Shown one piece after another: positions 1-64,000 of a stretch of 64,000 bases of DNA (position 1 is the stretch's first letter; each line of letters starts with the position of its first letter). The notes under the pieces were generated by a model. The model worked only from the letters and a program-made list of their open reading frames with translations, ran no database searches and was not told the origin of the DNA. The position numbers were made by a program, and so were the translations under genes. The stretch covers positions 935,753-999,752 of the forward strand of contig NZ_FMWX01000001.1 in NCBI RefSeq assembly GCF_900103265.1, given 5' to 3'. The DNA is from Sphingomonas sp. NFR15 (GTDB taxonomy: Bacteria; Pseudomonadota; Alphaproteobacteria; Sphingomonadales; Sphingomonadaceae).

Positions 1-296
1 TCGACCAACCGCGATTCGACGATCAACGCGCCATCGAGTTGCACATAGCCGACCGCATAGGGCTCGAACGCCTCCGCCCCTGCATAGGGCGGGGATTTCG
101 GCCGGAAGCGCTGCACCGTCCACGACCACAGCCGCCCCTCGCACGGGAGCAGGACCGCTTCGTAGCGGTCGTCGGTGTCGGGTCTGGCCGGGAAGATCGT
201 CCGGCCACTCGCGCGGTGAAGCGATGCGATCAGGTGGTGGGCGCCGTCCACTTCGACGAGCAGATTGTCGGCGATCATCGGCGCGAGGGTGGGCAT
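1..296 (-). CDS. DUF35-type Zn-ribbon/OB-fold protein, N-terminal part (runs off left edge)
   Basis: 98 codons are visible; the gene continues beyond base 1. ATG at 296 follows AGGAGA about 7 bases upstream. The segment 'GRTIFPARPD' followed by 'CEGRLWSWTVQRF' and 'GYVQLDGALIVESRLV' matches the DUF35 layout of a rubredoxin-like ribbon then an OB fold. Such proteins partner thiolases or hydratases acting on CoA thioesters (for example ChsH2 in steroid side-chain removal). The ribbon looks degenerate: only Cys52 is visible where four cysteines are usual. It lies downstream of the LuxR gene but has its own TetR-type palindrome at 325-340. The family call is good; the substrate is unknown. Confidence 0.75.
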   Translation of the reverse strand, partial: MPTLAPMIADNLLVEVDGAHHLIASLHRASGRTIFPARPDTDDRYEAVLLPCEGRLWSWTVQRFRPKSPPYAGAEAFEPYAVGYVQLDGALIVESRLV

Positions 297-324
297 CTGG
301 TCTCTCCTGCCAGCCTTGTAGCGT

Positions 325-340
325 CCGACCGTGCGGTCGG
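325..340. promoter_or_regulatory. TetR-type operator palindrome 1
   Basis: CCGACCGTGCGGTCGG is a perfect 7-bp inverted repeat with a 2-bp centre. It lies 29 bases upstream of the DUF35 gene start. The same CGACCG-NN-CGGTCG core recurs at 2610, 4145 and 4219. All are near genes around the TetR gene at 1161-1778, so it is inferred to be that repressor's operator. Confidence 0.7.
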
Positions 341-362
341 CTTCTGACCAATGCGACAGCGC

Positions 363-1157
363 CTAACGGATCATCCCGAGAAAGCCGAGTTGGGCCGCCT
401 TGAACAAAGTCTGATCGCGGTTGACCGCATCGAGCTTGAGCGAGGCGGCGCGGATGTGAAACCGCACGGTCGTGCGTTGCAGGCCGAGGATCAGCCCGAT
501 CTCGTCGTTGGTCTTGCCGGCCGCCGCCCAGCGCAGGCACTCGACCTCGCGCTTGGTGAGCGACACGCCGGCCACGTCCTGCCGCACGCGCGCGGTGACC
601 TTGACATAGCTCTGGATGAAGGCGCGCGCGAGCACCGCCAGCGCATCGACGCTGCTCTCATACGCGCCGGACAGATCCTCTTCGTGCGGGTCGGCCGCGA
701 GAAAACTGGCCGCGCCGATCTGACCGAAGGGCAAATGGATCGGCACCACCAAGGCCGCCGATGTCATCGCGCGCGCGCGGAAATCCGACAGGTCGATCGC
801 GTCGAGCAGCGGATTGGCGATGCGCGTGTGAAAGCCGCGCGCATTGCACCAGAACGGCTCCGCCTCCACCCGGCAGGCGTGGACGAGCGGCGAGGACAGC
901 GCCAGTTGCGGGGCCTCCCACCAGCGCCCCTCGCCCTCCCGGAACCCGAACACCTCACTGGCCAGGATCGCGCCGTCGCCATCGCGCATCGGCTCGCGGA
1001 CCGCGATGTTGTGCGACACCGCCGTCCGCAGCCCACAGATGCTCGCGACCCTGTCCCGAAGCGCCTCGGCCCCTGAGCGGATGCCCGGCGGCTCCGTGAA
1101 ACGTACCGCCGCCACGTCCTGCGGGGACGGCATATACTGGTGCGCGGACGGTATCAC
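363..1157 (-). CDS. LuxR-family transcriptional regulator (LuxR solo)
   Basis: 264-residue protein. The C-terminal 60 residues are a clear LuxR/NarL HTH ('SLTKREVECLRWAAAGKTND' then 'RTTVRFHIRAASLKLDAVNR'). The N-terminal half resembles an autoinducer-binding domain ('GRWWEAPQLALSSPLV', 'AFIQSYVKV'). The usual ligand-contact pattern is not clearly conserved, and no LuxI synthase is in the window, so it may sense something other than a homoserine lactone. The start is uncertain: GTG at 1157, three bases from the TetR stop, or the internal ATG eight codons later; neither has a strong ribosome site. It is probably co-transcribed with TetR. Confidence 0.8.
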   Translation of the reverse strand: MIPSAHQYMPSPQDVAAVRFTEPPGIRSGAEALRDRVASICGLRTAVSHNIAVREPMRDGDGAILASEVFGFREGEGRWWEAPQLALSSPLVHACRVEAEPFWCNARGFHTRIANPLLDAIDLSDFRARAMTSAALVVPIHLPFGQIGAASFLAADPHEEDLSGAYESSVDALAVLARAFIQSYVKVTARVRQDVAGVSLTKREVECLRWAAAGKTNDEIGLILGLQRTTVRFHIRAASLKLDAVNRDQTLFKAAQLGFLGMIR

Positions 1158-1160
1158 GGC

Positions 1161-1778
1161 TTAGGATTTCGCCAGACTGAGCCCCTCGAAAAACGGCCGG
1201 CACAATGCGTCGGCGACATCTTCGGGCGACTGTTTTCTCGCCAGCGGCGGATACCATTTATAAGCCCAGTTGCACATGCCGAGGAACCCGTAGGTCGTCA
1301 GATCGGGATCGCAATCGCGGAACTGCCCGGCCTTGATGCCGGATATGACGGTGCCGCGAACACGCTCGAAATAGTCCTTGCGCTGCGCTCGGATCTGGTT
1401 GCGCATCGTGCCTTCCAGATCTTCATAATGGTCCATGAACGCGCGAACATAACCGGGATGCTCGGCGATTTGCCGCAAGATGTTGATACACGCCGCGCGC
1501 AGCTTGCCGAGCGGATTGTCCGAAAGACCCTCGTCCGCCAACCCGTCGAGCAGCGCCGTCATATGTGCTTCGTGAATCGCGTAGAGGATCGCGTGTTTGC
1601 TCGGGAAGTAATGGTAGAGCGTCGGCTTGCCCAAGCCGACCTCGTCGGCGAGCATCTGCATCGAAGCTTTGTGATAGCCGACCTTGTCGAACAGGTTGGC
1701 GCAATGCCTGAGAATCTCATTGCGCTTCTCGTCATGCGCTTCGGTCGTCTGTCGTTTCTTTGTCGCCTGCCGCGCCAT
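1161..1778 (-). CDS. TetR/AcrR-family repressor of the CoA-catabolic locus
   Basis: 205 residues. The N-terminal HTH reads 'KRNEILRHCANLFDKVGYHK' then 'LADEVGLGKPTLYHYFPSKH'. The C-terminal ligand domain carries 'GMCNWAYKWYPP', a pattern typical of the KstR2-like TetR subgroup that binds acyl-CoA ligands. It sits between an upstream SDR (55-base gap) and the LuxR gene (3-base gap), so it is probably transcribed from the promoter before 2589, which carries a palindrome (autoregulation). Inferred role: repressor binding the CGACCG-NN-CGGTCG sites and released by a CoA-thioester intermediate. Confidence 0.88.
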   Translation of the reverse strand: MARQATKKRQTTEAHDEKRNEILRHCANLFDKVGYHKASMQMLADEVGLGKPTLYHYFPSKHAILYAIHEAHMTALLDGLADEGLSDNPLGKLRAACINILRQIAEHPGYVRAFMDHYEDLEGTMRNQIRAQRKDYFERVRGTVISGIKAGQFRDCDPDLTTYGFLGMCNWAYKWYPPLARKQSPEDVADALCRPFFEGLSLAKS

Positions 1779-1833
1779 ACCGGACCCAGATCCTCATGTG
1801 TTCGAGCGGCCACGGGGCCACCAGCGTTTCACC

Positions 1834-2589
1834 CTATTGCACCAACGCGCCACCGTCCACGGCAAGCGCCGCGCCGGTGATGTAGGACGCGTCCTCGCCA
1901 GCCAGAAACAGAACCGCGGCGACGACCTCGTCCGCCGTCGCGAGGCGGCCGACCGGGACACGGGAAAGGCGCGCGCTCAAGGCTGCCGGATCGATATACG
2001 CCGCGCGGGCGAGCGCGCTGTCGATCGGCCCGGGATGGACGGAGTTGCAGCGTATGCCTTCGCCCGAATGCTGGGCGGCGGTGACGCGCGTCAACATCGT
2101 CAGCGCGGCCTTGCTGCAGGCATAGGCCGCGTCCATGATCTGCGACTGGCCGCTGCCCGCCACCGACGATACGTTGACGATCGCCCCACCGCCTTGCGCG
2201 CGGAAGACCGGCAGCAGCGCGCGGGTGCCGAGAAACGGACCCTTGGCGTTGACCGCCATGCTCCGATCCCAATCCTCGGGCATGCGCTCCTCGATCCGCG
2301 TCAATCCCGATGCGACCGCCGCATTGTTGATGAGGACATCGACCCCGCCCCAACGATGCCGAGCCTCACGAACCACCCGCTCCCAGTCTTCCGGCTTCGT
2401 GACATCAAGCGCGACGGCGCAGGCGTCGCCGCCCGCCAAGATGATCGTATCGACCAGTTTCGCCCCGGCCTGCGCGTCAACATCCGCGACCACGACCCGC
2501 GCACCTTCCAGGGCAAACGCTTTGGCGATCGCCGCACCGAGGGCGCCAGCCGCTCCCGTGACGAGCGCACGCTTGTTCGCGAACCGCAT
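1834..2589 (-). CDS. SDR-family oxidoreductase
   Basis: 251 residues, classical SDR. Cofactor loop TGAAGALG at residues 11-18, NNAA near 89-92 (NNAG variant), 'NVSSVAG' serine and the 'YACSK' catalytic pair, then 'HPGPIDS'. The acidic 'VVADVD' after the second strand suggests NAD. ATG at 2589 is preceded by GGAGAGG; a longer upstream reading frame is not needed. It is the first gene of the left arm and shares a control region holding a TetR-type palindrome with the divergent SDR at 2680. Probably oxidises a hydroxyl on the pathway intermediate; the substrate cannot be read from sequence. Confidence 0.9.
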   Translation of the reverse strand: MRFANKRALVTGAAGALGAAIAKAFALEGARVVVADVDAQAGAKLVDTIILAGGDACAVALDVTKPEDWERVVREARHRWGGVDVLINNAAVASGLTRIEERMPEDWDRSMAVNAKGPFLGTRALLPVFRAQGGGAIVNVSSVAGSGQSQIMDAAYACSKAALTMLTRVTAAQHSGEGIRCNSVHPGPIDSALARAAYIDPAALSARLSRVPVGRLATADEVVAAVLFLAGEDASYITGAALAVDGGALVQ

Positions 2590-2609
2590 GGCCTCTCCAA
2601 ATGGCAACT

Positions 2610-2623
2610 CGACCGTCCGGTCG
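2610..2623. promoter_or_regulatory. TetR-type operator palindrome 2
   Basis: CGACCGTCCGGTCG is a perfect palindrome in the 90-bp divergent region between the SDR genes starting at 2589 (minus) and 2680 (plus). It begins 21 bases from the minus-strand start, so a bound repressor could block both directions. Confidence 0.7.
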
Positions 2624-2679
2624 GGCGTGGTTATCGTTGGCGGTGTTTGGGCAACAACGCAAGCCCGGAGGAGATGGAC

Positions 2680-3432
2680 ATGGAATTGAACGGCAAGACC
2701 GCGCTGGTGACCGGTGCAAGCTCGGGTTTGGGTCGGCATTTCGCGATGTTGCTGGCGGCGCAGGGAGCGACCGTCTTCGCCGCCGCCCGACGTGAATCGG
2801 CGCTGGAAGCGCTGGCGAAGGAGGTTTCGCGTGCCGGCGGCCAGTGCCGACCGGTCGTCATGGACGTCACCGATCCCGCATCGGTAACGACCGCGTTCGA
2901 GCGGCTTGAGCAGGGCGCGACCGCACCCTTGTCGATCCTCGTCAACAACGCCGGCGTCGCGCAGACACGCCGCGCGATGGATATGTCTCACGATGAGTGG
3001 CATTCGGTGCTTGGGCCGAACCTCACGGGCGCCTTCCTCGTCGCCCAGCAAGGCGCGCGCGCGATGCGCGAGGGCGGCGGCGCGATCGTCAACGTGGCGT
3101 CGATCCTCGGCGAGCGCGTCTCGAAGGGGCTCGCCGCCTATGCCAGCAGCAAGGCCGGATTGATCCAACTCACCAAGGCGCTAGCGCTCGAATGGGCACC
3201 GCTCGGCATTCGCGTCAACGCGCTCGCGCCCGGCTATATCGAGACCGATCTCAACCGGGCGTTCTTCGCATCGAGCGCCGGTCAGCGCCTGATCGCCCGC
3301 ATTCCGCAGGGGCGGCTCGGCCAGATGCACGATCTCGACGCGCCGTTCCTGATGCTCTGCTCGGATCAGTCGCGCTACATGACTGGCGCGGTGATCGCGG
3401 TGGACGGCGGCCACCTCGTCAGCGAGCTTTAG
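2680..3432 (+). CDS. SDR-family oxidoreductase
   Basis: 250 residues. Cofactor motif TGASSGLG, 'NNAGVAQ', 'NVASILGE', catalytic 'YASSK' and 'APGYIETDLN' are all present. The basic 'AAARRES' after strand two suggests NADP preference. The ribosome site CGGAGGAG (2666-2673) touches an ATG at 2674, so the ATG at 2680, at normal spacing, is preferred. It is divergent from the SDR at 1834-2589, and the convergent CMD-like gene ends four bases after its stop. Confidence 0.9.
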   Translation: MELNGKTALVTGASSGLGRHFAMLLAAQGATVFAAARRESALEALAKEVSRAGGQCRPVVMDVTDPASVTTAFERLEQGATAPLSILVNNAGVAQTRRAMDMSHDEWHSVLGPNLTGAFLVAQQGARAMREGGGAIVNVASILGERVSKGLAAYASSKAGLIQLTKALALEWAPLGIRVNALAPGYIETDLNRAFFASSAGQRLIARIPQGRLGQMHDLDAPFLMLCSDQSRYMTGAVIAVDGGHLVSEL

Positions 3433-3436
3433 AGGA

Positions 3437-4123
3437 TCAGGCGTCCATCGCGGTGGCGCCGATCACCCAGGCGGACAGCCCGGCGGGCGGCACCGCGCAG
3501 ATCACCGCCTCGGCAATCGCTTCCTCGCTCGCCCCGGCCTTGCGCGCGCCTTTGATGTGGACCGACGCCCATTCGCTATAATCGGCGGCGAGCACCGTCA
3601 CGAGCAGCAGTTCCGCATGGACCGGCCCGAGCGCGGTCCCGGAGAGCGTGCCCTCGCGCATCAGATAATACGCATCGGCACCGAGCGGCTTGACCTCGAA
3701 CAGCTTGCCGAGCGACGGCGGCATCGTGCCGAAATAGTGGAGGAAATTGGCCTCCGCCGTGCCCGGCTCGACAAGGATATCCTCGTTCCCGGCCTCCACC
3801 TCTGCACCGTCGGGATAAACCTCGCCGAACAGTCCGTGAAAGCGCAGCGCCGCCCCCTCGCCCCTCACGCTCGACAGAATCGCGACCGCCGCGCCGGCTT
3901 CCGCCTCGGTCAGTCCGGCCTCGCGGGCCGCCTGCAATTCGCGGAGCGCCATCTCTTCATACCCCTTCACGGTCGCCGCGCAGGCCACGAACAGCCGCTT
4001 GATGCGCGCCGGCACTGCGCCATCCGTGTCGATGATGGTGCGCCACCGGCGAAAACCGGCGACCGTCTTGGGCGCGTCGCGGCGCAGGCGACCGAGCGCG
4101 ACGAGAGGATTGGGTTCGGACAT
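3437..4123 (-). CDS. carboxymuconolactone-decarboxylase/AhpD-fold protein
   Basis: 228 residues with two related halves, each with the CMD helix pattern ('ARIKRLFVACAATVKGYEEM' in the first, 'HAELLLVTVLAADYSEWASV' in the second). No CxxC pair, the redox centre of AhpD, is visible, so a peroxidase role is unlikely. A lyase/isomerase or non-redox role is more plausible. ATG at 4123 follows a strong AGGAGGTG. Its promoter region shares the 4145-4232 operator cluster with the divergent SDR at 4297. Confidence 0.75.
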   Translation of the reverse strand: MSEPNPLVALGRLRRDAPKTVAGFRRWRTIIDTDGAVPARIKRLFVACAATVKGYEEMALRELQAAREAGLTEAEAGAAVAILSSVRGEGAALRFHGLFGEVYPDGAEVEAGNEDILVEPGTAEANFLHYFGTMPPSLGKLFEVKPLGADAYYLMREGTLSGTALGPVHAELLLVTVLAADYSEWASVHIKGARKAGASEEAIAEAVICAVPPAGLSAWVIGATAMDA

Positions 4124-4144
4124 CGTGACACCTCCTGAAACTCC

Positions 4145-4158
4145 AGACCGTCCGGTCG
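4145..4158. promoter_or_regulatory. TetR-type operator palindrome 3
   Basis: AGACCGTCCGGTCG has one mismatch to the perfect palindrome. It lies 22 bases upstream of the CMD-like gene (start 4123, minus), just downstream of a candidate minus-strand promoter: TTGACC at 4196-4191 and TAGCAG at 4173-4168, 17-base spacing. Confidence 0.65.
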
Positions 4159-4186
4159 GCTGACATACTGCTATGTCGTGCTTTCA

Positions 4187-4202
4187 GGTCGGTCAACCGA
4201 CC
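4187..4202. promoter_or_regulatory. inverted-polarity palindrome overlapping the minus-strand -35
   Basis: GGTCGGTCAACCGACC has 7-bp arms and a 2-bp centre. The half-sites are the reverse arrangement of the CGACCG..CGGTCG operators (GGTCGGT..ACCGACC). It covers the TTGACC -35 candidate of the CMD-like gene. It may be a second binding mode of the same repressor or another protein's site. Confidence 0.5.
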
Positions 4203-4210
4203 GACGCAGG

Positions 4211-4239
4211 TTGACGTCCGACCGGACGGTCGATTAAAG
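4211..4239 (+). promoter_or_regulatory. sigma-70-like promoter with TetR operator in its spacer
   Basis: TTGACG (4211-4216) and TTAAAG (4234-4239) are separated by exactly 17 bases. That spacer contains the perfect palindrome CGACCGGACGGTCG (4219-4232). A repressor there would directly exclude RNA polymerase. The predicted transcript start is about 50 bases before the SDR at 4297, the head of the overlapping catabolic operon. Confidence 0.65.
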
Positions 4240-4296
4240 CCGGGGTATGGCGAGTCCGAAGGCAGGACCGCGCGAGCCGATGGGAGAGAGGCCGGC

Positions 4297-5184
4297 ATGA
4301 AAGACTTTTCCGGTAAGACCGCCGTCATCACCGGCGCCGGAAGCGGCATTGGCGCGGCGCTCGCCGAGCTCGCCGCTGAAGAGGGCATGAACCTGGTCCT
4401 GGCCGACATCAACCGCGCCGATCTCGATACCGTCGGCGCGCGCCTCTTGGCGAATGCGGTGCTCCTTCAGCAAACCGACGTCGCGGATCCGGCAGCGGTT
4501 CAGGCGTTGGCGGATGCTGCCTGGGATCGCTTCGGCCGCGTCGATCTGCTGTGCAACAACGCCGGCGTCGTGCCTGGCGGGCGACACCGCCCGGTCTGGG
4601 ATTACGCGCCCGAAGACTGGCGCTGGGCGTTCGGCGTCAACGTCGATGGGGTGGTCAATGGCATCCGCAGCTTCGTGCCGCGCATGCTGGCCGATGGGCG
4701 GCCGGGCCATATCCTCAACACCGCCTCCGTGGCCGGGTTCGTGAGCGGATCGGGTTCGGCGGTATATGGCGCGTCGAAACATGCCATGGTCCGCGTCACC
4801 GAGGCGCTCTACGCTGGCTTGCGCGACGAAGGCGCGCCGATCGGCGTGACGATGCTTTGCCCCGGCTTGGTCGCCACCCGCATCTACGATGCCGAGCGCT
4901 CCCGCCCGGATCATCTTCAAACCGCGCGCGGCCGGCCGGAAGAAGCGCGCGAACTGCGCGAGATCGCCGATACGCTGTATCGCAACGCGCCGTCACCCGA
5001 GGCGGTAGCCGCGCAGGCGTTCGACGGCATTCGGGAAGACCGCCTGTACGTCTTCACGACGACTCGCTTCGACGAACCGATCCGCGCGCGTGCGGAGGCG
5101 ATCCTCTCCCGCACCAACCCGACGTTCGAGAGCCTGCTGTCGCTCAGCAAGAACGACGCCGGCGTGGTCGAGGAGAAGGCATGA
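4297..5184 (+). CDS. SDR-family oxidoreductase, first gene of the catabolic operon
   Basis: 295 residues, longer than most SDRs because of a C-terminal extension after the fold. Motifs: TGAGSGIG, 'NNAGVVPGG', 'NTASVAGFVSGSG', catalytic 'YGASK', 'CPGLVATRIYDAERS'. The acidic 'LADIN' after strand two suggests NAD. ATG at 4297 follows GGGAGAGAG. The stop overlaps the next start (ATGA at 5181). The tail ('TTRFDEPIRARAEAILSRTN') resembles SDRs found in cholate- or terpene-type clusters, but the substrate is not determined. Confidence 0.9.
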   Translation: MKDFSGKTAVITGAGSGIGAALAELAAEEGMNLVLADINRADLDTVGARLLANAVLLQQTDVADPAAVQALADAAWDRFGRVDLLCNNAGVVPGGRHRPVWDYAPEDWRWAFGVNVDGVVNGIRSFVPRMLADGRPGHILNTASVAGFVSGSGSAVYGASKHAMVRVTEALYAGLRDEGAPIGVTMLCPGLVATRIYDAERSRPDHLQTARGRPEEARELREIADTLYRNAPSPEAVAAQAFDGIREDRLYVFTTTRFDEPIRARAEAILSRTNPTFESLLSLSKNDAGVVEEKA

Positions 5185-5933
5185 GCCGCTTGAGCGATCG
5201 TGTCGCACTGGTCACGGGCGCGGCCTCGGGCATCGGCCTCGCCACCGTGCGGCGTTTCGCGTCGGAAGGCGCGACCGTTCTGCTTGCCGATCGCGACGTG
5301 GAGAAATTGGGAGTGGCGCTCGCGCATCTCGGCGGTGCGCCGCACGAGGCGATCCCGCTCGACGTCACCGACGAAGCAGGCTGGATCGCGCTGGCGGACC
5401 GTGTCCGACAGCGCTTCGGCAAGCTCGATGTCCTCGTCAACAATGCCGGCTTCGGCAAGTTCGCGACGATCGCCGAGACCACGCTCGACCAGTGGCGGGC
5501 GATCCTCACGGTCAATCTCGACAGCGTGTTCCTCGGCACCAAGCACATGATGCCGCTGCTCGCCGCCTCCGGCCACGGCGCGATCGTCAATATGTCGTCG
5601 ATCCGCGGCATCGTCGCCGGCACCGGCACGGGCTCGTACTGCGCCGCCAAAGGTGGTGTGCGGATGTTCACCAAAGTCACCGCGCTCGAATGCGCGGAAG
5701 CCGGCAACGGCGTGCGCGCGAACTCGATCCATCCGGGACACATCGCGACGCCGCTTTCCGCACCCGCATACGCCGATCCCGAGATCGCGAAGAAACTGCT
5801 CGCGGATGTGCCGCTGGGGCGGGTTGGGCAGGCAGACGAGATCGCCGACGCGATCCTTTTTCTGGCGAGCGACGAATCGCGCTACATGACCGGCGGCGAG
5901 CTCGTCGTCGATGGGGGAACGACTGCGCAATGA
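5181..5933 (+). CDS. SDR-family oxidoreductase
   Basis: 250 residues. TGAASGIG, 'NNAGFGK', 'NMSSIRGIVAG', catalytic 'YCAAK', 'HPGHIATPLS' and the terminal 'YMTGGELVVDGG' are all classical. 'LLADRD' suggests NAD. ATG overlaps the upstream stop and its own stop overlaps the next ATG (ATGA), which indicates translational coupling. It is closely similar in layout to the SDR at 1834-2589, and together they may act on successive hydroxyls. Confidence 0.9.
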   Translation: MSRLSDRVALVTGAASGIGLATVRRFASEGATVLLADRDVEKLGVALAHLGGAPHEAIPLDVTDEAGWIALADRVRQRFGKLDVLVNNAGFGKFATIAETTLDQWRAILTVNLDSVFLGTKHMMPLLAASGHGAIVNMSSIRGIVAGTGTGSYCAAKGGVRMFTKVTALECAEAGNGVRANSIHPGHIATPLSAPAYADPEIAKKLLADVPLGRVGQADEIADAILFLASDESRYMTGGELVVDGGTTAQ

Positions 5934-7090
5934 CCGAACGCGCCCAGCAGATCGCCGCGAGAGTGGAAGTCTTCGTTCGCGAGACCGTGATCCCGTACGA
6001 GGCGGATGACCGGCGCGGCGGTCATGGCCCGGCGGACGCGCTGGTGCGCGAACTGCGCGACAAAGCGCGCGCAGCAGGCGTGTTGACGCCGCACATCCTG
6101 CCAGATGGCTCGCACCTCACGCAGCGCGAGACGGCGATCGTGCTGCGCCGGTCCGGGCTCTCGCCGCTGGGGCCGCTCGCCTGCAACACCGCCGCGCCGG
6201 ACGAAGGCAATATGTACCTGCTCGGCAAGGTCGCCAGCGCCGAGCAGAAGGTGCGCTTCCTCGATCCGCTGGTTGCCGGCACGGTGCGCTCGGCCTTTTT
6301 CATGACCGAACCCGCCGAGGATGGCGGCGCCGGCTCCGACCCATCGATGATGCAGACGACCTGCCGGCTCGACGGCAACCATTGGGTGATAAACGGGCGC
6401 AAGAAATTCATCACCGGCGCGGAGGGTGCCAGCGTCGGCATCGTCATGGCCAAATCGGACGATGGCGCCTGCATGTTCCTCGTCGATCTGCCCGACCCCG
6501 CGATCCGCACGGCGCGCGTGATCGATACGATCGACAGCTCGATGCCGGGTGGCCACGCCGAGATCGACATCGTCGACCTGCGCGTGCCCGCCGACCAGAT
6601 GCTCGGCGCGAGCGGCGAAGGCTTCAAATATGCGCAAATCCGGCTCAGCCCGGCGCGGCTGTCGCATTGCATGCGCTGGCTGGGATTGGCGACGCGCGCG
6701 CAGGAGATCGCGTGCGGCTACGCCAACCGCCGCCACGCATTCGGCAAGCCGCTCATCGATCATGAAGGTGTCGGGTTCATGCTCGCCGACAACCTGATCG
6801 ACCTTCAGCAAGCCGAGCTTATGATCGACTGGTGCGCGGGCGTGCTCGATACCGGATCGCTCGGCACCGCCGAAAGCTCGATGGCCAAAGTCGCGGTGTC
6901 GGAAGCGCTGTTCCGGGTGGCCGATCGCTGCGTGCAGGTGATGGGCGGGACCGGCGTGTCGGGCGACACGATCGTCGAGCAAGCCTTCCGCGAGATTCGC
7001 GCCTTCCGCATCTACGATGGGCCGAGCGAGGTCCATCGCTGGAGCCTCGCCAAGAAGATCAAACGCGATTGGAAAGCGGCGCAAGCATGA
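5930..7090 (+). CDS. acyl-CoA dehydrogenase (ACAD10/11-like)
   Basis: 386 residues. The FAD/acyl-CoA signature includes 'AFFMTEP' and 'VINGRKKFITGAEGA'; the C-terminal domain has 'RRHAFGKPLIDHEG', 'QVMGGTGVSGDT' and the end 'IYDGPSEVHRWSLAKKIKRD'. 'GPSEVH' instead of the usual 'GTSE' is typical of the ACAD10/11 branch, which acts with an APH-like kinase on 4-hydroxyacyl-CoAs. Such a kinase is encoded at 8567. Start and stop both overlap neighbours by ATGA. Confidence 0.88.
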   Translation: MTERAQQIAARVEVFVRETVIPYEADDRRGGHGPADALVRELRDKARAAGVLTPHILPDGSHLTQRETAIVLRRSGLSPLGPLACNTAAPDEGNMYLLGKVASAEQKVRFLDPLVAGTVRSAFFMTEPAEDGGAGSDPSMMQTTCRLDGNHWVINGRKKFITGAEGASVGIVMAKSDDGACMFLVDLPDPAIRTARVIDTIDSSMPGGHAEIDIVDLRVPADQMLGASGEGFKYAQIRLSPARLSHCMRWLGLATRAQEIACGYANRRHAFGKPLIDHEGVGFMLADNLIDLQQAELMIDWCAGVLDTGSLGTAESSMAKVAVSEALFRVADRCVQVMGGTGVSGDTIVEQAFREIRAFRIYDGPSEVHRWSLAKKIKRDWKAAQA

Positions 7091-8523
7091 GCACGACCAT
7101 CCGCGTGCGGTCGATAGGCTATGGTCTCGCCGTGCAGGCCGCCTGCCTCGCCGCCACGCCCATCCACGCGCAGCAGAACAATTTCGCCGCACCCGAAGCG
7201 CCGCGTTCAATGCGCGATTATGGTGATGACCTGCTGCCGAAGGACGAGAAAAGCCGGGACGAGGTGCTCAGGTCGGCGGCGTTCGATGCGACGATCTACG
7301 GCATGTCCGCCTATCTGCAATATGAGCAGATGTACCGGCAGGTGTTCGACCGCACCGCGCCGAACTTCACCGGTTTCAACCGCTTCGCGCATGAACGCAC
7401 CTTGGCCGGTCCGGATTACGCGACGTTCAAGGTGCCCAATTCGGACACACTATATTCGACTGCCTGGATCGATCTTTCCAAGGGCCCGGTCGAGATCACG
7501 ATCCCGGCCACCAGCCTGAAGTATTTCACGCTCAACATCTTCGACATCTTCGGGAACCCGAGCAACCTCAGCAACCGCACGATCGGGTTCAAAGGCGGGC
7601 GCTCCCTGCTGGTGCCGCCGGGCTGGCACGGCTCGCCACCACCCGGCACCACCGTTTACCGCGCCGCCACCGTGCAGCTCTGGATTTTGATGCGCGTGTT
7701 CGCGCAGACCGACAAGGAGGTCGCCTACGCCCGCCAGTTCCAGGACAGCGTAAAGATAACGCCGCCCGCTGCCTCGGCGATGCAGGCCAGCCCCGCTGCC
7801 GTACCGCCCGCGCCGGCACCGGGGGCGGCGGCTTTCATGCAGGTTCTCGATTATATCCTGCGCACCGATGGCTGCCAGCCAGGCGAGGACGCTTTGGTGT
7901 CGCGCTTCCGCCCGCTCGGCGTGCTCGGCGATCGTCCGGCCGATCCAGCGGCGCTCGACGCGACATCGCGCGCCGCGATCGAAAAGGGTTACGAAAACGC
8001 GGTCGCGGTCATCGCAGCCTCGAAATCGCAGCTCGGCGTCTCGACCGGGACCGGCTGGATGAAGGTGAACAAGGGCGAATACGGGTTCAATTATCTCCGC
8101 CGCTCCGTCACCAACACCGCCGGCCTAGGCGCGAACGTTCGGGAGGAGAACGCTTCTTACACGACCTTCGTCGACGCAAGCGGCAAGCCCCTGAACGGCG
8201 CGACGGCGCATTACACGCTACGCCTGCGAACGCCGCCGCCAGTCAACGCCTTCTGGTCGGTCACGCTGTACGACGCCAAATCATTCGCGCTCCACGCCAA
8301 CCCGATCAACCGCTATCTGGTGAGCGACCGCACACCGGGGCTGAAGGTCGCGGCGGATGGGTCGGTGACGATCCAGATCCAGCATGAGCCGAGCAGGCGC
8401 GACACCTGGCTGCCTGCGCCGGCCGGGCCGTTCTTCATCGTCTTACGCGCCTATAGCCCGAAACCCGCGATGCTCGGTGGGGGGTGGCTGCCCCCTGCCA
8501 TTCAGGCCGATACGGCTCGATGA
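7087..8523 (+). CDS. secreted DUF1254/DUF1214 protein
   Basis: 478 residues. The N-terminal ~28 residues form a signal peptide ('[16 protein letters not shown]'). The DUF1254 part covers roughly residues 55-190 ('[19 protein letters not shown]') and the DUF1214 part roughly 345-460 ('[20 protein letters not shown]'). An Ala/Pro-rich insert lies around 220-245. The function is not established; proteins of this type are common in proteobacterial degradation clusters and act in the periplasm. Its position inside a coupled operon of cytosolic CoA enzymes is unusual. Confidence 0.8.
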
Positions 8524-8566
8524 CCGCCGCCCCGCCCCGCTCCAACCCCATCGAAAGGCGCCAGCC

Positions 8567-9637
8567 TTGACCGCCTCCGCGATCGCCAACATCGGCACCA
8601 CGCCGGTACGTGCGGGTTATGCCCTCGACGCGCACGCGCTCGACACATGGATGCGCGAGACTGTCGAGGGCTATGCCGGTCCGCTAACGATCGAGCAGTT
8701 CAAGGGCGGCCAGTCCAACCCGACCTACCGGCTCGTGACCGCTGCCAAAAGCTATGTGCTGCGCAAACAGCCGCCGGGCCAATTGCTCAAGGGCGCGCAC
8801 GCGGTCGATCGCGAAGCCCGCGTCATCGGCGGCCTCGCCGAGGCAGGCTTTCCGGTTGCGAAACTATGCGGCGTCTGCACCGATCCGACGGTGCTCGGCA
8901 CGATCTTCTACGTCATGGACATGGTCGAGGGCCGCATCTTCTGGGATGCCACGCTGCCCGGTATCCCTGCCGCCGAACGCGCCGCGCTGTACGACGCCAT
9001 GAACGCGACGATCGCGCAGCTTCATAGCATCGACTATCAAAGCGTCGGCCTGGGCGACTATGGCCGGCCCGGCAATTATTTCGCGCGACAGATCGGGCGC
9101 TGGTCGAAGCAATATCTGGGCGACACGGAAGCAGGCCGCGACGCCAACATGGACCGGCTCGTCGAATGGCTGCCCACCAACATTCCGGCGAACGACGAGA
9201 CCCGCATCGTCCATGGCGACTTCCGCATCGACAATATGATCTTCCATCCCAGCGAGCCACGCGTGCTGGCGGTGCTTGATTGGGAATTGTCGACGCTGGG
9301 GCATCCCGGCGCCGACTTCGCCTATCATGCGATGATGTACCGGATGCCACCGCACATCGTGGCGGGGCTCGCGGGCGCCGATGTCGCCGCGCTCGGCATT
9401 CCTAGCGAACACGACTATCTTGCCGCCTATAATCATCGCCGCGGGCAAGCGGCCATGCCGGGGTATGATTTCTACATGGCATTCAATTTCTTCCGTCTCG
9501 CCGCCATTTTCCACGGCATCAAGGGGCGCGTTCTCCGCGGCAACGCGACCTCGCATGAGGCGAGAGAGCGGGTAGCGGTCTTGCCCGAACTGATGGCGCT
9601 CGCCTGGGCACAAGCGCAGCGGGCACGTGCGAAATGA
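8567..9637 (+). CDS. APH-family phosphotransferase (ACAD10-like hydroxyacyl kinase)
   Basis: About 356 residues. '[14 protein letters not shown]' and '[20 protein letters not shown]' form the N-lobe; '[11 protein letters not shown]' (catalytic loop) and '[19 protein letters not shown]' (metal site) identify the kinase fold. In ACAD10/11 and in levulinate catabolism (LvaA) such kinases phosphorylate 4-hydroxyacyl-CoA. TTG at 8567 is the best start (AAAGG eight bases upstream); an ATG at 8649 would cut into the fold. A 16-codon frame from ATG 8520 bridges the previous stop to this start (see findings). Confidence 0.85.
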
Positions 9638-10422
9638 CCGCGCCCGCGATCACGTTCAAACTGGCCGATGGTGTCGCCTGGCTGACGCTTGCGCGGCCGG
9701 ACCGGCGCAATGCGATCGGGCCGGAGATCGCCCGCGCGCTCCACGAGGCGGCGGATCTATGCGCTGACGATCCCGCGATACGGTGCGTCGTGCTGACCGG
9801 AAGCGGCCGCTTCTTCTCGGTCGGCGGCGACATCGATGTTTTCTCGGAAGCCGGCGGCGATGTCGAGGCGATCGTGCTCGATCTGGCGCACAGCTTCCAT
9901 GCCGGTGTTCACCGCCTCGCGACGATGGACAAGCCGCTCGTCACCGCGATCAACGGCCCCGCCGCCGGCGCCGGCCTCAGCCTCGCGATCCTCGGCGACA
10001 TCGCGATCGCCGCCGCGTCCGCGCATTTCACCTCGGCGTATAGCGCGATCGGCCTCACCCCGGACGGTGGTGCGTCCTGGTGGCTGCCCCGGCTGGTCGG
10101 GCTTCGCCGCGCGCAGGAGATCGTGCTGACCAACCGGCGCATCGATGCATCGGAGGCCGCCGCCATCGGACTCATCACGCGCGTGACACCCGACGAAGAT
10201 CTCATCGCAGCCGTGCGTGAGGTTGCCATGGCACTCGCGAGCGGCCCCACCCGCGCGATCGGCCGGTGCCGACGTCTGCTCCTCGCCTCCGCCACGAGCG
10301 ATCTCGCGACTCAGCTCGAAGCCGAGGCCAATTCGATCGCCGCCACCGCTGGCGGCTCGGAAGGTCGGGAGGGCGTGAAAGCGTTCCTCGCCAAACGTCC
10401 CGCGGATTTCCCGAAAACGTGA
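9634..10422 (+). CDS. enoyl-CoA hydratase/isomerase family protein
   Basis: 262 residues. Crotonase signature: '[13 protein letters not shown]', oxyanion-hole '[10 protein letters not shown]', '[20 protein letters not shown]' and '[20 protein letters not shown]'. The residue after 'GLTPDGG' is Ala where many hydratases have Gly/Ser; an acidic residue is present at 'PDGG'. The start overlaps the kinase stop by ATGA. It would hydrate or isomerise the enoyl-CoA made by the dehydrogenase at 5930. Confidence 0.88.
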
Positions 10423-10435
10423 TGGCGGCCCGCGC

Positions 10436-11182
10436 GTGAGGCCGACGACCCTGAATTATCCGGTCAATCCGGACTATGGCGACGGTGCCTGCTGTCGGCG
10501 TATCACCGTGGACGTCGCGGACGGTCAGGTCACGGCGTATCTCACCGATACTTTCCACGAAATGCGGTGCACCGTGAACCACGATGGTGAGATCATCACC
10601 GCGATCAGCGGCGAAACCATCAGGATACCGACTTCGGCCTGCCCCGGCGCCGTCGGGCAACTTCGCATGTTCGTGGGCCTTCCGATCGCAACGCCAACAC
10701 GCGAATTCTACCGAGGCACGCTCGCGGCGCGACACTGTACCCATCTCCTCGATCTCGCCGTGATCGCGGTCCGCCAGTGCGGTCGGCCGTACGGCACCAC
10801 CCGGTATGACGCCGAGGTTCCGGACGAGACATCAGGCGAGACCACCATGGAGATCCGCCGAAACGGCGAGCAAGTGCACCGGTGGCTGGTGCGCGACGGT
10901 CGCATCGCCGCGCCGGCCGCGCTGCGAGGGCGCACGTTGGAGAGAGGTTTCGCCGCCTGGGCGAGCGAAATTTTCGACGCGGATGATTTCGAGGCCGCGA
11001 CGATCCTCGCGCGCACCTGGCTCATCGCCATCGGCCGACGCTACCGTGTCGCCGACGCGGCGGGCCAACCCGCCTCGATGAACCCGCAGATGTTCGGCCG
11101 GTGCTACGCCTATAGCATGCCCAACATCACGACCGCCGTCTTCACCGGCGAGCCGGAGAGAAACGTCCCGCCGCGAATTTGA
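10436..11182 (+). CDS. DUF2889 protein
   Basis: 248 residues. The 'RHCTHLLDLAVIAV' motif, with 'TVNHDGEIITAISGETIRIP' earlier, is characteristic of DUF2889, a family of unknown function often found beside CoA-dependent aromatic, terpene or steroid genes. The GTG start at 10436 has no strong ribosome site. A five-codon frame from ATG 10422, overlapping the hydratase stop, ends across this GTG and may deliver ribosomes. It ends the operon; the convergent GH3 gene begins 40 bases on. Confidence 0.75.
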   Translation: MRPTTLNYPVNPDYGDGACCRRITVDVADGQVTAYLTDTFHEMRCTVNHDGEIITAISGETIRIPTSACPGAVGQLRMFVGLPIATPTREFYRGTLAARHCTHLLDLAVIAVRQCGRPYGTTRYDAEVPDETSGETTMEIRRNGEQVHRWLVRDGRIAAPAALRGRTLERGFAAWASEIFDADDFEAATILARTWLIAIGRRYRVADAAGQPASMNPQMFGRCYAYSMPNITTAVFTGEPERNVPPRI

Positions 11183-11221
11183 TCAACACAGGCCGACCGG
11201 CGTTCCAGGTCCGCGACACCA

Positions 11222-13423
11222 TCACCATCGACGCGCGGGGAAGCTGGCTTCGACCGAAGTCTCAAGGTCCGCAGCGGAACTGCCGATGGCGAAACGGTAG
11301 GTGCCCGCCGCCATATCCCATCGCCCGGATTTCCAAGTGGCGAGCAGGCGCGGGTCGATCGGAACTTCAAGAACGCGCCGTTCGCCGGGCTTCAGCGTCA
11401 CCTTCGCAAAACCGACGAGACGGGTCGTATCGCCAGCCGGGGTACCCGTGAGATAGACCTGCCCGACTTCGGCGCCGCTGCGCTTGCCGATATTGGTCAC
11501 CGCAAAGCGCGCCACCGGCGCTGTACCCGGCACGACGTTCAGCGCGCCATGTTCGAAGCGCGTGTAGCTGAGGCCGAACCCGAACGGGAACAGCGGCACG
11601 GCACGGCGCTTCGCGAACCAGCGATAGCCGACATCGGAGCCTTCCACGTTATAGTTGATGTCGAGCGTCTGCCCCGGCTTGCCATACCCGAGGAAGTTCG
11701 GTTCGATCGTGTCGCTGCCCGGCAGCTTGGGACGCGGAAGCTGATCGACGGATGCCGGGAACGTGACCGGCAGCCGCCCCGACGGGTTCGCGTCGCCGAA
11801 CAGGATCGCTGCGATCGCCTCGCCGCCCCGCGCGCCGGGATACCACGCCTCCAGCACCGCAGCGGTCTTATCAAGCCACGGCATCAAGACCTGGCTGCCG
11901 GTTTCGAGCACGACGATCGTGTTGGGATTGGCCTCGGCGACGGCGGTGATGAGTGCATCCTGGCCGTCCGGCAGCGAGAGATCGGGCGCGTCGAGGCCTT
12001 CGGTCATCCACTGGGTCGCGAAAACGATCGCGACATCGGCCTTCTTCGCCGCCGCGACCGCGTCGGCGATGTAGCGGCCGTTTCGGAACACGACCTCCGC
12101 CTTGGGCGCGCGCGCCACGATAGCCCCCAGCGGTGACGAGCGTTGATAGGATTGGGCGAGCACCGCCGCGAACGGCCCGCCGACCGTGGGGATCGCCACG
12201 ACGGGGCCGCCGACGCCCTGCACCTGCGAGGAGCCGCCGCCCGAAAGCACACCGCTGTCCGCATACCCACCGATCACGGCGATCCGCTGCGCCTTCGCGG
12301 TCAGCGGCAGGACATCGCGATTGCGGAGCAGGACAATGCCCTGCTCGGCGACATCCTGCGCCACCCGTGCATTCGCGGCGAAGTCGATCGAGGCCTTCGC
12401 TGGCGGATATCTGTCGATGCCGACCGCGTACATCGACCGCAGGATGCGGCGGTTCATGTCGGTGAGGCGCGCGCCATAGCGTTTGTCGCGGCGGGCCGCG
12501 GCGGCGAGGTCATCGCCGAAATAGAGCTTGTCGTCGAGTTGCGCGCCGGATTGCTGGTCGAGCCCCTTAAGTGCAAAGTCGAGCCCGTGGACGGCGCCCC
12601 AGTCCGACATTACGAACCCCTTATAGCCCCAGTCGTGCTTGAGCACGCCGTTCAGCAGCGTGTCGTTCCCGCAGGCCGAGGCGCCGTTGACGCGATTGTA
12701 CGCGCACATCACCGCGCCCGGATTGCCGCGCTCGATCGCTATCTCGAACGCCAGCAGATCGCTCATCCGAAGCGCCGAAGCGCCAATCACGGCGTTGTGA
12801 AACTGGCGTCCGGTCTCGACTGCGTTGATGGCGAAGTGCTTCACGGTCGAGATCACATGCCGCGACTGAATACCCGCGATCGCGGCCCCGCCCAGCAAAC
12901 CGGAGTGCAGCGGGTCTTCGCCAAGATATTCGAAGTTGCGGCCGCCACGCGGATCGCGGACGAGGTTGATGCCGCCAGCGAGCAGAACGTTGAACCCCTT
13001 CGCGCCCGCCTCGCCGGCGATCGTCTCGCCACCGCGCCGGAGGAGATCCTGGTTCCAGGTCGCGCCCATCGCAAGCCCCGAAGGCAGCGCGGTCGCACCG
13101 TCACCCCGCAGGCCGCCGACATACGAGACGCCGAGGCTGGCGTCGGTTTCGGTGAGGGCTGGTACCCCGAGCCGGGGGATGCCTTCGACATAGCCCGCCC
13201 CGAGCAGCAGGCCCTCGGGGAGCTTCGTGGCGCCGTAGGGAATCGCCATGATGCCGTGGGTGATCGTGACACGTTCGGCGTCGGTCATCTGCCGCTCGAC
13301 CGCGGCTGCGCGCGCATCGGGATCGTTCGGGCTGTTCGCCTGCCCGTTGGACACGGCGGGTATCGAAAGTGCGCTGCCCATCGCCAACCCCAGATAGCGC
13401 CGAATCCTACCCGCTCGAACCAT
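11222..13423 (-). CDS. secreted glycoside hydrolase family 3 (beta-glucosidase-like)
   Basis: 733 residues with an N-terminal signal region ('RRYLGLAMGSALSIPAVSNG'). GH3 N-domain motifs 'STVKHFAINAVE' and the nucleophile aspartate in 'GFVMSDWGAVHG' are present. The C-domain and a fibronectin-III-like tail ('RRVLEVPIDPRLLATWK') complete the three-domain bacterial layout. ATG at 13423 follows GGGGAG. It would release glucose or related sugar from a glycoside in the periplasm. It is divergent from the LysR at 13538 and may be controlled by it. Confidence 0.9.
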   Translation of the reverse strand: MVRAGRIRRYLGLAMGSALSIPAVSNGQANSPNDPDARAAAVERQMTDAERVTITHGIMAIPYGATKLPEGLLLGAGYVEGIPRLGVPALTETDASLGVSYVGGLRGDGATALPSGLAMGATWNQDLLRRGGETIAGEAGAKGFNVLLAGGINLVRDPRGGRNFEYLGEDPLHSGLLGGAAIAGIQSRHVISTVKHFAINAVETGRQFHNAVIGASALRMSDLLAFEIAIERGNPGAVMCAYNRVNGASACGNDTLLNGVLKHDWGYKGFVMSDWGAVHGLDFALKGLDQQSGAQLDDKLYFGDDLAAAARRDKRYGARLTDMNRRILRSMYAVGIDRYPPAKASIDFAANARVAQDVAEQGIVLLRNRDVLPLTAKAQRIAVIGGYADSGVLSGGGSSQVQGVGGPVVAIPTVGGPFAAVLAQSYQRSSPLGAIVARAPKAEVVFRNGRYIADAVAAAKKADVAIVFATQWMTEGLDAPDLSLPDGQDALITAVAEANPNTIVVLETGSQVLMPWLDKTAAVLEAWYPGARGGEAIAAILFGDANPSGRLPVTFPASVDQLPRPKLPGSDTIEPNFLGYGKPGQTLDINYNVEGSDVGYRWFAKRRAVPLFPFGFGLSYTRFEHGALNVVPGTAPVARFAVTNIGKRSGAEVGQVYLTGTPAGDTTRLVGFAKVTLKPGERRVLEVPIDPRLLATWKSGRWDMAAGTYRFAIGSSAADLETSVEASFPARRW

Positions 13424-13537
13424 TGCTGCTCTCCCCGATTATCGTCCGTCCCGTATCGCCGATATGGTTCGATTATAAAAATAGAGGATTTGTATATATC
13501 CATCAGCCCAGGCTATTGATGCGCGAGGAGATGGATC
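13424..13537. promoter_or_regulatory. AT-rich divergent promoter region, GH3 / LysR
   Basis: This 114-base gap separates divergent starts and is notably AT-rich around 13470-13500 (runs such as TTATAAAAATAGAGG and TTTGTATATATCC) in a GC-rich genome. It probably holds promoters for both genes and a LysR site. No single operator stands out. Confidence 0.5.
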
Positions 13538-14464
13538 ATGCGCCGCACACCGAGCCTGTCGAGCCTTCGTCTGTTCATGCAGGTCGCCATTACCCGGAGC
13601 TTCAGCGAGACGGCGCGCCTCGCCAATCTGTCTCAACCCGCGCTCAGCCGGACGATCAAGCTGCTCGAAGAGGAACTCGGCGTTCGCCTGTTCGACCGCA
13701 ATTCCCGCAACGTCGCGCTGACGCCGGCGGGCGCAGCCTTGCTCCCAACCGTCGAGCGTCTCGCCGGGGATTTCGACTTGGCCTTCGAGGAGCTGCAGCA
13801 GACGTTCGCCGGGCAGCGCGGACGTGTGATCGTCGGCGCGCTGCCGTCCGCTGCCGCCCATTTTCTGCCCGCGATCATCGCCGAGTTCCGCCAGACTCAC
13901 CCGCAGGTCGAGATCATCCTTCGCGACAATCTCTCCGGCGCCTTGTACCAGCAGATGCTCGACCGGCTGATCGACTTCGCGATCACGACTCCGCCCGGGT
14001 CCGGCGACGGCTTTCGTTTCGATCCGGTCATGGATGACGAATGCGTGCTGGTCTGCCGGCGGCAGGACGCCGACGATATCCCCACGCCAGTCGATTGGAC
14101 GATTTTTTCGAGCCGGCCCTTCATCGCGATGGAGCCGCGCAGCAGCGTGAGGTTGCTGACCGATGCGGCCTTCGCCAAGACCGACCTGCTCGTTCGTCCG
14201 CTGTACGAATGCTCGCAACTGGCCACCGTTGGCGGTCTCGTCTCCGCCGGCCTCGGCATCACATTGTTGCCGCTCTCGACCTTGCCGATGCTGGGTGTCG
14301 GCGGGGATGTCGCGTGGCGGCGGATGGCGCCGCCGCGCGTCTCGCGCGAGATCGGTATCGCCTGTCTGGAAAACCGCACGATGTCACCCGCCGCGGAGGC
14401 GTTTCTCGGGACCGTGATGGCAGGTCTGCAATCGATATTAAAAACTGATTGCTCCATCAGATAA
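13538..14464 (+). CDS. LysR-family regulator
   Basis: 308 residues. N-terminal HTH 'SLSSLRLFMQVAITRSFSET' continuing 'LANLSQPALSRTIKLLEEEL', then a substrate-binding domain ('RGRVIVGALPSAAAHFLP', 'GLVSAGLGITLLPLSTL'). ATG at 13538 follows GAGGAG. It stands between the divergent GH3 gene and the downstream transporter/AtuA genes, 72 bases before the transporter, so it probably controls one or both units. The gap after it carries repeated ATTGCT...GATA-like segments that could be a binding site. Confidence 0.9.
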   Translation: MRRTPSLSSLRLFMQVAITRSFSETARLANLSQPALSRTIKLLEEELGVRLFDRNSRNVALTPAGAALLPTVERLAGDFDLAFEELQQTFAGQRGRVIVGALPSAAAHFLPAIIAEFRQTHPQVEIILRDNLSGALYQQMLDRLIDFAITTPPGSGDGFRFDPVMDDECVLVCRRQDADDIPTPVDWTIFSSRPFIAMEPRSSVRLLTDAAFAKTDLLVRPLYECSQLATVGGLVSAGLGITLLPLSTLPMLGVGGDVAWRRMAPPRVSREIGIACLENRTMSPAAEAFLGTVMAGLQSILKTDCSIR

Positions 14465-14536
14465 GTCGAATTGCTGGATAGATCATCCGTCGGCATCATG
14501 GGGCAGAGATCAACTGACAGAACGGGGGGAGAAGGG

Positions 14537-15850
14537 ATGCTCGCGCTCATAGCCGCCGCGACGATCATGGCGCTGCTCGCCGCGATCCTGTCGAATCGCG
14601 TGTCGCCGCTCGCGGCGCTTATCCTCATCCCGATCGCGGGAGCGATCGCGGCGGGGATGGCGCCCGAAATCCCGGAGCATATCGTCGCGGGCCTCGCCAA
14701 GATCGCGCCGGTCGCGGGCATGTTCGTCTTCGCGATCCTGTTCTTCGGGATCATGACCGATGCGGGCCTGCTCGCGCCGCTGGTCGGCGCGGTGCTGCGG
14801 CTGGTCGGCGAACGACCGTCGCGGATCACGGTCGGCACCGCGCTGCTCGCGCTGCTCATCCACCTCGACGGTTCGGGCGCGGTCTGCTTCCTCATCACCA
14901 TTCCCGCCCTGCGCCCGCTCTACGACAGGCTCGGCATGGACCGGCGCGTGCTGGCCTGCACCGCGTCGATGGCGGCGGGGGTGAACTTCCTGCCGTGGAC
15001 CGGACCGACGCTGCGGGCGAGCGCCGCCCTGAAACTGCCCGTCACAACCATTTTCACCCCGATGATCGGCGTCCAGATCGTCGGTCTCGTCTTCGTGTTC
15101 GGCGTATCCTGGTGGCTCGGCATCCGTGAGGAACGCCGCCTCGCGATCGTGCGGCAGGCGCCCGCGTCGGCCGGCGCGGCGATGACGAGCCCCTCGCACG
15201 CGCCAAGCGATGCGGAGCGCGCGCTCCGCCGACCGGCCCTCTACCCCGTAAACGTGGCGATCACGCTGGTCGTGGTGCTGACGATGGTGACGGGACTGAT
15301 GGAGCCGGTGGTCGTGTTCATGGCCGGCACTGCGCTCGCGCTCATCATCAACTATCCGTCAGCCAGCCAGCAGCGCGAGCGGATCGACGCGCACGCGCGC
15401 GCGGCGCTGATGATGGCGGGCATCCTGTTCGCCGCCGGCGCCTTCACCGGCATCATGACGGGATCGGGCATGATAAAGGCGCTGGCGCAGGCATCGGTGG
15501 CGCATGTGCCCGATGCGATCGGCCCGCGCATCCCGGTGCTGCTGGGGTTCGCCGCGATGCCGCTCAGCCTCCTGTTCGATCCCGACAGCTTCTACTTCGG
15601 CGTGCTGCCGGTGATCGCGGAGGTGGCAGGCCATTTCCACATACCCGCCGTTCAGGTCGCGCAAGCGGCGCTGTTGGGGCAGATGACGACCGGCTTCCCG
15701 GTCAGTCCACTCACCCCGGCAACGTTTCTGGTCGCCGGTCTCAGCGGCGTCGAGCTTGGCGCGCACCAGCGCTTCGCCATTCCCTGGCTGTTCGCGGCAT
15801 CGGTGGTGATGACGCTGGCGGCCGTTCTCTTCGGGATATTTTCGCTATGA
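14537..15850 (+). CDS. CitMHS-family (citrate/proton symporter-like) transporter
   Basis: 437 residues with about 11-12 hydrophobic segments. 'VSPLAALILIPIAGAIAAG', 'FVFAILFFGIMTDAGLLAPL', 'ALLIHLDGSGAVCFLITIP' and 'GVNFLPWTGPTLRASAAL' match the CitMHS pattern. ATG at 14537 follows GGGGGAGAAGGG; an upstream extension from 14471 lacks family similarity. The stop overlaps the AtuA start (ATGA), so the transporter and AtuA pair are one unit. Likely substrate: an organic acid processed by the AtuA proteins. Confidence 0.85.
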   Translation: MLALIAAATIMALLAAILSNRVSPLAALILIPIAGAIAAGMAPEIPEHIVAGLAKIAPVAGMFVFAILFFGIMTDAGLLAPLVGAVLRLVGERPSRITVGTALLALLIHLDGSGAVCFLITIPALRPLYDRLGMDRRVLACTASMAAGVNFLPWTGPTLRASAALKLPVTTIFTPMIGVQIVGLVFVFGVSWWLGIREERRLAIVRQAPASAGAAMTSPSHAPSDAERALRRPALYPVNVAITLVVVLTMVTGLMEPVVVFMAGTALALIINYPSASQQRERIDAHARAALMMAGILFAAGAFTGIMTGSGMIKALAQASVAHVPDAIGPRIPVLLGFAAMPLSLLFDPDSFYFGVLPVIAEVAGHFHIPAVQVAQAALLGQMTTGFPVSPLTPATFLVAGLSGVELGAHQRFAIPWLFAASVVMTLAAVLFGIFSL

Positions 15851-17190
15851 CCGCGCGGACGATCCGCATCGGTGCGGGGGCGGGCTTCTCCGGCGACCGC
15901 ATCGAGCCGGCGCTGGAACTGGTCGAGCACGGCCAACTGGATTTCCTTGCATTCGAATGCCTGGCGGAGCGGACGATCGCGCTCGCGCAGGCCGCGCGCC
16001 GGATCGATCCGGACGCCGGTTTCGATCCGCTGCTCGAAGACCGCATGCGGATGGTGCTGCCGGCGGCACACGCGCGTGGCGTGCGGATCGTCACCAATAT
16101 GGGAGCGGCCAATCCGGCCGGCGCCGCGCGCCTCGTCGCACGAATCGCGCGCGATCTCGGACTGCATGGGCTTCGCGTTGCGGCGGTGAGCGGCGACGAT
16201 GTGCTCGATATCGTGCGCGCCGGGGATTTCGCGCTGACCGACCGGCCCGGCACCAGCCGCGATCTCGGTGATGCGATCGTCTCGGCCAACGCCTATCTCG
16301 GCGCGGACGGCATCGTCGCCGCGCTGGCGGGCGGCGCGGACGTGGTGATAACCGGGCGTGTGGGCGATCCGGCGCTGTTCCTGGGGCCGATGATCCATGC
16401 GTTCGGCTGGGCGCGGGACGATTGGGAAAGGCTCGGGCGCGGGACTGTCGTCGGGCATCTGCTCGAATGCGCAGGCCAAGTCACCGGCGGCTATTTCGCC
16501 GATCCCGGCGTCAAGGACGTGCCGGGCCTCGCCCGGCTCGGCTTCCCCTTCGCGGACGTCGCGGCCGACGGCTCGGCGGTGCTCGGCAAGGTCGATGGCT
16601 CGGGCGGTCGCCTGTCGGTCGCGACGTGCAAGGAGCAGGCGCTTTACGAAATCCTCGATCCCGGCGCGTATCTGCAAGCCGATGTCGTCGCCGATTTCCG
16701 TACCGTTGCCTTCGATCAAGTCGCGCCGGACCGGGTCGCCGTCAGCGGTGGCGGCGGGGCACAGCAACCCGACACGCTGAAGGTTTCGATCGGTTATGGC
16801 GATGGCTTCCTGGGCGAGGGCCAGATCTCCTATGCCGGGCCGGGCGCGGTCGCGCGCGGGCGTCTCGCGCTCGACATCGTGCGCGAACGACTCGACATGA
16901 CGGGCGCCCCCGTCACCGATCTGCGCTTCGAGATGATCGGTGTCGATGCGATCGACCGCACGGGGCGCGGGACCGCTCCCGAGCCCCGCGAAGTCCGCAT
17001 CCGCGTCGCCGGCCGCGCCGCCACACGCGCCGGAGCCGAGCGGATCGGCGCCGAAGTTGAGGCGCTCTACACGAACGGGCCGTTTGGCGGCGGTGGCGCC
17101 GTCACCGCCGTCCGCGAAGTGCTCGCGGTGGCCTCGACGTTGATCGACCGCACGCGGATCTCGCCCACAGTCCATTACGAGGTCGCCTGA
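15847..17190 (+). CDS. AtuA-type acyclic terpene utilisation protein (DUF1446 domain)
   Basis: 447 residues covering only the large DUF1446 domain of AtuA ('RIGAGAGFSGDRIEPALELV', 'TNMGAANPAGAARLVARIAR', 'GRVGDPALFLGPMIHAFGW', 'LECAGQVTGGYFADPG'). In Pseudomonas AtuA the same polypeptide continues with a small ferredoxin-like domain; here that part is the separate gene at 17192. The biochemical role of AtuA is not settled. The start overlaps the transporter stop. Confidence 0.85.
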   Translation: MTARTIRIGAGAGFSGDRIEPALELVEHGQLDFLAFECLAERTIALAQAARRIDPDAGFDPLLEDRMRMVLPAAHARGVRIVTNMGAANPAGAARLVARIARDLGLHGLRVAAVSGDDVLDIVRAGDFALTDRPGTSRDLGDAIVSANAYLGADGIVAALAGGADVVITGRVGDPALFLGPMIHAFGWARDDWERLGRGTVVGHLLECAGQVTGGYFADPGVKDVPGLARLGFPFADVAADGSAVLGKVDGSGGRLSVATCKEQALYEILDPGAYLQADVVADFRTVAFDQVAPDRVAVSGGGGAQQPDTLKVSIGYGDGFLGEGQISYAGPGAVARGRLALDIVRERLDMTGAPVTDLRFEMIGVDAIDRTGRGTAPEPREVRIRVAGRAATRAGAERIGAEVEALYTNGPFGGGGAVTAVREVLAVASTLIDRTRISPTVHYEVA

Positions 17191-17191
17191 C

Positions 17192-17500
17192 ATGATCCTG
17201 CGCGACGTGGCGCATATCCGCACCGGCGACAAAGGCGACATTTCGCAGATCGCCGTTATCGCCTATTCCGCCGCCGATTTCGCCCTGCTGGCAGAGCATG
17301 TGACCGCCGATCGGGTCGCCGGCCATTTCGCCGATCTGCCGATCCGCAGTATCCACCGCTACGAGCTTCCCGCGCTGGGCGCGCTCAACTTCGTGCTGGA
17401 AGGCGCGCTGCGCGGCGGCGTCACCCGGTCGCTCGCGCTCGACGCCCACGGCAAGACGCTTGGCGCGCAACTGCTCGATCTCATCATCGACCGCGACTGA
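17192..17500 (+). CDS. AtuA-like small (ferredoxin-fold) partner
   Basis: 102 residues. 'DVAHIRTGDKGDISQIAVIA' and 'YELPALGALNFVLEGALRGG' match the C-terminal domain of fused AtuA proteins. It starts one base after the large-subunit stop, so the two halves are probably made in equal amounts and associate. Confidence 0.85.
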   Translation: MILRDVAHIRTGDKGDISQIAVIAYSAADFALLAEHVTADRVAGHFADLPIRSIHRYELPALGALNFVLEGALRGGVTRSLALDAHGKTLGAQLLDLIIDRD

Positions 17501-17511
17501 AAGGTTCGATC

Positions 17512-19512
17512 ATGCCAAAATCGCACATCTTCCTCGCCGGGTCCGCGCTGGCGGCCCTGCTCGCGGCGCCGGCGTCGGCACGCCTCGAACGCATCCAGAT
17601 CGACAGCGTGACGCCAGCCAAGGCCGCCACGCCGACGGCCTATGAGATCGTGCGCGGCCGCTTCTTCGGGACGTTGGACCCGGCCGACGCGCACAACCGC
17701 ATCATCACCGACATCCAAGGGGCGCCGCGCGACGCGCGCGGGCGTGTCGCTTATTCGGCGACCTTCGTGATAGCCCGGCCCGTCGATCCCGCCAAGGCGA
17801 GCGGCGTGCTGTTCTACGATGTGCCGAACCGCGGTGGCTGGCCGATCGACGCCGATCCCGACGGCAACGTGCGCGTGATAAGCGGCTGGCAGGGCGATCT
17901 TACGCCCGGCGCCGATGTCCAGTCCGCGACCGTACCGATCGCGCATGCGCGCGATGGCGGTCCGCTGACCGGACCGGTGCTCGCCCGCTTCGTCGATATG
18001 CCCGCCGGCGCGAAATCGCTGCCGATTACCGGCAGCATCGGCAAGCCGACCCTCCGCCCCGCGCCGGTGTCGCTCGATACGACCAAGGCGCGGCTGTTCC
18101 GTCAGACCGCCGACACCGCCGAACCGGTCGATATCAGCCCGCGCGACTGGGCCTTCGCCGATTGCAGCACGACGCCCTTCCCCGGCACGCCCGATCCGGC
18201 CAAGCTGTGCGTGCGCGGCGGCTTCGATCCGGCCTATGCCTATACGCTGATCTACCAGGGCAAAGACCCGCTGGTGCTCGGAATCGGCTTCGCCGCGACG
18301 CGCGATCTCGTCGCGTATTTGCGCAGCGGCAAGCCCGACGATCGCGGCACCGCCAATCCGGCGGGGGCGATCCGCTGGACGGTGGCGAGCGGAACCTCGC
18401 AATCGGGCAATTTCCTCAAGAGCTTCGTCAATCTCGGCTTCAACGCCGATGAGACTGGCAAGCGCGTGTTCGACGGGGTCAACCCGAACATCGCCGCGCG
18501 GCAGGTGCCGCTCAACCTGCGCTTCGCAGTGCCCGGCGGTGCCGCGACGCTTTACGAGCCGGGCAGCGAAGGGACATTGTGGTGGGGCCGCTATGATGAC
18601 GTCGCGCGCGGCCGCGGCACGAGCAGCCTGCTGGATCGCTGCCGGGCGACCGATACCTGCCCGAAGATCATCGAGACGTTCGGCTCGGCCGAATTCTGGG
18701 GGCTGCGCATGTCGCCCGGCCTGATTGGCACCGATGCCAAGGCTGATCTTCCGCTCCCGCCGGACGTGCGCCGCTATTACTTCCCTTCGGTCACGCATGG
18801 CGGTTCATGGACCGGCGGCTTCAAGAGCGCGGGTGATCCGAAGTCGCCGGTCTGCGCGCTGCCCGGCAATCCCAATTCCTCGCTCGAAAGCCTGCGCGCG
18901 GCGCAGACGATGCTGATCGCCTGGGTTCGCGACGGCACGGCCCCGCCGCCGAGCCGCTACCCGACGCTCGAGCACGGCGATCTCGTCGAAGCGAATGCCA
19001 CCGCGATCGGCTTCCCGACCTGGCCGGGCGCGCCTTCGCCGGACGGCAAGCTCAACGTGTTCCTCGATTACGACATGGGAAGCGGCTTCGCCTATCACGA
19101 CATCAGCGGGGCGATCACGCGGCAGCCGCCGATCGTGCGCGGCGTGATTCCGTCGCGTGTGCCGCGCGTGAACGCCGATGGCAACGAAACATCGGGCGTC
19201 CCCTCCGTGCAGCTCCAGGTTCCGCTCGGCACCTATCTCGGCTGGAACATCCAGTCGGCCGGCTGGGGCAAAGGGGGCGGTTGCGGCTTCTTCGGCGGCT
19301 ACGTGCCATTCGCGCGCACGCGCGCCGAACGGCTGGCGGCGCACGATCCACGACTGTCGCTCGAGGAACGGTATCGCGATCACGACGGCTTCGTGGCGAA
19401 GGTCCGCAGCGTCGTCGCCAGCCAGCAGGCGGCCGGCTGGCTACGCGACGACGACGCGAAAAAGCTCATTGCTCAGGCAGTAGAAAGCGACGTCCTCGTC
19501 AGTCGCCGATAA
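17512..19512 (+). CDS. secreted alpha/beta-hydrolase-domain protein (~70 kDa)
   Basis: 666 residues with a signal peptide ('IFLAGSALAALLAAPASA'). The nucleophile elbow is 'SGTSQSGNFLKSFVNLGFN' (GxSxG form GTSQSG); downstream are 'FPSVTHGGSWTGGF' and 'GGGCGFFGGYVPFARTRAER'. This is the large periplasmic alpha/beta hydrolase-domain family seen in sphingomonads, of undefined substrate and probably esterases. AAGG lies eight bases before the ATG. It stands between the AtuA pair and the TonB receptor, consistent with hydrolysis of an imported ester. Confidence 0.8.
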   Translation: MPKSHIFLAGSALAALLAAPASARLERIQIDSVTPAKAATPTAYEIVRGRFFGTLDPADAHNRIITDIQGAPRDARGRVAYSATFVIARPVDPAKASGVLFYDVPNRGGWPIDADPDGNVRVISGWQGDLTPGADVQSATVPIAHARDGGPLTGPVLARFVDMPAGAKSLPITGSIGKPTLRPAPVSLDTTKARLFRQTADTAEPVDISPRDWAFADCSTTPFPGTPDPAKLCVRGGFDPAYAYTLIYQGKDPLVLGIGFAATRDLVAYLRSGKPDDRGTANPAGAIRWTVASGTSQSGNFLKSFVNLGFNADETGKRVFDGVNPNIAARQVPLNLRFAVPGGAATLYEPGSEGTLWWGRYDDVARGRGTSSLLDRCRATDTCPKIIETFGSAEFWGLRMSPGLIGTDAKADLPLPPDVRRYYFPSVTHGGSWTGGFKSAGDPKSPVCALPGNPNSSLESLRAAQTMLIAWVRDGTAPPPSRYPTLEHGDLVEANATAIGFPTWPGAPSPDGKLNVFLDYDMGSGFAYHDISGAITRQPPIVRGVIPSRVPRVNADGNETSGVPSVQLQVPLGTYLGWNIQSAGWGKGGGCGFFGGYVPFARTRAERLAAHDPRLSLEERYRDHDGFVAKVRSVVASQQAAGWLRDDDAKKLIAQAVESDVLVSRR

Positions 19513-19553
19513 CCGATCAGTTCAACGCATCGATCAATCAGAAGATTATATTT

Positions 19554-19572
19554 CTGTTCTGGAACGGAACAG
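19554..19572. promoter_or_regulatory. palindrome upstream of the TonB receptor
   Basis: CTGTTC-N7-GAACAG (19554-19559 / 19567-19572) sits in the 212-base gap before the receptor. Inside it GTTCTGGAAC forms a nested dyad and GGAAC repeats directly. It may be an operator; the binding protein is unknown. Confidence 0.35.
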
Positions 19573-19724
19573 GCCACTCATACACAGACAAGAACGTCCG
19601 AAGCCGGATGTCGTCGAGAGGATGCAAGGCCAGTCGCCCGCGACCTGACCTGATACGACCGCCCGTGACTGGCGGCATGATCCCTCACGCGTCCGGTATT
19701 TCGGCCACAAAGGGGAAACTGCCG

Positions 19725-22517
19725 ATGACCAATCCGCTTGCATGTTCGCATCGCCTTCTCGGCGGCCTCTCGATCACCGCGCTTGCGATGATGCTGGCCA
19801 CCGCCGCGAGTGCACAGGCCGCTGATCCACAGCAGCCTCCGGCGGCCGATCCGCAAACGCCCCCGCCTGCGGAGATCACGCCCGACATCGTCGTGACCGG
19901 CTCCTATCTGCGCAACGTGCGGCAGGAGGATCGCGCCTCGCCGATCCTGTCGATCGATGCCGCGAACCTGGCGAAGACCGGCGTCACCTCGCTTGGCGAC
20001 ATCACCCGCTTCATTCCGCAGAACGTCGGCAGCGCCGGTGGTATCCAGGATCTCGCCAAGGGCGGCGGCGCAGATTCGCGCGATACCCGCTCCGCCAACC
20101 TGCGCGGGCTCGGCGCGGGCGCGACGCTGGTGTTGCTCAACGGGCGGCGGGTCGTACCGGCCGACGGCTTCGTCAACCTCAACAGCCTGACGCCCGAGAT
20201 CGCGATCGACCGGGTCGAGACCGTGCTTGATGGCGCATCGTCCACCTATGGCGCGGACGCGGTCGCGGGTGTGTTCAACGTCATCACCAACACGCGTTTC
20301 AACGGCCTCAAGGTCTCCGCCCAATATACCCACATCGACGATACCCCCGCCGCCACCGTGCAGGCGATGTGGGGCATCGGCAGCGGTCGCTTTCACACCG
20401 TCACCTCCGCCGCGTATCGCTATCAGGCCGGGCTTCAGAACAGCCAGCGCGAAGTGACGAACTTCTTCAACCCCTCCTCGGGTGCGGGCGCCAATCCGGG
20501 CGCGTTCACGCTCTATTCGCGGCCGCAAACCGCCAGCGGCGGCGATGTCGTGCTCAACGGCAACAATTATTCGACCCTTTATGATCGCTTCAGATCCTCC
20601 GCCGGTACGCTGACGGTCGTCGATCCCAATTGCGGTTCGGCGGCCAGCCAGAGCCGCTACGTCCCCGCGGCGAACAGTCCCGGCTTCGGCCTCGGCTCGT
20701 GCCAGTTCAGCTTCCAGGCGCAGAACCCGATCCGGCCCGAGGCGAAGAGCTACCTCATCCACAACGACACCTCGTTCGAGATCGCGCCGGGGCAGACCTT
20801 GTTCGCCGAGATCGGAATCTATCATCAGGATTCGAACCGCCGCAGCGTGCCGTCCTATGCGCAGAACCGCGTCGGCGCGCGCCCGCCGATCGTGCCGGCG
20901 AGCAATCCCTATAACCCCTTCGGCGTCGATGTCGCCTTCATCGGTCGCGCGATCGGCTCGCAGGGCTTCCCCGGCTATCCCTATCGCCTGATTCAGGACA
21001 AGGTCGATCAGGGCCAGTTCGTCGTCGGCGCGCGCGGGAACATCAGCGGAAACTGGAAGTACACCGCCAACGCGACCTACTCGCGCGCCGACATTTCCTC
21101 GACCGACCGCGACACCGACATGAATCTCTTCCAGGCCGCGCTCAACGGCTATGGCGGCCCGAACTGCAACATCCGTTACAGCGGGCCGGGCGCCGGCGCG
21201 CAACCCGGCGTCGGCAACTGCCTCTATTTCAGCCCCTTCACCGCCGACGTGTCCAAGATGGACCCGTCGCTGATCTACAATCTGCAGAGCAACGTCACCA
21301 CGCTGTCCAAGATCGAATATATGATCGGCGAAGCGGTCGTGAACGGTTCGCTCGCGCAGATCAACGGCCACTCGCTCGACGTCGCGGTCGGCGCGCAATA
21401 CCGCAAGGAGAAGCAGTCGAACACCTATTCGGACCTGCTGCTGAGCGGGTTCGGCGGTTTCCTCGGGCCGAACCGCAACACCGCCTTCAGCCGTGAGGTG
21501 AAAAGCGTGTTCGCGGAGGCGAATTACGAGGTCGTCACCGGCCTCAACGTCAACGCCGCCGCGCGCTATGAGGATTACGGCAACTTCAGCACGACCGCGC
21601 CCAAGATCGCGGTGAACTGGCGCATCCTGCCGCAACTGTCACTGCGCGGTTCGGCGAGCAAGGCGTTCCAGGCGCCGAGCATCGCCAATTCCGCCGCCGT
21701 GCTGATCTCCACCAACGTCGCCAACATCATCGATCCGCGCGACGGCACGACGACCTTCCGGTCGGTCCAGCAATATGGCAACCCAGGTCTGCAACCGCAG
21801 AAAGCGGACGTGTTCAACGTCGGCGCGACGCTGCTGCCGATCCAGAACCTCAGCCTGTCCGTCGATTACTGGCACTACAAGTACAAGAACCAGATCCAGC
21901 TTCAGAACGGTCAGGCGGTCATCAACGCCGCCCCCAACGGCCCCAACGTCATCCGGGATGCGAGCAGGGTCGCCCAGTCCGTCATCGTGTCCTCCTACAA
22001 CGCACCCAGCGGCACGGGTACGTCGGGTATCGACGTCGCGGCGAACTATCGCTTCGAGGTCGGCGCGGCGCATGTCACCCTGCGCGACAATCTGAGTTAC
22101 CTAGCGACCTATGATGTCGATACCGGCACGATCGTCTATGACGGCGTCGGCCACCGCAACAACTACCAGACCTCACCGCTCACCTCGGCCGCCGCGCCGC
22201 GCTGGCGCAACCTCGCCAGCATCGATGTTTCGCTCGGCGACCATTTCCTGTCGGGCACCTGGCGTTACGTATCGAGCGTGATCGACGATTATCAGCAGGT
22301 CGTCGGCGCGCCGACGGTGGCGCGGGTCGGCGCATGGTCGGTGTTCGACGTGCAATACGGCCTGCAATTCGGTGCGGACAAGCAGTACGAACTCACGCTC
22401 GGCATGATAAACGCGTTCGACACCGCACCTGCCAAGGCCTTGTACACCGGATATCTCTCGACGCTGGGGGACCCCTATGGCCGCCAGGCGTATGTCCGTG
22501 TCAGCGCCAAGTTCTAA
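19725..22517 (+). CDS. TonB-dependent outer-membrane receptor
   Basis: 930 residues with a signal peptide ('SITALAMMLATAASAQA') and Pro-rich linker. Plug domain: 'DIVVTGSYLRNVRQEDRASP', 'RGLGAGATLVLLNGRRVVPA', 'IDRVETVLDGASSTYGADAV', 'AGVFNVITN'. A long beta-barrel follows with 'GSASKAFQAPSIAN' and the terminal aromatic 'YVRVSAKF'. ATG at 19725 follows AGGGGAA. It imports a substrate too large for porins, presumably the one attacked by the neighbouring secreted hydrolases. It is followed by a hairpin. Confidence 0.93.
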   Translation: MTNPLACSHRLLGGLSITALAMMLATAASAQAADPQQPPAADPQTPPPAEITPDIVVTGSYLRNVRQEDRASPILSIDAANLAKTGVTSLGDITRFIPQNVGSAGGIQDLAKGGGADSRDTRSANLRGLGAGATLVLLNGRRVVPADGFVNLNSLTPEIAIDRVETVLDGASSTYGADAVAGVFNVITNTRFNGLKVSAQYTHIDDTPAATVQAMWGIGSGRFHTVTSAAYRYQAGLQNSQREVTNFFNPSSGAGANPGAFTLYSRPQTASGGDVVLNGNNYSTLYDRFRSSAGTLTVVDPNCGSAASQSRYVPAANSPGFGLGSCQFSFQAQNPIRPEAKSYLIHNDTSFEIAPGQTLFAEIGIYHQDSNRRSVPSYAQNRVGARPPIVPASNPYNPFGVDVAFIGRAIGSQGFPGYPYRLIQDKVDQGQFVVGARGNISGNWKYTANATYSRADISSTDRDTDMNLFQAALNGYGGPNCNIRYSGPGAGAQPGVGNCLYFSPFTADVSKMDPSLIYNLQSNVTTLSKIEYMIGEAVVNGSLAQINGHSLDVAVGAQYRKEKQSNTYSDLLLSGFGGFLGPNRNTAFSREVKSVFAEANYEVVTGLNVNAAARYEDYGNFSTTAPKIAVNWRILPQLSLRGSASKAFQAPSIANSAAVLISTNVANIIDPRDGTTTFRSVQQYGNPGLQPQKADVFNVGATLLPIQNLSLSVDYWHYKYKNQIQLQNGQAVINAAPNGPNVIRDASRVAQSVIVSSYNAPSGTGTSGIDVAANYRFEVGAAHVTLRDNLSYLATYDVDTGTIVYDGVGHRNNYQTSPLTSAAAPRWRNLASIDVSLGDHFLSGTWRYVSSVIDDYQQVVGAPTVARVGAWSVFDVQYGLQFGADKQYELTLGMINAFDTAPAKALYTGYLSTLGDPYGRQAYVRVSAKF

Positions 22518-22535
22518 TGCGCAAATCTCGCCGTC

Positions 22536-22579
22536 TCTCCTGCCGATGCGTTTCCGGAGAAATCCGCGTCGGCAGGAGA
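22536..22579 (+). terminator. hairpin after the TonB receptor
   Basis: TCTCCTGCCGA (22536-22546) pairs perfectly with TCGGCAGGAGA (22569-22579) across a 22-base loop, 18 bases after the receptor stop. There is no strong T-run, so it may act as a weak terminator or transcript-end stabiliser. Confidence 0.55.
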
Positions 22580-23102
22580 TCGAGGCCTCTCACGCATATA
22601 GATCCGACGGCCGGGTTCGGCGAGGCGAGACGTTTTCAAATGGCCCGCGGCACGACGCAATGTGGTCGACTGCTGCCGTCGCGTCTTCGGACGCAGCCGT
22701 CGTTTGCGTCCACACTTGGGAAGTCGGGTTTCGATTGAAGCGACCGCCCGCAGGCGTGATCACCGCCATTCGGCGAACGCGCACGACTGGCCGATACGCC
22801 CCGGCGGCTTCCGGGCGTCTGAAAGAGCTTTTGTAGATGCTTCGGTCGCCTCAAGCATGTCTGACGTCTCGCCACCCGCTATGATCGCTTGGCCATCCAC
22901 TTCGCGGCCGCCGGCGCCATCGTCAGGCTGCGCTGGATGTCGATCCGCTGGACGTGGATTTGCGCAACGCACAGCTACGCCGGTGCAGGGGCCGTCCACG
23001 CGATCGCATCAATGCCGATCAGAGGGCCATCGGCTCCGATTATGGCGAGTTATCGCCTCGCGCACGCCGAGGGTCTCGGCCATTCGGACGAGATCGGCGA
23101 CC

Positions 23103-23220
23103 GATGGCACCCGCATAGCGGTTGCCGGCAATTCGGTCGGCGGCGACATGACCGCCGCGATTACGCTGATGGCCAAGGATCGTGATGGCCCGAAGATCAG
23201 CTACCAGGCTAATGGTGTCC
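23103..23220 (+). pseudogene. remnant of an alpha/beta-hydrolase-3 (Hsl-type esterase) gene
   Basis: In the gene-free stretch 22580-23338, one frame reads 'DGTRIAVAGNSVGGDM' then 'ITLMAKDRDGPKISYQ'. This matches the nucleophile-elbow segment of hormone-sensitive-lipase-type esterases (usual form RIAVxGDSAGG...A...DRGGP). No family similarity continues in frame on either side and a stop follows at 23232. A possible decayed 'SYRLA' segment lies upstream in another frame. I read it as a degraded gene; nothing else recognisable is seen in 22580-23102. Confidence 0.5.
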
Positions 23221-23338
23221 GCGACCGACGCTAGTGTCGAAACCGCATCGTATCGCGAGTTCGCGGGTGGCATCCGCGACCCTATCGGTCGCTGACCGAT
23301 TTTCGACCGGCTTCGAGCCGGCCCGCGTCCGGCAAGGG

Positions 23339-24244
23339 TCAGGCGGCGATCTCGCTCACGAAGTCCAGAAACGCCTGGACCTTTGCCGGAACGATAGGAG
23401 AGGCATGATGGAAAGCATAGAGCGGGAAGGTCTCATCCGACCAATCCTGTAGCAGATGGACGAGGCGCCCCGCCGTGATGAGATCGCGTGCGTAGATATC
23501 CAGCAGTTGCGCGATTCCAGCGCCGCCCAGGCAAGCGCCAAGCAACATCCCGGTATCGGTGACGAGGAGTGCCCCGCTTGCGGCCACGGCCACCGACTTC
23601 TTTCCCCGATGCAACTCCCAATCGTAGGGGCGACCGGTTGCGTCGTTGCGGATCAGCAGACAATGGTGTTGCCCATGCGACAGGTCCTGGGGCGTCCGGG
23701 GTTGCCCATGGCGCTCGACATAGGCCGGTGCCGCGCAGGTTACGACGCGAGTGCGCAGCAGCAGGCGCGCCTTCAGAGACGAGGGTTCGGGCTCTCCGAA
23801 CCGAACCGCCACATCGAAGCCGTCGCCGACGAGATCGCCCATCCGATCCCGCACGCCGACATCGACCGCCAGCTCCGGGTACCGCGCCAAAAACTCTCCG
23901 AGTCTGGGCGACAGCAGATGATGCCCGAATGTGCCATCGACGTTGACCCTGAGCCGGCCTCGAACGACGGCTCTGTTGCCGGCGGCGCGAACAGCAGCAT
24001 CCTGGATTCCGGCCAGCAGCGGAGATACGGCCTCGTAGAAGCTTCGCCCCTCGTCGGTCAGGGATATCGCGCGAGCGCTCCGGTTGAATATGCGGACTCC
24101 GACCCGCTCCTCCAACCGTGCCACAGCGCGGCTCACCGCAGGCTGCGTCAACCCCATCGCCTCTCCGGCACGCGCGAAGCTGCCGGCTTCCACAACGGCC
24201 GAGACCGCACCGATCCCGCTCAGCAACCTAGTATCGAACACCAT
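23339..24244 (-). CDS. LysR-family regulator
   Basis: 301 residues. HTH 'AVSAVVEAGSFARAGEAMGL' continuing 'TQPAVSRAVARLEERVGVRI', then a type 2 periplasmic-binding fold ('GRLRVNVDGTFGHHLLSPRL', 'DVAVRFGEPEPSS'). It resembles the AaeR/DsdC-like group that controls divergent oxidoreductases. The start at 24244 faces the SDR at 24367 across an AT-rich control region, so it probably regulates the two downstream SDRs. Confidence 0.9.
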   Translation of the reverse strand: MVFDTRLLSGIGAVSAVVEAGSFARAGEAMGLTQPAVSRAVARLEERVGVRIFNRSARAISLTDEGRSFYEAVSPLLAGIQDAAVRAAGNRAVVRGRLRVNVDGTFGHHLLSPRLGEFLARYPELAVDVGVRDRMGDLVGDGFDVAVRFGEPEPSSLKARLLLRTRVVTCAAPAYVERHGQPRTPQDLSHGQHHCLLIRNDATGRPYDWELHRGKKSVAVAASGALLVTDTGMLLGACLGGAGIAQLLDIYARDLITAGRLVHLLQDWSDETFPLYAFHHASPIVPAKVQAFLDFVSEIAA

Positions 24245-24366
24245 AAGGCATACTTTCAGTCATTCATGCATTAACATTTATGTATTATATTGATTCATGG
24301 CGCAAAACTAGATTTGTTCCCCGGAGCCGAACCTCTTCGGCCCGACAAGAGAGAACGGAGAAAGAC
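24245..24366. promoter_or_regulatory. AT-rich LysR / SDR divergent control region
   Basis: The segment around 24255-24300 is AT-rich with repeated half-sites (TTCATGCATTAAC, ATTTATGTATTATA, TGATTCATGG) that fit LysR T-N11-A operators. A GGAG ribosome site before 24367 completes the region. Sites are inferred from pattern only. Confidence 0.5.
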
Positions 24367-25104
24367 ATGAGCAAGAACGGAAAAGTTGCCCTGGTCACCG
24401 GTTCATCGCGCGGGATTGGGGCTGAGATAGCGGTTCGCCTCGCGGCCGACGGTTACGCCGTGGTCGTCAACTACGCGGGCGGCGTCGGTCCGGCACAGGA
24501 GGTTGTCGACAAGATCAAGGCGGCAGGCGGCGACGCGATCGCGGTTCAGGCCGACGTTGCCGATCCGGCCGCCGTGGCGGCGATATTCGAGCAGACCGAG
24601 AAGACGTTCGGCGGCATCGATGTCGTCGTCAATTCCGCCGGCGTGATGCTGCAGGCGAGGATCGCCGAACTGCCCGACGACATGTTCGACCGGAGCATGG
24701 CCATCAACGTCAAGGGCACGTTCAACGTCTGCCGCGAGGCCGCGAACCGCGTTCGCGAAGGCGGCCGCATCATCAACATTTCGACCAGTGTCATCGGCAT
24801 GCGCCTGCCGACCTACGGCCTGTACGTGGCAACGAAGGCGGCAGTGGAGGCCATGACACAGGTTCTCACGCAGGAGATGCGCGGGCGCAACATCACCGTG
24901 AACGCGGTCGCCCCAGGGCCGGTCGCCACCGAGTTGTTCCTCCATGGCAAAAGCCCCGAGCTGATCGATCATATGGCGAAGCTCAATCCGCTCGAGCGGC
25001 TGGGTCAGCCGGCGGATATTGCGCGTGTCGTGTCGTTCGTGGCCGGCCCGGAGGGCGCCTGGGTCAACGGCCAGGTTCTCCGCGCGAATGGCGGAATGTG
25101 CTGA
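24367..25104 (+). CDS. SDR-family oxidoreductase
   Basis: 245 residues. TGSSRGIG, 'NSAGVMLQA' (NSAG variant of NNAG), 'NISTSVIGMRLPTYGLYVAT' containing the catalytic Tyr-x3-Lys, and 'NAVAPGPVATELF'. The loop after strand two ('VNYAGG') suggests NADP, as in FabG-like and 3-ketoacyl reductases. ATG at 24367 follows ACGGAG. It is first of a two-SDR unit opposite the LysR gene. Confidence 0.9.
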   Translation: MSKNGKVALVTGSSRGIGAEIAVRLAADGYAVVVNYAGGVGPAQEVVDKIKAAGGDAIAVQADVADPAAVAAIFEQTEKTFGGIDVVVNSAGVMLQARIAELPDDMFDRSMAINVKGTFNVCREAANRVREGGRIINISTSVIGMRLPTYGLYVATKAAVEAMTQVLTQEMRGRNITVNAVAPGPVATELFLHGKSPELIDHMAKLNPLERLGQPADIARVVSFVAGPEGAWVNGQVLRANGGMC

Positions 25105-25138
25105 GCCGACCTCTCCCTCCGATCGAAGGACAATCATC

Positions 25139-26035
25139 ATGAAGCAGGTAATTCTGGTCACCGGTGCGTCGAGCGGGTTTGGCCTCCTCTCCGCACAGGC
25201 GCTCGCGAAGGCAGGGCATGTCGTGTATGCGTCGATGCGTGAAACCACGGGTCGCAACGCGACCAAGGTGGCCGAGGTCGAAACCTACTCGAAAGACAAC
25301 GGCGTCGATCTGCGCACCGTGGAACTCGACGTGCTGTCCGAAGCGTCGGTGAACGCGGGCATCGATAAAGTCATCGCGGACAACGGTCGCCTCGACGTGG
25401 TCGTGCACAATGCCGGCCATATGGTGTTCGGCCCCGCCGAAGCCTTCACGCCCGAGCAATATGCCGAGCTCTACGACATCAACGTGCTCTCCACGCAACG
25501 CGTGAACCGCGCGGCGCTCCCCCACCTCCGTAAACAGGGTCGCGGGCTGCTTGTCTGGGTCTCGTCGAGTTCGGCGCGGGGTGGCACACCGCCATTCCTC
25601 GCCCCCTACTTCGCAGCGAAAGCGGGCATGGATTCGCTCGCGGTCTCCTACGCGGCCGAAGTGGCGCGCTGGGGCATCGAGACATCGATCGTGGTGCCGG
25701 GCGCTTTCACGAAGGGCACGAACCACTTCGCCCATTCCGGCGCGCCCGCCGATCAAGAGCGCGCCACCGAGTATCTGGAGGGCCCTTACAAAGGCGTCTC
25801 CGAGCAGGCGCTCCATGGGCTAGCTGCCCTTGAGCCAGCCGATGCCGATGCCGGAGAGGTGGCGGTCGCGATAGCGGCGATCGTCGATGCCCCCTTCGGC
25901 AAGCGACCATATCGAGTCTACGTCGATCCTTCGCAGGATGGCGCGGAAGAGGTGTTCCGGGTCGGGGATCGCATGCGCCGCGAGATGTTTCAGAACATCG
26001 GCCTGCAGGATTTGCTCAAGCCTCGCGTCAACTAG
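25139..26035 (+). CDS. SDR-family oxidoreductase (extended)
   Basis: 298 residues. TGASSGFG, 'HNAGHMVFGPAEAFTPEQ' (HNAG variant), 'WVSSSSARGGTPP', catalytic 'YFAAK' and 'VVPGAFTKGTNHF'. The C-terminal 60 residues extend beyond the core fold. GAAGGA lies eight bases before the ATG at 25139. It follows the previous SDR by 34 bases and ends at a hairpin. Confidence 0.9.
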   Translation: MKQVILVTGASSGFGLLSAQALAKAGHVVYASMRETTGRNATKVAEVETYSKDNGVDLRTVELDVLSEASVNAGIDKVIADNGRLDVVVHNAGHMVFGPAEAFTPEQYAELYDINVLSTQRVNRAALPHLRKQGRGLLVWVSSSSARGGTPPFLAPYFAAKAGMDSLAVSYAAEVARWGIETSIVVPGAFTKGTNHFAHSGAPADQERATEYLEGPYKGVSEQALHGLAALEPADADAGEVAVAIAAIVDAPFGKRPYRVYVDPSQDGAEEVFRVGDRMRREMFQNIGLQDLLKPRVN

Positions 26036-26045
26036 CCCGTACGGC

Positions 26046-26067
26046 GGGAGAGTCTATCGGCTCTCCC
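26046..26067 (+). terminator. hairpin after the two-SDR unit
   Basis: GGGAGAG (26046-26052) pairs with CTCTCCC (26061-26067) across an 8-base loop, 11 bases after the SDR stop and before the convergent hydrolase. No T-run. Confidence 0.5.
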
Positions 26068-26094
26068 TCCCATCGGCGCATTCGGCTACCCCCT

Positions 26095-26967
26095 TCATAG
26101 CAGCGGAATGTGCGGCGCAGCGGGCAAACGTTGGGCAATCCACGACACGATGTCTTCGATGACAGCTTCCCTGCCGATATCCGATAGAAGATCGTGATAC
26201 GCTCCCTCGTAGAGTCTCAGCGCCTTATCCTTGGACCCTGTCGCCTCGTAAAAGTGCTGGCTGCCGCTGGGCCGCGTTGCTCGGTCGGCCGTGCCGTGGA
26301 GGATGAGGACCGGGGTCGTCAACTGCGAGAAGTCGCGATCCAATCGCTCTCCCGCGCGAATCAGCGCCGCTACGGTGACGAGTGGCTGGACCTCGCCAGC
26401 AATAAGGGGATCGGCATTCAGATGCTCGACCCATGCACCGTCGCGGGAAAAGTCTTCGGTCTTCAACCGCAGTACGCGGACGCGGGGTGCGACGCGACCG
26501 AACAGCTTCAGCAACGCCAGCGCAACGGCGGGCGCAGGCAGCCGGAGGGCGACGCTTTCGCAAATCAGGCCTTGCAAGCCGAACGGGTGCTCGATTGCGT
26601 ACAGGCAAGCGGCCACGCCACCGGCACCGTGTCCCAGCAGGTATAGCGGCAGGTCTTGGTCGCGTCGCCTGGCCAGCGCGATCATGGCAGCGATGTCCGC
26701 CACATAGTCGTCGAATCGTTCAACGGTGAAGCGCGGTCCGGTCGAGCGGCCGCGCCCGCGCAGATCGACGGCGTATACGGCGCAGCCCGCCGCAACCAGT
26801 CGCTCGGCCACCCACGCATACAGGCCGCCATGCGCGTTGAACCCGTGGCAGATGGCAACGACCGCGCGCGGCAACGATACGGGGCGCCAACGGCGGACGA
26901 AAATAGCCGCACGATCGACCGACAGGGTAATCTCTTCAGGAACCACGCGAAAGGCGCCCTCGGCCAT
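26095..26967 (-). CDS. alpha/beta hydrolase (monoacylglycerol-lipase-like) lacking its nucleophile Ser
   Basis: 290 residues, serine aminopeptidase S33 / monoglyceride lipase layout: 'VVAICHGFNAHGGLYAWVAE', 'AVDLRGRGRST', 'PVLILHGTADRATRP', 'GAYHDLLSD'. The elbow reads 'YLLGHGAGGVAACL', so the canonical GHSxG serine is Gly114 while the Asp and His regions remain. The codon is GGT, not a frameshift. It is either inactive as a hydrolase or uses a different chemistry. Not known to be co-transcribed with neighbours. Confidence 0.85.
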   Translation of the reverse strand: MAEGAFRVVPEEITLSVDRAAIFVRRWRPVSLPRAVVAICHGFNAHGGLYAWVAERLVAAGCAVYAVDLRGRGRSTGPRFTVERFDDYVADIAAMIALARRRDQDLPLYLLGHGAGGVAACLYAIEHPFGLQGLICESVALRLPAPAVALALLKLFGRVAPRVRVLRLKTEDFSRDGAWVEHLNADPLIAGEVQPLVTVAALIRAGERLDRDFSQLTTPVLILHGTADRATRPSGSQHFYEATGSKDKALRLYEGAYHDLLSDIGREAVIEDIVSWIAQRLPAAPHIPLL

Positions 26968-27329
26968 CGTTCAACTCCTCCTCACGAACGGGATCGTTGA
27001 AAAACACGCCCGCAGCGCGAATGCGGGATTTGATAGCGAGCACGACGGCATGACAGTCATGCTGCGGCCTTCCCCTCGTGCCTGCTCACCGTCATACGCC
27101 ATATCCGTGCCGCGCTCTGGTGAGCTATGGTAAGGCGCGGTTAAGTGCGGGCGTTACGCGCGCGTCACGCATCCGATGACCATGCGCAGACGTCGCCTTC
27201 CTTTATTGAAGGGCAGGGTCACGGCGAGCCGTGGAAAATTCCTCGTGGATCGCTAGGATAGCCATAACGGATATGAAGGACGGCGGCGACTTCGGGCATC
27301 GGAAGGGCGCCATCGGGGATCGGGATAGC
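26968..27329. other. 362-base gene-free stretch with a perfect palindrome
   Basis: No convincing gene. GCATGACAGTCATGC (27048-27062) is a perfect 7+1+7 palindrome, roughly 80 bases upstream of the minus-strand hydrolase start and 270 bases before the response regulator. It may be an operator. A minor dyad CCTTC...GAAGG lies near 27200. Confidence 0.45.
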
Positions 27330-27947
27330 GTGACGATACGGGTGTTGACGGTCGACGATCACGCAACGGTCCGCGATGGCGTGGCCGCGCTGATCGCGCG
27401 GCAACCGGACATGGAAATCGCAGGCGAAGCGGCGAACGGCATCGAAGGGGTAGCGATGTTCCGCGCGCTCACGCCCGACGTGACGCTGATGGACCTGCAG
27501 ATGCCGGACCTGAACGGCATCGACGCGATCGGCGCGATTCTGGATCTATGCCCTCGGGCGAGAATCCTTGTACTCACCACCTATTCCGGAGACGCGCAGG
27601 CGGTGCGGGCGATCCGCGCCGGAGCTGCTGGCTATCTGCTCAAGAGCTGCCTGCGCACCGAGTTGCTGGACGCGATCCGCACCGTCCATGCCGGCCGCCG
27701 CGCGATGAGCGCTGAAATCAGCCACGCCGTGGCCGAACATGCGCTGGACGAACCGCTTACGGATCGCGAAATGGCGATTCTCGGCATGGTCGCCGAAGGG
27801 CATCCCAACAAGCAGATCGCGCGGGATCTCGACCTCTCTCCGGATACGATCAAGTCGCACCTCAAGAACATCTTCGCAAAGCTGGGGGTGGACGATCGCA
27901 CCCATGCCGTGACCGTTGCGATCCGGCGCGGCTTCTTCCAACGCTGA
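27330..27947 (+). CDS. NarL/FixJ-family response regulator
   Basis: About 205 residues. Receiver domain with acidic pair 'VDDH', phospho-acceptor Asp55 in 'LMDLQMP', 'LTTYSGD' and the Lys of 'YLLKS'. C-terminal NarL HTH 'PLTDREMAILGMVAEGHPNK' then 'TIKSHLKNIFAKLGVDDRTH'. GTG at 27330 gives the family-typical N-terminus; upstream in-frame codons do not look like a receiver. Its likely kinase is the HisKA_3 sensor at 28575, separated only by an opposing wHTH gene. Confidence 0.88.
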   Translation: MTIRVLTVDDHATVRDGVAALIARQPDMEIAGEAANGIEGVAMFRALTPDVTLMDLQMPDLNGIDAIGAILDLCPRARILVLTTYSGDAQAVRAIRAGAAGYLLKSCLRTELLDAIRTVHAGRRAMSAEISHAVAEHALDEPLTDREMAILGMVAEGHPNKQIARDLDLSPDTIKSHLKNIFAKLGVDDRTHAVTVAIRRGFFQR

Positions 27948-27968
27948 CGCGGCCTGCGGCGTCGGCGC

Positions 27969-28349
27969 TCAGTTCTGCACGTCCGCGATGAATCGATAGC
28001 CGCGCCCGGTGACGGTGGCGATGTAGCGCGGAGCCTCGACCACTTCGCCCAACACCCTGCGCAGGCTGGCGACATGCACCTTGAGATTACCATCGCCGAC
28101 GAACGTGTCGGGCCAGGTGCGCGCGCGCAGTTCGCGCTTGCTGACGACCTCCCCTGGCCGCTCGACCAATATGGTAAGGATGTCGAGTGCGCGGGCGCCG
28201 ATCTTGACGGGAACGTCGTGCTTGAGCAGCGACTGCCGGCCAGGCCTGAGGATAAACGGACCGAAGCGGAAGCATTGCTCGACCGCTCGCACGAAGGGGC
28301 CTTGATAGAAGGGCGGCGGCGCGGGCATCAATACAGTAATAGACGACAT
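27969..28349 (-). CDS. stand-alone OmpR/CadC-type winged-helix regulator
   Basis: 126 residues from the ATG at 28349 (GGGGAG about ten bases upstream). The whole C-terminal 95 residues are a winged-helix DNA-binding domain ('CFRFGPFILRPGRQSL', 'RALDILTILVERPGEVVSKR', 'VTGRGYRFIADV'). Usual relatives carry a receiver, a membrane segment or an ATPase/TPR module; here nothing follows. It lies head-to-tail between the response regulator and divergent from the sensor kinase, so it may control the sensor gene. Confidence 0.8.
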   Translation of the reverse strand: MSSITVLMPAPPPFYQGPFVRAVEQCFRFGPFILRPGRQSLLKHDVPVKIGARALDILTILVERPGEVVSKRELRARTWPDTFVGDGNLKVHVASLRRVLGEVVEAPRYIATVTGRGYRFIADVQN

Positions 28350-28574
28350 GCCGACGATCTCCCCGTCGCATTGCTCCGGCCGGTCTTCGGCGGGTGTAGT
28401 TCCGGCCGCCACGCCATAGCCAGAGCAATGTTGTTGTGCCGCGAAGACTATGCCGCTGCTGACGCTGCCGCATCATACGGGCGGGTTAGCTGGTCTCACC
28501 CGTTTGGGGGATCGACAGGCGCAGCATCCTTGCTTCCGCGTGACACCTGGTCCGGTTTAGCCGAAATACGCGGC

Positions 28575-31500
28575 ATGTCGTCTGCTGCGAAATATTGCGT
28601 GGTCGGGATGTTGGCGTCGCTGCCAAGCCCGTGTGACGCGCTCGGAGCGACCGTGCAGCGCACCCTCCAACAACTGCGGCATACCGCCTGGACGGCACGG
28701 GAGGGCGCACCACCGGAAATCTGGGCACTCGCCCAGTCGCGCGACGGCTATCTATGGCTGGGCACGGGGAGCGGACTGTACCAGTTCGACGGCGCGCGCT
28801 TCGAGAAGTTCCGACCCTCCAAGGGCGAACATCTACCGTCGCTCAACGTCAACGCCCTGCTTGCGAGTCGCACCGGCGACCTATGGATCGGCTTCGCATC
28901 GGGTGCCGTGGCGCGGCTGCGCGCAGGGCACCTCACCACGTTCGACCTTGGCATGCCGTCGGTGCCCGTGCTGGCGCTCGCCGAGGACCGAGCGGGTATG
29001 ATCTGGGCTGTCTTGGGCGAGGATAACAGAGGCGAAGTCGCCCGTTTTCGTCAGGGCAGATGGGAAATGCTCGGCCGCTCGCACGGTATCCCCGCAGGTG
29101 CCGCAACCAGCGTCGTCGCGGGGGTGGATGGATCGGTGTGGGTCGCGGTCGGCGGCGAACTGGAGGTGCTGCGTCCCGGCGCCACCCGCTTCGCGCGCGT
29201 CCCCGCCTCGGCTTCGGAAAGACCGCAGTTGAAACAGGCGCCCGATGGCGCGATCTGGCTGAGCACCGGAGCCCGTCCCGGTCTCCAGCGCATCGCGCCT
29301 TGGGCGGCTGGCGCACCCCCGACATGGGTGCTGCCGCCCCTATCGGCCAATCCGCGCGCAGAGAGCTTGCTGTTCGACCGACACGGCAATCTTTGGGGGA
29401 CCTATGGAAGTGGCGGCGTTTTTCGTCTCGGCGCCGGCTGGGTCGATGGTGCCCTCGTCGCCAATGGTCCGCGAGAGAAGTTCGGCGTGGAGCGCGGCCT
29501 GACGTCCAACCTCGCCAACCCCATCCTGGAAGACCGGGAAGGCAATATCTGGGTAGGGACCAATCTCGGCCTCGACCAGTTCCGAGAAACCAGCGCGGTG
29601 GTCGCCGCCGGGCTGCCGACGGACTCGCGGAACGGCTTCCGGATCGCGCGGGGCCCCGCAGGCGCGATGTATGTGACAACGAACGACGCGCTGTTCCTCG
29701 CGGGGCCGGCCCACACCGCTCGAAAGTTGGCTGAGCTTCCCCGACGTCCGCTGATCCTGCACACCGATGCGCTGGGACGCATTTGGATCGGCACGGATCG
29801 GACGTTGGGCATCTGGTCGGGCGCGGCCATGCGCGACGTGCCCTTGCCGTGGGCGCGACCAAAGCCGTTCGCGCTTCTTGAGGAAGCGTTGGGTCGGATC
29901 TGCGTCTGGTCGGCGGAAGGCGCCTTTTGCCGGAAAGGCAGAGGCTGGGCCCCGGAACAGCGGCTCGCGACCTTGGGCAATGTACCGACGCAGATACTGC
30001 GCGACGAGGCCGGGCGCCTGTGGATCGCGGAAGGCGATCGCATCGAGATGGTCGATGGCCGCAAACGGCGGGTGTTCTTCGCACGCAACGATCTTGCACT
30101 GGGCACCATCGTGGTCATCGCCGTTCGGGGGCAGCATGTTTATGCTGGCGGCGACTTCGGCCTGGCGCGTTTCGATGGCCGGCGTTTCGTCACCCTGAAG
30201 TCCGACGTCCATCCTTTCCTGAGCCGAACGGCCGGGATCGTCGAAACCTCTGCGGGTGACCTTTGGCTCAATACCGCCGGCGGCGTGGTCAAGATCGCGC
30301 GCGCCGCCTTGGACGACGCGTTCGAACACCCCGCACGGCCGATCAAAGCACGCGTGTTCGACCGGGACGACGGCATGCCCGGCGTGGCGCAGCAGGATTC
30401 GTGGTCGCAAACCGCGGTCGAAGCGACGGACGGCCGAGTCTGGTTTCTGACCAGAGTCGGCGTCGCCTGGATCGATCCCAAGCAGGTGTTCTCCAATCGG
30501 CTGCCCCCGCCGGTGATCGTCAAATCGCTGATCGCCGGCAGACGCACCTTTGCCAACGAAGTGCCGCTCCGCCTGCCCAAGGGCACCTCCAACCTCAAGA
30601 TCGCCTATACCGCCACGAGCCTGTCGGTGCCTTCGCGCGTGCAATTCCGGTACCAGCTCGAAGGGATCGACGAAGATTGGATAGACGCGGGCACGCGCCG
30701 TGAGGCCTTCTACACTGGGCTAGCGCCGGGCAACTACCGGTTCCGGCTGATGGCGGCGAACGAGGACGGCGTATGGAACCGCCAAGGCGCGACGCTCTCC
30801 TTCGAGATCCCGCCGACCTTCGTCCAAAGCTGGCCGTTCCGCCTCCTCTGCGGTTTTGGAGTGCTGGTGCTGCTCTGGTTTCTCTACACACTCAGGCTGC
30901 GGGCCATGTCCAATCGCATCCGCGCGCGGGCGGCCGAGCGGACGGCCGAGCGCGAACGCATCGCCCGCGAACTGCACGACACGTTGCTGCAATCCATCCA
31001 GACCCTCACCCTGCACGTACAGGCGGCCGTGGAAGATCTGCCGCAGGGTACGCCGGAACGCGCGCAGCTCGAGAATGCCTTGACCCGCGCCGACCGGGCG
31101 ATATCGGAGGGGCGTGACCGCGTACGCGACCTGCGGAAGCACCGAGACCCCGAGGGGATCGTCGAGATCCTAACCGACATCGTCGCCGACAAGGGCTTCG
31201 GTTCCGCAACGAGCGTTCGCATCCAGGCGGATGGCAACCCTCGCCCGCTTGCACCGGTCGCGCTCGACGAAATCGTTCGCATTGCCGGTGAAGCCGTCGC
31301 CAACGTCCGCCAGCACGCCAGAGCGACCCAGTTGCGCATTGAAATCCGCTTCGCCCGCCCGTTCACGATCCGGTTCTCGGACGATGGCTTAGGGATTCCG
31401 GCACCCGTTCTCGAAGAGGGACGCAAGGCGCATCACTACGGACTGCAAGGGATGCGGGAAAGGGCGAGGAAAATGCGCGGCACTCTGACCATCCGATCTC

Positions 31501-31664
31501 CCTCGGAAGGCGGCACCGAGTTGTTGCTCACCATCCCCGCACACGTCGCCTATACGTGTCGCGGTGCATCGCGCTGGGCGGCGTGGCGCAACCGGGCGGC
31601 GCGTCTGCTCGGCGCCCGTCTGCGACGACGGCCTGCCGCGTCCGGGCGCACGCCCATCGATTAG
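28575..31664 (+). CDS. propeller-sensor histidine kinase (HisKA_3)
   Basis: About 1029 residues. An N-terminal signal-like stretch leads into two-component-regulator propeller repeats ('WALAQSRDGYLWLGTGSGLY', 'DREGNIWVGTNLGLDQF'), a Y_Y_Y domain ('YQLEGIDEDWIDAG'), one membrane segment ('LLCGFGVLVLLWFLYTLRL'), HisKA_3 with 'ARELHDTLLQSIQTL' and a HATPase ('EAVANVRQHARATQL', 'DDGLGIP', 'HYGLQGMRERA'). After the ATPase there is an extra ~40-residue Arg-rich tail. ATG at 28575 is chosen because upstream sequence has no domain; its ribosome site is weak. Partner: response regulator at 27330. Confidence 0.88.
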   Translation: MSSAAKYCVVGMLASLPSPCDALGATVQRTLQQLRHTAWTAREGAPPEIWALAQSRDGYLWLGTGSGLYQFDGARFEKFRPSKGEHLPSLNVNALLASRTGDLWIGFASGAVARLRAGHLTTFDLGMPSVPVLALAEDRAGMIWAVLGEDNRGEVARFRQGRWEMLGRSHGIPAGAATSVVAGVDGSVWVAVGGELEVLRPGATRFARVPASASERPQLKQAPDGAIWLSTGARPGLQRIAPWAAGAPPTWVLPPLSANPRAESLLFDRHGNLWGTYGSGGVFRLGAGWVDGALVANGPREKFGVERGLTSNLANPILEDREGNIWVGTNLGLDQFRETSAVVAAGLPTDSRNGFRIARGPAGAMYVTTNDALFLAGPAHTARKLAELPRRPLILHTDALGRIWIGTDRTLGIWSGAAMRDVPLPWARPKPFALLEEALGRICVWSAEGAFCRKGRGWAPEQRLATLGNVPTQILRDEAGRLWIAEGDRIEMVDGRKRRVFFARNDLALGTIVVIAVRGQHVYAGGDFGLARFDGRRFVTLKSDVHPFLSRTAGIVETSAGDLWLNTAGGVVKIARAALDDAFEHPARPIKARVFDRDDGMPGVAQQDSWSQTAVEATDGRVWFLTRVGVAWIDPKQVFSNRLPPPVIVKSLIAGRRTFANEVPLRLPKGTSNLKIAYTATSLSVPSRVQFRYQLEGIDEDWIDAGTRREAFYTGLAPGNYRFRLMAANEDGVWNRQGATLSFEIPPTFVQSWPFRLLCGFGVLVLLWFLYTLRLRAMSNRIRARAAERTAERERIARELHDTLLQSIQTLTLHVQAAVEDLPQGTPERAQLENALTRADRAISEGRDRVRDLRKHRDPEGIVEILTDIVADKGFGSATSVRIQADGNPRPLAPVALDEIVRIAGEAVANVRQHARATQLRIEIRFARPFTIRFSDDGLGIPAPVLEEGRKAHHYGLQGMRERARKMRGTLTIRSPSEGGTELLLTIPAHVAYTCRGASRWAAWRNRAARLLGARLRRRPAASGRTPID

Positions 31665-31677
31665 CCGACAGGAACTC

Positions 31678-31694
31678 CGCGGGAATTTCCCGCG
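31678..31694. terminator. palindromic hairpin between convergent genes
   Basis: CGCGGGAATTTCCCGCG is a perfect 8+1+8 palindrome in the 46-base gap between the sensor kinase stop and the convergent hydrolase stop. It could terminate both strands; no T-run. Confidence 0.5.
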
Positions 31695-31710
31695 CGTGGC
31701 CCGCCTCCGC

Positions 31711-32586
31711 CTAGCGCACATGGCGCTGGAGGAAGTCGCGCGTGAGGTCGGCGATCTCGCCCGCATGCGTCTCCAACGCGAAGTGGCCTGCATTGAGGAG
31801 GTGCACCTCGGCATCGCGCACATCGCGCCGAAAGGCTTTCGCGCCCGCCGGAAGGAAGAACGGGTCGTTCGCGCCCCACACCGCCAACAGCGGAGGCTGC
31901 CGGTCACGCAGATAGGCATGAATGCGCGGGTACAGCGCGACGTTGCTCGCATAATCGGCGATGAGGTCGAGTTGAATCGTATCTTGCCCCAGGCGGGCGA
32001 GTAGCGCGGCATCAAGCCAATAGCCTTCGGGGGCGATCATGGCCGGGTCCGGCGCGCCGTGGGTATATTGCCAGCGCGTTGTCTCGAGCGTGAGCATGCT
32101 GCGCATCGCCTCTCGGTTGGCGGATGATGGATCCGCCCAATACGCGCGGGTCGGCGCCCAGCCGTCGCTCATGCCCTCTTCATAGGCGTTGCCGTTCTGC
32201 GAGACGATCGCGCTGATCGCGTCCGGACGCTCCAGCGCGAGGCGGAAGCCGACCGGCGCGCCGTAATCGAACAGATACAGCGCGTATCGCGTTAGGCCGA
32301 GCGCGTCGCAAAAGGCGCCGACTGTCTCGGCGAGGCGACCAAAGCTGTACACGAAGGCACCGAAGACTTCGGTGAAGCCGAAGCCGGGGAGGTCGGGAGC
32401 GATCACGTGGTACCGATCGGCCAGACGCGGCATCAACGAACGAAACTGATGCGACGAGCTCGGAAAGCCGTGCAGCAGCAAAATCACCGGCAGTCCGGGA
32501 TCGCCCGCCGCGCGGTAGAAGATCGATGCGCCCGCCGCCTCGATCCGGTGGACGGATGTCTCGAACGGCTCAGACAGACGCTGCAT
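31711..32586 (-). CDS. alpha/beta hydrolase with Asp nucleophile (dehalogenase/epoxide-hydrolase-like), cytosolic
   Basis: 291 residues. Oxyanion 'LLLHGFPSSSHQFR', 'VIAPDLPGFG'; the nucleophile elbow is 'YLFDYGAPVGFRLAL' with Asp107 in place of Ser. That is the chemistry of haloalkane/fluoroacetate dehalogenases and epoxide hydrolases. The C-terminal 'VWGANDPFFLPAGA' and 'LLNAGHFALE' supply acid and His. ATG at 32586 fits AGGTG spacing; a GTG six bases upstream is possible. No signal peptide. It is divergent from a secreted paralogue at 32825. Confidence 0.85.
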   Translation of the reverse strand: MQRLSEPFETSVHRIEAAGASIFYRAAGDPGLPVILLLHGFPSSSHQFRSLMPRLADRYHVIAPDLPGFGFTEVFGAFVYSFGRLAETVGAFCDALGLTRYALYLFDYGAPVGFRLALERPDAISAIVSQNGNAYEEGMSDGWAPTRAYWADPSSANREAMRSMLTLETTRWQYTHGAPDPAMIAPEGYWLDAALLARLGQDTIQLDLIADYASNVALYPRIHAYLRDRQPPLLAVWGANDPFFLPAGAKAFRRDVRDAEVHLLNAGHFALETHAGEIADLTRDFLQRHVR

Positions 32587-32777
32587 CGGCACCTCATGTC
32601 AGAACGGCATGGCGGTGCCGGGCACCCCTTCTCTCCGCCGGCGATTAGTGCGGGACAAGTAAATCGATGTAAATTGAAGTCTCCAGGCGAGATGCGGCTA
32701 GTCGCGCAGATATCTCACGCGATCCAGCTTTACGGCGTTTTACACCAAATGACACCAGCCTTCGCCAGACTCGCGTA

Positions 32778-32803
32778 CCTCTAGAGGAGTCTCATTACGT
32801 AAT
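32778..32803. promoter_or_regulatory. paired palindromes before the secreted hydrolase
   Basis: CCTCTAGAGG (32778-32787) and ATTACGTAAT (32794-32803) are two perfect 10-bp palindromes, 21 bases before the ATG at 32825. They are candidate operators for the divergent hydrolase pair; the regulator is not identified. Confidence 0.4.
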
Positions 32804-32824
32804 CACGTCGCAAGGAGAGTATAT

Positions 32825-33802
32825 ATGAAACGAATGCTCAGGGTCGCAGCGCTCGCTGCGGTGATGATCGCCGCCACTCCTGCTTCGCTCGCGTACGCCA
32901 AGAGTGCGCCGCAGCCGCCCGCACCCATCAGCGTGCCGGTGATCCACTATCGCACTGCCGCGATCGATGGGGTGAAGATCTTCTACCGCGAGGCCGGCCC
33001 TGCCGACGGGCCGGTTGTCCTGCTGCTGCACGGCTTCCCCACCTCGTCGCACATGTTCCGCAACCTGATCCCGCTGCTCGCCGACAAATACCGCGTCATC
33101 GCGCCAGACTATCCCGGCTACGGCCAGAGCGACGCGCCGGACCACTTGCAATTCTCATACACGTTCGCCAACCAAGCGGACGTCATGGACAAGCTGGTCA
33201 CGCAGCTCGGCGCCAAGCGCTACGCGATGTATGTCATGGATTATGGTGCGCCGATTGGCTACCGGCTCGCGCTCAAGCACCCGGAGCGGGTGAGCGGACT
33301 CATCGTGCAGAACGGCAACGCGTATGACGAGGGACTGCAGTCACCGTTCTGGGATCCGATCAAAGTCTATTGGCGGGATCGCTCGCAGAAGAACCGCGAC
33401 GCGCTGAACGGCCTGGTCACGCTCGACATCACCAAGTTCCAGTACACCGACGGGATGGGCGACGTCGCCCGCATCAGCCCCGACAACTGGGTGCACGATC
33501 AGGCGTTGCTCGATCGCCCCGGCAACCGCGACGTGCAGCTCGACATGCTCGGCGATTACGGCTCGAACGTGCCGCTATACCCGCAATTCCAAAATTTCTT
33601 CCGCACGCGCCGACCGCCGACGCTGATCGTGTGGGGAAAGAACGACAAGATCTTCCCGGAGGAGGGCGCGCATCCCTATCTCCGGGATCTGCCGAAAGCC
33701 GAGATTCACATCCTTGATTCCGGGCATTTCGCCTTGGAGGACCGCCTCGACGTGATGGCGCCGCTGATCCGCGATTTCCTCGATCGCAGTATCACGACAT
33801 GA
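32825..33802 (+). CDS. secreted alpha/beta hydrolase with Asp nucleophile
   Basis: 325 residues with a signal peptide ('[20 protein letters not shown]'). '[20 protein letters not shown]', '[13 protein letters not shown]', elbow '[15 protein letters not shown]' (Asp139), '[14 protein letters not shown]' and 'LDSGHFALE'. It is clearly a paralogue of the protein at 31711-32586 but exported, so the cell may have periplasmic and cytosolic versions of one activity. CAAGGAG lies before the ATG. An epoxide or alkyl-halide substrate is plausible but unproven. Confidence 0.87.
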
Positions 33803-34034
33803 CGGGCATTGCCGTGCCCGCGATGCCCCGGTGGCTCGCGGGCAACGTCAGGCGGCGATTCGATGGCGCTGATCGAGGCCGGGCATTCGGGCGCGAATGC
33901 TCTGGCGTTTGTCGCCCGCACTTTGGTAAATTCCGGTAAAACAGCGTCGCATCGGTCGCAAAAGATGATCCGGCGATATAGCGCAGCCGCCGGTCACTAC
34001 TTGCCCGAGCGGCACTGTCGAAATGGAGTATCTG

Positions 34035-35009
34035 ATGCAGGGGCCGGCGGGTTGGACGAGACGATCGGCGTTGCGGGCCGCTGGTACGATGGCGGGGACG
34101 AGCCTGTTGGGCGCGAACGCATGGGCACGTCGCGCCGACATCCCCAGCACCGACGGCTATGCTTCGGTGCCTGGCGGCAAGGTCTATTGGCGGCGGTTCG
34201 GCACCGGCGGCAAGACCCCGCTGCTGACGTTGCACGGCGGGCCGGGCGCCGCGCACAATTACCTGCTGTCGATGCAAGCGCTGGCTGACGAACGTCCGGT
34301 GATCTTCTTCGACCAGTTGGGGTGCGGCAAAGCGGACGCACCCCAGGACGAGGATATCTACACCATCCAGCGCGCGGTCGATGAAGTCGATGCCGTGCGC
34401 GCCGCGCTGGGTCTGCGCGATGTCGTGCTCTACGGCCATAGCTGGGGCACGCTGCTGGCGATCGAATATCTGTGCCAGGGCCGCGGCGCGGGCGTCGAAC
34501 GATTGATCTTGGGCGGCGCCTTCGCGAGCGTGCCGCAGGTGGTGGCCGGGATGCAACGGCTGATCGCCGGCATGCCTAATGGCTTCGCCGCGCGGATCCA
34601 CGCGCTCGAGGAAGCCGGCAAAACCGGCACGCCCGAATATGCGGCGCTCGTCCAACAATTCTATGATCGGTTCCTGATGCGGGTTCCCCCGACGCCGGAC
34701 GCCGCGGCGAGCTTCGACGCACTGGGCAAGTCGATCGCCTATCAGGTGCTCAACGGGCCGAACGAGTTCACCATCGTCGGCAAGATCAAGAACTGGGATC
34801 GCCGTAAGGACTTGAAGCAGATCACCCAGAAGACGCTGCTCACCACCGGCGCGTATGACGAAGTGACGATGGAGTGCCACACTACGCTCCGCGACGGCCT
34901 GGCCGGCAAGACCCGGCTCGCGGTGATGCGCGGCTGTTCGCACATGACCATGGTGGAAAAGCCAGACGAGTATAACGCGTTGCTCCGCACGTTCCTGGCC
35001 GAAACCTGA
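34035..35009 (+). CDS. exported proline-iminopeptidase-family hydrolase
   Basis: 324 residues. A twin-arginine-like leader ('TRRSALRAAGTMAGTSLLGA') precedes the catalytic part: 'TLHGGPGAAHNYLLSM' (S33 oxyanion hole), 'FFDQLGCGKAD', nucleophile 'YGHSWGTLLAIEY', and the His near 'GCSHMTMVEKPDEY'. The start at 34035 is preferred because GGAG lies just upstream, inside an alternative ATG at 34023. Family members release N-terminal proline or hydrolyse amides/esters. Confidence 0.85.
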   Translation: MQGPAGWTRRSALRAAGTMAGTSLLGANAWARRADIPSTDGYASVPGGKVYWRRFGTGGKTPLLTLHGGPGAAHNYLLSMQALADERPVIFFDQLGCGKADAPQDEDIYTIQRAVDEVDAVRAALGLRDVVLYGHSWGTLLAIEYLCQGRGAGVERLILGGAFASVPQVVAGMQRLIAGMPNGFAARIHALEEAGKTGTPEYAALVQQFYDRFLMRVPPTPDAAASFDALGKSIAYQVLNGPNEFTIVGKIKNWDRRKDLKQITQKTLLTTGAYDEVTMECHTTLRDGLAGKTRLAVMRGCSHMTMVEKPDEYNALLRTFLAET

Positions 35010-35047
35010 TCCGCTACGGCGTTCTCCAATCCTTTGAGTTCGCAGCC

Positions 35048-36058
35048 TCAGTCGCCCGAACCAAAAGGCGCGGCGGGATCGATCAAGCCCGCATCCCGCA
35101 GCGCGCCCCAGAATTGCGGGGGAATCGTCTCCGACAGCGCCGCACGATCCTCCGCGATGCGGGCGGGCCTGCTTGCGCCGGGAATCACCGCCGCTACCGC
35201 CGGATGGGCGAGCGCGAAATGCAATCCTGCGGCCTTCATGCTGATCCCGTAGCGATCGGCGATTGCCTTGATCGACGCGACCTTGGCAAGAATCTCCGCA
35301 CTGGCCGGCGCATATTCGAAATTAGGGCCACCGACGAGAACCCCCGAACTGTATGGTCCGCCAATGACGATACCGAGGTCGCGCTCGATGATTTTGGGCA
35401 TCAGGCGTTGTAGCGCGCGCCCGTGATCGAGCAGCGTGTAGCGCCCGGCGAGGAGCGATCCGTCGGGCTGGGGGGCGTCAAGATCGAGAAGGATTTCGAT
35501 CGGCTCGACGCGATTGACGCCGAGGCCCCACGCCTTGATCACGCCTTCACCCTTCAACCGATCCAGCACCGTGAAGGCGCCTTTACGGGCGCTCTCGAAT
35601 TGCTCGAGCCAGGCGTCGCCATAAAAATCCTGGGCGACATCATGGACCCATATGATATCGATCCGATCGGTCTGGAGCCGTTTCAGACTGTCTTCGATCG
35701 AACGCAGCGTCGCGTCGGCCGAATAGTCGTTGATCACCTTATTCGCACGGCCATGGGCGAACACATCCCCCTTTTCGCCATTGTCGCGCGCGCCGGGCTC
35801 GATCTCATCGAGAACGATGCGGCCAACCTTGGTGCTGATCACATAGTCGTCGCGCGGCTTGTCCTTGAGCGCTACCCCCATGCGGAGTTCGGCAAGGCCC
35901 GCTCCGTAGAAGGGCGCATTGTCGAAATAGCGGATGCCGTCCTGCCAAGCCGCTTCCACCGTCGCCAGCGCCTCCTCCTCGGGAATCGCGCGGAACATAT
36001 TGCCGAGCGGCGCAGCGCCGAAGCCAAGCCTGCCGGGTAGAATATCCTTGAGAGCCAT
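35048..36058 (-). CDS. aldo/keto reductase (D-threo-aldose/pyridoxal dehydrogenase-like)
   Basis: 336 residues. TIM-barrel AKR motifs: 'GFGAAPLGNM', catalytic 'YFDNAPFYGAGLAELRMG', 'ISTKVGR', 'DIIWVHDV' and 'GLHFALAHPAVAAVIPGASR'. This arrangement matches the D-threo-aldose 1-dehydrogenase / L-fucose dehydrogenase branch. AGAGGAA precedes the ATG at 36058. The ABM gene upstream is 18 bases away, so they form one unit. Confidence 0.87.
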   Translation of the reverse strand: MALKDILPGRLGFGAAPLGNMFRAIPEEEALATVEAAWQDGIRYFDNAPFYGAGLAELRMGVALKDKPRDDYVISTKVGRIVLDEIEPGARDNGEKGDVFAHGRANKVINDYSADATLRSIEDSLKRLQTDRIDIIWVHDVAQDFYGDAWLEQFESARKGAFTVLDRLKGEGVIKAWGLGVNRVEPIEILLDLDAPQPDGSLLAGRYTLLDHGRALQRLMPKIIERDLGIVIGGPYSSGVLVGGPNFEYAPASAEILAKVASIKAIADRYGISMKAAGLHFALAHPAVAAVIPGASRPARIAEDRAALSETIPPQFWGALRDAGLIDPAAPFGSGD

Positions 36059-36076
36059 GATCGAGTTCCTCTTGGG

Positions 36077-36373
36077 TCAGGCGACGATGAGCGGTTCGAG
36101 GCTGAACGCCTTGCGTTCGGCCAACTGTGCGATGGTCGCCAGATAGCGCTGGTAGTGCGGTGTCGCGCGGTGCGCATCGCGCGCCCCGGCATCGACGTAG
36201 AGTTCGTCGAGTACGAAGACGCCCGGCTCGGCCGGATCGGCCCACAGGTCGTAGCGCAGGTTCCCCGGCTCCGCACGGCTCGGTTCGATCAGACCTTCGA
36301 GCAGCGCCTGCAAGTCCGCTTCCTTACCCAGGCGAGCCGTCAGCACGCCGACGGTCTTCACGTTGCGGATCAT
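36077..36373 (-). CDS. ABM-domain (antibiotic biosynthesis monooxygenase-like) protein
   Basis: 98 residues. 'VGVLTARLGKEADLQALLEG', 'EPGNLRYDLW', 'FVLDELYVDAGARDAHRATP' and the end match the YgiN-type dimeric alpha-beta barrel. These proteins oxidise quinols or act as small co-factor-free monooxygenases. GGAGGAG directly upstream fixes the start at 36373. Co-transcribed with the AKR. Confidence 0.85.
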   Translation of the reverse strand: MIRNVKTVGVLTARLGKEADLQALLEGLIEPSRAEPGNLRYDLWADPAEPGVFVLDELYVDAGARDAHRATPHYQRYLATIAQLAERKAFSLEPLIVA

Positions 36374-36429
36374 CTCGCTCCTCCATCGCGGCCGCCGGAC
36401 GAACCGTCCCATGCCGGCGCTCTTGTAGC

Positions 36430-36449
36430 GCGGCCCTTTTCGGGGCCGC
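36430..36449. other. GC hairpin in the ABM / DJ-1 divergent gap
   Basis: GCGGCCC pairs with GGGCCGC over a TTTTCG loop (7-bp stem) in the 235-base divergent gap. It could shield one promoter from readthrough. Confidence 0.4.
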
Positions 36450-36468
36450 AGTTAAGTCAGGTTAATTT

Positions 36469-36565
36469 TGGAGAAGGTTACTCAGCCGCCGAAGGGAACC
36501 TGTCCATGCCTTAACACTACGTTACCGCAATTGACGCGCCCTGCCTGAGGGATGGGACTAGATAA
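36469..36565 (+). repeat. duplicated upstream element, copy 1
   Basis: 97 bases that recur at 39636-39730 with about 12 differences. The core at 36517-36537 is identical in both. It contains GGAACC, TACGTTACCGCAATTGACG and TAGATAA. It lies 43 bases before the DJ-1 gene start, which suggests a shared promoter/regulatory module rather than mobile DNA. Confidence 0.7.
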
Positions 36566-36608
36566 TCCCTGCACTGCTGCTGAGCCGATCCGGACCAGGG
36601 AGGACATG

Positions 36609-37403
36609 ATGAGCAAAGGCAAGGTCGTCGTTATTGGTTCCAATGCCAATCGCATTGAAACCAAAGGCGGATATTGGGGAGATACCGGTAATTACTTGAA
36701 TGAGACAGTGGTTCCGATGCTGGCGCTCATCGATGCCGGCTATGAAGTGGTGCTTGCGACGCCCAATGGCGCGCCACCGACGATCGATAAAGCCTCGGAC
36801 TCCCCCGCGCACTTTGGGGGCGATGAGCAGGCCTACGAGCACGCGAAGCGTTTCTGGGCCGAGGACCCGTCGATGAAGGGCCGCACTTTGCGCTCGATCC
36901 TCGACGAGGGCATCGAAACGTATGATGGGATCTTTATCCCTGGCGGCCAGGCGCCCATCGTCGACTTGATGCAGGATCAGGAACTCGGTGAGATGCTGCG
37001 CCATTTCCATGCGTATCAGAAGCCGACGGCGATGCTCTGTCACGGCCCGATTTCCTCGAGTGCCGCCATGCCATACGCACGCGAGTTCCGCGCTGCGCTG
37101 ATCGCCGGCGACGAGGCAAAGGCGAAGGAATGGTCCGAGGGCTGGCAATATGCCGGCTACCGAATGACCGTGTTCCAAAAGTCCGAGGAGAAGGTGATCG
37201 AGGACACGATCCTCCACGCCAAGATCTATTTCGACATGCCCTATGCGCTCGGCCTGGCGGGCGCCGTCGTTGATACCGGGCCGGACTTCGAGCCTTATGT
37301 CATCGAGGATCGCGAACTGATCACGGGCCAGAACCCCCGCTCGGACCACCCGATCGCCAAGGCCCTGATCGCAGCCCTGGATCGCAAACTCGGCCACGCC
37401 TGA
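36609..37403 (+). CDS. DJ-1/PfpI-superfamily (class I GATase-like, Hsp31-type) protein
   Basis: 264 residues. 'NYLNETVVPMLALIDAGYEV', 'DGIFIPGGQAP' and the nucleophile elbow 'TAMLCHGPISSSAAM' with a cysteine. Members are glyoxalase III, deglycase or chaperone-like stress proteins. GGGAGGA fits the second of two adjacent ATGs (36609); the first is 36606. The upstream repeat element is shared with the hydrolase at 39769. Confidence 0.85.
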   Translation: MSKGKVVVIGSNANRIETKGGYWGDTGNYLNETVVPMLALIDAGYEVVLATPNGAPPTIDKASDSPAHFGGDEQAYEHAKRFWAEDPSMKGRTLRSILDEGIETYDGIFIPGGQAPIVDLMQDQELGEMLRHFHAYQKPTAMLCHGPISSSAAMPYAREFRAALIAGDEAKAKEWSEGWQYAGYRMTVFQKSEEKVIEDTILHAKIYFDMPYALGLAGAVVDTGPDFEPYVIEDRELITGQNPRSDHPIAKALIAALDRKLGHA

Positions 37404-37505
37404 CCTGCGCCGAATGCTGTCCGAAGCCGCGCGCCATGGACCTCGGTGTCAACCTTACGCGGCCCCAGCGCACGCGCGCGCCCTGTTCAACCTGGAGTGA
37501 CGACG

Positions 37506-38267
37506 ATGAAACATCATATTGCAGGAGTACTCCTCGCCATGGCCACCACCGCTTCCGCCACCGCCCAAACACACGCGCCGAACAAGCCCGTCTCGATCGT
37601 GCTGGTGCATGGCGCCTTCGTCGACGCGTCGGGCTGGAAGTCGGTCTACGACATTCTGACTAAGGACGGGTATGAGGTGCTGGTCGTCCAGAACCCGACC
37701 GTCACGCTCGACGGTGACGTTGCGGCCACCCGCCAGGTGATCGCGAAGGCAAGCAAGCCGGTTGTGCTGGTCGGCCACAGTTATGGCGGCGCCGTCATCA
37801 CCGAAGCTGGCGCCGATCCCAAGGTGAAGAGCCTCGCCTATATCGCCGCGCTCGCGCCCGATGTCGGGGAATCGGTGTACGAACTGGCGACCCGGCCGGT
37901 GCCGGGCGAAGCCGGTCCGCCGCTGCTGCCGCCGGACGACGGGTTCATCATCGTCGATCCCGTCAAGTTCCCGAGCGCCTTCGCGAAGGATGTCGACGTC
38001 TCGATCACCGGCTTCATGGCGGTGGCGCAGGTTCCTTGGGGCCTGGCTGCGGTGCAGACCAAGCTCGCCACGGCGGCATGGCGCGACAAACCGGTTCGCT
38101 GGATGCTGACGTCACAGGATCACATGGTCTCGCCGACCACCCAGCGCTTCATGGCGACCCGCGCCAAGGCCAAGCTGACCGAGATCAACAGCAGCCACGC
38201 GGTCATGCTGTCCCACCCGAAGGACGTAGCCGCGTTCATCGAGGCGGCGGCCGCCGGCGCCGACTAG
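37506..38267 (+). CDS. secreted alpha/beta hydrolase
   Basis: 253 residues with a signal peptide ('AGVLLAMATTASATAQ'). 'IVLVHGAFVDASGWKSVYDI', nucleophile 'LVGHSYGGAVITEAG', 'RWMLTSQDHMVSP' and 'NSSHAVMLSHPKDVAAFI'. This is the esterase-like family often annotated EstC/salicylate-esterase-like. GGAG nine bases upstream of the ATG. It is followed by a strong hairpin. Confidence 0.87.
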   Translation: MKHHIAGVLLAMATTASATAQTHAPNKPVSIVLVHGAFVDASGWKSVYDILTKDGYEVLVVQNPTVTLDGDVAATRQVIAKASKPVVLVGHSYGGAVITEAGADPKVKSLAYIAALAPDVGESVYELATRPVPGEAGPPLLPPDDGFIIVDPVKFPSAFAKDVDVSITGFMAVAQVPWGLAAVQTKLATAAWRDKPVRWMLTSQDHMVSPTTQRFMATRAKAKLTEINSSHAVMLSHPKDVAAFIEAAAAGAD

Positions 38268-38274
38268 CCCCCGC

Positions 38275-38308
38275 TCCAAGGACGGCGCACCACGGCGCCG
38301 TCCTTGGA
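38275..38308 (+). terminator. strong hairpin after the secreted hydrolase
   Basis: TCCAAGGACGGCGC pairs perfectly with GCGCCGTCCTTGGA across ACCACG: a 14-bp stem with a 6-base loop, seven bases after the stop. Confidence 0.75.
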
Positions 38309-38457
38309 CATTGTCGAGATCCAAGGCCGCTCGATCTGCCGCACTGATAGAGTTGCGGCACGGTTGACTGCGATCGCGGTGCCGGCGCTGGCTGTGCGCG
38401 TTCCGATCCCTGGCGCGCCCGGCGGTCGATCCAAATATATGTTGAGGGAGATGTCCC

Positions 38458-39366
38458 ATGGCCGATGGATCAGACACGCCGAAGGCGGTTAACCGCCGCC
38501 AAGCGATCACCTTGGGGGGCGCCGCACTCCTCGCCTCGGCGCTGTCCGCCGCGAGCGGCTCAGTCGGTGCCGCTAGTTTGGACCCGGCAAACACGAATAG
38601 CCTGACCCAGGTGCGCAACGCCACATTGCGCATCAAGTATGGCGGCGTCCGCTTCCTTGTCGACCCGGTGCTGGCGGACAAAGACGCCTATCCCGGCTTC
38701 GAAGGGACGGCGAACAGCCAGCGGCGCAACCCGCTGGTGCCGCTACCCATGCCGATTGCTTCGATCATCGACGTGGACGCCGTCATCGTGACGCACCTGC
38801 ATCCCGATCATTGGGACGAGGCGGCGAAGGCCAAGCTGAACAAGGCGCTGCCGATCTTCGCGCAGAATGCCGGCGATGCCTCCCAACTCCGCTCGGCAGG
38901 CTTCGCAGACGTCCGCGTTCTGACCGAGAGCACCGAATTTCGTGGTGTGCACTTGAGCCGCACCGGCGGGCAGCATGGCACTGACGCGGCCCTCAAGGCA
39001 TTACCGCAGATCCTCGGCCCGGTCAGCGGCTTCGTCATGCGCCATCCAGCGCACAAGACGCTGTACGTCGCGGGGGATACGATCTGGAACAGCCAGGTCG
39101 AGCGCGCCATCGCCACCCACGCCCCGGACGTCATCGTCCTGAACGCCGGCATGGCGACCGTGATTGGCCTCGATCCCATTATCATGGGGCCGACCGACGT
39201 CCTGGCGGTGCATCGGGCCGCGCCGAACGCGATGCTGATCGCCAGCCACATGGAAGCCGTGAACCACTGCATCCTCAGTCGGGCCGATCTGCGCACCTTC
39301 TCGAAGCGCGACGGATACGAACAACACCTACGTATCCCCGCCGATGGTGAAACGCTGGCGATCTGA
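38458..39366 (+). CDS. exported MBL-fold metal-dependent hydrolase (UlaG-like)
   Basis: 302 residues. A twin-arginine-like leader ('VNRRQAITLGGAALLASALS') is followed by a beta-lactamase fold: 'LRIKYGGVRFLVDPVLADK', metal motif 'THLHPDHWDE', 'LYVAGDTIWN' and 'ASHMEAVNHC'. It resembles UlaG lactonases and related phosphoesterases. GAGGGAG fixes the start. It stands alone between a terminator and the repeat-element gap. Confidence 0.85.
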   Translation: MADGSDTPKAVNRRQAITLGGAALLASALSAASGSVGAASLDPANTNSLTQVRNATLRIKYGGVRFLVDPVLADKDAYPGFEGTANSQRRNPLVPLPMPIASIIDVDAVIVTHLHPDHWDEAAKAKLNKALPIFAQNAGDASQLRSAGFADVRVLTESTEFRGVHLSRTGGQHGTDAALKALPQILGPVSGFVMRHPAHKTLYVAGDTIWNSQVERAIATHAPDVIVLNAGMATVIGLDPIIMGPTDVLAVHRAAPNAMLIASHMEAVNHCILSRADLRTFSKRDGYEQHLRIPADGETLAI

Positions 39367-39635
39367 AAAACGGTTCTGCACGTCGCGAGGCAAACGCAAA
39401 CGGCCAGGAGGCTGCTTTCCGGCGCATTGCTGCTGCTTGGCAAAACCGCGCGGGGACAGCGGGCCGGTCGCGGTAAAGCGAGACGCTTGATCTCAACACC
39501 AGGGGCGTCTTCCCGCAAAATGCGCATCTGGCTTGGAAGCCAAGCCGCATGACCCGCGAGACATCCGATAGCGAACACGGGCAGCTCTGGCCGGCCAGCT
39601 CTCCGGGCACCTTCGCGGTCAACCCTGATCAAATC
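39367..39635. other. gene-free part of a 402-base gap
   Basis: No gene supported in either strand in 39367-39768 apart from the repeat element that follows. I see no strong structure in this first part. Confidence 0.4.
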
Positions 39636-39730
39636 TGGAGAAGGTTGCTCAGCCACCGAAGGAACCGACCCATCCTTTAACGCTACGTTACCGCAATTGA
39701 CGCCCCCTGCCGAGGGATGGGTCTAGATAA
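39636..39730 (+). repeat. duplicated upstream element, copy 2
   Basis: Second copy of the 36469-36565 element, with the identical core at 39683-39703. It ends 38 bases before the hydrolase start at 39769. The position relative to the gene is nearly the same in both copies (43 and 38 bases), which supports a regulatory role. Confidence 0.7.
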
Positions 39731-39768
39731 CGGTGACTGGATGTACAGCAGCACAATGGAGCAATTCG

Positions 39769-40587
39769 ATGCCGACGATCGCTACTCACGACGGCGCGAA
39801 CATCTTCTACAAGGACTGGGGATCGGGTCAGCCGATCGTCTTCAGCCACGGTTGGCCGCTTTCGGCGGACGACTGGGACGCCCAGATGATGTTCTTCCTC
39901 AAACAGGGCTATCGGGTGATCGCGCATGATCGGCGCGGCCATGGCCGGTCCGACCAGCCCGGCGCCGGCAATGACATGGACACCTGGGTCGCCGATCTCG
40001 CGGCGCTGACCGAGCATCTCGACTTGCGCGATGCGATCCATATCGGGCACTCGACTGGCGGAGGTGAGGTGGCTCGCTATGTCGCGCACCACCAGGATCG
40101 CGTTGCCAAGGCGGTGCTCGTCGCCTCTCTGACACCGAACATGTACCGGGGCGAGGACAACCCGTCGGGCCAGCCGCCCGAGTGGTTCGAGACCATTCGC
40201 GGGGGCGTGCTAGGCAACCGGGCGGAGTTCTACCGTTTCGTCCCCGAGAATCCGTTCTACGGCTACAGCCTCGACGGAGCCGAACCTTCGGAGGCGATCA
40301 TCGCGAACTGGTGGCGCCAGGGCATGGCCGGCGGCGCCCTTGCGCACCTCGCATCGGTCGACTCCTGGCTCGAAGACTATACTGCGGACCTCGAGAAGAT
40401 CACCGTGCCGGTGCTGGTGATGCATGGGGAGGCGGACCAAGTCGTCCCGTTCGCCAGTTCTGTGCCGCGCGCGGTCGATCGGCTCCAAAAGGGGTCGCTG
40501 AAGGCATATCCCGGCTATCCCCATGGCATGCTGACCACCCATGCGGATGTCCTCAACCCCGACCTGCTGGCGTTCATCAGGTCGTAA
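39769..40587 (+). CDS. alpha/beta hydrolase of the non-heme chloroperoxidase type
   Basis: 272 residues. 'IFYKDWGSGQPIVFSHGWPL', 'HDRRGHGRSDQP', nucleophile 'IGHSTGGGEVARYVA', 'VLVMHGEADQVVPF' and 'YPHGMLTTH'. Layout and lengths match cofactor-free haloperoxidase/esterase proteins (perhydrolase activity is common). GGAG lies eight bases before the ATG. No signal peptide. Confidence 0.9.
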   Translation: MPTIATHDGANIFYKDWGSGQPIVFSHGWPLSADDWDAQMMFFLKQGYRVIAHDRRGHGRSDQPGAGNDMDTWVADLAALTEHLDLRDAIHIGHSTGGGEVARYVAHHQDRVAKAVLVASLTPNMYRGEDNPSGQPPEWFETIRGGVLGNRAEFYRFVPENPFYGYSLDGAEPSEAIIANWWRQGMAGGALAHLASVDSWLEDYTADLEKITVPVLVMHGEADQVVPFASSVPRAVDRLQKGSLKAYPGYPHGMLTTHADVLNPDLLAFIRS

Positions 40588-40594
40588 CGACATA

Positions 40595-40737
40595 AGAGGG
40601 TTCGACTTTGGCGTCGTGGCGAATGAACGACGAAGAAGCCCGAACCCTCTCCGGATATTTCACGGCAAGGCAAAGTCGAGAGATGCGTGGTGGCCTCGAC
40701 TGGCCCAGCTCCCGCCATAGAATGACGCGAACCCTCT
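40595..40737. repeat. nested inverted repeats in the gap before the RND operon end
   Basis: AGAGGGTTCG (40595-40604) is inverted as CGAACCCTCT at 40641-40650, and that word occurs again at 40728-40737. A second inverted pair CGACTTTG / CAAAGTCG lies between them. No gene is supported in 40588-40807. It could be a terminator set or a decayed small repeat. Confidence 0.45.
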
Positions 40738-40807
40738 CTCCAGCGTCAAGGGCGAGATGGCGTAATGCGCTGTGGTGGGTGCTTTGGCCACGAAGCACCT
40801 ACCCACG

Positions 40808-43800
40808 TTAGTCCCGGTGTAACCAGCGGTACAGGCTGGGCAACAAAACCAGCGTGAGAAGCGTCGAGGTGGCGATACCGCCGATCACCACGGTCGCGAG
40901 CGGGCGCTGTACCTCCGCCCCCGCGCCGGTCGCGATCGCCATCGGCACGAACCCGATCGAGGCGACCAAGGCGGTGGAGAGCACCGGCCGCAGGCGGTCG
41001 CGGGCGCCCTGGCGGACGGCGGCGTTGGCCGATAGCGGCTCGCCCTCTCGCCCCTCGCGCAGTCCGTTGATATGGTCGATCAACACCAGCCCGTTGAGCA
41101 TCGCGATGCCCGATAGCGCGATGAAGCCGATCGCGGCGGTGATCGAAAAGGGCATGCCGCGCAGCCATAGCGCCAGCACGCCGCCGGTGATCGCGAAGGG
41201 GATGCCGGTGTAGACGATCGCCGCCTCGCGGACGCTGCCGAGCGCCGCATAGACCAGAGCGAAGATCAGCAGCAGCGCGGCGGGTACGACGATCGACAGC
41301 CGCTGCTGTGCCGCCTCGAGCTGGTGATACTGGCCACCGAATTCGATGCGATAGCCGGGCGGAAGCTTGATCCGTCGATCCAGTTCGGCGCGCGCCGCGG
41401 CGACATAGCCGGCGAGATCGCTGGTCGAGAGGTTGACCATCAGCGCGGCGCGACGATTGCCATTGTCGTGCAGGATCGGTTCCACCATCCTCGCCTCGCG
41501 CAGCCGGGCGACGCGCGACAGCGGCACCATGCCATAGGCGCCGACGCGCAGGGGCAGCGCGAGGATGGCATTGGGGTTGGCGCGCAGCCCTTCGGCCATG
41601 CGGATCACGATCGCGTGGCGCGCGGCATTGTGCGGGATGAAGCCGACTTCGGCGCCCGCCACCGCGTCGCTGATCGCCCTGTTCACCTCCTGCGTGCCGA
41701 TGCCGAGCCGCAGCAGCGCGGCATGGTCGAGCTCGACGACGATCGTCTTCGGGCGCCCGGTCGTCTCGAACTCGACGCTGGCGGTGCCGGGCTGTTTCTC
41801 CAGGATCGCCTTCGCCTGGGCGGCCGCGCGTTCCAGCACGTCGTAATCGTCGCCGTAGATCTTCACCGCGACGTCGGCGCGCACGCCTTCCAGCATCTCG
41901 TTGAAGCGCATTTCGATCGGCTGGGCGAAGGCGAGGGTCTGCTCGGCATAAACCTGTTGCGCCACCTTCTCGATACCGGCGATCAGGTCCTGCTTGGTGC
42001 GCGGCTTGCCCGGCGCGTGCGGCCACGTCTTTTCGGGCGCGTAGAAGAGGTAGAGGTCGTTCTGCTCGGGCGGCATCGGATCGGTGGCGACTTCGCTGGT
42101 GCCGATGCGCGAGAAGCTGTGCGTCACCTGCGGAAACGCCTTCAGGATCGCCCGCTCGGTGGCCTGCTCGATCGCGAGGCTGCGCTCGAGCGACATGCCG
42201 ACCGGGCGATAGACCATCGCCGTGATCGCGCCCTCGTCGAGTTGCGGGGTGAATTGCGACCCGAGCGTGCGGAAGGTGAGGACGGTGCCACCCAGCAACG
42301 CCACCGCACCGATCACCAGCAGCAGCGGATGCGCGAGCGCGGCCGAGAGCACCGGCGTATAGACGCGATCGGCGAGGCCCATCACGCCCTTCTCACCACC
42401 CGTCTCGGCGTGGTCCGCCGGCGCACGAAGCAGCCAGGCGCCGAGCATCGGCACGATCGTGAAGGTCCAGGCGAGCCCGGCGACGATCGCCAGCATCACC
42501 GCCTGCGCCATCGGCTGGAACAGCTTCCCCTCCACGCCGCCGAGGCTCAGCACCGGCACATAGACGAGCGCGATGATCGCGATGCCGAAGAACGTCGGCC
42601 GCGCGACGCTGCGTGCCGCTTCGCCGACGATCGCACGGCGCTCCTCCAGCGTCAGGTCCGCGCCCTTCTCCCGCCGCCGCACGGCGAGCAGCCGCAGCGC
42701 ATTCTCGACCACGACGAGCGCGCCGTCAACGATCAGCCCGAAGTCGAGCGCCCCCAGACTCATCAGATTGCCCGACACGCCGATCGCATGCATGCCGGTG
42801 ACGGTGACGAGAAAGGCGAGCGGGATCACCAGCGCGACGATCAGCGCCGCGCGCCAATTGCCCATCACCACCAGCAGCACCAGCGCGACCAGCAGCGCGC
42901 CCTCGCCGAGGTTGCGCTCGACGGTGTGGATCGTACGATCGACCAGATCGGCGCGGCTATATTGCCGGTCGATCACCATGCCCTTGGGCAGCGCCGCCTG
43001 GATATCGGGCAGCGCGCCTTCGATGCGCAGCGCGACCTGCCGGCTGTTCTGGCCGACCAGCATCATCGCGGTGCCGAGCACCGTCTCGCGCCCGTTCTGC
43101 GTCGCCGCGCCCTGGCGCGGACCATGACTGGTGACGACAGTGGCGAGATCGCGCACCTGCAAGGGCAGCACGCCGCCGGCGAACTTGACGGGAATCGCGC
43201 CGATCTCCTGCGCGGTCATCACCCGCGCGTCGGTACGCACCGCGAAGCGTTCGCTGCCGCGCGCGATGATGCCGCCGCCGGCATTCTCGACATTGCCCGC
43301 CACCGCCTGCGCCAGTTCGGCCGCGGTCACCCCGTGGGCGGTGAGCTTCGCCGGGTCCGGCTGGACGACATATTGCTCCTCCAGCCCGCCGTTCGAGTTC
43401 ACATCGGCCACGCCGGGTACGGCACGCAGCATCGGCCGCACGGTATATTCCTGCGCCTCGTACAACTCCATCAACTGCCGCTCCGCCGACATGCCGGGTC
43501 GCGGCCGCCGCCATTCGAGCGTGTAGTAATAGATTTCGCCCAAGCCCGTGGTGATCGGCGCCAGTTGGGGCGTACTGCCGGCCGGTAGCTGGTCGCGTAC
43601 CGCGTTCAAGCGCTCGGTGACAAGTTGGCGCGCCTTCAGTTGATCGGTGCCGCCCTTGTAGAGCAAGGTCACCTGGCTCAGCCCGGTCTTGGTCACCGAA
43701 CGTGTCTGGTCGAGCCCTGGCTGGCCGCCCATCGCGCGTTCGATCGGCAGCGTCACCAGCCGCTCGATCTCCTCGGGGGCGAGCGCGGGCACCTGGGTGT

Positions 43801-43945
43801 TGATCTGCACCTGCACGCCGGTGATGTCCGGGATCGCGTCGATCTGCAGGCTGAAATAGGACCACAGCCCGATCGCCGCGACGACCGCGCTGACGGCGGC
43901 GACCGCCAGCCGGTGGAGGGTGACCCAGTGGAGCCAGCGCGTCAT
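40808..43945 (-). CDS. heavy-metal efflux RND permease (CzcA/CusA family)
   Basis: 1045 residues. N-terminal membrane segment 'LAVAAVSAVVAAIGLWSYFS', then 'GVQVQINTQVPALAPEEIER'. The TM4 signature 'ALDFGLIVDGALVVVENALR' is the heavy-metal (HME) form. Two porter halves and 12 predicted membrane segments as usual. It exports divalent or monovalent metal ions from periplasm or cytosol by proton exchange. Operon: outer-membrane channel nine bases upstream. No adaptor gene is adjacent. Confidence 0.92.
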   Translation of the reverse strand: MTRWLHWVTLHRLAVAAVSAVVAAIGLWSYFSLQIDAIPDITGVQVQINTQVPALAPEEIERLVTLPIERAMGGQPGLDQTRSVTKTGLSQVTLLYKGGTDQLKARQLVTERLNAVRDQLPAGSTPQLAPITTGLGEIYYYTLEWRRPRPGMSAERQLMELYEAQEYTVRPMLRAVPGVADVNSNGGLEEQYVVQPDPAKLTAHGVTAAELAQAVAGNVENAGGGIIARGSERFAVRTDARVMTAQEIGAIPVKFAGGVLPLQVRDLATVVTSHGPRQGAATQNGRETVLGTAMMLVGQNSRQVALRIEGALPDIQAALPKGMVIDRQYSRADLVDRTIHTVERNLGEGALLVALVLLVVMGNWRAALIVALVIPLAFLVTVTGMHAIGVSGNLMSLGALDFGLIVDGALVVVENALRLLAVRRREKGADLTLEERRAIVGEAARSVARPTFFGIAIIALVYVPVLSLGGVEGKLFQPMAQAVMLAIVAGLAWTFTIVPMLGAWLLRAPADHAETGGEKGVMGLADRVYTPVLSAALAHPLLLVIGAVALLGGTVLTFRTLGSQFTPQLDEGAITAMVYRPVGMSLERSLAIEQATERAILKAFPQVTHSFSRIGTSEVATDPMPPEQNDLYLFYAPEKTWPHAPGKPRTKQDLIAGIEKVAQQVYAEQTLAFAQPIEMRFNEMLEGVRADVAVKIYGDDYDVLERAAAQAKAILEKQPGTASVEFETTGRPKTIVVELDHAALLRLGIGTQEVNRAISDAVAGAEVGFIPHNAARHAIVIRMAEGLRANPNAILALPLRVGAYGMVPLSRVARLREARMVEPILHDNGNRRAALMVNLSTSDLAGYVAAARAELDRRIKLPPGYRIEFGGQYHQLEAAQQRLSIVVPAALLLIFALVYAALGSVREAAIVYTGIPFAITGGVLALWLRGMPFSITAAIGFIALSGIAMLNGLVLIDHINGLREGREGEPLSANAAVRQGARDRLRPVLSTALVASIGFVPMAIATGAGAEVQRPLATVVIGGIATSTLLTLVLLPSLYRWLHRD

Positions 43946-43954
43946 GCCGTGGCC

Positions 43955-45208
43955 TCAGCGCGCCAGCGCATTGCCGCCATTGAGCGCGCGCAACTGGAGC
44001 AGCGCCTCGATCGCGTCGCGCCGCGTGTCGAGGATCGCCCCGGTCGCGTCGAGATAGGCCTGCTGCATCTGCGTGTAGGTAGTGAGCGGAATCGCGCCGA
44101 GCCGGTAGTTACGGTCAGCCTCGATTGCGGCGGCGGCAAAGCGCTGCGCCGATGCGCCGTCCCATTTCGCCAGCGCCTCGCGCTTGGCTTGATATTGCGC
44201 GGCTTGATCGAACACGTCGCGCGCGATCCGGCGTTCGGCGGCGACCAGCGTGGCATTCGCCTGGGCCTGCCGCCCCTGCTCGGCCGCGACGTCGCCCGCC
44301 TGCCGGTTCCACAGGGGAATCGAGGTGGAGAGGCGCACGCCGACGTTGGTCTCGCGAATGTCGGAGCGCGCGCGATCATAATAGGGCCCGACGCTCACCA
44401 CCGGGATGCGGGCCTTTTTCGCGAGGTCCACCCGCAGCCCCTGCTGCTCGAACTGCGCCCGCAGCGCCTGCAGCTCGAAATTGTTGGCGTTCGCCTGCGC
44501 GGCGAGCGTCGCGTCCGCTGGCAGATCGGGCAGGCCCATGTCGGGCCGGACGATGCGAATGCGCGCGGCGAACGGCGCACCGCGCAGTTGATTGAGTTCG
44601 TAGAGGATCGAATTGGCCTCGGCATCCGCCGCCGCCGCGCTACGCTCCGCGCTGATCGCGTTCGCCTGCAGCGCCGTCGCCTCGAGCTGGGGCGAAGGGC
44701 CGGCGGGGTCGCGCGCGACGATCACGCGCGCCAGCGTCCGCATCCGATTGGCGACCGCGCGTGCCGCCGCCGCCTTCTCGTCCGCCGCGAACAGCCGGTA
44801 GCCGAGCGAGCGCGCCCGCGCCGCCAAAGTCGCGTCGAACTGCTGGAGGCCAATCCGCGCCAGCGACACCTGCCGGTCGGCGATCGCGCGGCGCAGCGCG
44901 ATCCGCCCGCCGAACTCGATCGGCTGAGTGACCGACACGGCATAGGTCATGCCCTCGCCGTTGAGCGCGCCGGTATTGACGTCGTTCGCGCGGCGCTGGC
45001 CGAATTCGACGGTCGCTTCGGGATCGGCCCAGCGCCCGGCCGCCGCGCGCTCGACACCGGCCGTATCGATCTGCCGCTGGTAGAATTGCCGCTCGGGATT
45101 GTTCGCGATCACGTCCTGCGCCAGCGCGTCGAGCGACACGGCGGGGCCGCTCTGCGCCAGCGCGGGCGTCGCGAGGCATATCCATCCCGCCAGTGCGAGC
45201 AACCGCAT
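43955..45208 (-). CDS. TolC-family outer-membrane channel (CzcC-like)
   Basis: 417 residues with a signal peptide ('LLALAGWICLATPALAQ'). Two repeated OEP halves rich in Ala coiled-coil segments ('FGQRRANDVNTGALNGEG', 'SVTQPIEFGGRIALRRAIA', 'GAIPLTTYTQMQQAYLDATG'). It is the first gene of the pump operon, divergent from the response regulator at 45337. It would form the outer-membrane exit duct for the RND permease. Confidence 0.88.
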   Translation of the reverse strand: MRLLALAGWICLATPALAQSGPAVSLDALAQDVIANNPERQFYQRQIDTAGVERAAAGRWADPEATVEFGQRRANDVNTGALNGEGMTYAVSVTQPIEFGGRIALRRAIADRQVSLARIGLQQFDATLAARARSLGYRLFAADEKAAAARAVANRMRTLARVIVARDPAGPSPQLEATALQANAISAERSAAAADAEANSILYELNQLRGAPFAARIRIVRPDMGLPDLPADATLAAQANANNFELQALRAQFEQQGLRVDLAKKARIPVVSVGPYYDRARSDIRETNVGVRLSTSIPLWNRQAGDVAAEQGRQAQANATLVAAERRIARDVFDQAAQYQAKREALAKWDGASAQRFAAAAIEADRNYRLGAIPLTTYTQMQQAYLDATGAILDTRRDAIEALLQLRALNGGNALAR

Positions 45209-45336
45209 CTTCCGCCTCCGATCGATCCTGCCGCCCCCTAACCCTGCCGCTTTACGGCCGTCGACTAAAACCGCGTTCAGAGTCTGAAACGCAATTCAGT
45301 TGACCGCGCGCGCGTGCCCGCCACACATGCGCAGGC
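45209..45336. promoter_or_regulatory. divergent control region of pump and two-component system
   Basis: TTCAGAGTCTGAA (45276-45288) is a dyad, and TTCAG recurs at 45295-45299, giving repeats about 19 bases apart as expected for an OmpR-type regulator. This fits control of the pump operon (minus) and autoregulation (plus). Confidence 0.5.
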
Positions 45337-46014
45337 GTGACGCAGATCCTGCTCCTCGAAGACGATCCCGGCACGGCGGATGAAATCCGGCTGGAACTCG
45401 TCGCCGCCGGGCACGGGGTCGCACATCGCTCCACGCTCGCCGCAGCGGCCGAGGCGGTGCGCGCGGGCGGCATCGACGTGTTGATCGTCGACCGCCAATT
45501 GCCCGATGGCGAGGGGCTGGACCTGATCGCGGCGCTGCGATCGGAGGGATTTCGCACCCCCGCGCTGGTGCTGAGCGCGCTGGGCAGCCTCGACGATCGC
45601 GTGCGCGGTCTGCGCGCCGGCGGCGATGATTACCTCCCCAAGCCCTTCGCGCTGGTCGAGCTGATCGCCCGCGTCGAGGCGCTGCTCCGCCGCCCCGACG
45701 AGCGGCGCGACACGCGATTGATCGTCGGCCCGCTCGATCTCGACCTGCTCGAAGGCAAGGCGCGCCGCGCGGGCCGGCCGCTGGACCTGCTGCCGCGCGA
45801 GTTGAAGCTGCTCGACTATCTGGTGCGCCGCCCCGGCCGCATCGTCACCCGCTCGATGCTGCTCCAGGACGTATGGGGCTACAATTTCGAGCCGAACAGC
45901 AATGTGGTCGATGTCCACATCGGCCGCCTGCGCCGCAAGGTGGACGGCGAAGGCGAACCGCAACTGATCCGCAACGTGCGCGGGCAAGGCTATATCTTCG
46001 ATGTTCCGGCCTGA
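45337..46014 (+). CDS. OmpR-family response regulator (metal-responsive type)
   Basis: 225 residues. Receiver with 'LLEDDP', phospho-acceptor Asp52 in 'IVDRQLP', 'LSALGSLDDRV' and 'YLPKPF'; then a winged helix ('LLPRELKLLDYLVRRPGRIV', 'SNVVDVHIGRLRRKV', 'VRGQGYIFDV'). GTG start at 45337. The stop overlaps the sensor kinase ATG by 14 bases. By position it controls the divergent metal pump. Confidence 0.9.
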   Translation: MTQILLLEDDPGTADEIRLELVAAGHGVAHRSTLAAAAEAVRAGGIDVLIVDRQLPDGEGLDLIAALRSEGFRTPALVLSALGSLDDRVRGLRAGGDDYLPKPFALVELIARVEALLRRPDERRDTRLIVGPLDLDLLEGKARRAGRPLDLLPRELKLLDYLVRRPGRIVTRSMLLQDVWGYNFEPNSNVVDVHIGRLRRKVDGEGEPQLIRNVRGQGYIFDVPA

Positions 46015-47368
46015 TCCCCGCACCCGCGCGACCTGGCGCTGGGGCGGCGCGCTGGCAGCGATCCTGATCCTGCAGTCGCTGGTGCTGGCCGGCATCTTCT
46101 GGGTGACCGCCAACGGCAATCACCGGCGCGCGATCGAACACACGCTGCTCGACGATTGCGGCTTCTTCGCGCTCACCCCGCCCGCCGAACGCGCCGAAGA
46201 ACTGCGCGAACGGCTGGCGCGCGACATTCACCGCGAGCGCTTCCTTGCCCTGTTCGATGCGAACGGGCGGCGGATCGCGGGTAACGTCGCGACGATCCCG
46301 GACCTTCCACCCGGCACCAGTGCGTCGTTCGTCGCTCCCGTCGCGCCGACCGAACTGCCCGGCAAGACGAGCGACGTCGCCCGCCTGACGCTCTGCCCCT
46401 TGTCGGACGGCACGCGCCTGCTGACCGGCATGGACCTCGACGATACCGAGGAAGCGCTGCGGCTGACCTGGCAATCGTTGCTGCTCGGCCTGCTGCCCGG
46501 CCTCTGCTTGGCACTCGGCGTCGGCCTCGTCGCCGGCCGGCGCGCCGCGCGGCAGGTCGATGCGGTGCGTTTGCTCACCGAACGGATCGTCTCGGGGGAT
46601 CTTGCCCAGCGCCTGCCTGTGCCGGCGCGGCCGGACAGTTTCGGGCTGCTGTGCGCGCACATCAACAGCATGCTCGACCAATTACAGATGCTGGTTGCCG
46701 AGGTGCGCGGCATCGGCGACGATATCGCGCACCAGCTCCGCACCCCCCTCACCCGCCTCCGCGCAGGATTGGAGCGGGGCTTGCGCGAAGCCGAGGACCG
46801 GGCCGGCTTCGAAGCGGTGATCGACCGCGGGCTCGCCGAGATCGACAGCCTGCTCGGCATCGTCGCCGCGCTGCTGCGCTTGCGCGAGTTGGAGGATGAC
46901 GAACGCAGAAGCCGCTTCGCGTCGATAGACCTCGTCCGGCTGGTGGAAGACGCGTGCGACCTTCACCGCCCGGCGGCGGAGGATCGCGGCATCACGCTGC
47001 TGTGCGAATGCGCGCGCGTTCCCACGATCGAGGGCGATGCCAGCCTCCTGTTCGAAGCGGTCGCCAACCTGATCGACAATGCGATGAAGTTCGGGCCACC
47101 GAACGGGACGGTGACGGTGCGGCTGGCCAGCGACGCCGCCGTCCCGACCATCACCATTGCCGATGAAGGGGATGGCGTGCCGGCCGCCGAACGCTCGCTC
47201 GTCACCCAGCGTTTTTATCGCGGCCGCCGCGACGGCGTCGGCGCGGGGCTTGGGCTCGCGCTCGTCAAAGCCATTGTCGATCTGCATGGATTCGCGCTGT
47301 ACTTCGCGGCCTGCGGGAGCGCCGTGACGATCCGCTGCGCGCGCGAGATGCCGGCGCCGCTGCGGTGA
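46001..47368 (+). CDS. sensor histidine kinase partner of the metal regulator
   Basis: 455 residues. Two membrane segments ('LAAILILQSLVLAGIFWVTA' and 'LLLGLLPGLCLALGVGLVAG') enclose a periplasmic domain of ~120 residues with two Cys, then HAMP, HisKA 'DDIAHQLRTPLTRLRAGLER', and HATPase 'LIDNAMKFGP', 'DEGDGVP', 'GAGLGLALVKAIVD'. Layout is that of CusS/CzcS-type kinases, but the stimulus is not shown by sequence. Confidence 0.9.
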   Translation: MFRPDPRTRATWRWGGALAAILILQSLVLAGIFWVTANGNHRRAIEHTLLDDCGFFALTPPAERAEELRERLARDIHRERFLALFDANGRRIAGNVATIPDLPPGTSASFVAPVAPTELPGKTSDVARLTLCPLSDGTRLLTGMDLDDTEEALRLTWQSLLLGLLPGLCLALGVGLVAGRRAARQVDAVRLLTERIVSGDLAQRLPVPARPDSFGLLCAHINSMLDQLQMLVAEVRGIGDDIAHQLRTPLTRLRAGLERGLREAEDRAGFEAVIDRGLAEIDSLLGIVAALLRLRELEDDERRSRFASIDLVRLVEDACDLHRPAAEDRGITLLCECARVPTIEGDASLLFEAVANLIDNAMKFGPPNGTVTVRLASDAAVPTITIADEGDGVPAAERSLVTQRFYRGRRDGVGAGLGLALVKAIVDLHGFALYFAACGSAVTIRCAREMPAPLR

Positions 47369-47417
47369 CGCCGCCCGCGTCCTCCCGGCGATCCTCTCAT
47401 GGTTGGCGAAACCGCCG

Positions 47418-47564
47418 TCAGACGAATCCGCTATTCATCCAGACCGAAACGATGACTTCGAACAGGATGATCGAAGCAAGCACACTTCCGCCGACTTGAA
47501 TACGACGCTTCGCTTCCGCATCGAGCACGGAGCGGGATTTGTAGATGTGCGCTCGCATTTCCAT
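47418..47564 (-). CDS. possible small single-membrane-span protein
   Basis: 48 residues from ATG 47564: a charged N-terminus ('MEMRAHIYKSRSVLDAEAKR') and one hydrophobic segment ('GGSVLASIILFEVIVSVWM'). The upstream sequence (47565-47640) is unusually AT-rich and could hold a promoter, but the ribosome site is weak. No family recognised. Confidence 0.35.
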   Translation of the reverse strand: MEMRAHIYKSRSVLDAEAKRRIQVGGSVLASIILFEVIVSVWMNSGFV

Positions 47565-47635
47565 AGTCCCGAATCTGCATTTATCTTTAAGACTTTGTAA
47601 CAATATCGTCACCGCCGACGCATTGGGATTGATAC

Positions 47636-49180
47636 TTAGGTTTGGGTGAGGCACCCCTCCAGCGCGCGTTTCAGTTCCGGCAGATCCCGCCCCGCCGCCA
47701 GCACGATCCAGTCATCCGGGGCCGCAAGCGCGCTCTGTTTTCGCGCGACCTCCGCGTTCGCGTCCGACGCATCTGGCCCACGCGCCGCGATACGCCGCAC
47801 ACGTTCCGCCTCGCCCAACTCCAGCCAGAAGCCGTGAAAGGGAACGCCGCACAGCCGCGCCACCGCCGCGATCGCCGCCCGGTCGAGTCGGTCCGAGAAG
47901 ACGGCATCGGCGATCACCGCGCGACCCGCGCGCAGCGCCTCGGCCGCGAGTCGCCGCGTTTCCTCATAGACCCGCCGGTTGGCCGGCGCGGTGTAGTGCG
48001 ACGGGTCGAGCCGCTGCTCCGGCCCGACGCCGCAGAGCCGCTTGCGCAAGACGTCGCTCCGCAACACGCGCGCGCCGGGCGGGCCGCCGATCTCGCCCGC
48101 GACGAAGCGCGCGAGCGTCGACTTGCCCGACCCGGACAGGCCGCCGATCGCGACGAGTCGCGGACGGGCATCGGCAAGGATTTCACCCGCGAGCGAAAGG
48201 TAACGCCGCGCCTGCGCGAAGTCCTCGGCCCGGCCGGTTCGCGCCGCCTGCGCGGCGAGCACATGCGCACGGATGCCGGCGCGGATGCTCATATACAGCG
48301 GCAGCAGCGCGATTCCCGCTTCGTCGGCAGGCGACAGATCGAAATAGCGATTGGCGACGATGCCGGCCTCGCGGCGCAGCCCGCGCGCCCAGAAATCCAT
48401 CAGCAGGAACGCAAGGTCGTACAGTACGTCGGTGGTGGCGAGTTCGGCATCGAATTCCAGGCAATCGAACGGTGTCGGCACGTCATCGAGCACGACGATG
48501 TTGGCGAGATGGAGATCGCCGTGGCAATGCCGGACCCGTCCGGCACGCGCCCGCGCGTCGAGCAGCGGCCGGTGCCGCGCGACCCCCGCCATCAGCCGTT
48601 CGGTGAGCGCCTTCACGATGGCCGGGTCGAGCGTATCCGCGAAGGCCGCCATGCTGTGGGCATTGCCCTCCACCACCTTGCGGATGCGGTCCGCGCCATC
48701 ACCGCCTTCGGCGATCTGCGCGCGCGCGTGAAAGCCCGCCACCGCGTCCGCGAGGCGCATCAGCAACGCATCGTCGAGCGTGATCCGGTCCACCATGTTC
48801 GCCAGCAACGCCGCGTCGGGGAAGCGGCGCATCTCGAGCAGCCAGTCGATCGGCGCGCCACGCCCGTCCAGCGCCAGCGTGCCGTCCTGCTCGAGCGTAA
48901 CGGGGTGCAGGTTCAGGTACAGGTCCGGCGCGGTGCGGCGGTTGAGGTGAAGTTCCGCGTCGAGCGCGGCGCGGCGGCGCTCCGGCGTCGTGAAATCGAG
49001 ATAGCCGAACGCCACCGGGCGCTTGATCTTCCACGCGCGGTCGCCCGACAGATAGATCGTGGCGGCATGGGTTTCGATGATCTCCACCGGCGCATCGGTC
49101 CCGAACGGGCCGCCGCGTGCCAGCCAGGCCGCGACGTCGGCATCGCGCCGGGGAAGGCGCGCGACCGACGCCGCCGCCAC
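47636..49180 (-). CDS. APH-like/AAA ATPase fusion (predicted two-domain kinase)
   Basis: 514 residues. The N-terminal ~330 residues carry a phosphotransferase fold ('ATIYLSGDRAWKIKRPVAF', 'CHGDLHLANIVVLDDVPTPF', 'CLEFDAELATTDVLYDLAFL'). The C-terminal ~170 residues are a P-loop kinase ('VAIGGLSGSGKSTLARFVAG', 'VLRSDVLRKRLCG'). This 'bifunctional APH/ATP-binding' family is common beside Hsp20 and USP genes, with unknown substrate. GTG at 49180 with GAGG upstream; it directly follows the Hsp20 gene. Confidence 0.85.
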   Translation of the reverse strand: MAAASVARLPRRDADVAAWLARGGPFGTDAPVEIIETHAATIYLSGDRAWKIKRPVAFGYLDFTTPERRRAALDAELHLNRRTAPDLYLNLHPVTLEQDGTLALDGRGAPIDWLLEMRRFPDAALLANMVDRITLDDALLMRLADAVAGFHARAQIAEGGDGADRIRKVVEGNAHSMAAFADTLDPAIVKALTERLMAGVARHRPLLDARARAGRVRHCHGDLHLANIVVLDDVPTPFDCLEFDAELATTDVLYDLAFLLMDFWARGLRREAGIVANRYFDLSPADEAGIALLPLYMSIRAGIRAHVLAAQAARTGRAEDFAQARRYLSLAGEILADARPRLVAIGGLSGSGKSTLARFVAGEIGGPPGARVLRSDVLRKRLCGVGPEQRLDPSHYTAPANRRVYEETRRLAAEALRAGRAVIADAVFSDRLDRAAIAAVARLCGVPFHGFWLELGEAERVRRIAARGPDASDANAEVARKQSALAAPDDWIVLAAGRDLPELKRALEGCLTQT

Positions 49181-49182
49181 GC

Positions 49183-49662
49183 CTATGCCTCGATCGCGAT
49201 CTTTCGCGACCGCTGCGGGGCGTTGCGGTCCTTGGCGATCTCCAGGCTCAGCACGCCGTGGTTGAACTTGGCCTTGATCTCGTTGGGATCGGCGTCGGCG
49301 GGCAGCGCTATCTCCCGGCGGAACGCGCCGTAGCGGCGTTCGCTGATCAGCCGCCCCTCGTCCTTGCGCTCCTCCGACGCGGTCTTTTCGCCGGCGATGA
49401 CGAGGACACCCTCGGTCACTTCCACCGAAACGTCCTTGTCGGTGAGGCCGGGAAGTTCCGCCGTCAGCCGATAGGCGTCACCGGTGTCGTTCAGTTCCAG
49501 CGGCGGCATCGGCGCGACCACGCGCTTCGCGATATCGAAAAAGCCTCGCCCCGGCTGATCGACATCGGCGAACATGCGGTCGATCTCACCGCGCAGCCAG
49601 CCGAACGGGCTGATGTCCGCGATCGACGTCCGCGTGGCGGGTGTCTTGCTCATCTCGTTCAT
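49183..49662 (-). CDS. Hsp20-family small heat-shock protein
   Basis: 159 residues. The alpha-crystallin domain spans most of the C-terminal 110 residues ('PLELNDTGDAYRLTAELPGL', 'VSVEVTEGVLVIAGEKTAS', 'RRYGAFRREIALPADADPN', 'GVLSLEIAKD'). The terminal I-x-I-like 'RKIAIEA' supports oligomerisation. GGAG fixes the start at 49662. ATP-independent holdase. Middle gene of a minus-strand operon behind a FixJ-like site. Confidence 0.92.
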   Translation of the reverse strand: MNEMSKTPATRTSIADISPFGWLRGEIDRMFADVDQPGRGFFDIAKRVVAPMPPLELNDTGDAYRLTAELPGLTDKDVSVEVTEGVLVIAGEKTASEERKDEGRLISERRYGAFRREIALPADADPNEIKAKFNHGVLSLEIAKDRNAPQRSRKIAIEA

Positions 49663-49698
49663 GGGAAGCGTCTCCATTTCGGGTTGCGGCACGCGGGA

Positions 49699-49929
49699 TC
49701 AGGCGAAGAGCGCGGGTTCGGGATCGTCCTCGATCGGCTCGGGCACGGCCAGTTGTTCGTGGCAATCATGCGAGATCGTATGATGGCACCGGGGCGGCCA
49801 GGCCGCATTGACGGCCGCGTTCCACCATCCCGTGGTGACGATCATCGGCACTTCCCAGACGCGCTCGCAAGCAGTCCAGAGCAGCTCGGGAACCGGCGCG
49901 TCGAATTGCGTGGTGGCCGATTCGGTCAT
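49699..49929 (-). CDS. small Cys/His-containing hypothetical protein
   Basis: 76 residues. AAGGAGA seven bases before the ATG supports a real gene. The central 'WPPRCHHTISHDCHEQ' packs two Cys and four His, which could bind metal or haem; the tail is acidic ('EPIEDDPEPALFA'). No family recognised. It is first of the Hsp20 operon, 58 bases after a FixJ-like site. Confidence 0.65.
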   Translation of the reverse strand: MTESATTQFDAPVPELLWTACERVWEVPMIVTTGWWNAAVNAAWPPRCHHTISHDCHEQLAVPEPIEDDPEPALFA

Positions 49930-49986
49930 CGCTCGTCTCCTTAGTCCCGCCGGCAGAGGGATAGGATCGCGCCCGCAGGCGATGAA

Positions 49987-50002
49987 TCGGGGATGCTACT
50001 TA
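49987..50002 (-). promoter_or_regulatory. FixJ-like box i (Hsp20 operon)
   Basis: Minus-strand TAAGTAGCATCCCCGA. It ends 58 bases before the 49929 start and is close to the box at 63154 (TACGTAGCAATCCGTA) and to the recalled rhizobial FixJ consensus TAMGTAGTTTCCC. Confidence 0.5.
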
Positions 50003-50074
50003 GGTGTCCGGCACGGGCACCGCCGCGCGCGCCAGCTTCGCCGCGCATCGCCCCCCGCCCGCGCCGCCGTGCCG

Positions 50075-50090
50075 TCCGTGAATCTACGGA
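50075..50090 (+). promoter_or_regulatory. FixJ-like box a (alcohol dehydrogenase/phaB unit)
   Basis: TCCGTGAATCTACGGA has perfect 5-bp arms and is followed by TGGGCTGCGCGTGG. It lies 86 bases before the gene at 50176. The same flank (TGGGCGGCGCGTGG) follows box b at 61064. Confidence 0.6.
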
Positions 50091-50175
50091 TGGGCTGCGC
50101 GTGGTGCGATCGGCATGAGCCGATGCGCAAGATCGCCCGCCGGTCGGCGCGGCGCGCGAACCTGGAGAGACGGCG

Positions 50176-51213
50176 ATGAAAGCATTGGTCTATCACGGCC
50201 CCGGCAGCAAAAGCCTGGACGAACGTCCCATGCCGGTGCTCCGCGACGGCGGCGACGCGATCGTGCGGGTGACGCGCACGACCATCTGCGGCACCGATCT
50301 GCACATCCTGAAAGGCGACGTGCCGACCTGCGCGCCCGGCCGCATCCTTGGCCATGAGGGTGTCGGCATCGTCGAGGCGGTCGGCGCCGGCGTCACGACG
50401 TTCAAGCCCGGCGATCACGTCCTCATCTCGTGCATCACGTCATGCGGGCGGTGCGCCTTCTGCCGCAAGGGCATGTATTCGCACTGCACGTCGGGCGGCT
50501 GGATTCTCGGCAACACGATCGACGGGACGCAGGCGGAGTATGTGCGCGTGCCGCATGCCGACACGAGCCTCTATCCCATACCGGCCGGCGCCGACGAGGA
50601 GGCGCTGGTGATGTTGAGCGACATCCTGCCGACCGGCTTCGAATGCGGCGTCCTCAACGGGCGGGTCCAGCCGGGGAGCAGCGTCGCGATCGTCGGCGCG
50701 GGGCCGATCGGGCTCGCCGCGCTGCTGACCGCGCGCTTCTACACGCCGGCCAAGATCGTGGTGATCGACCTCGACGCGCACCGCCTCGCGACCGCGAAGC
50801 GCTTCGGCGCGACGCATGTCGTCGACAGCGGCCATGAGGACGCGGCGGCGGCGGTGCGCGCGGTCACCGGCGGTCTCGGCGCGGATACCGTCATCGAGGC
50901 GGTCGGCGTACCGGCGACGTTCGAGCTCTGCCAGGAACTCGTCGCGCCCGGCGGCGTCATCGCCAACATCGGCGTGCATGGCTGCAAGGCCGATCTGCAC
51001 CTCGAAACCCTGTGGTCGCGCAATATCGCCATCACCACGCGGCTCGTCGATACCGCCACGACGCCGATGCTGATGGAAACGGTATCCGCCGGAACGCTGG
51101 CGCCCGAACGCCTCATCACCCACCACTTCCAGCTCGCCGATATCCTCGACGCCTATGACACGTTCGGCCGCGCGGCCGAGACCCAGGCGCTGAAGGTGCT
51201 GATCGCGACCTGA
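50176..51213 (+). CDS. zinc-dependent alcohol dehydrogenase (secondary-alcohol type)
   Basis: 345 residues, MDR superfamily. Catalytic zinc 'TICGTDLHILKG' and 'GRILGHEGVGIVEAVGAGV'; structural zinc cysteines in 'SCGRCAFCRKGMYSHC'; NAD(P) loop 'VAIVGAGPIGLAALL'. It resembles the isopropanol/threonine dehydrogenase branch. GAGAGACGGCG lies before the ATG. The PhaB gene follows by 39 bases, so they are probably co-transcribed from the box at 50075. Confidence 0.88.
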   Translation: MKALVYHGPGSKSLDERPMPVLRDGGDAIVRVTRTTICGTDLHILKGDVPTCAPGRILGHEGVGIVEAVGAGVTTFKPGDHVLISCITSCGRCAFCRKGMYSHCTSGGWILGNTIDGTQAEYVRVPHADTSLYPIPAGADEEALVMLSDILPTGFECGVLNGRVQPGSSVAIVGAGPIGLAALLTARFYTPAKIVVIDLDAHRLATAKRFGATHVVDSGHEDAAAAVRAVTGGLGADTVIEAVGVPATFELCQELVAPGGVIANIGVHGCKADLHLETLWSRNIAITTRLVDTATTPMLMETVSAGTLAPERLITHHFQLADILDAYDTFGRAAETQALKVLIAT

Positions 51214-51252
51214 CGGCGCGGCGCCCGCTTCCACATGAGAGAGGAGACGAAA

Positions 51253-51987
51253 ATGGCGACACAGACACGGCGCGTCGCGCTGGTGACCGGCGGCACCACG
51301 GGAATCGGCGCCGCGACCTGCCAGTCGCTGGCGGCGGCCGGATATACGGTCGCCGCCAGCTTCTGCGGCAACGAGGATCGGGCCAAGGATTTCACCAGCC
51401 GGACCGGCATCCCGGCGTGGCGCTGGTCGGTCAGCGATCACGATGCCTGCCGGGCCGGCATCGATACGATCGAGGCCGCGCTCGGGCCAATCGAGATCCT
51501 CGTCAACAACGCCGGCATCACCCGCGACTCCAGCCTCGCCAAGATGACGCCGGACGCGTGGCGCGCGGTGATCGACACCAACCTTTCGGGCTGCTTCAAC
51601 ATGGCGCATGCCGTGTTCGCCGGCATGCGCGCGCGCAAATGGGGGCGGATCGTCAACGTCTCCTCGATCAACGGCGAGACGGGACAGTTCGGCCATACCA
51701 ACTATGCCGCCTCCAAGGCGGGCATTCTCGGGTTCACGCGCGCGCTCGCGCTCGAAGGCGCGCGGGACGGGGTGACGGTGAACGCGGTCGCGCCCGGCTA
51801 CACCGACACCGATATGGTCAAGGCGGTGCCGACCGATGTCCTGGGCGGGATCGTCGCGCGGATTCCCGTGGGCCGACTCGCCAGGCCGGAGGAGATCGCG
51901 CGCTGCATCGCGTTCCTCGTCGCCGAGGAGTCCGGCTTCATCACCGGCGCGACGTTGGACGTGAACGGCGGCCAGCGCATGGGCTGA
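51253..51987 (+). CDS. phaB: acetoacetyl-CoA reductase
   Basis: 244 residues, SDR. 'ALVTGGTTGIGAATCQSLAA', 'GIPAWRWSVSDHDACRAGID', 'NNAGITRDSSLAKMTPDAW', 'INGETGQFGHTNYAASKAG' and 'YTDTDMVKAVPTDVLGGIVA' match the PhaB/PhbB pattern. It reduces acetoacetyl-CoA to (R)-3-hydroxybutyryl-CoA with NADPH for the PHA synthase at 53892. GAGAGGAGA fixes ATG 51253. No phaA thiolase lies nearby. Confidence 0.87.
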   Translation: MATQTRRVALVTGGTTGIGAATCQSLAAAGYTVAASFCGNEDRAKDFTSRTGIPAWRWSVSDHDACRAGIDTIEAALGPIEILVNNAGITRDSSLAKMTPDAWRAVIDTNLSGCFNMAHAVFAGMRARKWGRIVNVSSINGETGQFGHTNYAASKAGILGFTRALALEGARDGVTVNAVAPGYTDTDMVKAVPTDVLGGIVARIPVGRLARPEEIARCIAFLVAEESGFITGATLDVNGGQRMG

Positions 51988-51998
51988 TGCCCGACCCT

Positions 51999-52014
51999 TA
52001 AGGGAATTTGCGCA
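51999..52014 (+). promoter_or_regulatory. FixJ-like box h (BON gene)
   Basis: TAAGGGAATTTGCGCA followed by TTGGGCGGCGC. It parallels minus-strand box d (TGCGGGGAATTACGCA then TGGCC). It lies 206 bases before the BON gene at 52221, which is farther than the other boxes. Confidence 0.45.
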
Positions 52015-52220
52015 TTGGGCGGCGCAAATCCGCGCTTCAGAAAGACCGTGATAGCCACGGGAGCGCTGGATGCCGACCGACCCCTTCCCAAACCTCCTCC
52101 GACAGTTGCGGCGCCGGCGTGGCACGAAGGCTTCCACGATCTTGCCGGCGGTCCTCAGCCTATCCGCCTGCGAGCCCGGCGCCCCGATCGGGCGTCTCAC
52201 CTCGAAGAAGGAGAAGAGCA

Positions 52221-52877
52221 ATGCTAAAGACCGACAGCCAGTTGCAGCATGATGTCATCGCCGAACTCGAATGGGAACCGCGTGTCGATCACGCCGACAT
52301 CGGCGTGGCCGTCAACGACGGCGTCGTCACCCTGTCCGGCTATGTGAAGACCTATCCGGAAAAATTCGCCGCCGAAAAGGCGACCCGCAGGGTGGCCGGC
52401 GTCAAGGCGATCGCCGAGGAGATCAAGGTCCGGCTCGCGGCCGAACCCAAGACCGCCGACCATGAGATCGCCAAGCGCATCCTCGATCTGTTCGCGTGGA
52501 ACGTGTCGATCCCGGACGACCGCCTGACCGTGAAGGTCGAACATGGCTGGGTGACGCTGTCCGGCACGGTCGACAAACATTATCAGAGCGAGGAGGCGCG
52601 CAGGGCGGCTGGCCGTGTGACCGGGGTGCTCGGCGTCGTCAATCTCATCACCGTCAAGCAATTGCCGGTGCCCGCCGACATCAAGGACCGCATCATGGCC
52701 GCGTTCAAGCGCCAGGCCAATCTCGACGCCAACACGGTGATGGTCGCGACCGAGGGCAGCAAGGTCAAGCTGACCGGCAAGGTGCGGGCGTGGAGCGAGC
52801 GCGGCCTGGCCGAACAGGCGGCATGGGCGGCGCCTGGCGTCACCGCCGTCGAGGACGACATCGTCGTCGCGTTCTGA
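52221..52877 (+). CDS. triple-BON-domain protein
   Basis: 218 residues made of three BON domains in series (about residues 8-70, 77-145, 150-217). Each has the 'VNDGVVTLSGYV' / 'VEHGWVTLSGTV' / 'TEGSKVKLTGKV' strand and a 'VAGVKAIAEEI'-like end. No signal peptide, so it is a cytosolic BON protein rather than an OsmY type. BON domains bind membranes or carbohydrates. A strong GAAGGAGAAGAG precedes the ATG. Confidence 0.9.
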   Translation: MLKTDSQLQHDVIAELEWEPRVDHADIGVAVNDGVVTLSGYVKTYPEKFAAEKATRRVAGVKAIAEEIKVRLAAEPKTADHEIAKRILDLFAWNVSIPDDRLTVKVEHGWVTLSGTVDKHYQSEEARRAAGRVTGVLGVVNLITVKQLPVPADIKDRIMAAFKRQANLDANTVMVATEGSKVKLTGKVRAWSERGLAEQAAWAAPGVTAVEDDIVVAF

Positions 52878-52934
52878 CCATCCCGCGCGGATCGCGTCAC
52901 GCGGCCGTCCGGGCGCCGGGCGGCCGCTTTCGTA

Positions 52935-52950
52935 TCCGTATCATCCCCCA
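52935..52950 (+). promoter_or_regulatory. FixJ-like box c (universal stress protein)
   Basis: TCCGTATCATCCCCCA followed by TATCGGCACC, 56 bases before the USP start at 53006. It resembles box f (TACGTACTTTCCCCAG then TCGGTGCC). Confidence 0.5.
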
Positions 52951-53005
52951 TATCGGCACCATCGACTCCTTTCCTATCGTCGTCGCCGGAACATTGGAGG
53001 TGGCC

Positions 53006-53803
53006 ATGAAGAACATTCTCTTGCTGGTGCATGACGACAGCGGACAGGAGGCCCGCCTGCAGGCGGCACTGGACATCACCCGTGCGCTCGAAGGGCATCT
53101 GTCCTGCGTCGACGTGTCCGTGCTGCCGATCCTCGTCGGCGATTATTACGGCGGGGCGGAAGCGGAGGCGATCCTGTTCGCCGACGAATGCGAGCGCGAG
53201 ACCAAGAACAAGGCCGCGCTCGAAGCCCGGCTGGTGCACGAGGATGTGGCGTGGGACTGGTGCGATTCCACCGGCTCGATCGAACGATGCCTGCAGGACA
53301 AGGCGGCGCTCGCCGATCTCGTCGTGCTCAACCGCAAGCTCGAGGTCGGCAGCCCAGACATGCACGACATCGTGAGCAATCTCGTGATGCACGCGCGGGC
53401 GCCGATCCTCGCGGTTCCCGAGACGCTGAAGCGCATGACGCTCGACCGCGCGCTCATCGCCTGGGATGGCCGCGGCTCCGTCGCCGCGACGGTGCGGGCG
53501 TGCCTGCCGCTGCTCAAGCTCGCGAAAGATGTCGAGATCTTCATGGCCCGGCGGGGCGGAGACGGCGTCGAGCCGACCGAAGCCGCCGAATATCTGTCAC
53601 GCCACGATGTCCACGCCACCGTCCGCATCGTCGATGAAACGCATACCGCGCCGGATGAACTCATCAGGGACGAGGCGACGCGCTGGCGCGCCGATTACGT
53701 GCTGATGGGCGCCTATGGCCACGGCCGGCTGCGGGAAACCTTCGGGGGCGTGACCAAACGCATGCTGTCCCAAAGCACGTTTCCCCTGATCCTCGGCCAT
53801 TGA
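53006..53803 (+). CDS. universal stress protein (tandem-type, ~265 residues)
   Basis: 265 residues. 'KNILLLVHDDSGQEARLQAA' opens the first Usp fold; the second ends with the nucleotide loop 'GAYGHGRLRETFGGVTKRML' (G-x2-G-x9-G-T pattern), which supports ATP binding. 'ACRAP'-like 'HARAPILAVPETLKRM' sits between. Two close paralogues are at 58105 and 61144. TTGGAGG precedes the ATG. Family roles are stress survival and growth arrest. Confidence 0.92.
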   Translation: MKNILLLVHDDSGQEARLQAALDITRALEGHLSCVDVSVLPILVGDYYGGAEAEAILFADECERETKNKAALEARLVHEDVAWDWCDSTGSIERCLQDKAALADLVVLNRKLEVGSPDMHDIVSNLVMHARAPILAVPETLKRMTLDRALIAWDGRGSVAATVRACLPLLKLAKDVEIFMARRGGDGVEPTEAAEYLSRHDVHATVRIVDETHTAPDELIRDEATRWRADYVLMGAYGHGRLRETFGGVTKRMLSQSTFPLILGH

Positions 53804-53854
53804 GGCGCGCGGCGCGCGCCGCCAGGCGGCGATGCGCGGGGCCGGCGCCCCGCG
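53804..53854 (+). terminator. two GC hairpins between USP and PHA synthase
   Basis: GGCGCGC/GCGCGCC around GGC (53804-53820) and CGCGGGGC/GCCCCGCG around CGGC (53835-53854). They follow the USP stop at once. Terminator or attenuator before phaC; no T-run. Confidence 0.5.
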
Positions 53855-53891
53855 ACGGGGATCGTTTCCGCGAACCGAGGAGGGGCAGGCG

Positions 53892-55661
53892 GTGGAAGCC
53901 GAGCGTGTGAACGATCACGGCGCGGGCGCGGAGCCGCTCGATGCCGTCGCAGATGTGATCGACAGGGTGACCGGCGCCGCGCTGGCGCGGCTGACCGGCG
54001 GGCTCTCGCCCGCGTCGATCGGCGCGGCGTTCCTCGACTGGGCGGTCCATCTCGCGATCTCGCCGGGGCGGCAGCTCCAGCTCGCCGCCGACGCCGATCG
54101 CCAGATTCTGCGCTTCCTCGATTACGCCTGCACCGTCGCGGTCGCCTCCGCGCCGGTCGCGGCGGCGATCGATCCGCTGCCGCAGGACCGGCGCTTCACC
54201 GATGCGGACTGGCAGGCATGGCCGTTCAACCTGATCGAGCAGGCGTTTCTGCTCGGCCAGCAATGGTGCGACAAGAGCGGCCGCGCCGTCGGCGGGGTGA
54301 CGCCCCGCCACGAGGAGATGGTGCGCTTCACCTTGCGCCAGTGGCTCGACGTGATGGCGCCGTCCAATTTCATCGCGACCAATCCCGTCGTGCAGCGGCG
54401 CATCGCGGCGACGGGCGGCCAATGTCTGGCCGATGGCGCCGCCAATTTCCTGGACGATTTCCGTCGCGCGTGTTCGGGCGACCGGCCCGCCGGCGCCGAT
54501 GCCTATCGTCCGGGAATCGAGGTCGCGGTCACGCCCGGCGAGGTCGTCTATCGCAATCATCTGATCGAACTGATCCAGTACCACCCCACCACCGCGACCG
54601 TCCGCCCCGAGCCGGTCCTGATCGTCCCCGCCTGGATCATGAAATATTATATTCTCGATCTCAGCCCGGCCAATTCGCTGGTGCGCTGGCTGGTGGGGCA
54701 AGGCTTCACCGTGTTCATGATCAGTTGGCGCAATCCCGGACGCGAAGACCGCGACATCCACTTCGACGATTATCGCCGGCTGGGCGTGATGAAGGCGCTC
54801 GACGCGGTCACCGCGATCACCGGCCACGCCGCCATCCATGCCGCCGGATATTGCCTGGGCGGCACCCTGCTCGCGATCACCGCCGCGACGATGGCGCGCG
54901 ATGGCGACGCGCGGCTCGCCTCGATGACGCTGTTCGCCGCGCAGACCGAGTTCAGCGAACCGGGCGAGCTCGGCCTGTTCATCGACGCGGCGCAGGTGCA
55001 TTTCCTCGAAAACATGATGTGGGCGCAAGGCTATCTCGACAGCCGCCAGATGGGTGGCGCCTTCCAGATGCTGCGGTCGAACGACCTGCTGTGGTCGCGC
55101 GTCATCCACGGCTATCTGATGGGCGAAGCCGAGCCGATGAACGATCTGATGGCGTGGAACGCCGACGGCACCCGGCTTCCGCAGGCGATGCACAGCGAAT
55201 ATCTGCGGCGGCTCTTCCTCGACGACGATCTCGCCGAAGGCCGTTACCAGGTCGATGACAGGACGATCGCGCTCAACGACATTCGCGTGCCGATCTTCGC
55301 GGTGGGCACCGAATGGGATCACGTCGCGCCGTGGCGCTCGGTCTTCAAGATCCACCTGCTGACCGATACCGAGGTGACCTTCCTGCTCGCCAGCGGCGGC
55401 CACAATGCCGGCATCGTTTCCGAGCCCGGGCATCCGGGGCGGCATTTCCGCGTCATGACGCACCCGGCGACGCGCGGCCATCTCGATCCCGATGGCTGGC
55501 AGGCGGTCGCGCGCGGGCAGGAAGGGAGTTGGTGGCTCGCCTGGGCGGCCTGGCTCGGCGAACGCTCCGGGCAGCCCGGCCCGCCCCCGTCCATCGGGAA
55601 ACCGGAGGCCGGATACGGGCCGATCGAACCCGCGCCCGGCCAATACGTCCTCTCGCGCTGA
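53892..55661 (+). CDS. phaC: class I polyhydroxyalkanoate synthase
   Basis: 589 residues, the length of class I PhaC. Nucleophile Cys321 in 'AAGYCLGGTLLAITAA' (lipase-box-like G-x-C-x-G), Asp in 'VGTEWDHVAPWRSVFK', His in 'ASGGHNAGIVSEPG'. 'EVVYRNHLIELIQY' and 'PAWIMKYYILDLSPANSLVR' are typical of the family. The GTG at 53892 follows GAGGAGGGG; an upstream ATG at 53832 lies inside the hairpin region. It polymerises (R)-3-hydroxyacyl-CoA. Confidence 0.92.
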   Translation: MEAERVNDHGAGAEPLDAVADVIDRVTGAALARLTGGLSPASIGAAFLDWAVHLAISPGRQLQLAADADRQILRFLDYACTVAVASAPVAAAIDPLPQDRRFTDADWQAWPFNLIEQAFLLGQQWCDKSGRAVGGVTPRHEEMVRFTLRQWLDVMAPSNFIATNPVVQRRIAATGGQCLADGAANFLDDFRRACSGDRPAGADAYRPGIEVAVTPGEVVYRNHLIELIQYHPTTATVRPEPVLIVPAWIMKYYILDLSPANSLVRWLVGQGFTVFMISWRNPGREDRDIHFDDYRRLGVMKALDAVTAITGHAAIHAAGYCLGGTLLAITAATMARDGDARLASMTLFAAQTEFSEPGELGLFIDAAQVHFLENMMWAQGYLDSRQMGGAFQMLRSNDLLWSRVIHGYLMGEAEPMNDLMAWNADGTRLPQAMHSEYLRRLFLDDDLAEGRYQVDDRTIALNDIRVPIFAVGTEWDHVAPWRSVFKIHLLTDTEVTFLLASGGHNAGIVSEPGHPGRHFRVMTHPATRGHLDPDGWQAVARGQEGSWWLAWAAWLGERSGQPGPPPSIGKPEAGYGPIEPAPGQYVLSR

Positions 55662-55683
55662 AGCTGGGCGCGGCGCGCGGCGG

Positions 55684-56334
55684 TCATCCCGCCGCCGCGC
55701 GCGCCGACGCGTCGGCGAGCTCGCGGATCACCTTGCCCGCTTCCATGCGCACGTCGCTCAGATACTGGCGCACGAAGCCCGCATCGACGCCATCGACGAT
55801 CTCGTCATAGTGGACATGGCGCACCATCCGCAGCGCGAAGGCGTGTTTGATGTAATGGTCGAAACAGCTCCGCAAGCCGTTCACCTGCCCTTGCAGGTTC
55901 AGCCAGACTTCGCGCGCGGCCGAGGACGTGAAGCTTATCATCACCTTGCCGGTCAGCACGCCTTTCGCCGCCGCCGCCTGCACGTCCTGCGCGGTCGCGG
56001 CCGAAGCCAGCACACGCTCGACATAGCCTTTCATCATCGCCGGCGGTGTCCCGAACCAGATCGGATAGACCAGCACGAACGCGACCGCGTCCGCGAGGAT
56101 CGCGAGTTCGTCGGTCACGTCCGGAAAGCGGCGGAACGCCGGCCCGGGCCGTTCCTCGCGTCTCAGGACCGGATTGAAGTTCATCGCGTACAGGTCGCGC
56201 AGGATCGCGCGGTGTCCGTGCTTCTCGACCGCGTCGCAATAGGCGCGCGCGACCGAGGCGTTGAAGCTGTTGTCATCGGGGTGGCAGAGGATGACGACAT
56301 GCAGCGGGGCTGCGCCGGGATCGTTGCTTGCCAT
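55684..56334 (-). CDS. NAD(P)H:quinone-oxidoreductase-like flavodoxin-fold protein (1)
   Basis: 216 residues, flavodoxin_2 fold. 'VVILCHPDDNSFNASVARAY', 'DLYAMNFNPVLRREERP' and 'FVLVYPIWFGTPPAMMKGYV' fit KefF/MdaB/NQO1-type proteins. GGAGG precedes the ATG at 56334. It is second in a minus-strand pair with the gene at 56373. Two more paralogues lie at 58907 and 59800. Probable role: two-electron quinone reduction or partner of a K+ efflux system. Confidence 0.87.
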   Translation of the reverse strand: MASNDPGAAPLHVVILCHPDDNSFNASVARAYCDAVEKHGHRAILRDLYAMNFNPVLRREERPGPAFRRFPDVTDELAILADAVAFVLVYPIWFGTPPAMMKGYVERVLASAATAQDVQAAAAKGVLTGKVMISFTSSAAREVWLNLQGQVNGLRSCFDHYIKHAFALRMVRHVHYDEIVDGVDAGFVRQYLSDVRMEAGKVIRELADASARAAAG

Positions 56335-56372
56335 GAATCGGGCCTCCGTCTGAAACACCGTGCGCGGGACGA

Positions 56373-56954
56373 TCAGATCCCGGCCTCGCCGAAATCGAAC
56401 AGATCGTCGAGCCACCCCGCCCGCGCCACCGCGCTCCCCTCGACATTGCCGATCAGGACATGGCCGAGCGGCCGTATCCCGACGAACCGCAGGATGTTGC
56501 GCTCGAAACTCTTGACGCAGTGCGCGCGGTAATAGGTGCGATAGACCACCGCCGGCATCCCCATCGTCACGATCAGCCGCCCCGTGCGCGACGTCAGGCG
56601 CTTCTCGTGCAGCTTGCCCTGCCGCTCGACGAACGCGAATCCGGGCCGCATCACCTGCTCGACGAAGCCCTTGAGCAGCGCGGGCATGTCGCCGAGCCAT
56701 AGCGGGAAGAAGATGGCGATGTGATCGGCCCAGGCGACCGCTTCCTGCGCGGTCTGGATATCGGGGGGCAGGTTGCCATTCTCCCAATCAGCGCGCGAGG
56801 CGACCAACGGGAAGCGAAGCTCGGCGACGTTGAGCGTGCGGACCTCATGCCCCCCCTCCTCGGCCCCTTCGATGTATCGCCGCGCGAGTGCGTGGACGAA
56901 CCGCGCCGGATCTGCGTCCGGGTGCCCGTCGATGACGAGAAGGCGCTTCTTCAT
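56373..56954 (-). CDS. NAD(P)H:quinone-oxidoreductase-like flavodoxin-fold protein (2)
   Basis: 193 residues. 'KRLLVIDGHPDADPARFVHA', 'IAIFFPLWLGDMPALLKGFV', 'LIVTMGMPAVVYRTYYRAHC'. This is a distinct subfamily from the other three paralogues. GGAGG fixes ATG 56954. It is first gene of a minus-strand pair; box d lies 133 bases upstream. Confidence 0.87.
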   Translation of the reverse strand: MKKRLLVIDGHPDADPARFVHALARRYIEGAEEGGHEVRTLNVAELRFPLVASRADWENGNLPPDIQTAQEAVAWADHIAIFFPLWLGDMPALLKGFVEQVMRPGFAFVERQGKLHEKRLTSRTGRLIVTMGMPAVVYRTYYRAHCVKSFERNILRFVGIRPLGHVLIGNVEGSAVARAGWLDDLFDFGEAGI

Positions 56955-57086
56955 GCCGCGTCCTCCGTGGCGACGCGCGGCGCGGCGCTGGCGGTCGGAG
57001 CGGATGGGTGGCGGATCGTCATCGTGTCTCTCGCCGGTTTGCGAACTGCGCTGCCGGGTTTGCCCCAGACGCGGCGGGCGCGGCCA

Positions 57087-57102
57087 TGCGTAATTCCCCG
57101 CA
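57087..57102 (-). promoter_or_regulatory. FixJ-like box d (quinone-reductase pair / HTH gene)
   Basis: Minus-strand TGCGGGGAATTACGCA followed by TGGCCGCG. On the plus strand it reads TGCGTAATTCCCCGCA, close to the FixJ form. It could serve the divergent units starting at 56954 and 57228. Confidence 0.5.
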
Positions 57103-57227
57103 TCCGCGCGCCGGACGCGCCCGAGACCCGGGCGGCCCGGCCGATCCGTGTGACCATTACGTAACGACGCGGCGCAGCAATCGCGCAACAATCGCGCAAC
57201 ATGGCGGGGTTCGCCGAGGAGCGTCGG

Positions 57228-57338
57228 ATGAGGAATGTCGCCGCATCGACCACGGGCCAAAGGCCGGGAGCCCCTATCGTCGCGCATGGCGCGGGCGCCG
57301 CGCGCGCGCTGGCGCCGTGCCCGCCGGGCGCCGCGTGA
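57228..57338 (+). CDS. possible 36-residue leader ORF coupled to the HTH gene
   Basis: A 37-codon frame with GAGGAGCG before the ATG at 57228, rich in Ala/Gly/Pro, ends TGATG at 57336-57340 so its stop overlaps the start of the HTH gene. It may be a real peptide that delivers ribosomes, or the displaced N-terminus of a longer FixJ-like protein. Confidence 0.35.
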   Translation: MRNVAASTTGQRPGAPIVAHGAGAARALAPCPPGAA

Positions 57339-57592
57339 TGCCGCCCGCGCCCGACTCGCTCCGGGCGCCGGACCATCGCCGCCCGGCCACGCTCGAGAGC
57401 CTCTCCGCGCGCGAACGCGACGTGCTCGACGGCGTCGTGCGCGGCCTGACCAACAAGCAGATCGCGATCGAACTCGGCATCAGCCACCGCACGGTCGAAA
57501 ATCATCGCGGCCGCCTGATGCGCAAGCTCCGCGTCGGCAGCGCGGCCGATCTCGTCGCGATCGCCACCGCCCGCCCGACCGACACCGCGTAA
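57338..57592 (+). CDS. FixJ/LuxR-type HTH protein without receiver domain
   Basis: 84 residues, nearly all HTH: 'LESLSARERDVLDGVVRGLT' then 'NKQIAIELGISHRTVENHRG' and 'RLMRKLRVGSAADLVAIA'. The 'TVENHRGRLMRKLRV' helix and 'LVAIA' end resemble the FixJ output domain. FixJ normally has a ~120-residue receiver in front; here no receiver is encoded. It is a candidate binder of the boxes in this island, constitutive or co-operating with a full FixJ elsewhere. Confidence 0.75.
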   Translation: MPPAPDSLRAPDHRRPATLESLSARERDVLDGVVRGLTNKQIAIELGISHRTVENHRGRLMRKLRVGSAADLVAIATARPTDTA

Positions 57593-57664
57593 CATCCCGT
57601 ATAGCGCCCCGCCCGGCCCAAGATGCAGACCGCCCCTGCGGGGACCATTTGACCGGAGACCGAG

Positions 57665-58057
57665 ATGAGTGAAGATCAGCAGACGTTGGTAACGGATCAA
57701 CACGCCGCCAGGAGCGAGGCGTCCGTCACGGCGGCGATTCCCGCGATCGGCAAGATGCTGATGGTGGGGCCGCGCCTTCAGGCCACCGTGCTCAAGACCT
57801 ATTTCGACCGTCAACGTCAGGCGATCGCGTTTCTCAGCGAGCGCACGGCCGACGGCCTGAAGTTCGCCGACGCGGTATCCAGCGCGAACACGCCCACCGA
57901 GGTGCTCTCGGCCTGTTCGGACTTCGTCCAGACCGGCTTCAGGCATTTCGCGGAGCAAAGCGGCGAGATCGGCCGCCAAGCGGTCGAGGCGTTGCAGACC
58001 GCGCAGCGCGACGCCGCCAACATCGCGGCCGCGACCACGCCGCGTCACGCCGCCTGA
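57665..58057 (+). CDS. phasin family protein
   Basis: 130 residues, helical and Ala-rich: 'QATVLKTYFDRQRQAIAFLS', 'CSDFVQTGFRHFAEQSGEI', 'GRQAVEALQTAQRDAANIAA'. The Phasin_2-like pattern fits a coat protein of PHB granules made by phaC/phaB. GGAGACCGAG before the ATG. It lies just after the HTH gene and before the second USP. Confidence 0.8.
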   Translation: MSEDQQTLVTDQHAARSEASVTAAIPAIGKMLMVGPRLQATVLKTYFDRQRQAIAFLSERTADGLKFADAVSSANTPTEVLSACSDFVQTGFRHFAEQSGEIGRQAVEALQTAQRDAANIAAATTPRHAA

Positions 58058-58104
58058 CACGTCGGCGGCCGGCGGCCTTCATCGAAGCGGGGACGCGAAA
58101 AACA

Positions 58105-58893
58105 ATGAACACCATTCTCTTGCTCGTCCATGATGACGCCGGTCTCACTTCACGGCTGCGGGCCGCCGTCGATGTCGCCGGAGCGCTGGACGCGACCTTG
58201 CTCTGTCTCGATCTGACCATCCCGATCGCATCGATCGGCGCGGACCCGCTGTTCGGGCCGATGGTGCTGGAGCCGGACACCGCCACCGAGGCGGTGCTGG
58301 CGGCACGCGCCGAACTCGACCGCAGCGGGCTTCGATACGACTGGATCGAGCGGCGCGGCGAGCTGGCGCACGAACTCGCGCAGGTCGCCCCGCTCGCCGA
58401 TCTGGTGGTGCTGAGTTCGCCGAAGGACTTGCTCTTCCCCGCGATGCACAAGGCGATCGGCGAAACACTGGTACACGCCGACAAGCCCGTGCTCGCGGTG
58501 CCGGGTACGGCGGCTGGCATGCAACTCCACGGCGAGGCGCTTCTGCTGTGGGACGGATCACAGGGCGCGAACGACGCGATGCTCGCGGCGATGCCGTTGC
58601 TGCGCCGCGCCGCGTCCGTCACCGTGCTGGAGATCGACGACGGCTCGCTCGGCGTGCCCGCTTTTAAATGCACCGAATATCTGTCGGAGCGCGGCATCCG
58701 CCACCACCTCCGGCACGATCCCGCGTTCGGCGAGAAGGCCGGGTTCGTGATCCGCGAAGCGATCGAGGGGATCAAACCCGCCTATGTCGTCATGGGCGGC
58801 TACGGCCACGCGCGTCTGGTGGAGGGCCTGTTCGGCGGCGTGACCGAGCGCCTGCTGAACGATTGCCCCTTCCCGCTCTTCATCAAGCATTGA
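58105..58893 (+). CDS. universal stress protein (paralogue 2)
   Basis: 262 residues. 'NTILLLVHDDAGLTSRLRAA', 'ADKPVLAVPGTAAGMQ' and the nucleotide loop 'GGYGHARLVEGLFGGVTERL'. Same two-fold layout as the USP at 53006. Transcribed after the phasin, with the quinone-reductase-like gene 14 bases on. AGCGGGGAC-like weak ribosome site. Confidence 0.92.
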   Translation: MNTILLLVHDDAGLTSRLRAAVDVAGALDATLLCLDLTIPIASIGADPLFGPMVLEPDTATEAVLAARAELDRSGLRYDWIERRGELAHELAQVAPLADLVVLSSPKDLLFPAMHKAIGETLVHADKPVLAVPGTAAGMQLHGEALLLWDGSQGANDAMLAAMPLLRRAASVTVLEIDDGSLGVPAFKCTEYLSERGIRHHLRHDPAFGEKAGFVIREAIEGIKPAYVVMGGYGHARLVEGLFGGVTERLLNDCPFPLFIKH

Positions 58894-58906
58894 AGGAGAT
58901 GCGGCC

Positions 58907-59596
58907 GTGACCATCGAACCGATCCGGCATCTGGTGGTGCTATGCCATCCCCGCAGCGGCAGCTTCAACCACCAGATCGCCGCCACCTATAGCGAAACCG
59001 TGCAGGCGTGCGGTCAGGTCGTGTGTGTGCGCGATCTCTATGCGCTGCGCTTCGATCCGATCCTCGAATATATCGGCGAAGGGCCGCAACTCGCCACGCT
59101 CGACGACCTGCGCGAAATCCGCCGCTGCGACGTCCTCACCTTCATCTATCCGATCTGGTTCGGCCTCCCCCCGGCGATGATCAAGGGCTATGTCGATCGC
59201 GTGCTGGGCGGCGGCTTCAAGCCGGACAGCGAGCATCCCCGCGTGGGCAAGCCGCTGCTCGCGGGCGTGCGCATGCTCGGCATCACGACATCGGCCTCGA
59301 CCGAGGCGTGGCTCGCCGAGCACGGGCAGTTGATCGCGCTTCGCGAAGGCTTCGACCGATATCTCGGTACGATCTTCAACATGGCGGACACCCGGCACCT
59401 GCACATCGACGCCATCGTCGAGGGCCTCGACAAACATTATGCCGAGGAACAGCTCGAACGGGTGCGCGAGACCGCCCGGCAGATCTGCGCCGACGCACTT
59501 CACGCCGCCCACCGCGACGAGATGTCGCGCGTTCTCAGCCATGGCCGCGCCGCACCGCAGGCGCCGCCGCCCGTACCGGAGCATCCGCCCGCCTGA
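58907..59596 (+). CDS. NAD(P)H:quinone-oxidoreductase-like flavodoxin-fold protein (3)
   Basis: 229 residues. 'VVLCHPRSGSFNHQIAATYS', 'DLYALRFDPILEYIGEGP', 'TFIYPIWFGLPPAMIKGYVD'. GTG at 58907 follows AAGGAGA. It has a Pro-rich C-terminal tail ('APPPVPEHPPA'). Co-transcribed with the USP upstream and the small membrane protein downstream. Confidence 0.87.
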   Translation: MTIEPIRHLVVLCHPRSGSFNHQIAATYSETVQACGQVVCVRDLYALRFDPILEYIGEGPQLATLDDLREIRRCDVLTFIYPIWFGLPPAMIKGYVDRVLGGGFKPDSEHPRVGKPLLAGVRMLGITTSASTEAWLAEHGQLIALREGFDRYLGTIFNMADTRHLHIDAIVEGLDKHYAEEQLERVRETARQICADALHAAHRDEMSRVLSHGRAAPQAPPPVPEHPPA

Positions 59597-59633
59597 CCGC
59601 GCCGCCCACCGCCGCTTGAAAGGAAGCCCGCCG

Positions 59634-59777
59634 ATGTCACAGCAGTTTGACGACGAGGGGCCGATCCCCCCCGGAGAGGAGATCGGCCGCACGCCCGGCC
59701 CAATCGCCTTTTTCGTCGGTCTCACCCTGCTCGGCATGGTCATGGCGCTCGTCGCGCTGCTCAAGCAGCGGTTTTGA
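59634..59777 (+). CDS. small single-span membrane protein
   Basis: 47 residues. Acidic Pro-rich N-terminus ('DDEGPIPPGEEIGRTPGP') and one membrane helix ('IAFFVGLTLLGMVMALVALL'). GAAAGGAAG lies eight bases before the ATG, supporting translation. No family recognised. Last gene of the plus-strand unit 57338-59777. Confidence 0.65.
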   Translation: MSQQFDDEGPIPPGEEIGRTPGPIAFFVGLTLLGMVMALVALLKQRF

Positions 59778-59799
59778 TCGCGAGCGGCACCGCCGCGCG

Positions 59800-60441
59800 T
59801 CAGGCGTCGGCTCGGGCCGGCATGTCGCAGACTTGCCGCGCGGCGGCCCGCACCCGTTCGAGTTGCGCCGCCGCGTGATGCTCGCTCATGTTAGGCACGA
59901 TCTCGTCGATCGCGACATGGTCGCTCCGCCGCATCCCGAAGGCGCGCATCAGATAGGCATCGAACACCGCGCGGAGCGAATCGTCCTGCCCGCGCGCGTG
60001 CAGCCACACATGCGACAGACCCGAGGTGCTGAACGACAGCAGCGGCTTGCCCGCCAGCGGCGACTGCGTCCGGTTGTCGGCGACCTTGCGAAACGAATGG
60101 TTCGCGCCGAGCACCCGGTCGACATAGCCCTTCAGCATCGCCGGCGGCAGGCCGTACCAGATCGGATAGACCAGAACGAGGATATCCGCCGCGTTCAGCA
60201 GATCGAGCTCGGCCGCGACATCGGCGGAGGGCGTCCATGCGCCGGTGCCGGGCCGCTCCTCGTCGCGCAGCACCGGATCGAACCCGAGCGCGTACAGATC
60301 GCGGACCTCGACGCCATGACCATAGCCGCGCGCAGTCTCGGCATAGGTGTTCACGATCGCATGGTCGAAACTGTGGGTCGAGGGGTTGGCGCAGACCAGC
60401 AGGTGGCGGAACGGGGCGGACGGTGTCTGAGGGCCGGCCAT
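59800..60441 (-). CDS. NAD(P)H:quinone-oxidoreductase-like flavodoxin-fold protein (4)
   Basis: 213 residues. 'HLLVCANPSTHSFDHAIVNT', 'DLYALGFDPVLRDEERPG', 'LVLVYPIWYGLPPAMLKGYV'. GGAG spacing favours the third of three consecutive ATGs (60441). Close to paralogues 1 and 3. Its upstream box e is 58 bases away, the same distance as in the Hsp20 operon. Confidence 0.87.
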   Translation of the reverse strand: MAGPQTPSAPFRHLLVCANPSTHSFDHAIVNTYAETARGYGHGVEVRDLYALGFDPVLRDEERPGTGAWTPSADVAAELDLLNAADILVLVYPIWYGLPPAMLKGYVDRVLGANHSFRKVADNRTQSPLAGKPLLSFSTSGLSHVWLHARGQDDSLRAVFDAYLMRAFGMRRSDHVAIDEIVPNMSEHHAAAQLERVRAAARQVCDMPARADA

Positions 60442-60498
60442 CATCATCTCCAATCAGCTATCGTCGGCGGTCATCGCCGCTCGGCCGGGGGATGGCCA

Positions 60499-60514
60499 TG
60501 CGTAGTCTCCCGTA
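60499..60514 (-). promoter_or_regulatory. FixJ-like box e
   Basis: Minus-strand TACGGGAGACTACGCA followed by TGGCCATC, almost the same as box d in its right half and flank (TACGCATGGCC). Plus strand reads TGCGTAGTCTCCCGTA, close to the FixJ form. Confidence 0.55.
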
Positions 60515-60541
60515 GCGGCGGCGGGGGCGCGGCATCGGGGC

Positions 60542-60557
60542 TACGTACTTTCCCCAG
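60542..60557 (+). promoter_or_regulatory. FixJ-like box f (channel gene)
   Basis: TACGTACTTTCCCCAG, 38 bases before the channel ATG. It differs by one base from the recalled FixJ consensus TAMGTAGTTTCCC over 13 positions. Confidence 0.55.
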
Positions 60558-60594
60558 TCGGTGCCCCTCGCGGCCTTTTGCTACTCGCGCGGGC

Positions 60595-61032
60595 ATGAGT
60601 CTCGCCTGCCAATTGCTCGTCGCGACCGCGATGGTCTTGTCGATGCTGATCCTGCATCTCGGCGGTTTGGCGCTGCTGATCAGCGTGCTGGCGCACCGCG
60701 CGCGCGTGCCCGCCGAGCGCCACTGGCGGGTCGAGGTCGCGGTGATCGTCGCCGCGGCGATCGGGCTGTTCGTGCTGCACGGTATCGAGATCTGGGCCTA
60801 TGCGCTGCTTTACGACGGCACTGGCGCGGTGCCCGATTTCGAAACCGCGCTGTATTTCTCCACCGCCACCTATACGACGATCGGCTATGGCGATGTCCTG
60901 CTCGCCCGGCCGTGGCGGCTGATCGGCGCGATCGAGGGCGCGAACGGCATCATCCTGCTGGGCTGGTCGACCGCCTTCTTCGTCGCGATGGTGCGCCGGA
61001 TCGGCTTCGTCGAGCGGCAGCTCGGCCTATAG
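60595..61032 (+). CDS. two-TM potassium-channel protein
   Basis: 145 residues. Membrane helices near residues 7-33 and 47-72 precede a pore loop with selectivity filter 'TYTTIGYGDVLLARPW', then a final helix ('GIILLGWSTAFFVAMVRRIG'). Ion_trans_2 type with no large cytosolic gating domain. May counter K+ leak under stress together with the KefF-like reductases. Weak ribosome site. Confidence 0.88.
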   Translation: MSLACQLLVATAMVLSMLILHLGGLALLISVLAHRARVPAERHWRVEVAVIVAAAIGLFVLHGIEIWAYALLYDGTGAVPDFETALYFSTATYTTIGYGDVLLARPWRLIGAIEGANGIILLGWSTAFFVAMVRRIGFVERQLGL

Positions 61033-61063
61033 CCCGCCATCGCCCCGTCGGCCCTGCGCCATG

Positions 61064-61079
61064 TCCGTATGATTGCGGA
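61064..61079 (+). promoter_or_regulatory. FixJ-like box b (third USP)
   Basis: TCCGTATGATTGCGGA followed by TGGGCGGCGCGTGG, 65 bases before the USP start at 61144. The flank matches that after box a (50075). Confidence 0.6.
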
Positions 61080-61143
61080 TGGGCGGCGCGTGGCGCGCGA
61101 CATACCCCTGGTGATGACGGTATCGCGGCACGGGAACGACCCG

Positions 61144-61932
61144 ATGAAGAACATCCTTCTGCTCATCCACAGCGATCGTGGCCAGGACGGGCGCTTGCAG
61201 GTCGCGCTCGATCTGTGCCGCACGATCGACGGGCATGTCACCTGTCTCGATATCGGCGGAGGCCCCGCGACCGACACGGACGGGTGTCGTGACGGCGGCG
61301 AGCGCGGCGGATTGCTCACGGCGGAGACGAGCGCCAGAAGCGCGGTCGAAGCGCGGCTCGCCGGCGAGGACATATCCTGGGACTGGATCGACGCGCGCCG
61401 CGACATCGCGACATCCTTGCGCGGCGCGGCGGCGCTCGCCGACGTGATCGTCGTCCAGCGCGAACTCGGCGATTTCGCCTATCCCGAAATGCACGGCGCC
61501 GGGGCCGACCTGATCGTCCGTTCAGGCAAGCCCGTGCTCGCGGTGCCGGCGGAATGCCGCGGGCTCGATCGCGATGCGGTGCTGCTCGCCTGGGACGGAT
61601 CGCGCTGCGCCGCATGCGCGCTGCGCGCCGCCGTGCCACTGCTGCGGCGCACGCGTCGCGTCACCATCGTCGAGGTGCAGGATGGCTCGATCACCACCAC
61701 CCCGGCGGAGGATGCCGCCGAATATCTGTCGCGTTACGGCATCTGGGCCGAAATCCGACGGGTCGATGCGCCGCGCGCGGGGCCGGCGCTGCTGGCCGAG
61801 GCATCGTCGGGCGCGTTCGGCTATGCCGTCATGGGCGGCTATGGCCATTTGCGGCTCGTCGAGGCGGCATTCGGCAACGCGACGCGCGAGATGCTCGGGC
61901 AAAGCCCGATCCCGGTGTTCCTCGCGCATTGA
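61144..61932 (+). CDS. universal stress protein (paralogue 3)
   Basis: 262 residues. 'KNILLLIHSDRGQDGRLQVA', 'SGKPVLAVPAECRGLDRDAV', nucleotide loop 'GGYGHLRLVEAAFGNATREM' (Asn replaces Gly before the final Thr compared with the paralogue at 53006). A mid-domain Cys pair sits in 'WDGSRCAACALRAAVPLLRR'. Alone in its unit between box b and a strong hairpin. Confidence 0.92.
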   Translation: MKNILLLIHSDRGQDGRLQVALDLCRTIDGHVTCLDIGGGPATDTDGCRDGGERGGLLTAETSARSAVEARLAGEDISWDWIDARRDIATSLRGAAALADVIVVQRELGDFAYPEMHGAGADLIVRSGKPVLAVPAECRGLDRDAVLLAWDGSRCAACALRAAVPLLRRTRRVTIVEVQDGSITTTPAEDAAEYLSRYGIWAEIRRVDAPRAGPALLAEASSGAFGYAVMGGYGHLRLVEAAFGNATREMLGQSPIPVFLAH

Positions 61933-61948
61933 ACGCCGGTTTCCGCCG

Positions 61949-61994
61949 CGAACGTCCGGCACGACCCAATTTCGCCGAGCCGGCCGGACGTTCG
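61949..61994. terminator. bidirectional hairpin between USP and alcohol dehydrogenase
   Basis: CGAACGTCCGGC (61949-61960) pairs with GCCGGACGTTCG (61983-61994), 12 bp with a 22-base loop, in the gap between convergent genes. It could end both transcripts. Confidence 0.65.
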
Positions 61995-62004
61995 GGCCGG
62001 AACG

Positions 62005-63036
62005 TCACGCCTTTTCGAAGTCGATCACGATCCGTCCTTCGATCTCGCCGCGCGTCATCCGCCCGAAGACCTGATTGATATTCTCGAGCGTGTCGGTGGC
62101 GACGGTCGCATGGACTTTGCCGTCACCAGCGAAATCAAGCGCCTCCTGAAGATCAAGCCGCGTGCCGACGATCGACCCGCGCACGGTGATGCCGTTGAGC
62201 ACGGTATCGAAGATCGACAGCGGGAAATCGCCGGGCGGCAGGCCGTTGAGCGCGACCGTACCGCCACGCCGCACCATCCCCATCGCCTGCGCGAACGCGA
62301 TCGGCGAGACCGCCGTCACCAGCACGCCCTGCGCGCCGCCGATCGCCTTCTTGATGAACGCGGCGGGATCGGTGTTGCGCGCGTTGACGGTGAGCGCCGC
62401 GCCCAGCTCCGTCGCGAGCTTCAGCTTGGCGTCGTCGATATCGACCGCGACGACGTTCAGCCCCATCGCCTTGGCATATTGCACCGCCATGTGGCCCAGA
62501 CCGCCGATGCCCGAGATCGCCACCCAGTCGCCCGGCTTGGTGTCGGTGACCTTGAGGCCCTTATAGACCGTCACGCCCGCGCACAGCACCGGCGCGATCT
62601 CGACGAAACCGACGTTGGCGGGCAGATGGCCGACGTAATTGGGATCGGCGATGACATATTCGGCGAAGCTGCCGTTCACCGAATAGCCGGTGTTCTGCTG
62701 CGCCTCGCACAAGGTCTCCCATCCGCCGAGGCAATGCACGCAGTGCCCGCAGGCGGTGTAGAGCCAGGGCACGCCGACCCGGTCGCCCTCCTTCACATGG
62801 CCGACCCCCGCGCCGACCGCGACGACATGGCCGACGCCCTCATGGCCGGGGATGAACGGCGGTTTGGGCTTGACCGGCCAGTCGCCTTGCGCGGCGTGGA
62901 GATCGGTGTGGCACACGCCGGTCGCCGCGATCTTGACGAGGATCTGCCCCGGCCCCGGCATCCGCACCGCCACTTCCTCGATAACGAGCGGCTTGCCGAA
63001 GTCGCGGACCACCGCCGCTTTCATTGTCTTTTCCAT
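62005..63036 (-). CDS. adhP: zinc-dependent alcohol dehydrogenase AdhP-type
   Basis: 343 residues. Catalytic zinc '[16 protein letters not shown]' and '[17 protein letters not shown]'; structural cysteines in '[17 protein letters not shown]'; coenzyme loop '[20 protein letters not shown]'. The length and '[17 protein letters not shown]' are typical of propanol-preferring AdhP. ATG at 63036. Likely ethanol/acetaldehyde interconversion under low oxygen; box g lies 118 bases upstream. Confidence 0.9.
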
Positions 63037-63153
63037 TGATGTCTATCCTCGTTCAGAACGGCGCGTCGATGCAGTCGCATACGCCCATCGCGTCGAGCGC
63101 CCCGGATCGGGCCGGCCACGGGCAGCTTTGTTCGCACGGCGACGACGGCCCAA

Positions 63154-63169
63154 TACGGATTGCTACGTA
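63154..63169 (-). promoter_or_regulatory. FixJ-like box g (alcohol dehydrogenase)
   Basis: Minus-strand TACGTAGCAATCCGTA followed by TTGGGCCG, 118 bases before the 63036 start. Its left half TACGTAGCA matches box i (TAAGTAGCA). Confidence 0.55.
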
Positions 63170-63286
63170 GTCGCGCCCGCACCCGGTTCACCCGGAAGAC
63201 CGGGCGCCGGACCGGCTTGGGCTTGCGGCGCCCGCACCGTAGAAACCCGTATAGGCACCCCGCGCCCCACCGCTGATGAGCGTGCG

Positions 63287-64000
63287 ATGACACGCGCCGT
63301 CCTGCTCTGCTGCTTCCTGTCGCTGGTGTCGGCCGCCCCCGCGCCCGATGTCGTCCAGCCGCACTGGACGCGGCCCCAGGCCGCCCGGCTCGTCGAATGG
63401 CTCGACGCGGCCGCCGATGACGCGCTGGAACCCGTCACGGCGCAGGCGCGCATCGTGCGGGCCGCGCTTGATACGAACGATCAAGCCGCTCTCGACGCCG
63501 CCGCGACGGAGGCGGCGACGCGGCTGCTCGAAGCCCATCGGCATGGCTGTTGCGGGGCCGCGCTTCGCAGCGGCTGGCATATCGCCGACACGTCCGACCG
63601 AACCGACGCCGCGACGCGCGTCGGACAGGCGGTGGCGGCCGACCGGATCGACGCGCTGTTCGCATCCGCGCGGCCCTCGCACCCCTATTACCTGGCGCTC
63701 CGCGCGGCCTATCACGCGGAAAGCGATCCGGCCCGCCGCGCCACGCTCGCCGCCAATCTGGACCGGTGGCGCTGGATGCCGCGCGCGCTCGGCACCCGCT
63801 ACCTTCTGGTCAACACCGCCGCCTTCGAGGCGACGTTGTGGGAGGACGGGAAGATGACCGGGCGTTGGCGCGTGGTGGCGGGAAAGACGGCGTCGCCGAC
63901 CCCCGTGTTCGCCGCGACGGTCACGGGCGTGATCCTCAATCCGTGGTGGGAGATTCCGCCCTCGATCGCGCGCGAGGGCATCGCCGCGCTACTGCGGACC
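63287..64000 (+). CDS. L,D-transpeptidase (YcbB/YkuD-type), N-terminal part
   Basis: 238 codons visible; the gene leaves the right edge. A signal peptide ('AVLLCCFLSLVSAAPAPD') is followed by the scaffold domain and 'LDRWRWMPRALGTRYLLVNT', 'VVAGKTASPTPVFAATVTGV' and 'ILNPWWEIPPSIAREGIAAL', which are hallmarks of YcbB-type transpeptidases. The catalytic cysteine lies beyond the window. These enzymes make 3-3 peptidoglycan cross-links typical of non-growing cells. ATG at 63287. Confidence 0.85.
   Translation, partial: MTRAVLLCCFLSLVSAAPAPDVVQPHWTRPQAARLVEWLDAAADDALEPVTAQARIVRAALDTNDQAALDAAATEAATRLLEAHRHGCCGAALRSGWHIADTSDRTDAATRVGQAVAADRIDALFASARPSHPYYLALRAAYHAESDPARRATLAANLDRWRWMPRALGTRYLLVNTAAFEATLWEDGKMTGRWRVVAGKTASPTPVFAATVTGVILNPWWEIPPSIAREGIAALLRT

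Follow-up and report, generated by a model that had tools for sequence, protein, structure and literature searches.

We asked why an element of about 95 bp occurs twice in a 64,000-nucleotide stretch of the Sphingomonas sp. NFR15 genome (the window), once before a DJ-1/PfpI family gene and once before a chloroperoxidase-like (CPO-like) alpha/beta-hydrolase gene. A first-pass annotation had put the copies at ∼88% identity, with an identical 21-bp core, 38 to 43 bases ahead of the two genes. All of this was borne out: the measured identity is 88% (E = 2.6e-26), the exact run CTACGTTACCGCAATTGACGC is common to both copies, and copy 1 ends 40 (or 43) bases before the DJ-1 ATG (36606/36609) and copy 2 ends 38 bases before the hydrolase ATG (39769). 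A 20-bp core, TACGTTACCGCAATTGACGC, had two window matches at ≤3 mismatches, compared with 0.01 expected in shuffles. The 95-bp span also held, although not as the true extent of the element, as likeness at lower identity runs ∼22 bp further upstream (to 36447 and 39614). The two genes, described as unrelated, are non-homologous, but they are members of one conserved neighborhood of DJ-1, antibiotic-biosynthesis-monooxygenase (ABM), aldo/keto reductase (AKR), metallo-beta-lactamase-fold (MBL), and alpha/beta-hydrolase genes. This cluster is common to sphingomonads, a Caulobacter, and rhizobia (once on a plasmid).

Layout of the sites

Each copy carries three T-N-A-C half-sites exactly 10 bp apart, followed after 22 to 23 bp by a -10-like TAGATA (Table 1). 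The TTGACG noted in the first pass is present, at a spacing unlike that of sigma-70 promoters, but its role is that of the third half-site of the array and not of a -35 hexamer. An ordinary sigma-70 promoter with TTGACG as the -35 was rejected because 21 to 22 nt separate it from TAGATA, versus the 16 to 18 required; a sigma-70 consensus scan found no promoter at the element. The array facing ABM and AKR is mirrored and has two half-sites. The vestigial array has no TA where one is expected, and no divergent gene was called there. The function of the weak match at 33921..33941 is doubtful.

Table 1. Sites and genes of the cluster, in window coordinates
Feature	Position	Strand	Remarks
Copy 1, predicted promoter/operator of DJ-1 operon	36469..36565	+	88% identity to copy 2; kept before DJ-1 orthologs
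Half-sites TAAC / TTAC / TGAC	36512, 36522, 36532 (36512..36535)	+	Copy 1; 10-bp period
-10-like hexamer TAGATA	36559..36564	+	23 nt past third half-site
Copy 2, predicted promoter/operator of CPO-like hydrolase	39636..39730	+	88% identity to copy 1
Half-sites TAAC / TTAC / TGAC	39678, 39688, 39698 (39678..39701)	+	Copy 2
-10-like hexamer TAGATA	39724..39729	+	22 nt past third half-site
Divergent array, predicted ABM/AKR operon promoter	36422..36464	-	TAAC, TTAAC at 10 bp, 23 nt, TACAAG
Vestigial divergent array	39614..39640	-	TTGAT, TTGAC; read by eye
Third site	27092..27145	-	Three half-sites, 23 nt, TATGAC; reads towards alpha/beta-hydrolase 26095-26967
Fourth site	32728..32781	+	Three half-sites, 22 nt, TACCTC; before alpha/beta-hydrolase 32825-33802
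Weak two-half-site match	33921..33941	-	Opposite orientation, in gap before alpha/beta-hydrolase 34023-35009; E 0.057 in window
Alpha/beta-hydrolase, predicted target	26095..26967	-	
NarL/LuxR-type response regulator, Response_reg + GerE	27231..27947	+	Adjoins winged-helix gene in sphingomonads, not in rhizobial loci
Standalone OmpR/PhoB-type winged-helix protein, candidate regulator	27969..28349	-	126 aa, no receiver domain
Sensor histidine kinase, Reg_prop propeller + Y_Y_Y domains	28350..31664	+	28350 is a provisional start
Alpha/beta-hydrolase, predicted target	32825..33802	+	
Aldo/keto reductase (AKR)	35048..36058	-	Downstream of ABM
ABM domain protein	36077..36412	-	Predicted target of divergent array
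DJ-1/PfpI family gene, predicted target	36609..37403	+	
Alpha/beta-hydrolase	37446..38267	+	Second gene after DJ-1, longest ORF; order kept in several relatives
Metallo-beta-lactamase-fold gene	38458..39366	+	Third gene after DJ-1; order kept in several relatives
CPO-like alpha/beta-hydrolase, predicted target	39769..40587	+	

A profile (R1) trained only on 8 DJ-1/CPO cores from 7 genomes gave 5 window matches above 12 bits, compared with a mean of 0.29 and a maximum of 4 in column-shuffled controls (0/200 reached 5). All five were intergenic and within the hydrolase/DJ-1 cluster. Three lay beyond the DJ-1 and CPO copies, and two of these (27145- and 32728+), both before alpha/beta-hydrolase genes, had the full layout and occupy the same place in G002, G141, G054, and G096. 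The window holds 4 instances of the pattern of three half-sites, 22 or 23 bp, and TA, versus a mean of 0.05 in Markov controls. Positions T3 A5 C6 / T13 A15 C16 / A25 C26 were invariant across 26 aligned sites, in 10-bp steps; tandem direct-repeat half-sites in helical register are a trait of OmpR-family operators. TA stood at offset 22 or 23 in 26/26 sites, outside the 28-base training core, with 3 of the 26 (Rhizobium) having been placed by hand with TA in view.

Recurrence in the genome and in relatives

The search for further copies that the first pass had proposed found no other strong copy in the 4.4-Mb genome, so that 36469-36565 and 39636-39730 stand alone there. Arrays of the same layout also precede orthologs of DJ-1 in Sphingomonas, Sphingobium, Caulobacter, and Rhizobium. 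The genus search with copy 1 matched 3 other genomes of 201; for copy 2, a search of 397 family genomes gave, besides its own, only short matches (19 to 32 bases; E, 0.002 to 0.009) in 7 genomes. In the 19.5-kb stretches of G054, G002, and G141, R1 had two matches each, at orthologous gene starts; 0, 3, and 1 of 200 shuffles, respectively, reached two.

In whole-genome searches, 150 of the first-look candidates per genome were scored. A second model (R2), built from the 26 sites, which it re-finds, gave at least 4 sites in the NFR15 genome, all found in the 15-kb cluster; thus, the sites detected were confined to one cluster. The 32728 and 27145 sites were not among the matches listed for R1 in that genome. 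At E ≤ 0.5, R1 matched at least 50/295 genomes, many of these matches probably being due to chance, and the match in G695 (E = 0.0086) falls inside a called ORF.

The site was found upstream of DJ-1 in 16/20 DJ-1-bearing sequences tested, a count that leaves out L137 because its DJ-1 match was split; an array with TA at 23 is readable in the L137 sequence. Only 6 of 23 DJ-1 homologs (79 to 100% identical) carried the core. Among 17 more distant homologs (55 to 69% identical), 15 had an apparent divergent LysR-like gene and no core, judged by eye from the first part of that divergent frame; LysR control of DJ-1 is not the case here. Near DJ-1 in L005 we also saw a TetR-like frame, named by eye. 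The earlier suggestion of a shared regulatory module is supported because one site architecture is seen ahead of multiple enzyme genes in this cluster and ahead of orthologs in other genera.

Candidate regulators and other readings of the element

The best regulator candidate for the array, we infer, is the standalone winged-helix (wHTH) protein. This 126-aa protein is easily missed; the longest histidine kinase ORF, which runs from 28074, overlaps its gene. Pfam found only Trans_reg_C in the 126 aa (E = 1.3e-17; 64.1 bits versus a cut-off of 26.2); the receiver domain of OmpR-family response regulators is absent, and the protein is without a sensing domain. An AlphaFold model (mean pLDDT, 81.9; 9-sequence alignment) had 8b4d (ToxR) and 5ju7 (CadC) as best Foldseek matches, with 1gxp (PhoB) in the top 15, which makes the modeled fold a winged helix of the ToxR/PhoB type. 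Four Rhizobium wHTH-STAND-TPR-type proteins, which adjoin DJ-1 clusters carrying the same site, have a DNA-binding domain 62% identical to this one. Overall, 12/16 site-bearing sequences had a wHTH match in the fetched stretch, including 6/6 from rhizobia.

Counting as standalone orthologs only matches at E ≤ 1e-36, 9/295 genus genomes have the protein; weaker matches (E ≤ 1e-8) occur in 117/295, often within a long frame. Six of the seven genomes whose DJ-1 sites trained R1 carry it (hypergeometric P = 7e-10, kinship ignored). Outside the training genomes, 3 wHTH genomes remain, and 2 of them belong to the 8 further genomes in which R1 found a site at E < 0.1 (P = 0.002, kinship ignored). Pooling all genomes (8/9 with the wHTH protein among the 15 with an R1 site) overstates the overlap, since the training genomes are included. 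Transfer of the whole cluster as a unit may also account for the co-occurrence. One locus, L131 (G051), has the site with a nearby wHTH of only 41%, and L048 (G042) has a 38% wHTH and a DJ-1 gene without the site.

A second candidate is the NarL/LuxR-type response regulator, which would be phosphorylated by the propeller histidine kinase and bind the array itself, leaving the wHTH protein as an accessory. We regard this as unlikely, although a response regulator of this family is encoded close to DJ-1 in several loci of sphingomonads and the site adjoins its gene in NFR15, G002, G141, G054, G096, and G683, the last having both regulators. Moreover, it neighbors the wHTH gene in 9/9 genus genomes with the standalone protein, and therefore linkage cannot separate the two there. 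We ranked it below the wHTH protein because it is absent from the rhizobial loci examined: it was present in 7/16 site-bearing sequences but had no match in the six rhizobial loci with both the site and the wHTH gene (∼20 kb examined for each), and none is annotated in a 45-kb pRLN5 stretch. It is also present in L048 and L049, whose DJ-1 genes lack the site, and tandem 10-bp direct repeats would better fit an OmpR-type domain. A further regulator, the OmpR-type response regulator at 45337-46014 beside an RND pump, was rejected: none of the stretches compared contained a close homolog of it, and the one match at its gene (45957; E = 0.14) was no better than chance.

An EcfG general-stress sigma-factor promoter (GGAAC ... 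GTT) is very improbable. GGAACC, pointed out in the first pass, is in both copies and is followed by GTT, but the spacing is N21 in both, one beyond the N17-20 given for the Sphingomonas melonis motif GGAAC-N17-20-GTT (PMC6599016). Nor is GGAAC conserved: it reads GCGAC in G054, G002, and G141 and is absent from the 14 bases inspected before the hydrolase and rhizobial sites. We rejected this promoter type for its spacing and lack of conservation.

The structured leader also raised in the first pass, as an RNA leader or riboswitch, gains from the element's position within ∼140 bases of two start codons, but we give it hardly any weight: an Rfam search of the window gave no match, fold z-scores were +0.60 and -1.46 for the two copies and +1.36 and +1.00 from the -10 into the gene, and the element ends with the predicted -10, placing it upstream of anything that its own promoter would transcribe. 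That the two similar copies, which lie 3.2 kb apart, are a mobile (MITE-like) repeat or a chance duplication with no regulatory role is most improbable: no third strong copy was found in the genome, both copies precede genes of one cluster rather than lying at random sites, the core (not the flanks) is retained at orthologous sites across large distances, and 72,556 plasmid records held no match at the sensitivity used.

Proposed mechanism and known systems

We consider it probable, from the array and its genomic context, that the element is an activator-dependent promoter and operator at which the wHTH protein binds, switching on the enzyme genes of the cluster together in Sphingomonas and soil bacteria related to it. 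The protein would bind the three T-N-A-C half-sites, which are arranged head to tail with one to each 10-bp turn of the helix; the array that they form ends 22 to 23 bp upstream of the -10 hexamer. So placed, it would substitute for a recognizable -35 element and recruit RNA polymerase, thereby activating the DJ-1 and ABM/AKR operons jointly with the CPO-like hydrolase and another two alpha/beta-hydrolase genes. In sphingomonads, the signal probably enters through the NarL-type response regulator and the propeller histidine kinase encoded next to the wHTH gene, whereas rhizobia have the wHTH joined to a STAND NTPase and TPR part. We read the CPO copy as a probable duplicate, specific to this lineage, of the bidirectional ABM/DJ-1 promoter.

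Our literature search found no description of this operator or cluster, nor of the cluster's function or inducer. It is tentatively possible that we are dealing with an undescribed system in which one operator code is kept and the signaling module exchanged, the STAND/TPR-linked wHTH of rhizobia being free-standing in sphingomonads, with sensing by the histidine kinase and NarL-type regulator. The code common to both wHTH forms, which we put forward just as tentatively, would be three T-N-A-C half-sites with a 10-bp period, 22 to 23 bp from the -10. The analysis as a whole lets a bare 95-bp repeat be read as a probable operator code and supplies a named regulator candidate and a delimited set of predicted targets, detoxification-type enzymes that comprise DJ-1, ABM, AKR, a metallo-hydrolase, and several alpha/beta-hydrolases. 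The rhizobial STAND-type fusion of the same winged helix offers a direct experimental handle on the signal. From the CPO copy one can see how promoter duplication may bring a gene into a regulon.

Among known systems, the SARP/AfsR activators resemble this one in the similar domain order of the rhizobial relative (wHTH, STAND-type NTPase, TPR) and in direct repeats near the promoter. In contrast, SARP repeats have an 11- or 22-bp period with 8 bp between the 3' repeat and the -10 (PMC10936776), compared with 10 bp and 22 to 23 bp here; Pfam found no BTA domain in the rhizobial protein, and the sphingomonad protein is a wHTH alone. Activators of the ToxR/CadC/HilA type share the OmpR-type wHTH without a receiver and are the best NCBIfam and Foldseek neighbors, but scores are far under the cut-offs (59.1 versus 589 for HilA/EilA; 43.6 versus 400 for CadC), and the 126 aa hold no further domain. 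OmpR-family domains bind direct-repeat half-sites, those of KdpE being TTTATA/TTTACA with 5 bp between them (PMC3264566). Against an OmpR-type reading, we counted the array's period of 10 rather than 11. Relative to the KdpE and PhoB operators, the array has three half-sites at 10 bp instead of two 6-bp half-sites 5 bp apart, and the candidate protein lacks a receiver domain; alike are the OmpR-type winged helix and the head-to-tail T-rich half-sites, with the TTTACA of KdpE resembling TTNAC.

The upstream element and its further sites

Both copies of the element, one before the DJ-1 gene and one before the gene for a chloroperoxidase-like hydrolase (CPO), were recovered as the first-pass annotation had described them: they are 88% identical, share an exact 21-bp run, and stand 38 to 43 bases upstream of the ATGs. 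Their likeness reaches ∼22 bp farther upstream at lower identity. In the genome search that the annotation had proposed, these two were the only strong copies detected across 4.4 Mb.

When 199 genomes were searched for DJ-1, 19 of them had matches, 23 in all. Upstream of the six nearest homologs (79 to 100% identical, own included), TTNAC...TTAC...GACG-like letters are held in common; these are absent upstream of the remaining 17 (55 to 69% identical); a divergent LysR-like gene apparently lies at 15 of these 17, as read by eye. We built a profile from eight cores (seven DJ-1 upstream regions and the CPO copy), and it gave five matches above 12 bits in the window, all intergenic. With column-shuffled profiles, the mean was 0.29 matches and the maximum 4, and none of 200 shuffles reached five. 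The match between 33921 and 33941 consists of two half-sites in reversed orientation before an alpha/beta-hydrolase gene, and it has no evident promoter layout.

Positions of features in the window
Feature	Position	Strand	Description
Copy 1	36469-36565		before DJ-1 gene; profile match
Copy 2	39636-39730		before CPO gene; profile match
Profile match	32728	plus
Profile match	27145	minus
Profile match	33921-33941	minus	two half-sites
Alpha/beta-hydrolase gene	34023-35009		follows the 33921-33941 match
wHTH	27969-28349	minus	126-aa OmpR-type winged-helix protein without receiver
RND-type efflux pump genes	40808-47368		downstream of CPO gene; adjoin OmpR-type response regulator and kinase-like gene

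In 19.5-kb stretches of three compared genomes (G054, G002, and G141), the profile gave exactly two matches above 12 in each, one adjoining the ortholog of the NarL-type response regulator (compare 27145) and the other where the gene orthologous to the hydrolase at 32825 begins. These sites were all outside the profile training set, and two matches were attained by 0, 3, and 1 of 200 shuffles, respectively. R1, a sequence-only model from the same cores, found the response-regulator-side site in G002 (E, 0.26), G141 (E, 0.33), and G096 (E, 0.067) among 295 genus genomes. Some match at an E of ≤0.5 occurred in 50 of the 295, and the match in G695 (E, 0.0086) falls within a called ORF; thus, R1 E values by themselves are no proof, and the location of the matches is what carries weight.

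R2, a model enlarged to 26 sites, was scored on 150 first-look candidates per genome. It found four sites in the genome itself, every one within the cluster. Best E values were 1e-9 to 4e-5 in ten genomes with the site and/or the wHTH; ten control genomes had either nothing better than 0.11 or no match, figures that describe specificity and are not an independent test because R2 training includes sites of those ten genomes. R2 also gave two matches that had not been used to train it, one in G090 (E, 0.016) and one in G707 (E, 0.58), each preceding that genome's ABM gene. Elsewhere in G707, a good-looking half-site array (L120:6641, plus strand; profile score, 25.1) has no cluster target gene nearby.

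Site architecture and the origin of the CPO copy

The 26 aligned sites are those of DJ-1, CPO, and both hydrolase positions, with three more from rhizobial DJ-1 genes. T.AC / T.AC / ..AC is invariant across all 26, in steps of exactly 10 bp, although the sites represent fewer independent cases, many being related and the three rhizobial ones placed by hand. All 26 have a TA 22 or 23 bases past the third half-site, against at most 6 of 26 for non-overlapping offset pairs, and this TA begins -10-like hexamers (TAGATA, TACAAC, TATGAC, TACCTC, and TAAGAC). TTGACG is thus the third half-site, 21 to 22 bases from the -10, which accounts for the spacing remarked on earlier as unlike a standard sigma-70 promoter. 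Four three-half-site matches occur in the window versus 0.05 in Markov controls.

The gap between ABM and DJ-1 holds a second array on the opposite strand (TAAC and TTAAC at a 10-bp step, then 23 nt and TACAAG). This layout, with TA at 23, also occurs in G054, G002, G141, G078, G051, and G707; the G051 stretch has the array without a called ABM gene, and G090 has no opposite-strand array at this position. On a 7-kb contig of G054 (C104; L111, 341-726), a second site stands before a reading frame that seems to be DJ-1, either incomplete or diverged. In G002 (L113:9140-9820) and G096 (L169:7942-8709), an isochorismatase-family gene separates the site from the 26095-type hydrolase, a gene for which the corresponding 178-bp gap in the window is too small.

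Over 124 aligned columns, running from the divergent array to beyond the -10, copies 1 and 2 are 80% identical. They are closer to each other than to the DJ-1 promoters of G054, G002, and G141 (69 to 74%). The CPO copy retains a decayed divergent array, with neither the expected TA nor a divergent gene. A CPO gene with 88% identity comes after ABM in G707 and in a Caulobacter, adjoining the DJ-1 promoter. These sequences would be most simply explained if the bidirectional promoter had been duplicated within this lineage, putting CPO in its own unit.

A candidate regulator and its relation to known systems

On Rhizobium leguminosarum plasmid pRLN5, the DJ-1 gene bears the same three-half-site layout, and the cluster is adjoined by a gene for a protein of 944 aa that matches Trans_reg_C and, weakly, STAND-type NTPase and TPR domains. 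The position of this gene beside a DJ-1 cluster with a matching site led us to the window wHTH, which is 62% identical to its winged helix. The wHTH gene is easily overlooked by longest-ORF reading, as an opposite-strand histidine-kinase ORF extends across it.

The site is present in 16 of 20 DJ-1-bearing sequences, with three half-sites in 14 and two in the other 2. Within the examined stretches, 12 of the 16 have a wHTH match, including all six rhizobial loci and counting a partial match at a stretch edge (L124) and one of 41% identity (L131), whereas 7 of the 16 have a NarL-type response regulator, which all six rhizobial loci lack. Three of the other four (L121 to L123, assigned to G054, G141, and G002) have a wHTH elsewhere in the genome; the fourth, from Caulobacter (L126), ends near the response regulator. 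In L048 and L049, the response regulator is present and the site absent. Several paralogous NarL-type regulators occur per genome (e.g., L173:12120-16048), and some of these loci adjoin propeller histidine kinases and hydrolase genes.

A standalone wHTH (E ≤ 1e-36) was present in 9 of the 295 genus genomes, with the response regulator adjoining in 9 of 9. To remove circularity, co-occurrence was computed separately for training and nontraining genomes. Six of the seven R1-training genomes, whose selection rested on DJ-1 rather than the wHTH, were among the nine (hypergeometric, 7e-10, kinship ignored). Outside training, two of three wHTH genomes (G096 and G707, not G683) were among eight others with an R1 site at an E of <0.1 (P, 0.002, kinship ignored).

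Direct-repeat half-sites are recognized by OmpR-family domains, according to PMC3264566, and a literature search found no description of this operator. Three head-to-tail half-sites that end 22 to 23 bp from the -10, without a recognizable -35, would fit activation by an array of bound proteins abutting RNA polymerase. In sphingomonads, the response regulator and the adjoining propeller kinase may govern how much wHTH is present or how active it is. The predicted targets (DJ-1, ABM, an aldo/keto reductase, a metallo-beta-lactamase-fold protein, and alpha/beta-hydrolases) suggest that a reactive small molecule is detoxified or broken down.

The candidate regulator fits known families only in part. 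The wHTH structure model (mean pLDDT, 81.9) resembles the DNA-binding domains of ToxR, CadC, and PhoB. The wHTH shares the OmpR-type winged helix with response regulators but is not one itself. The domain order of the rhizobial relative is AfsR-like, but no BTA domain was found and the site geometry is not that of SARP promoters.
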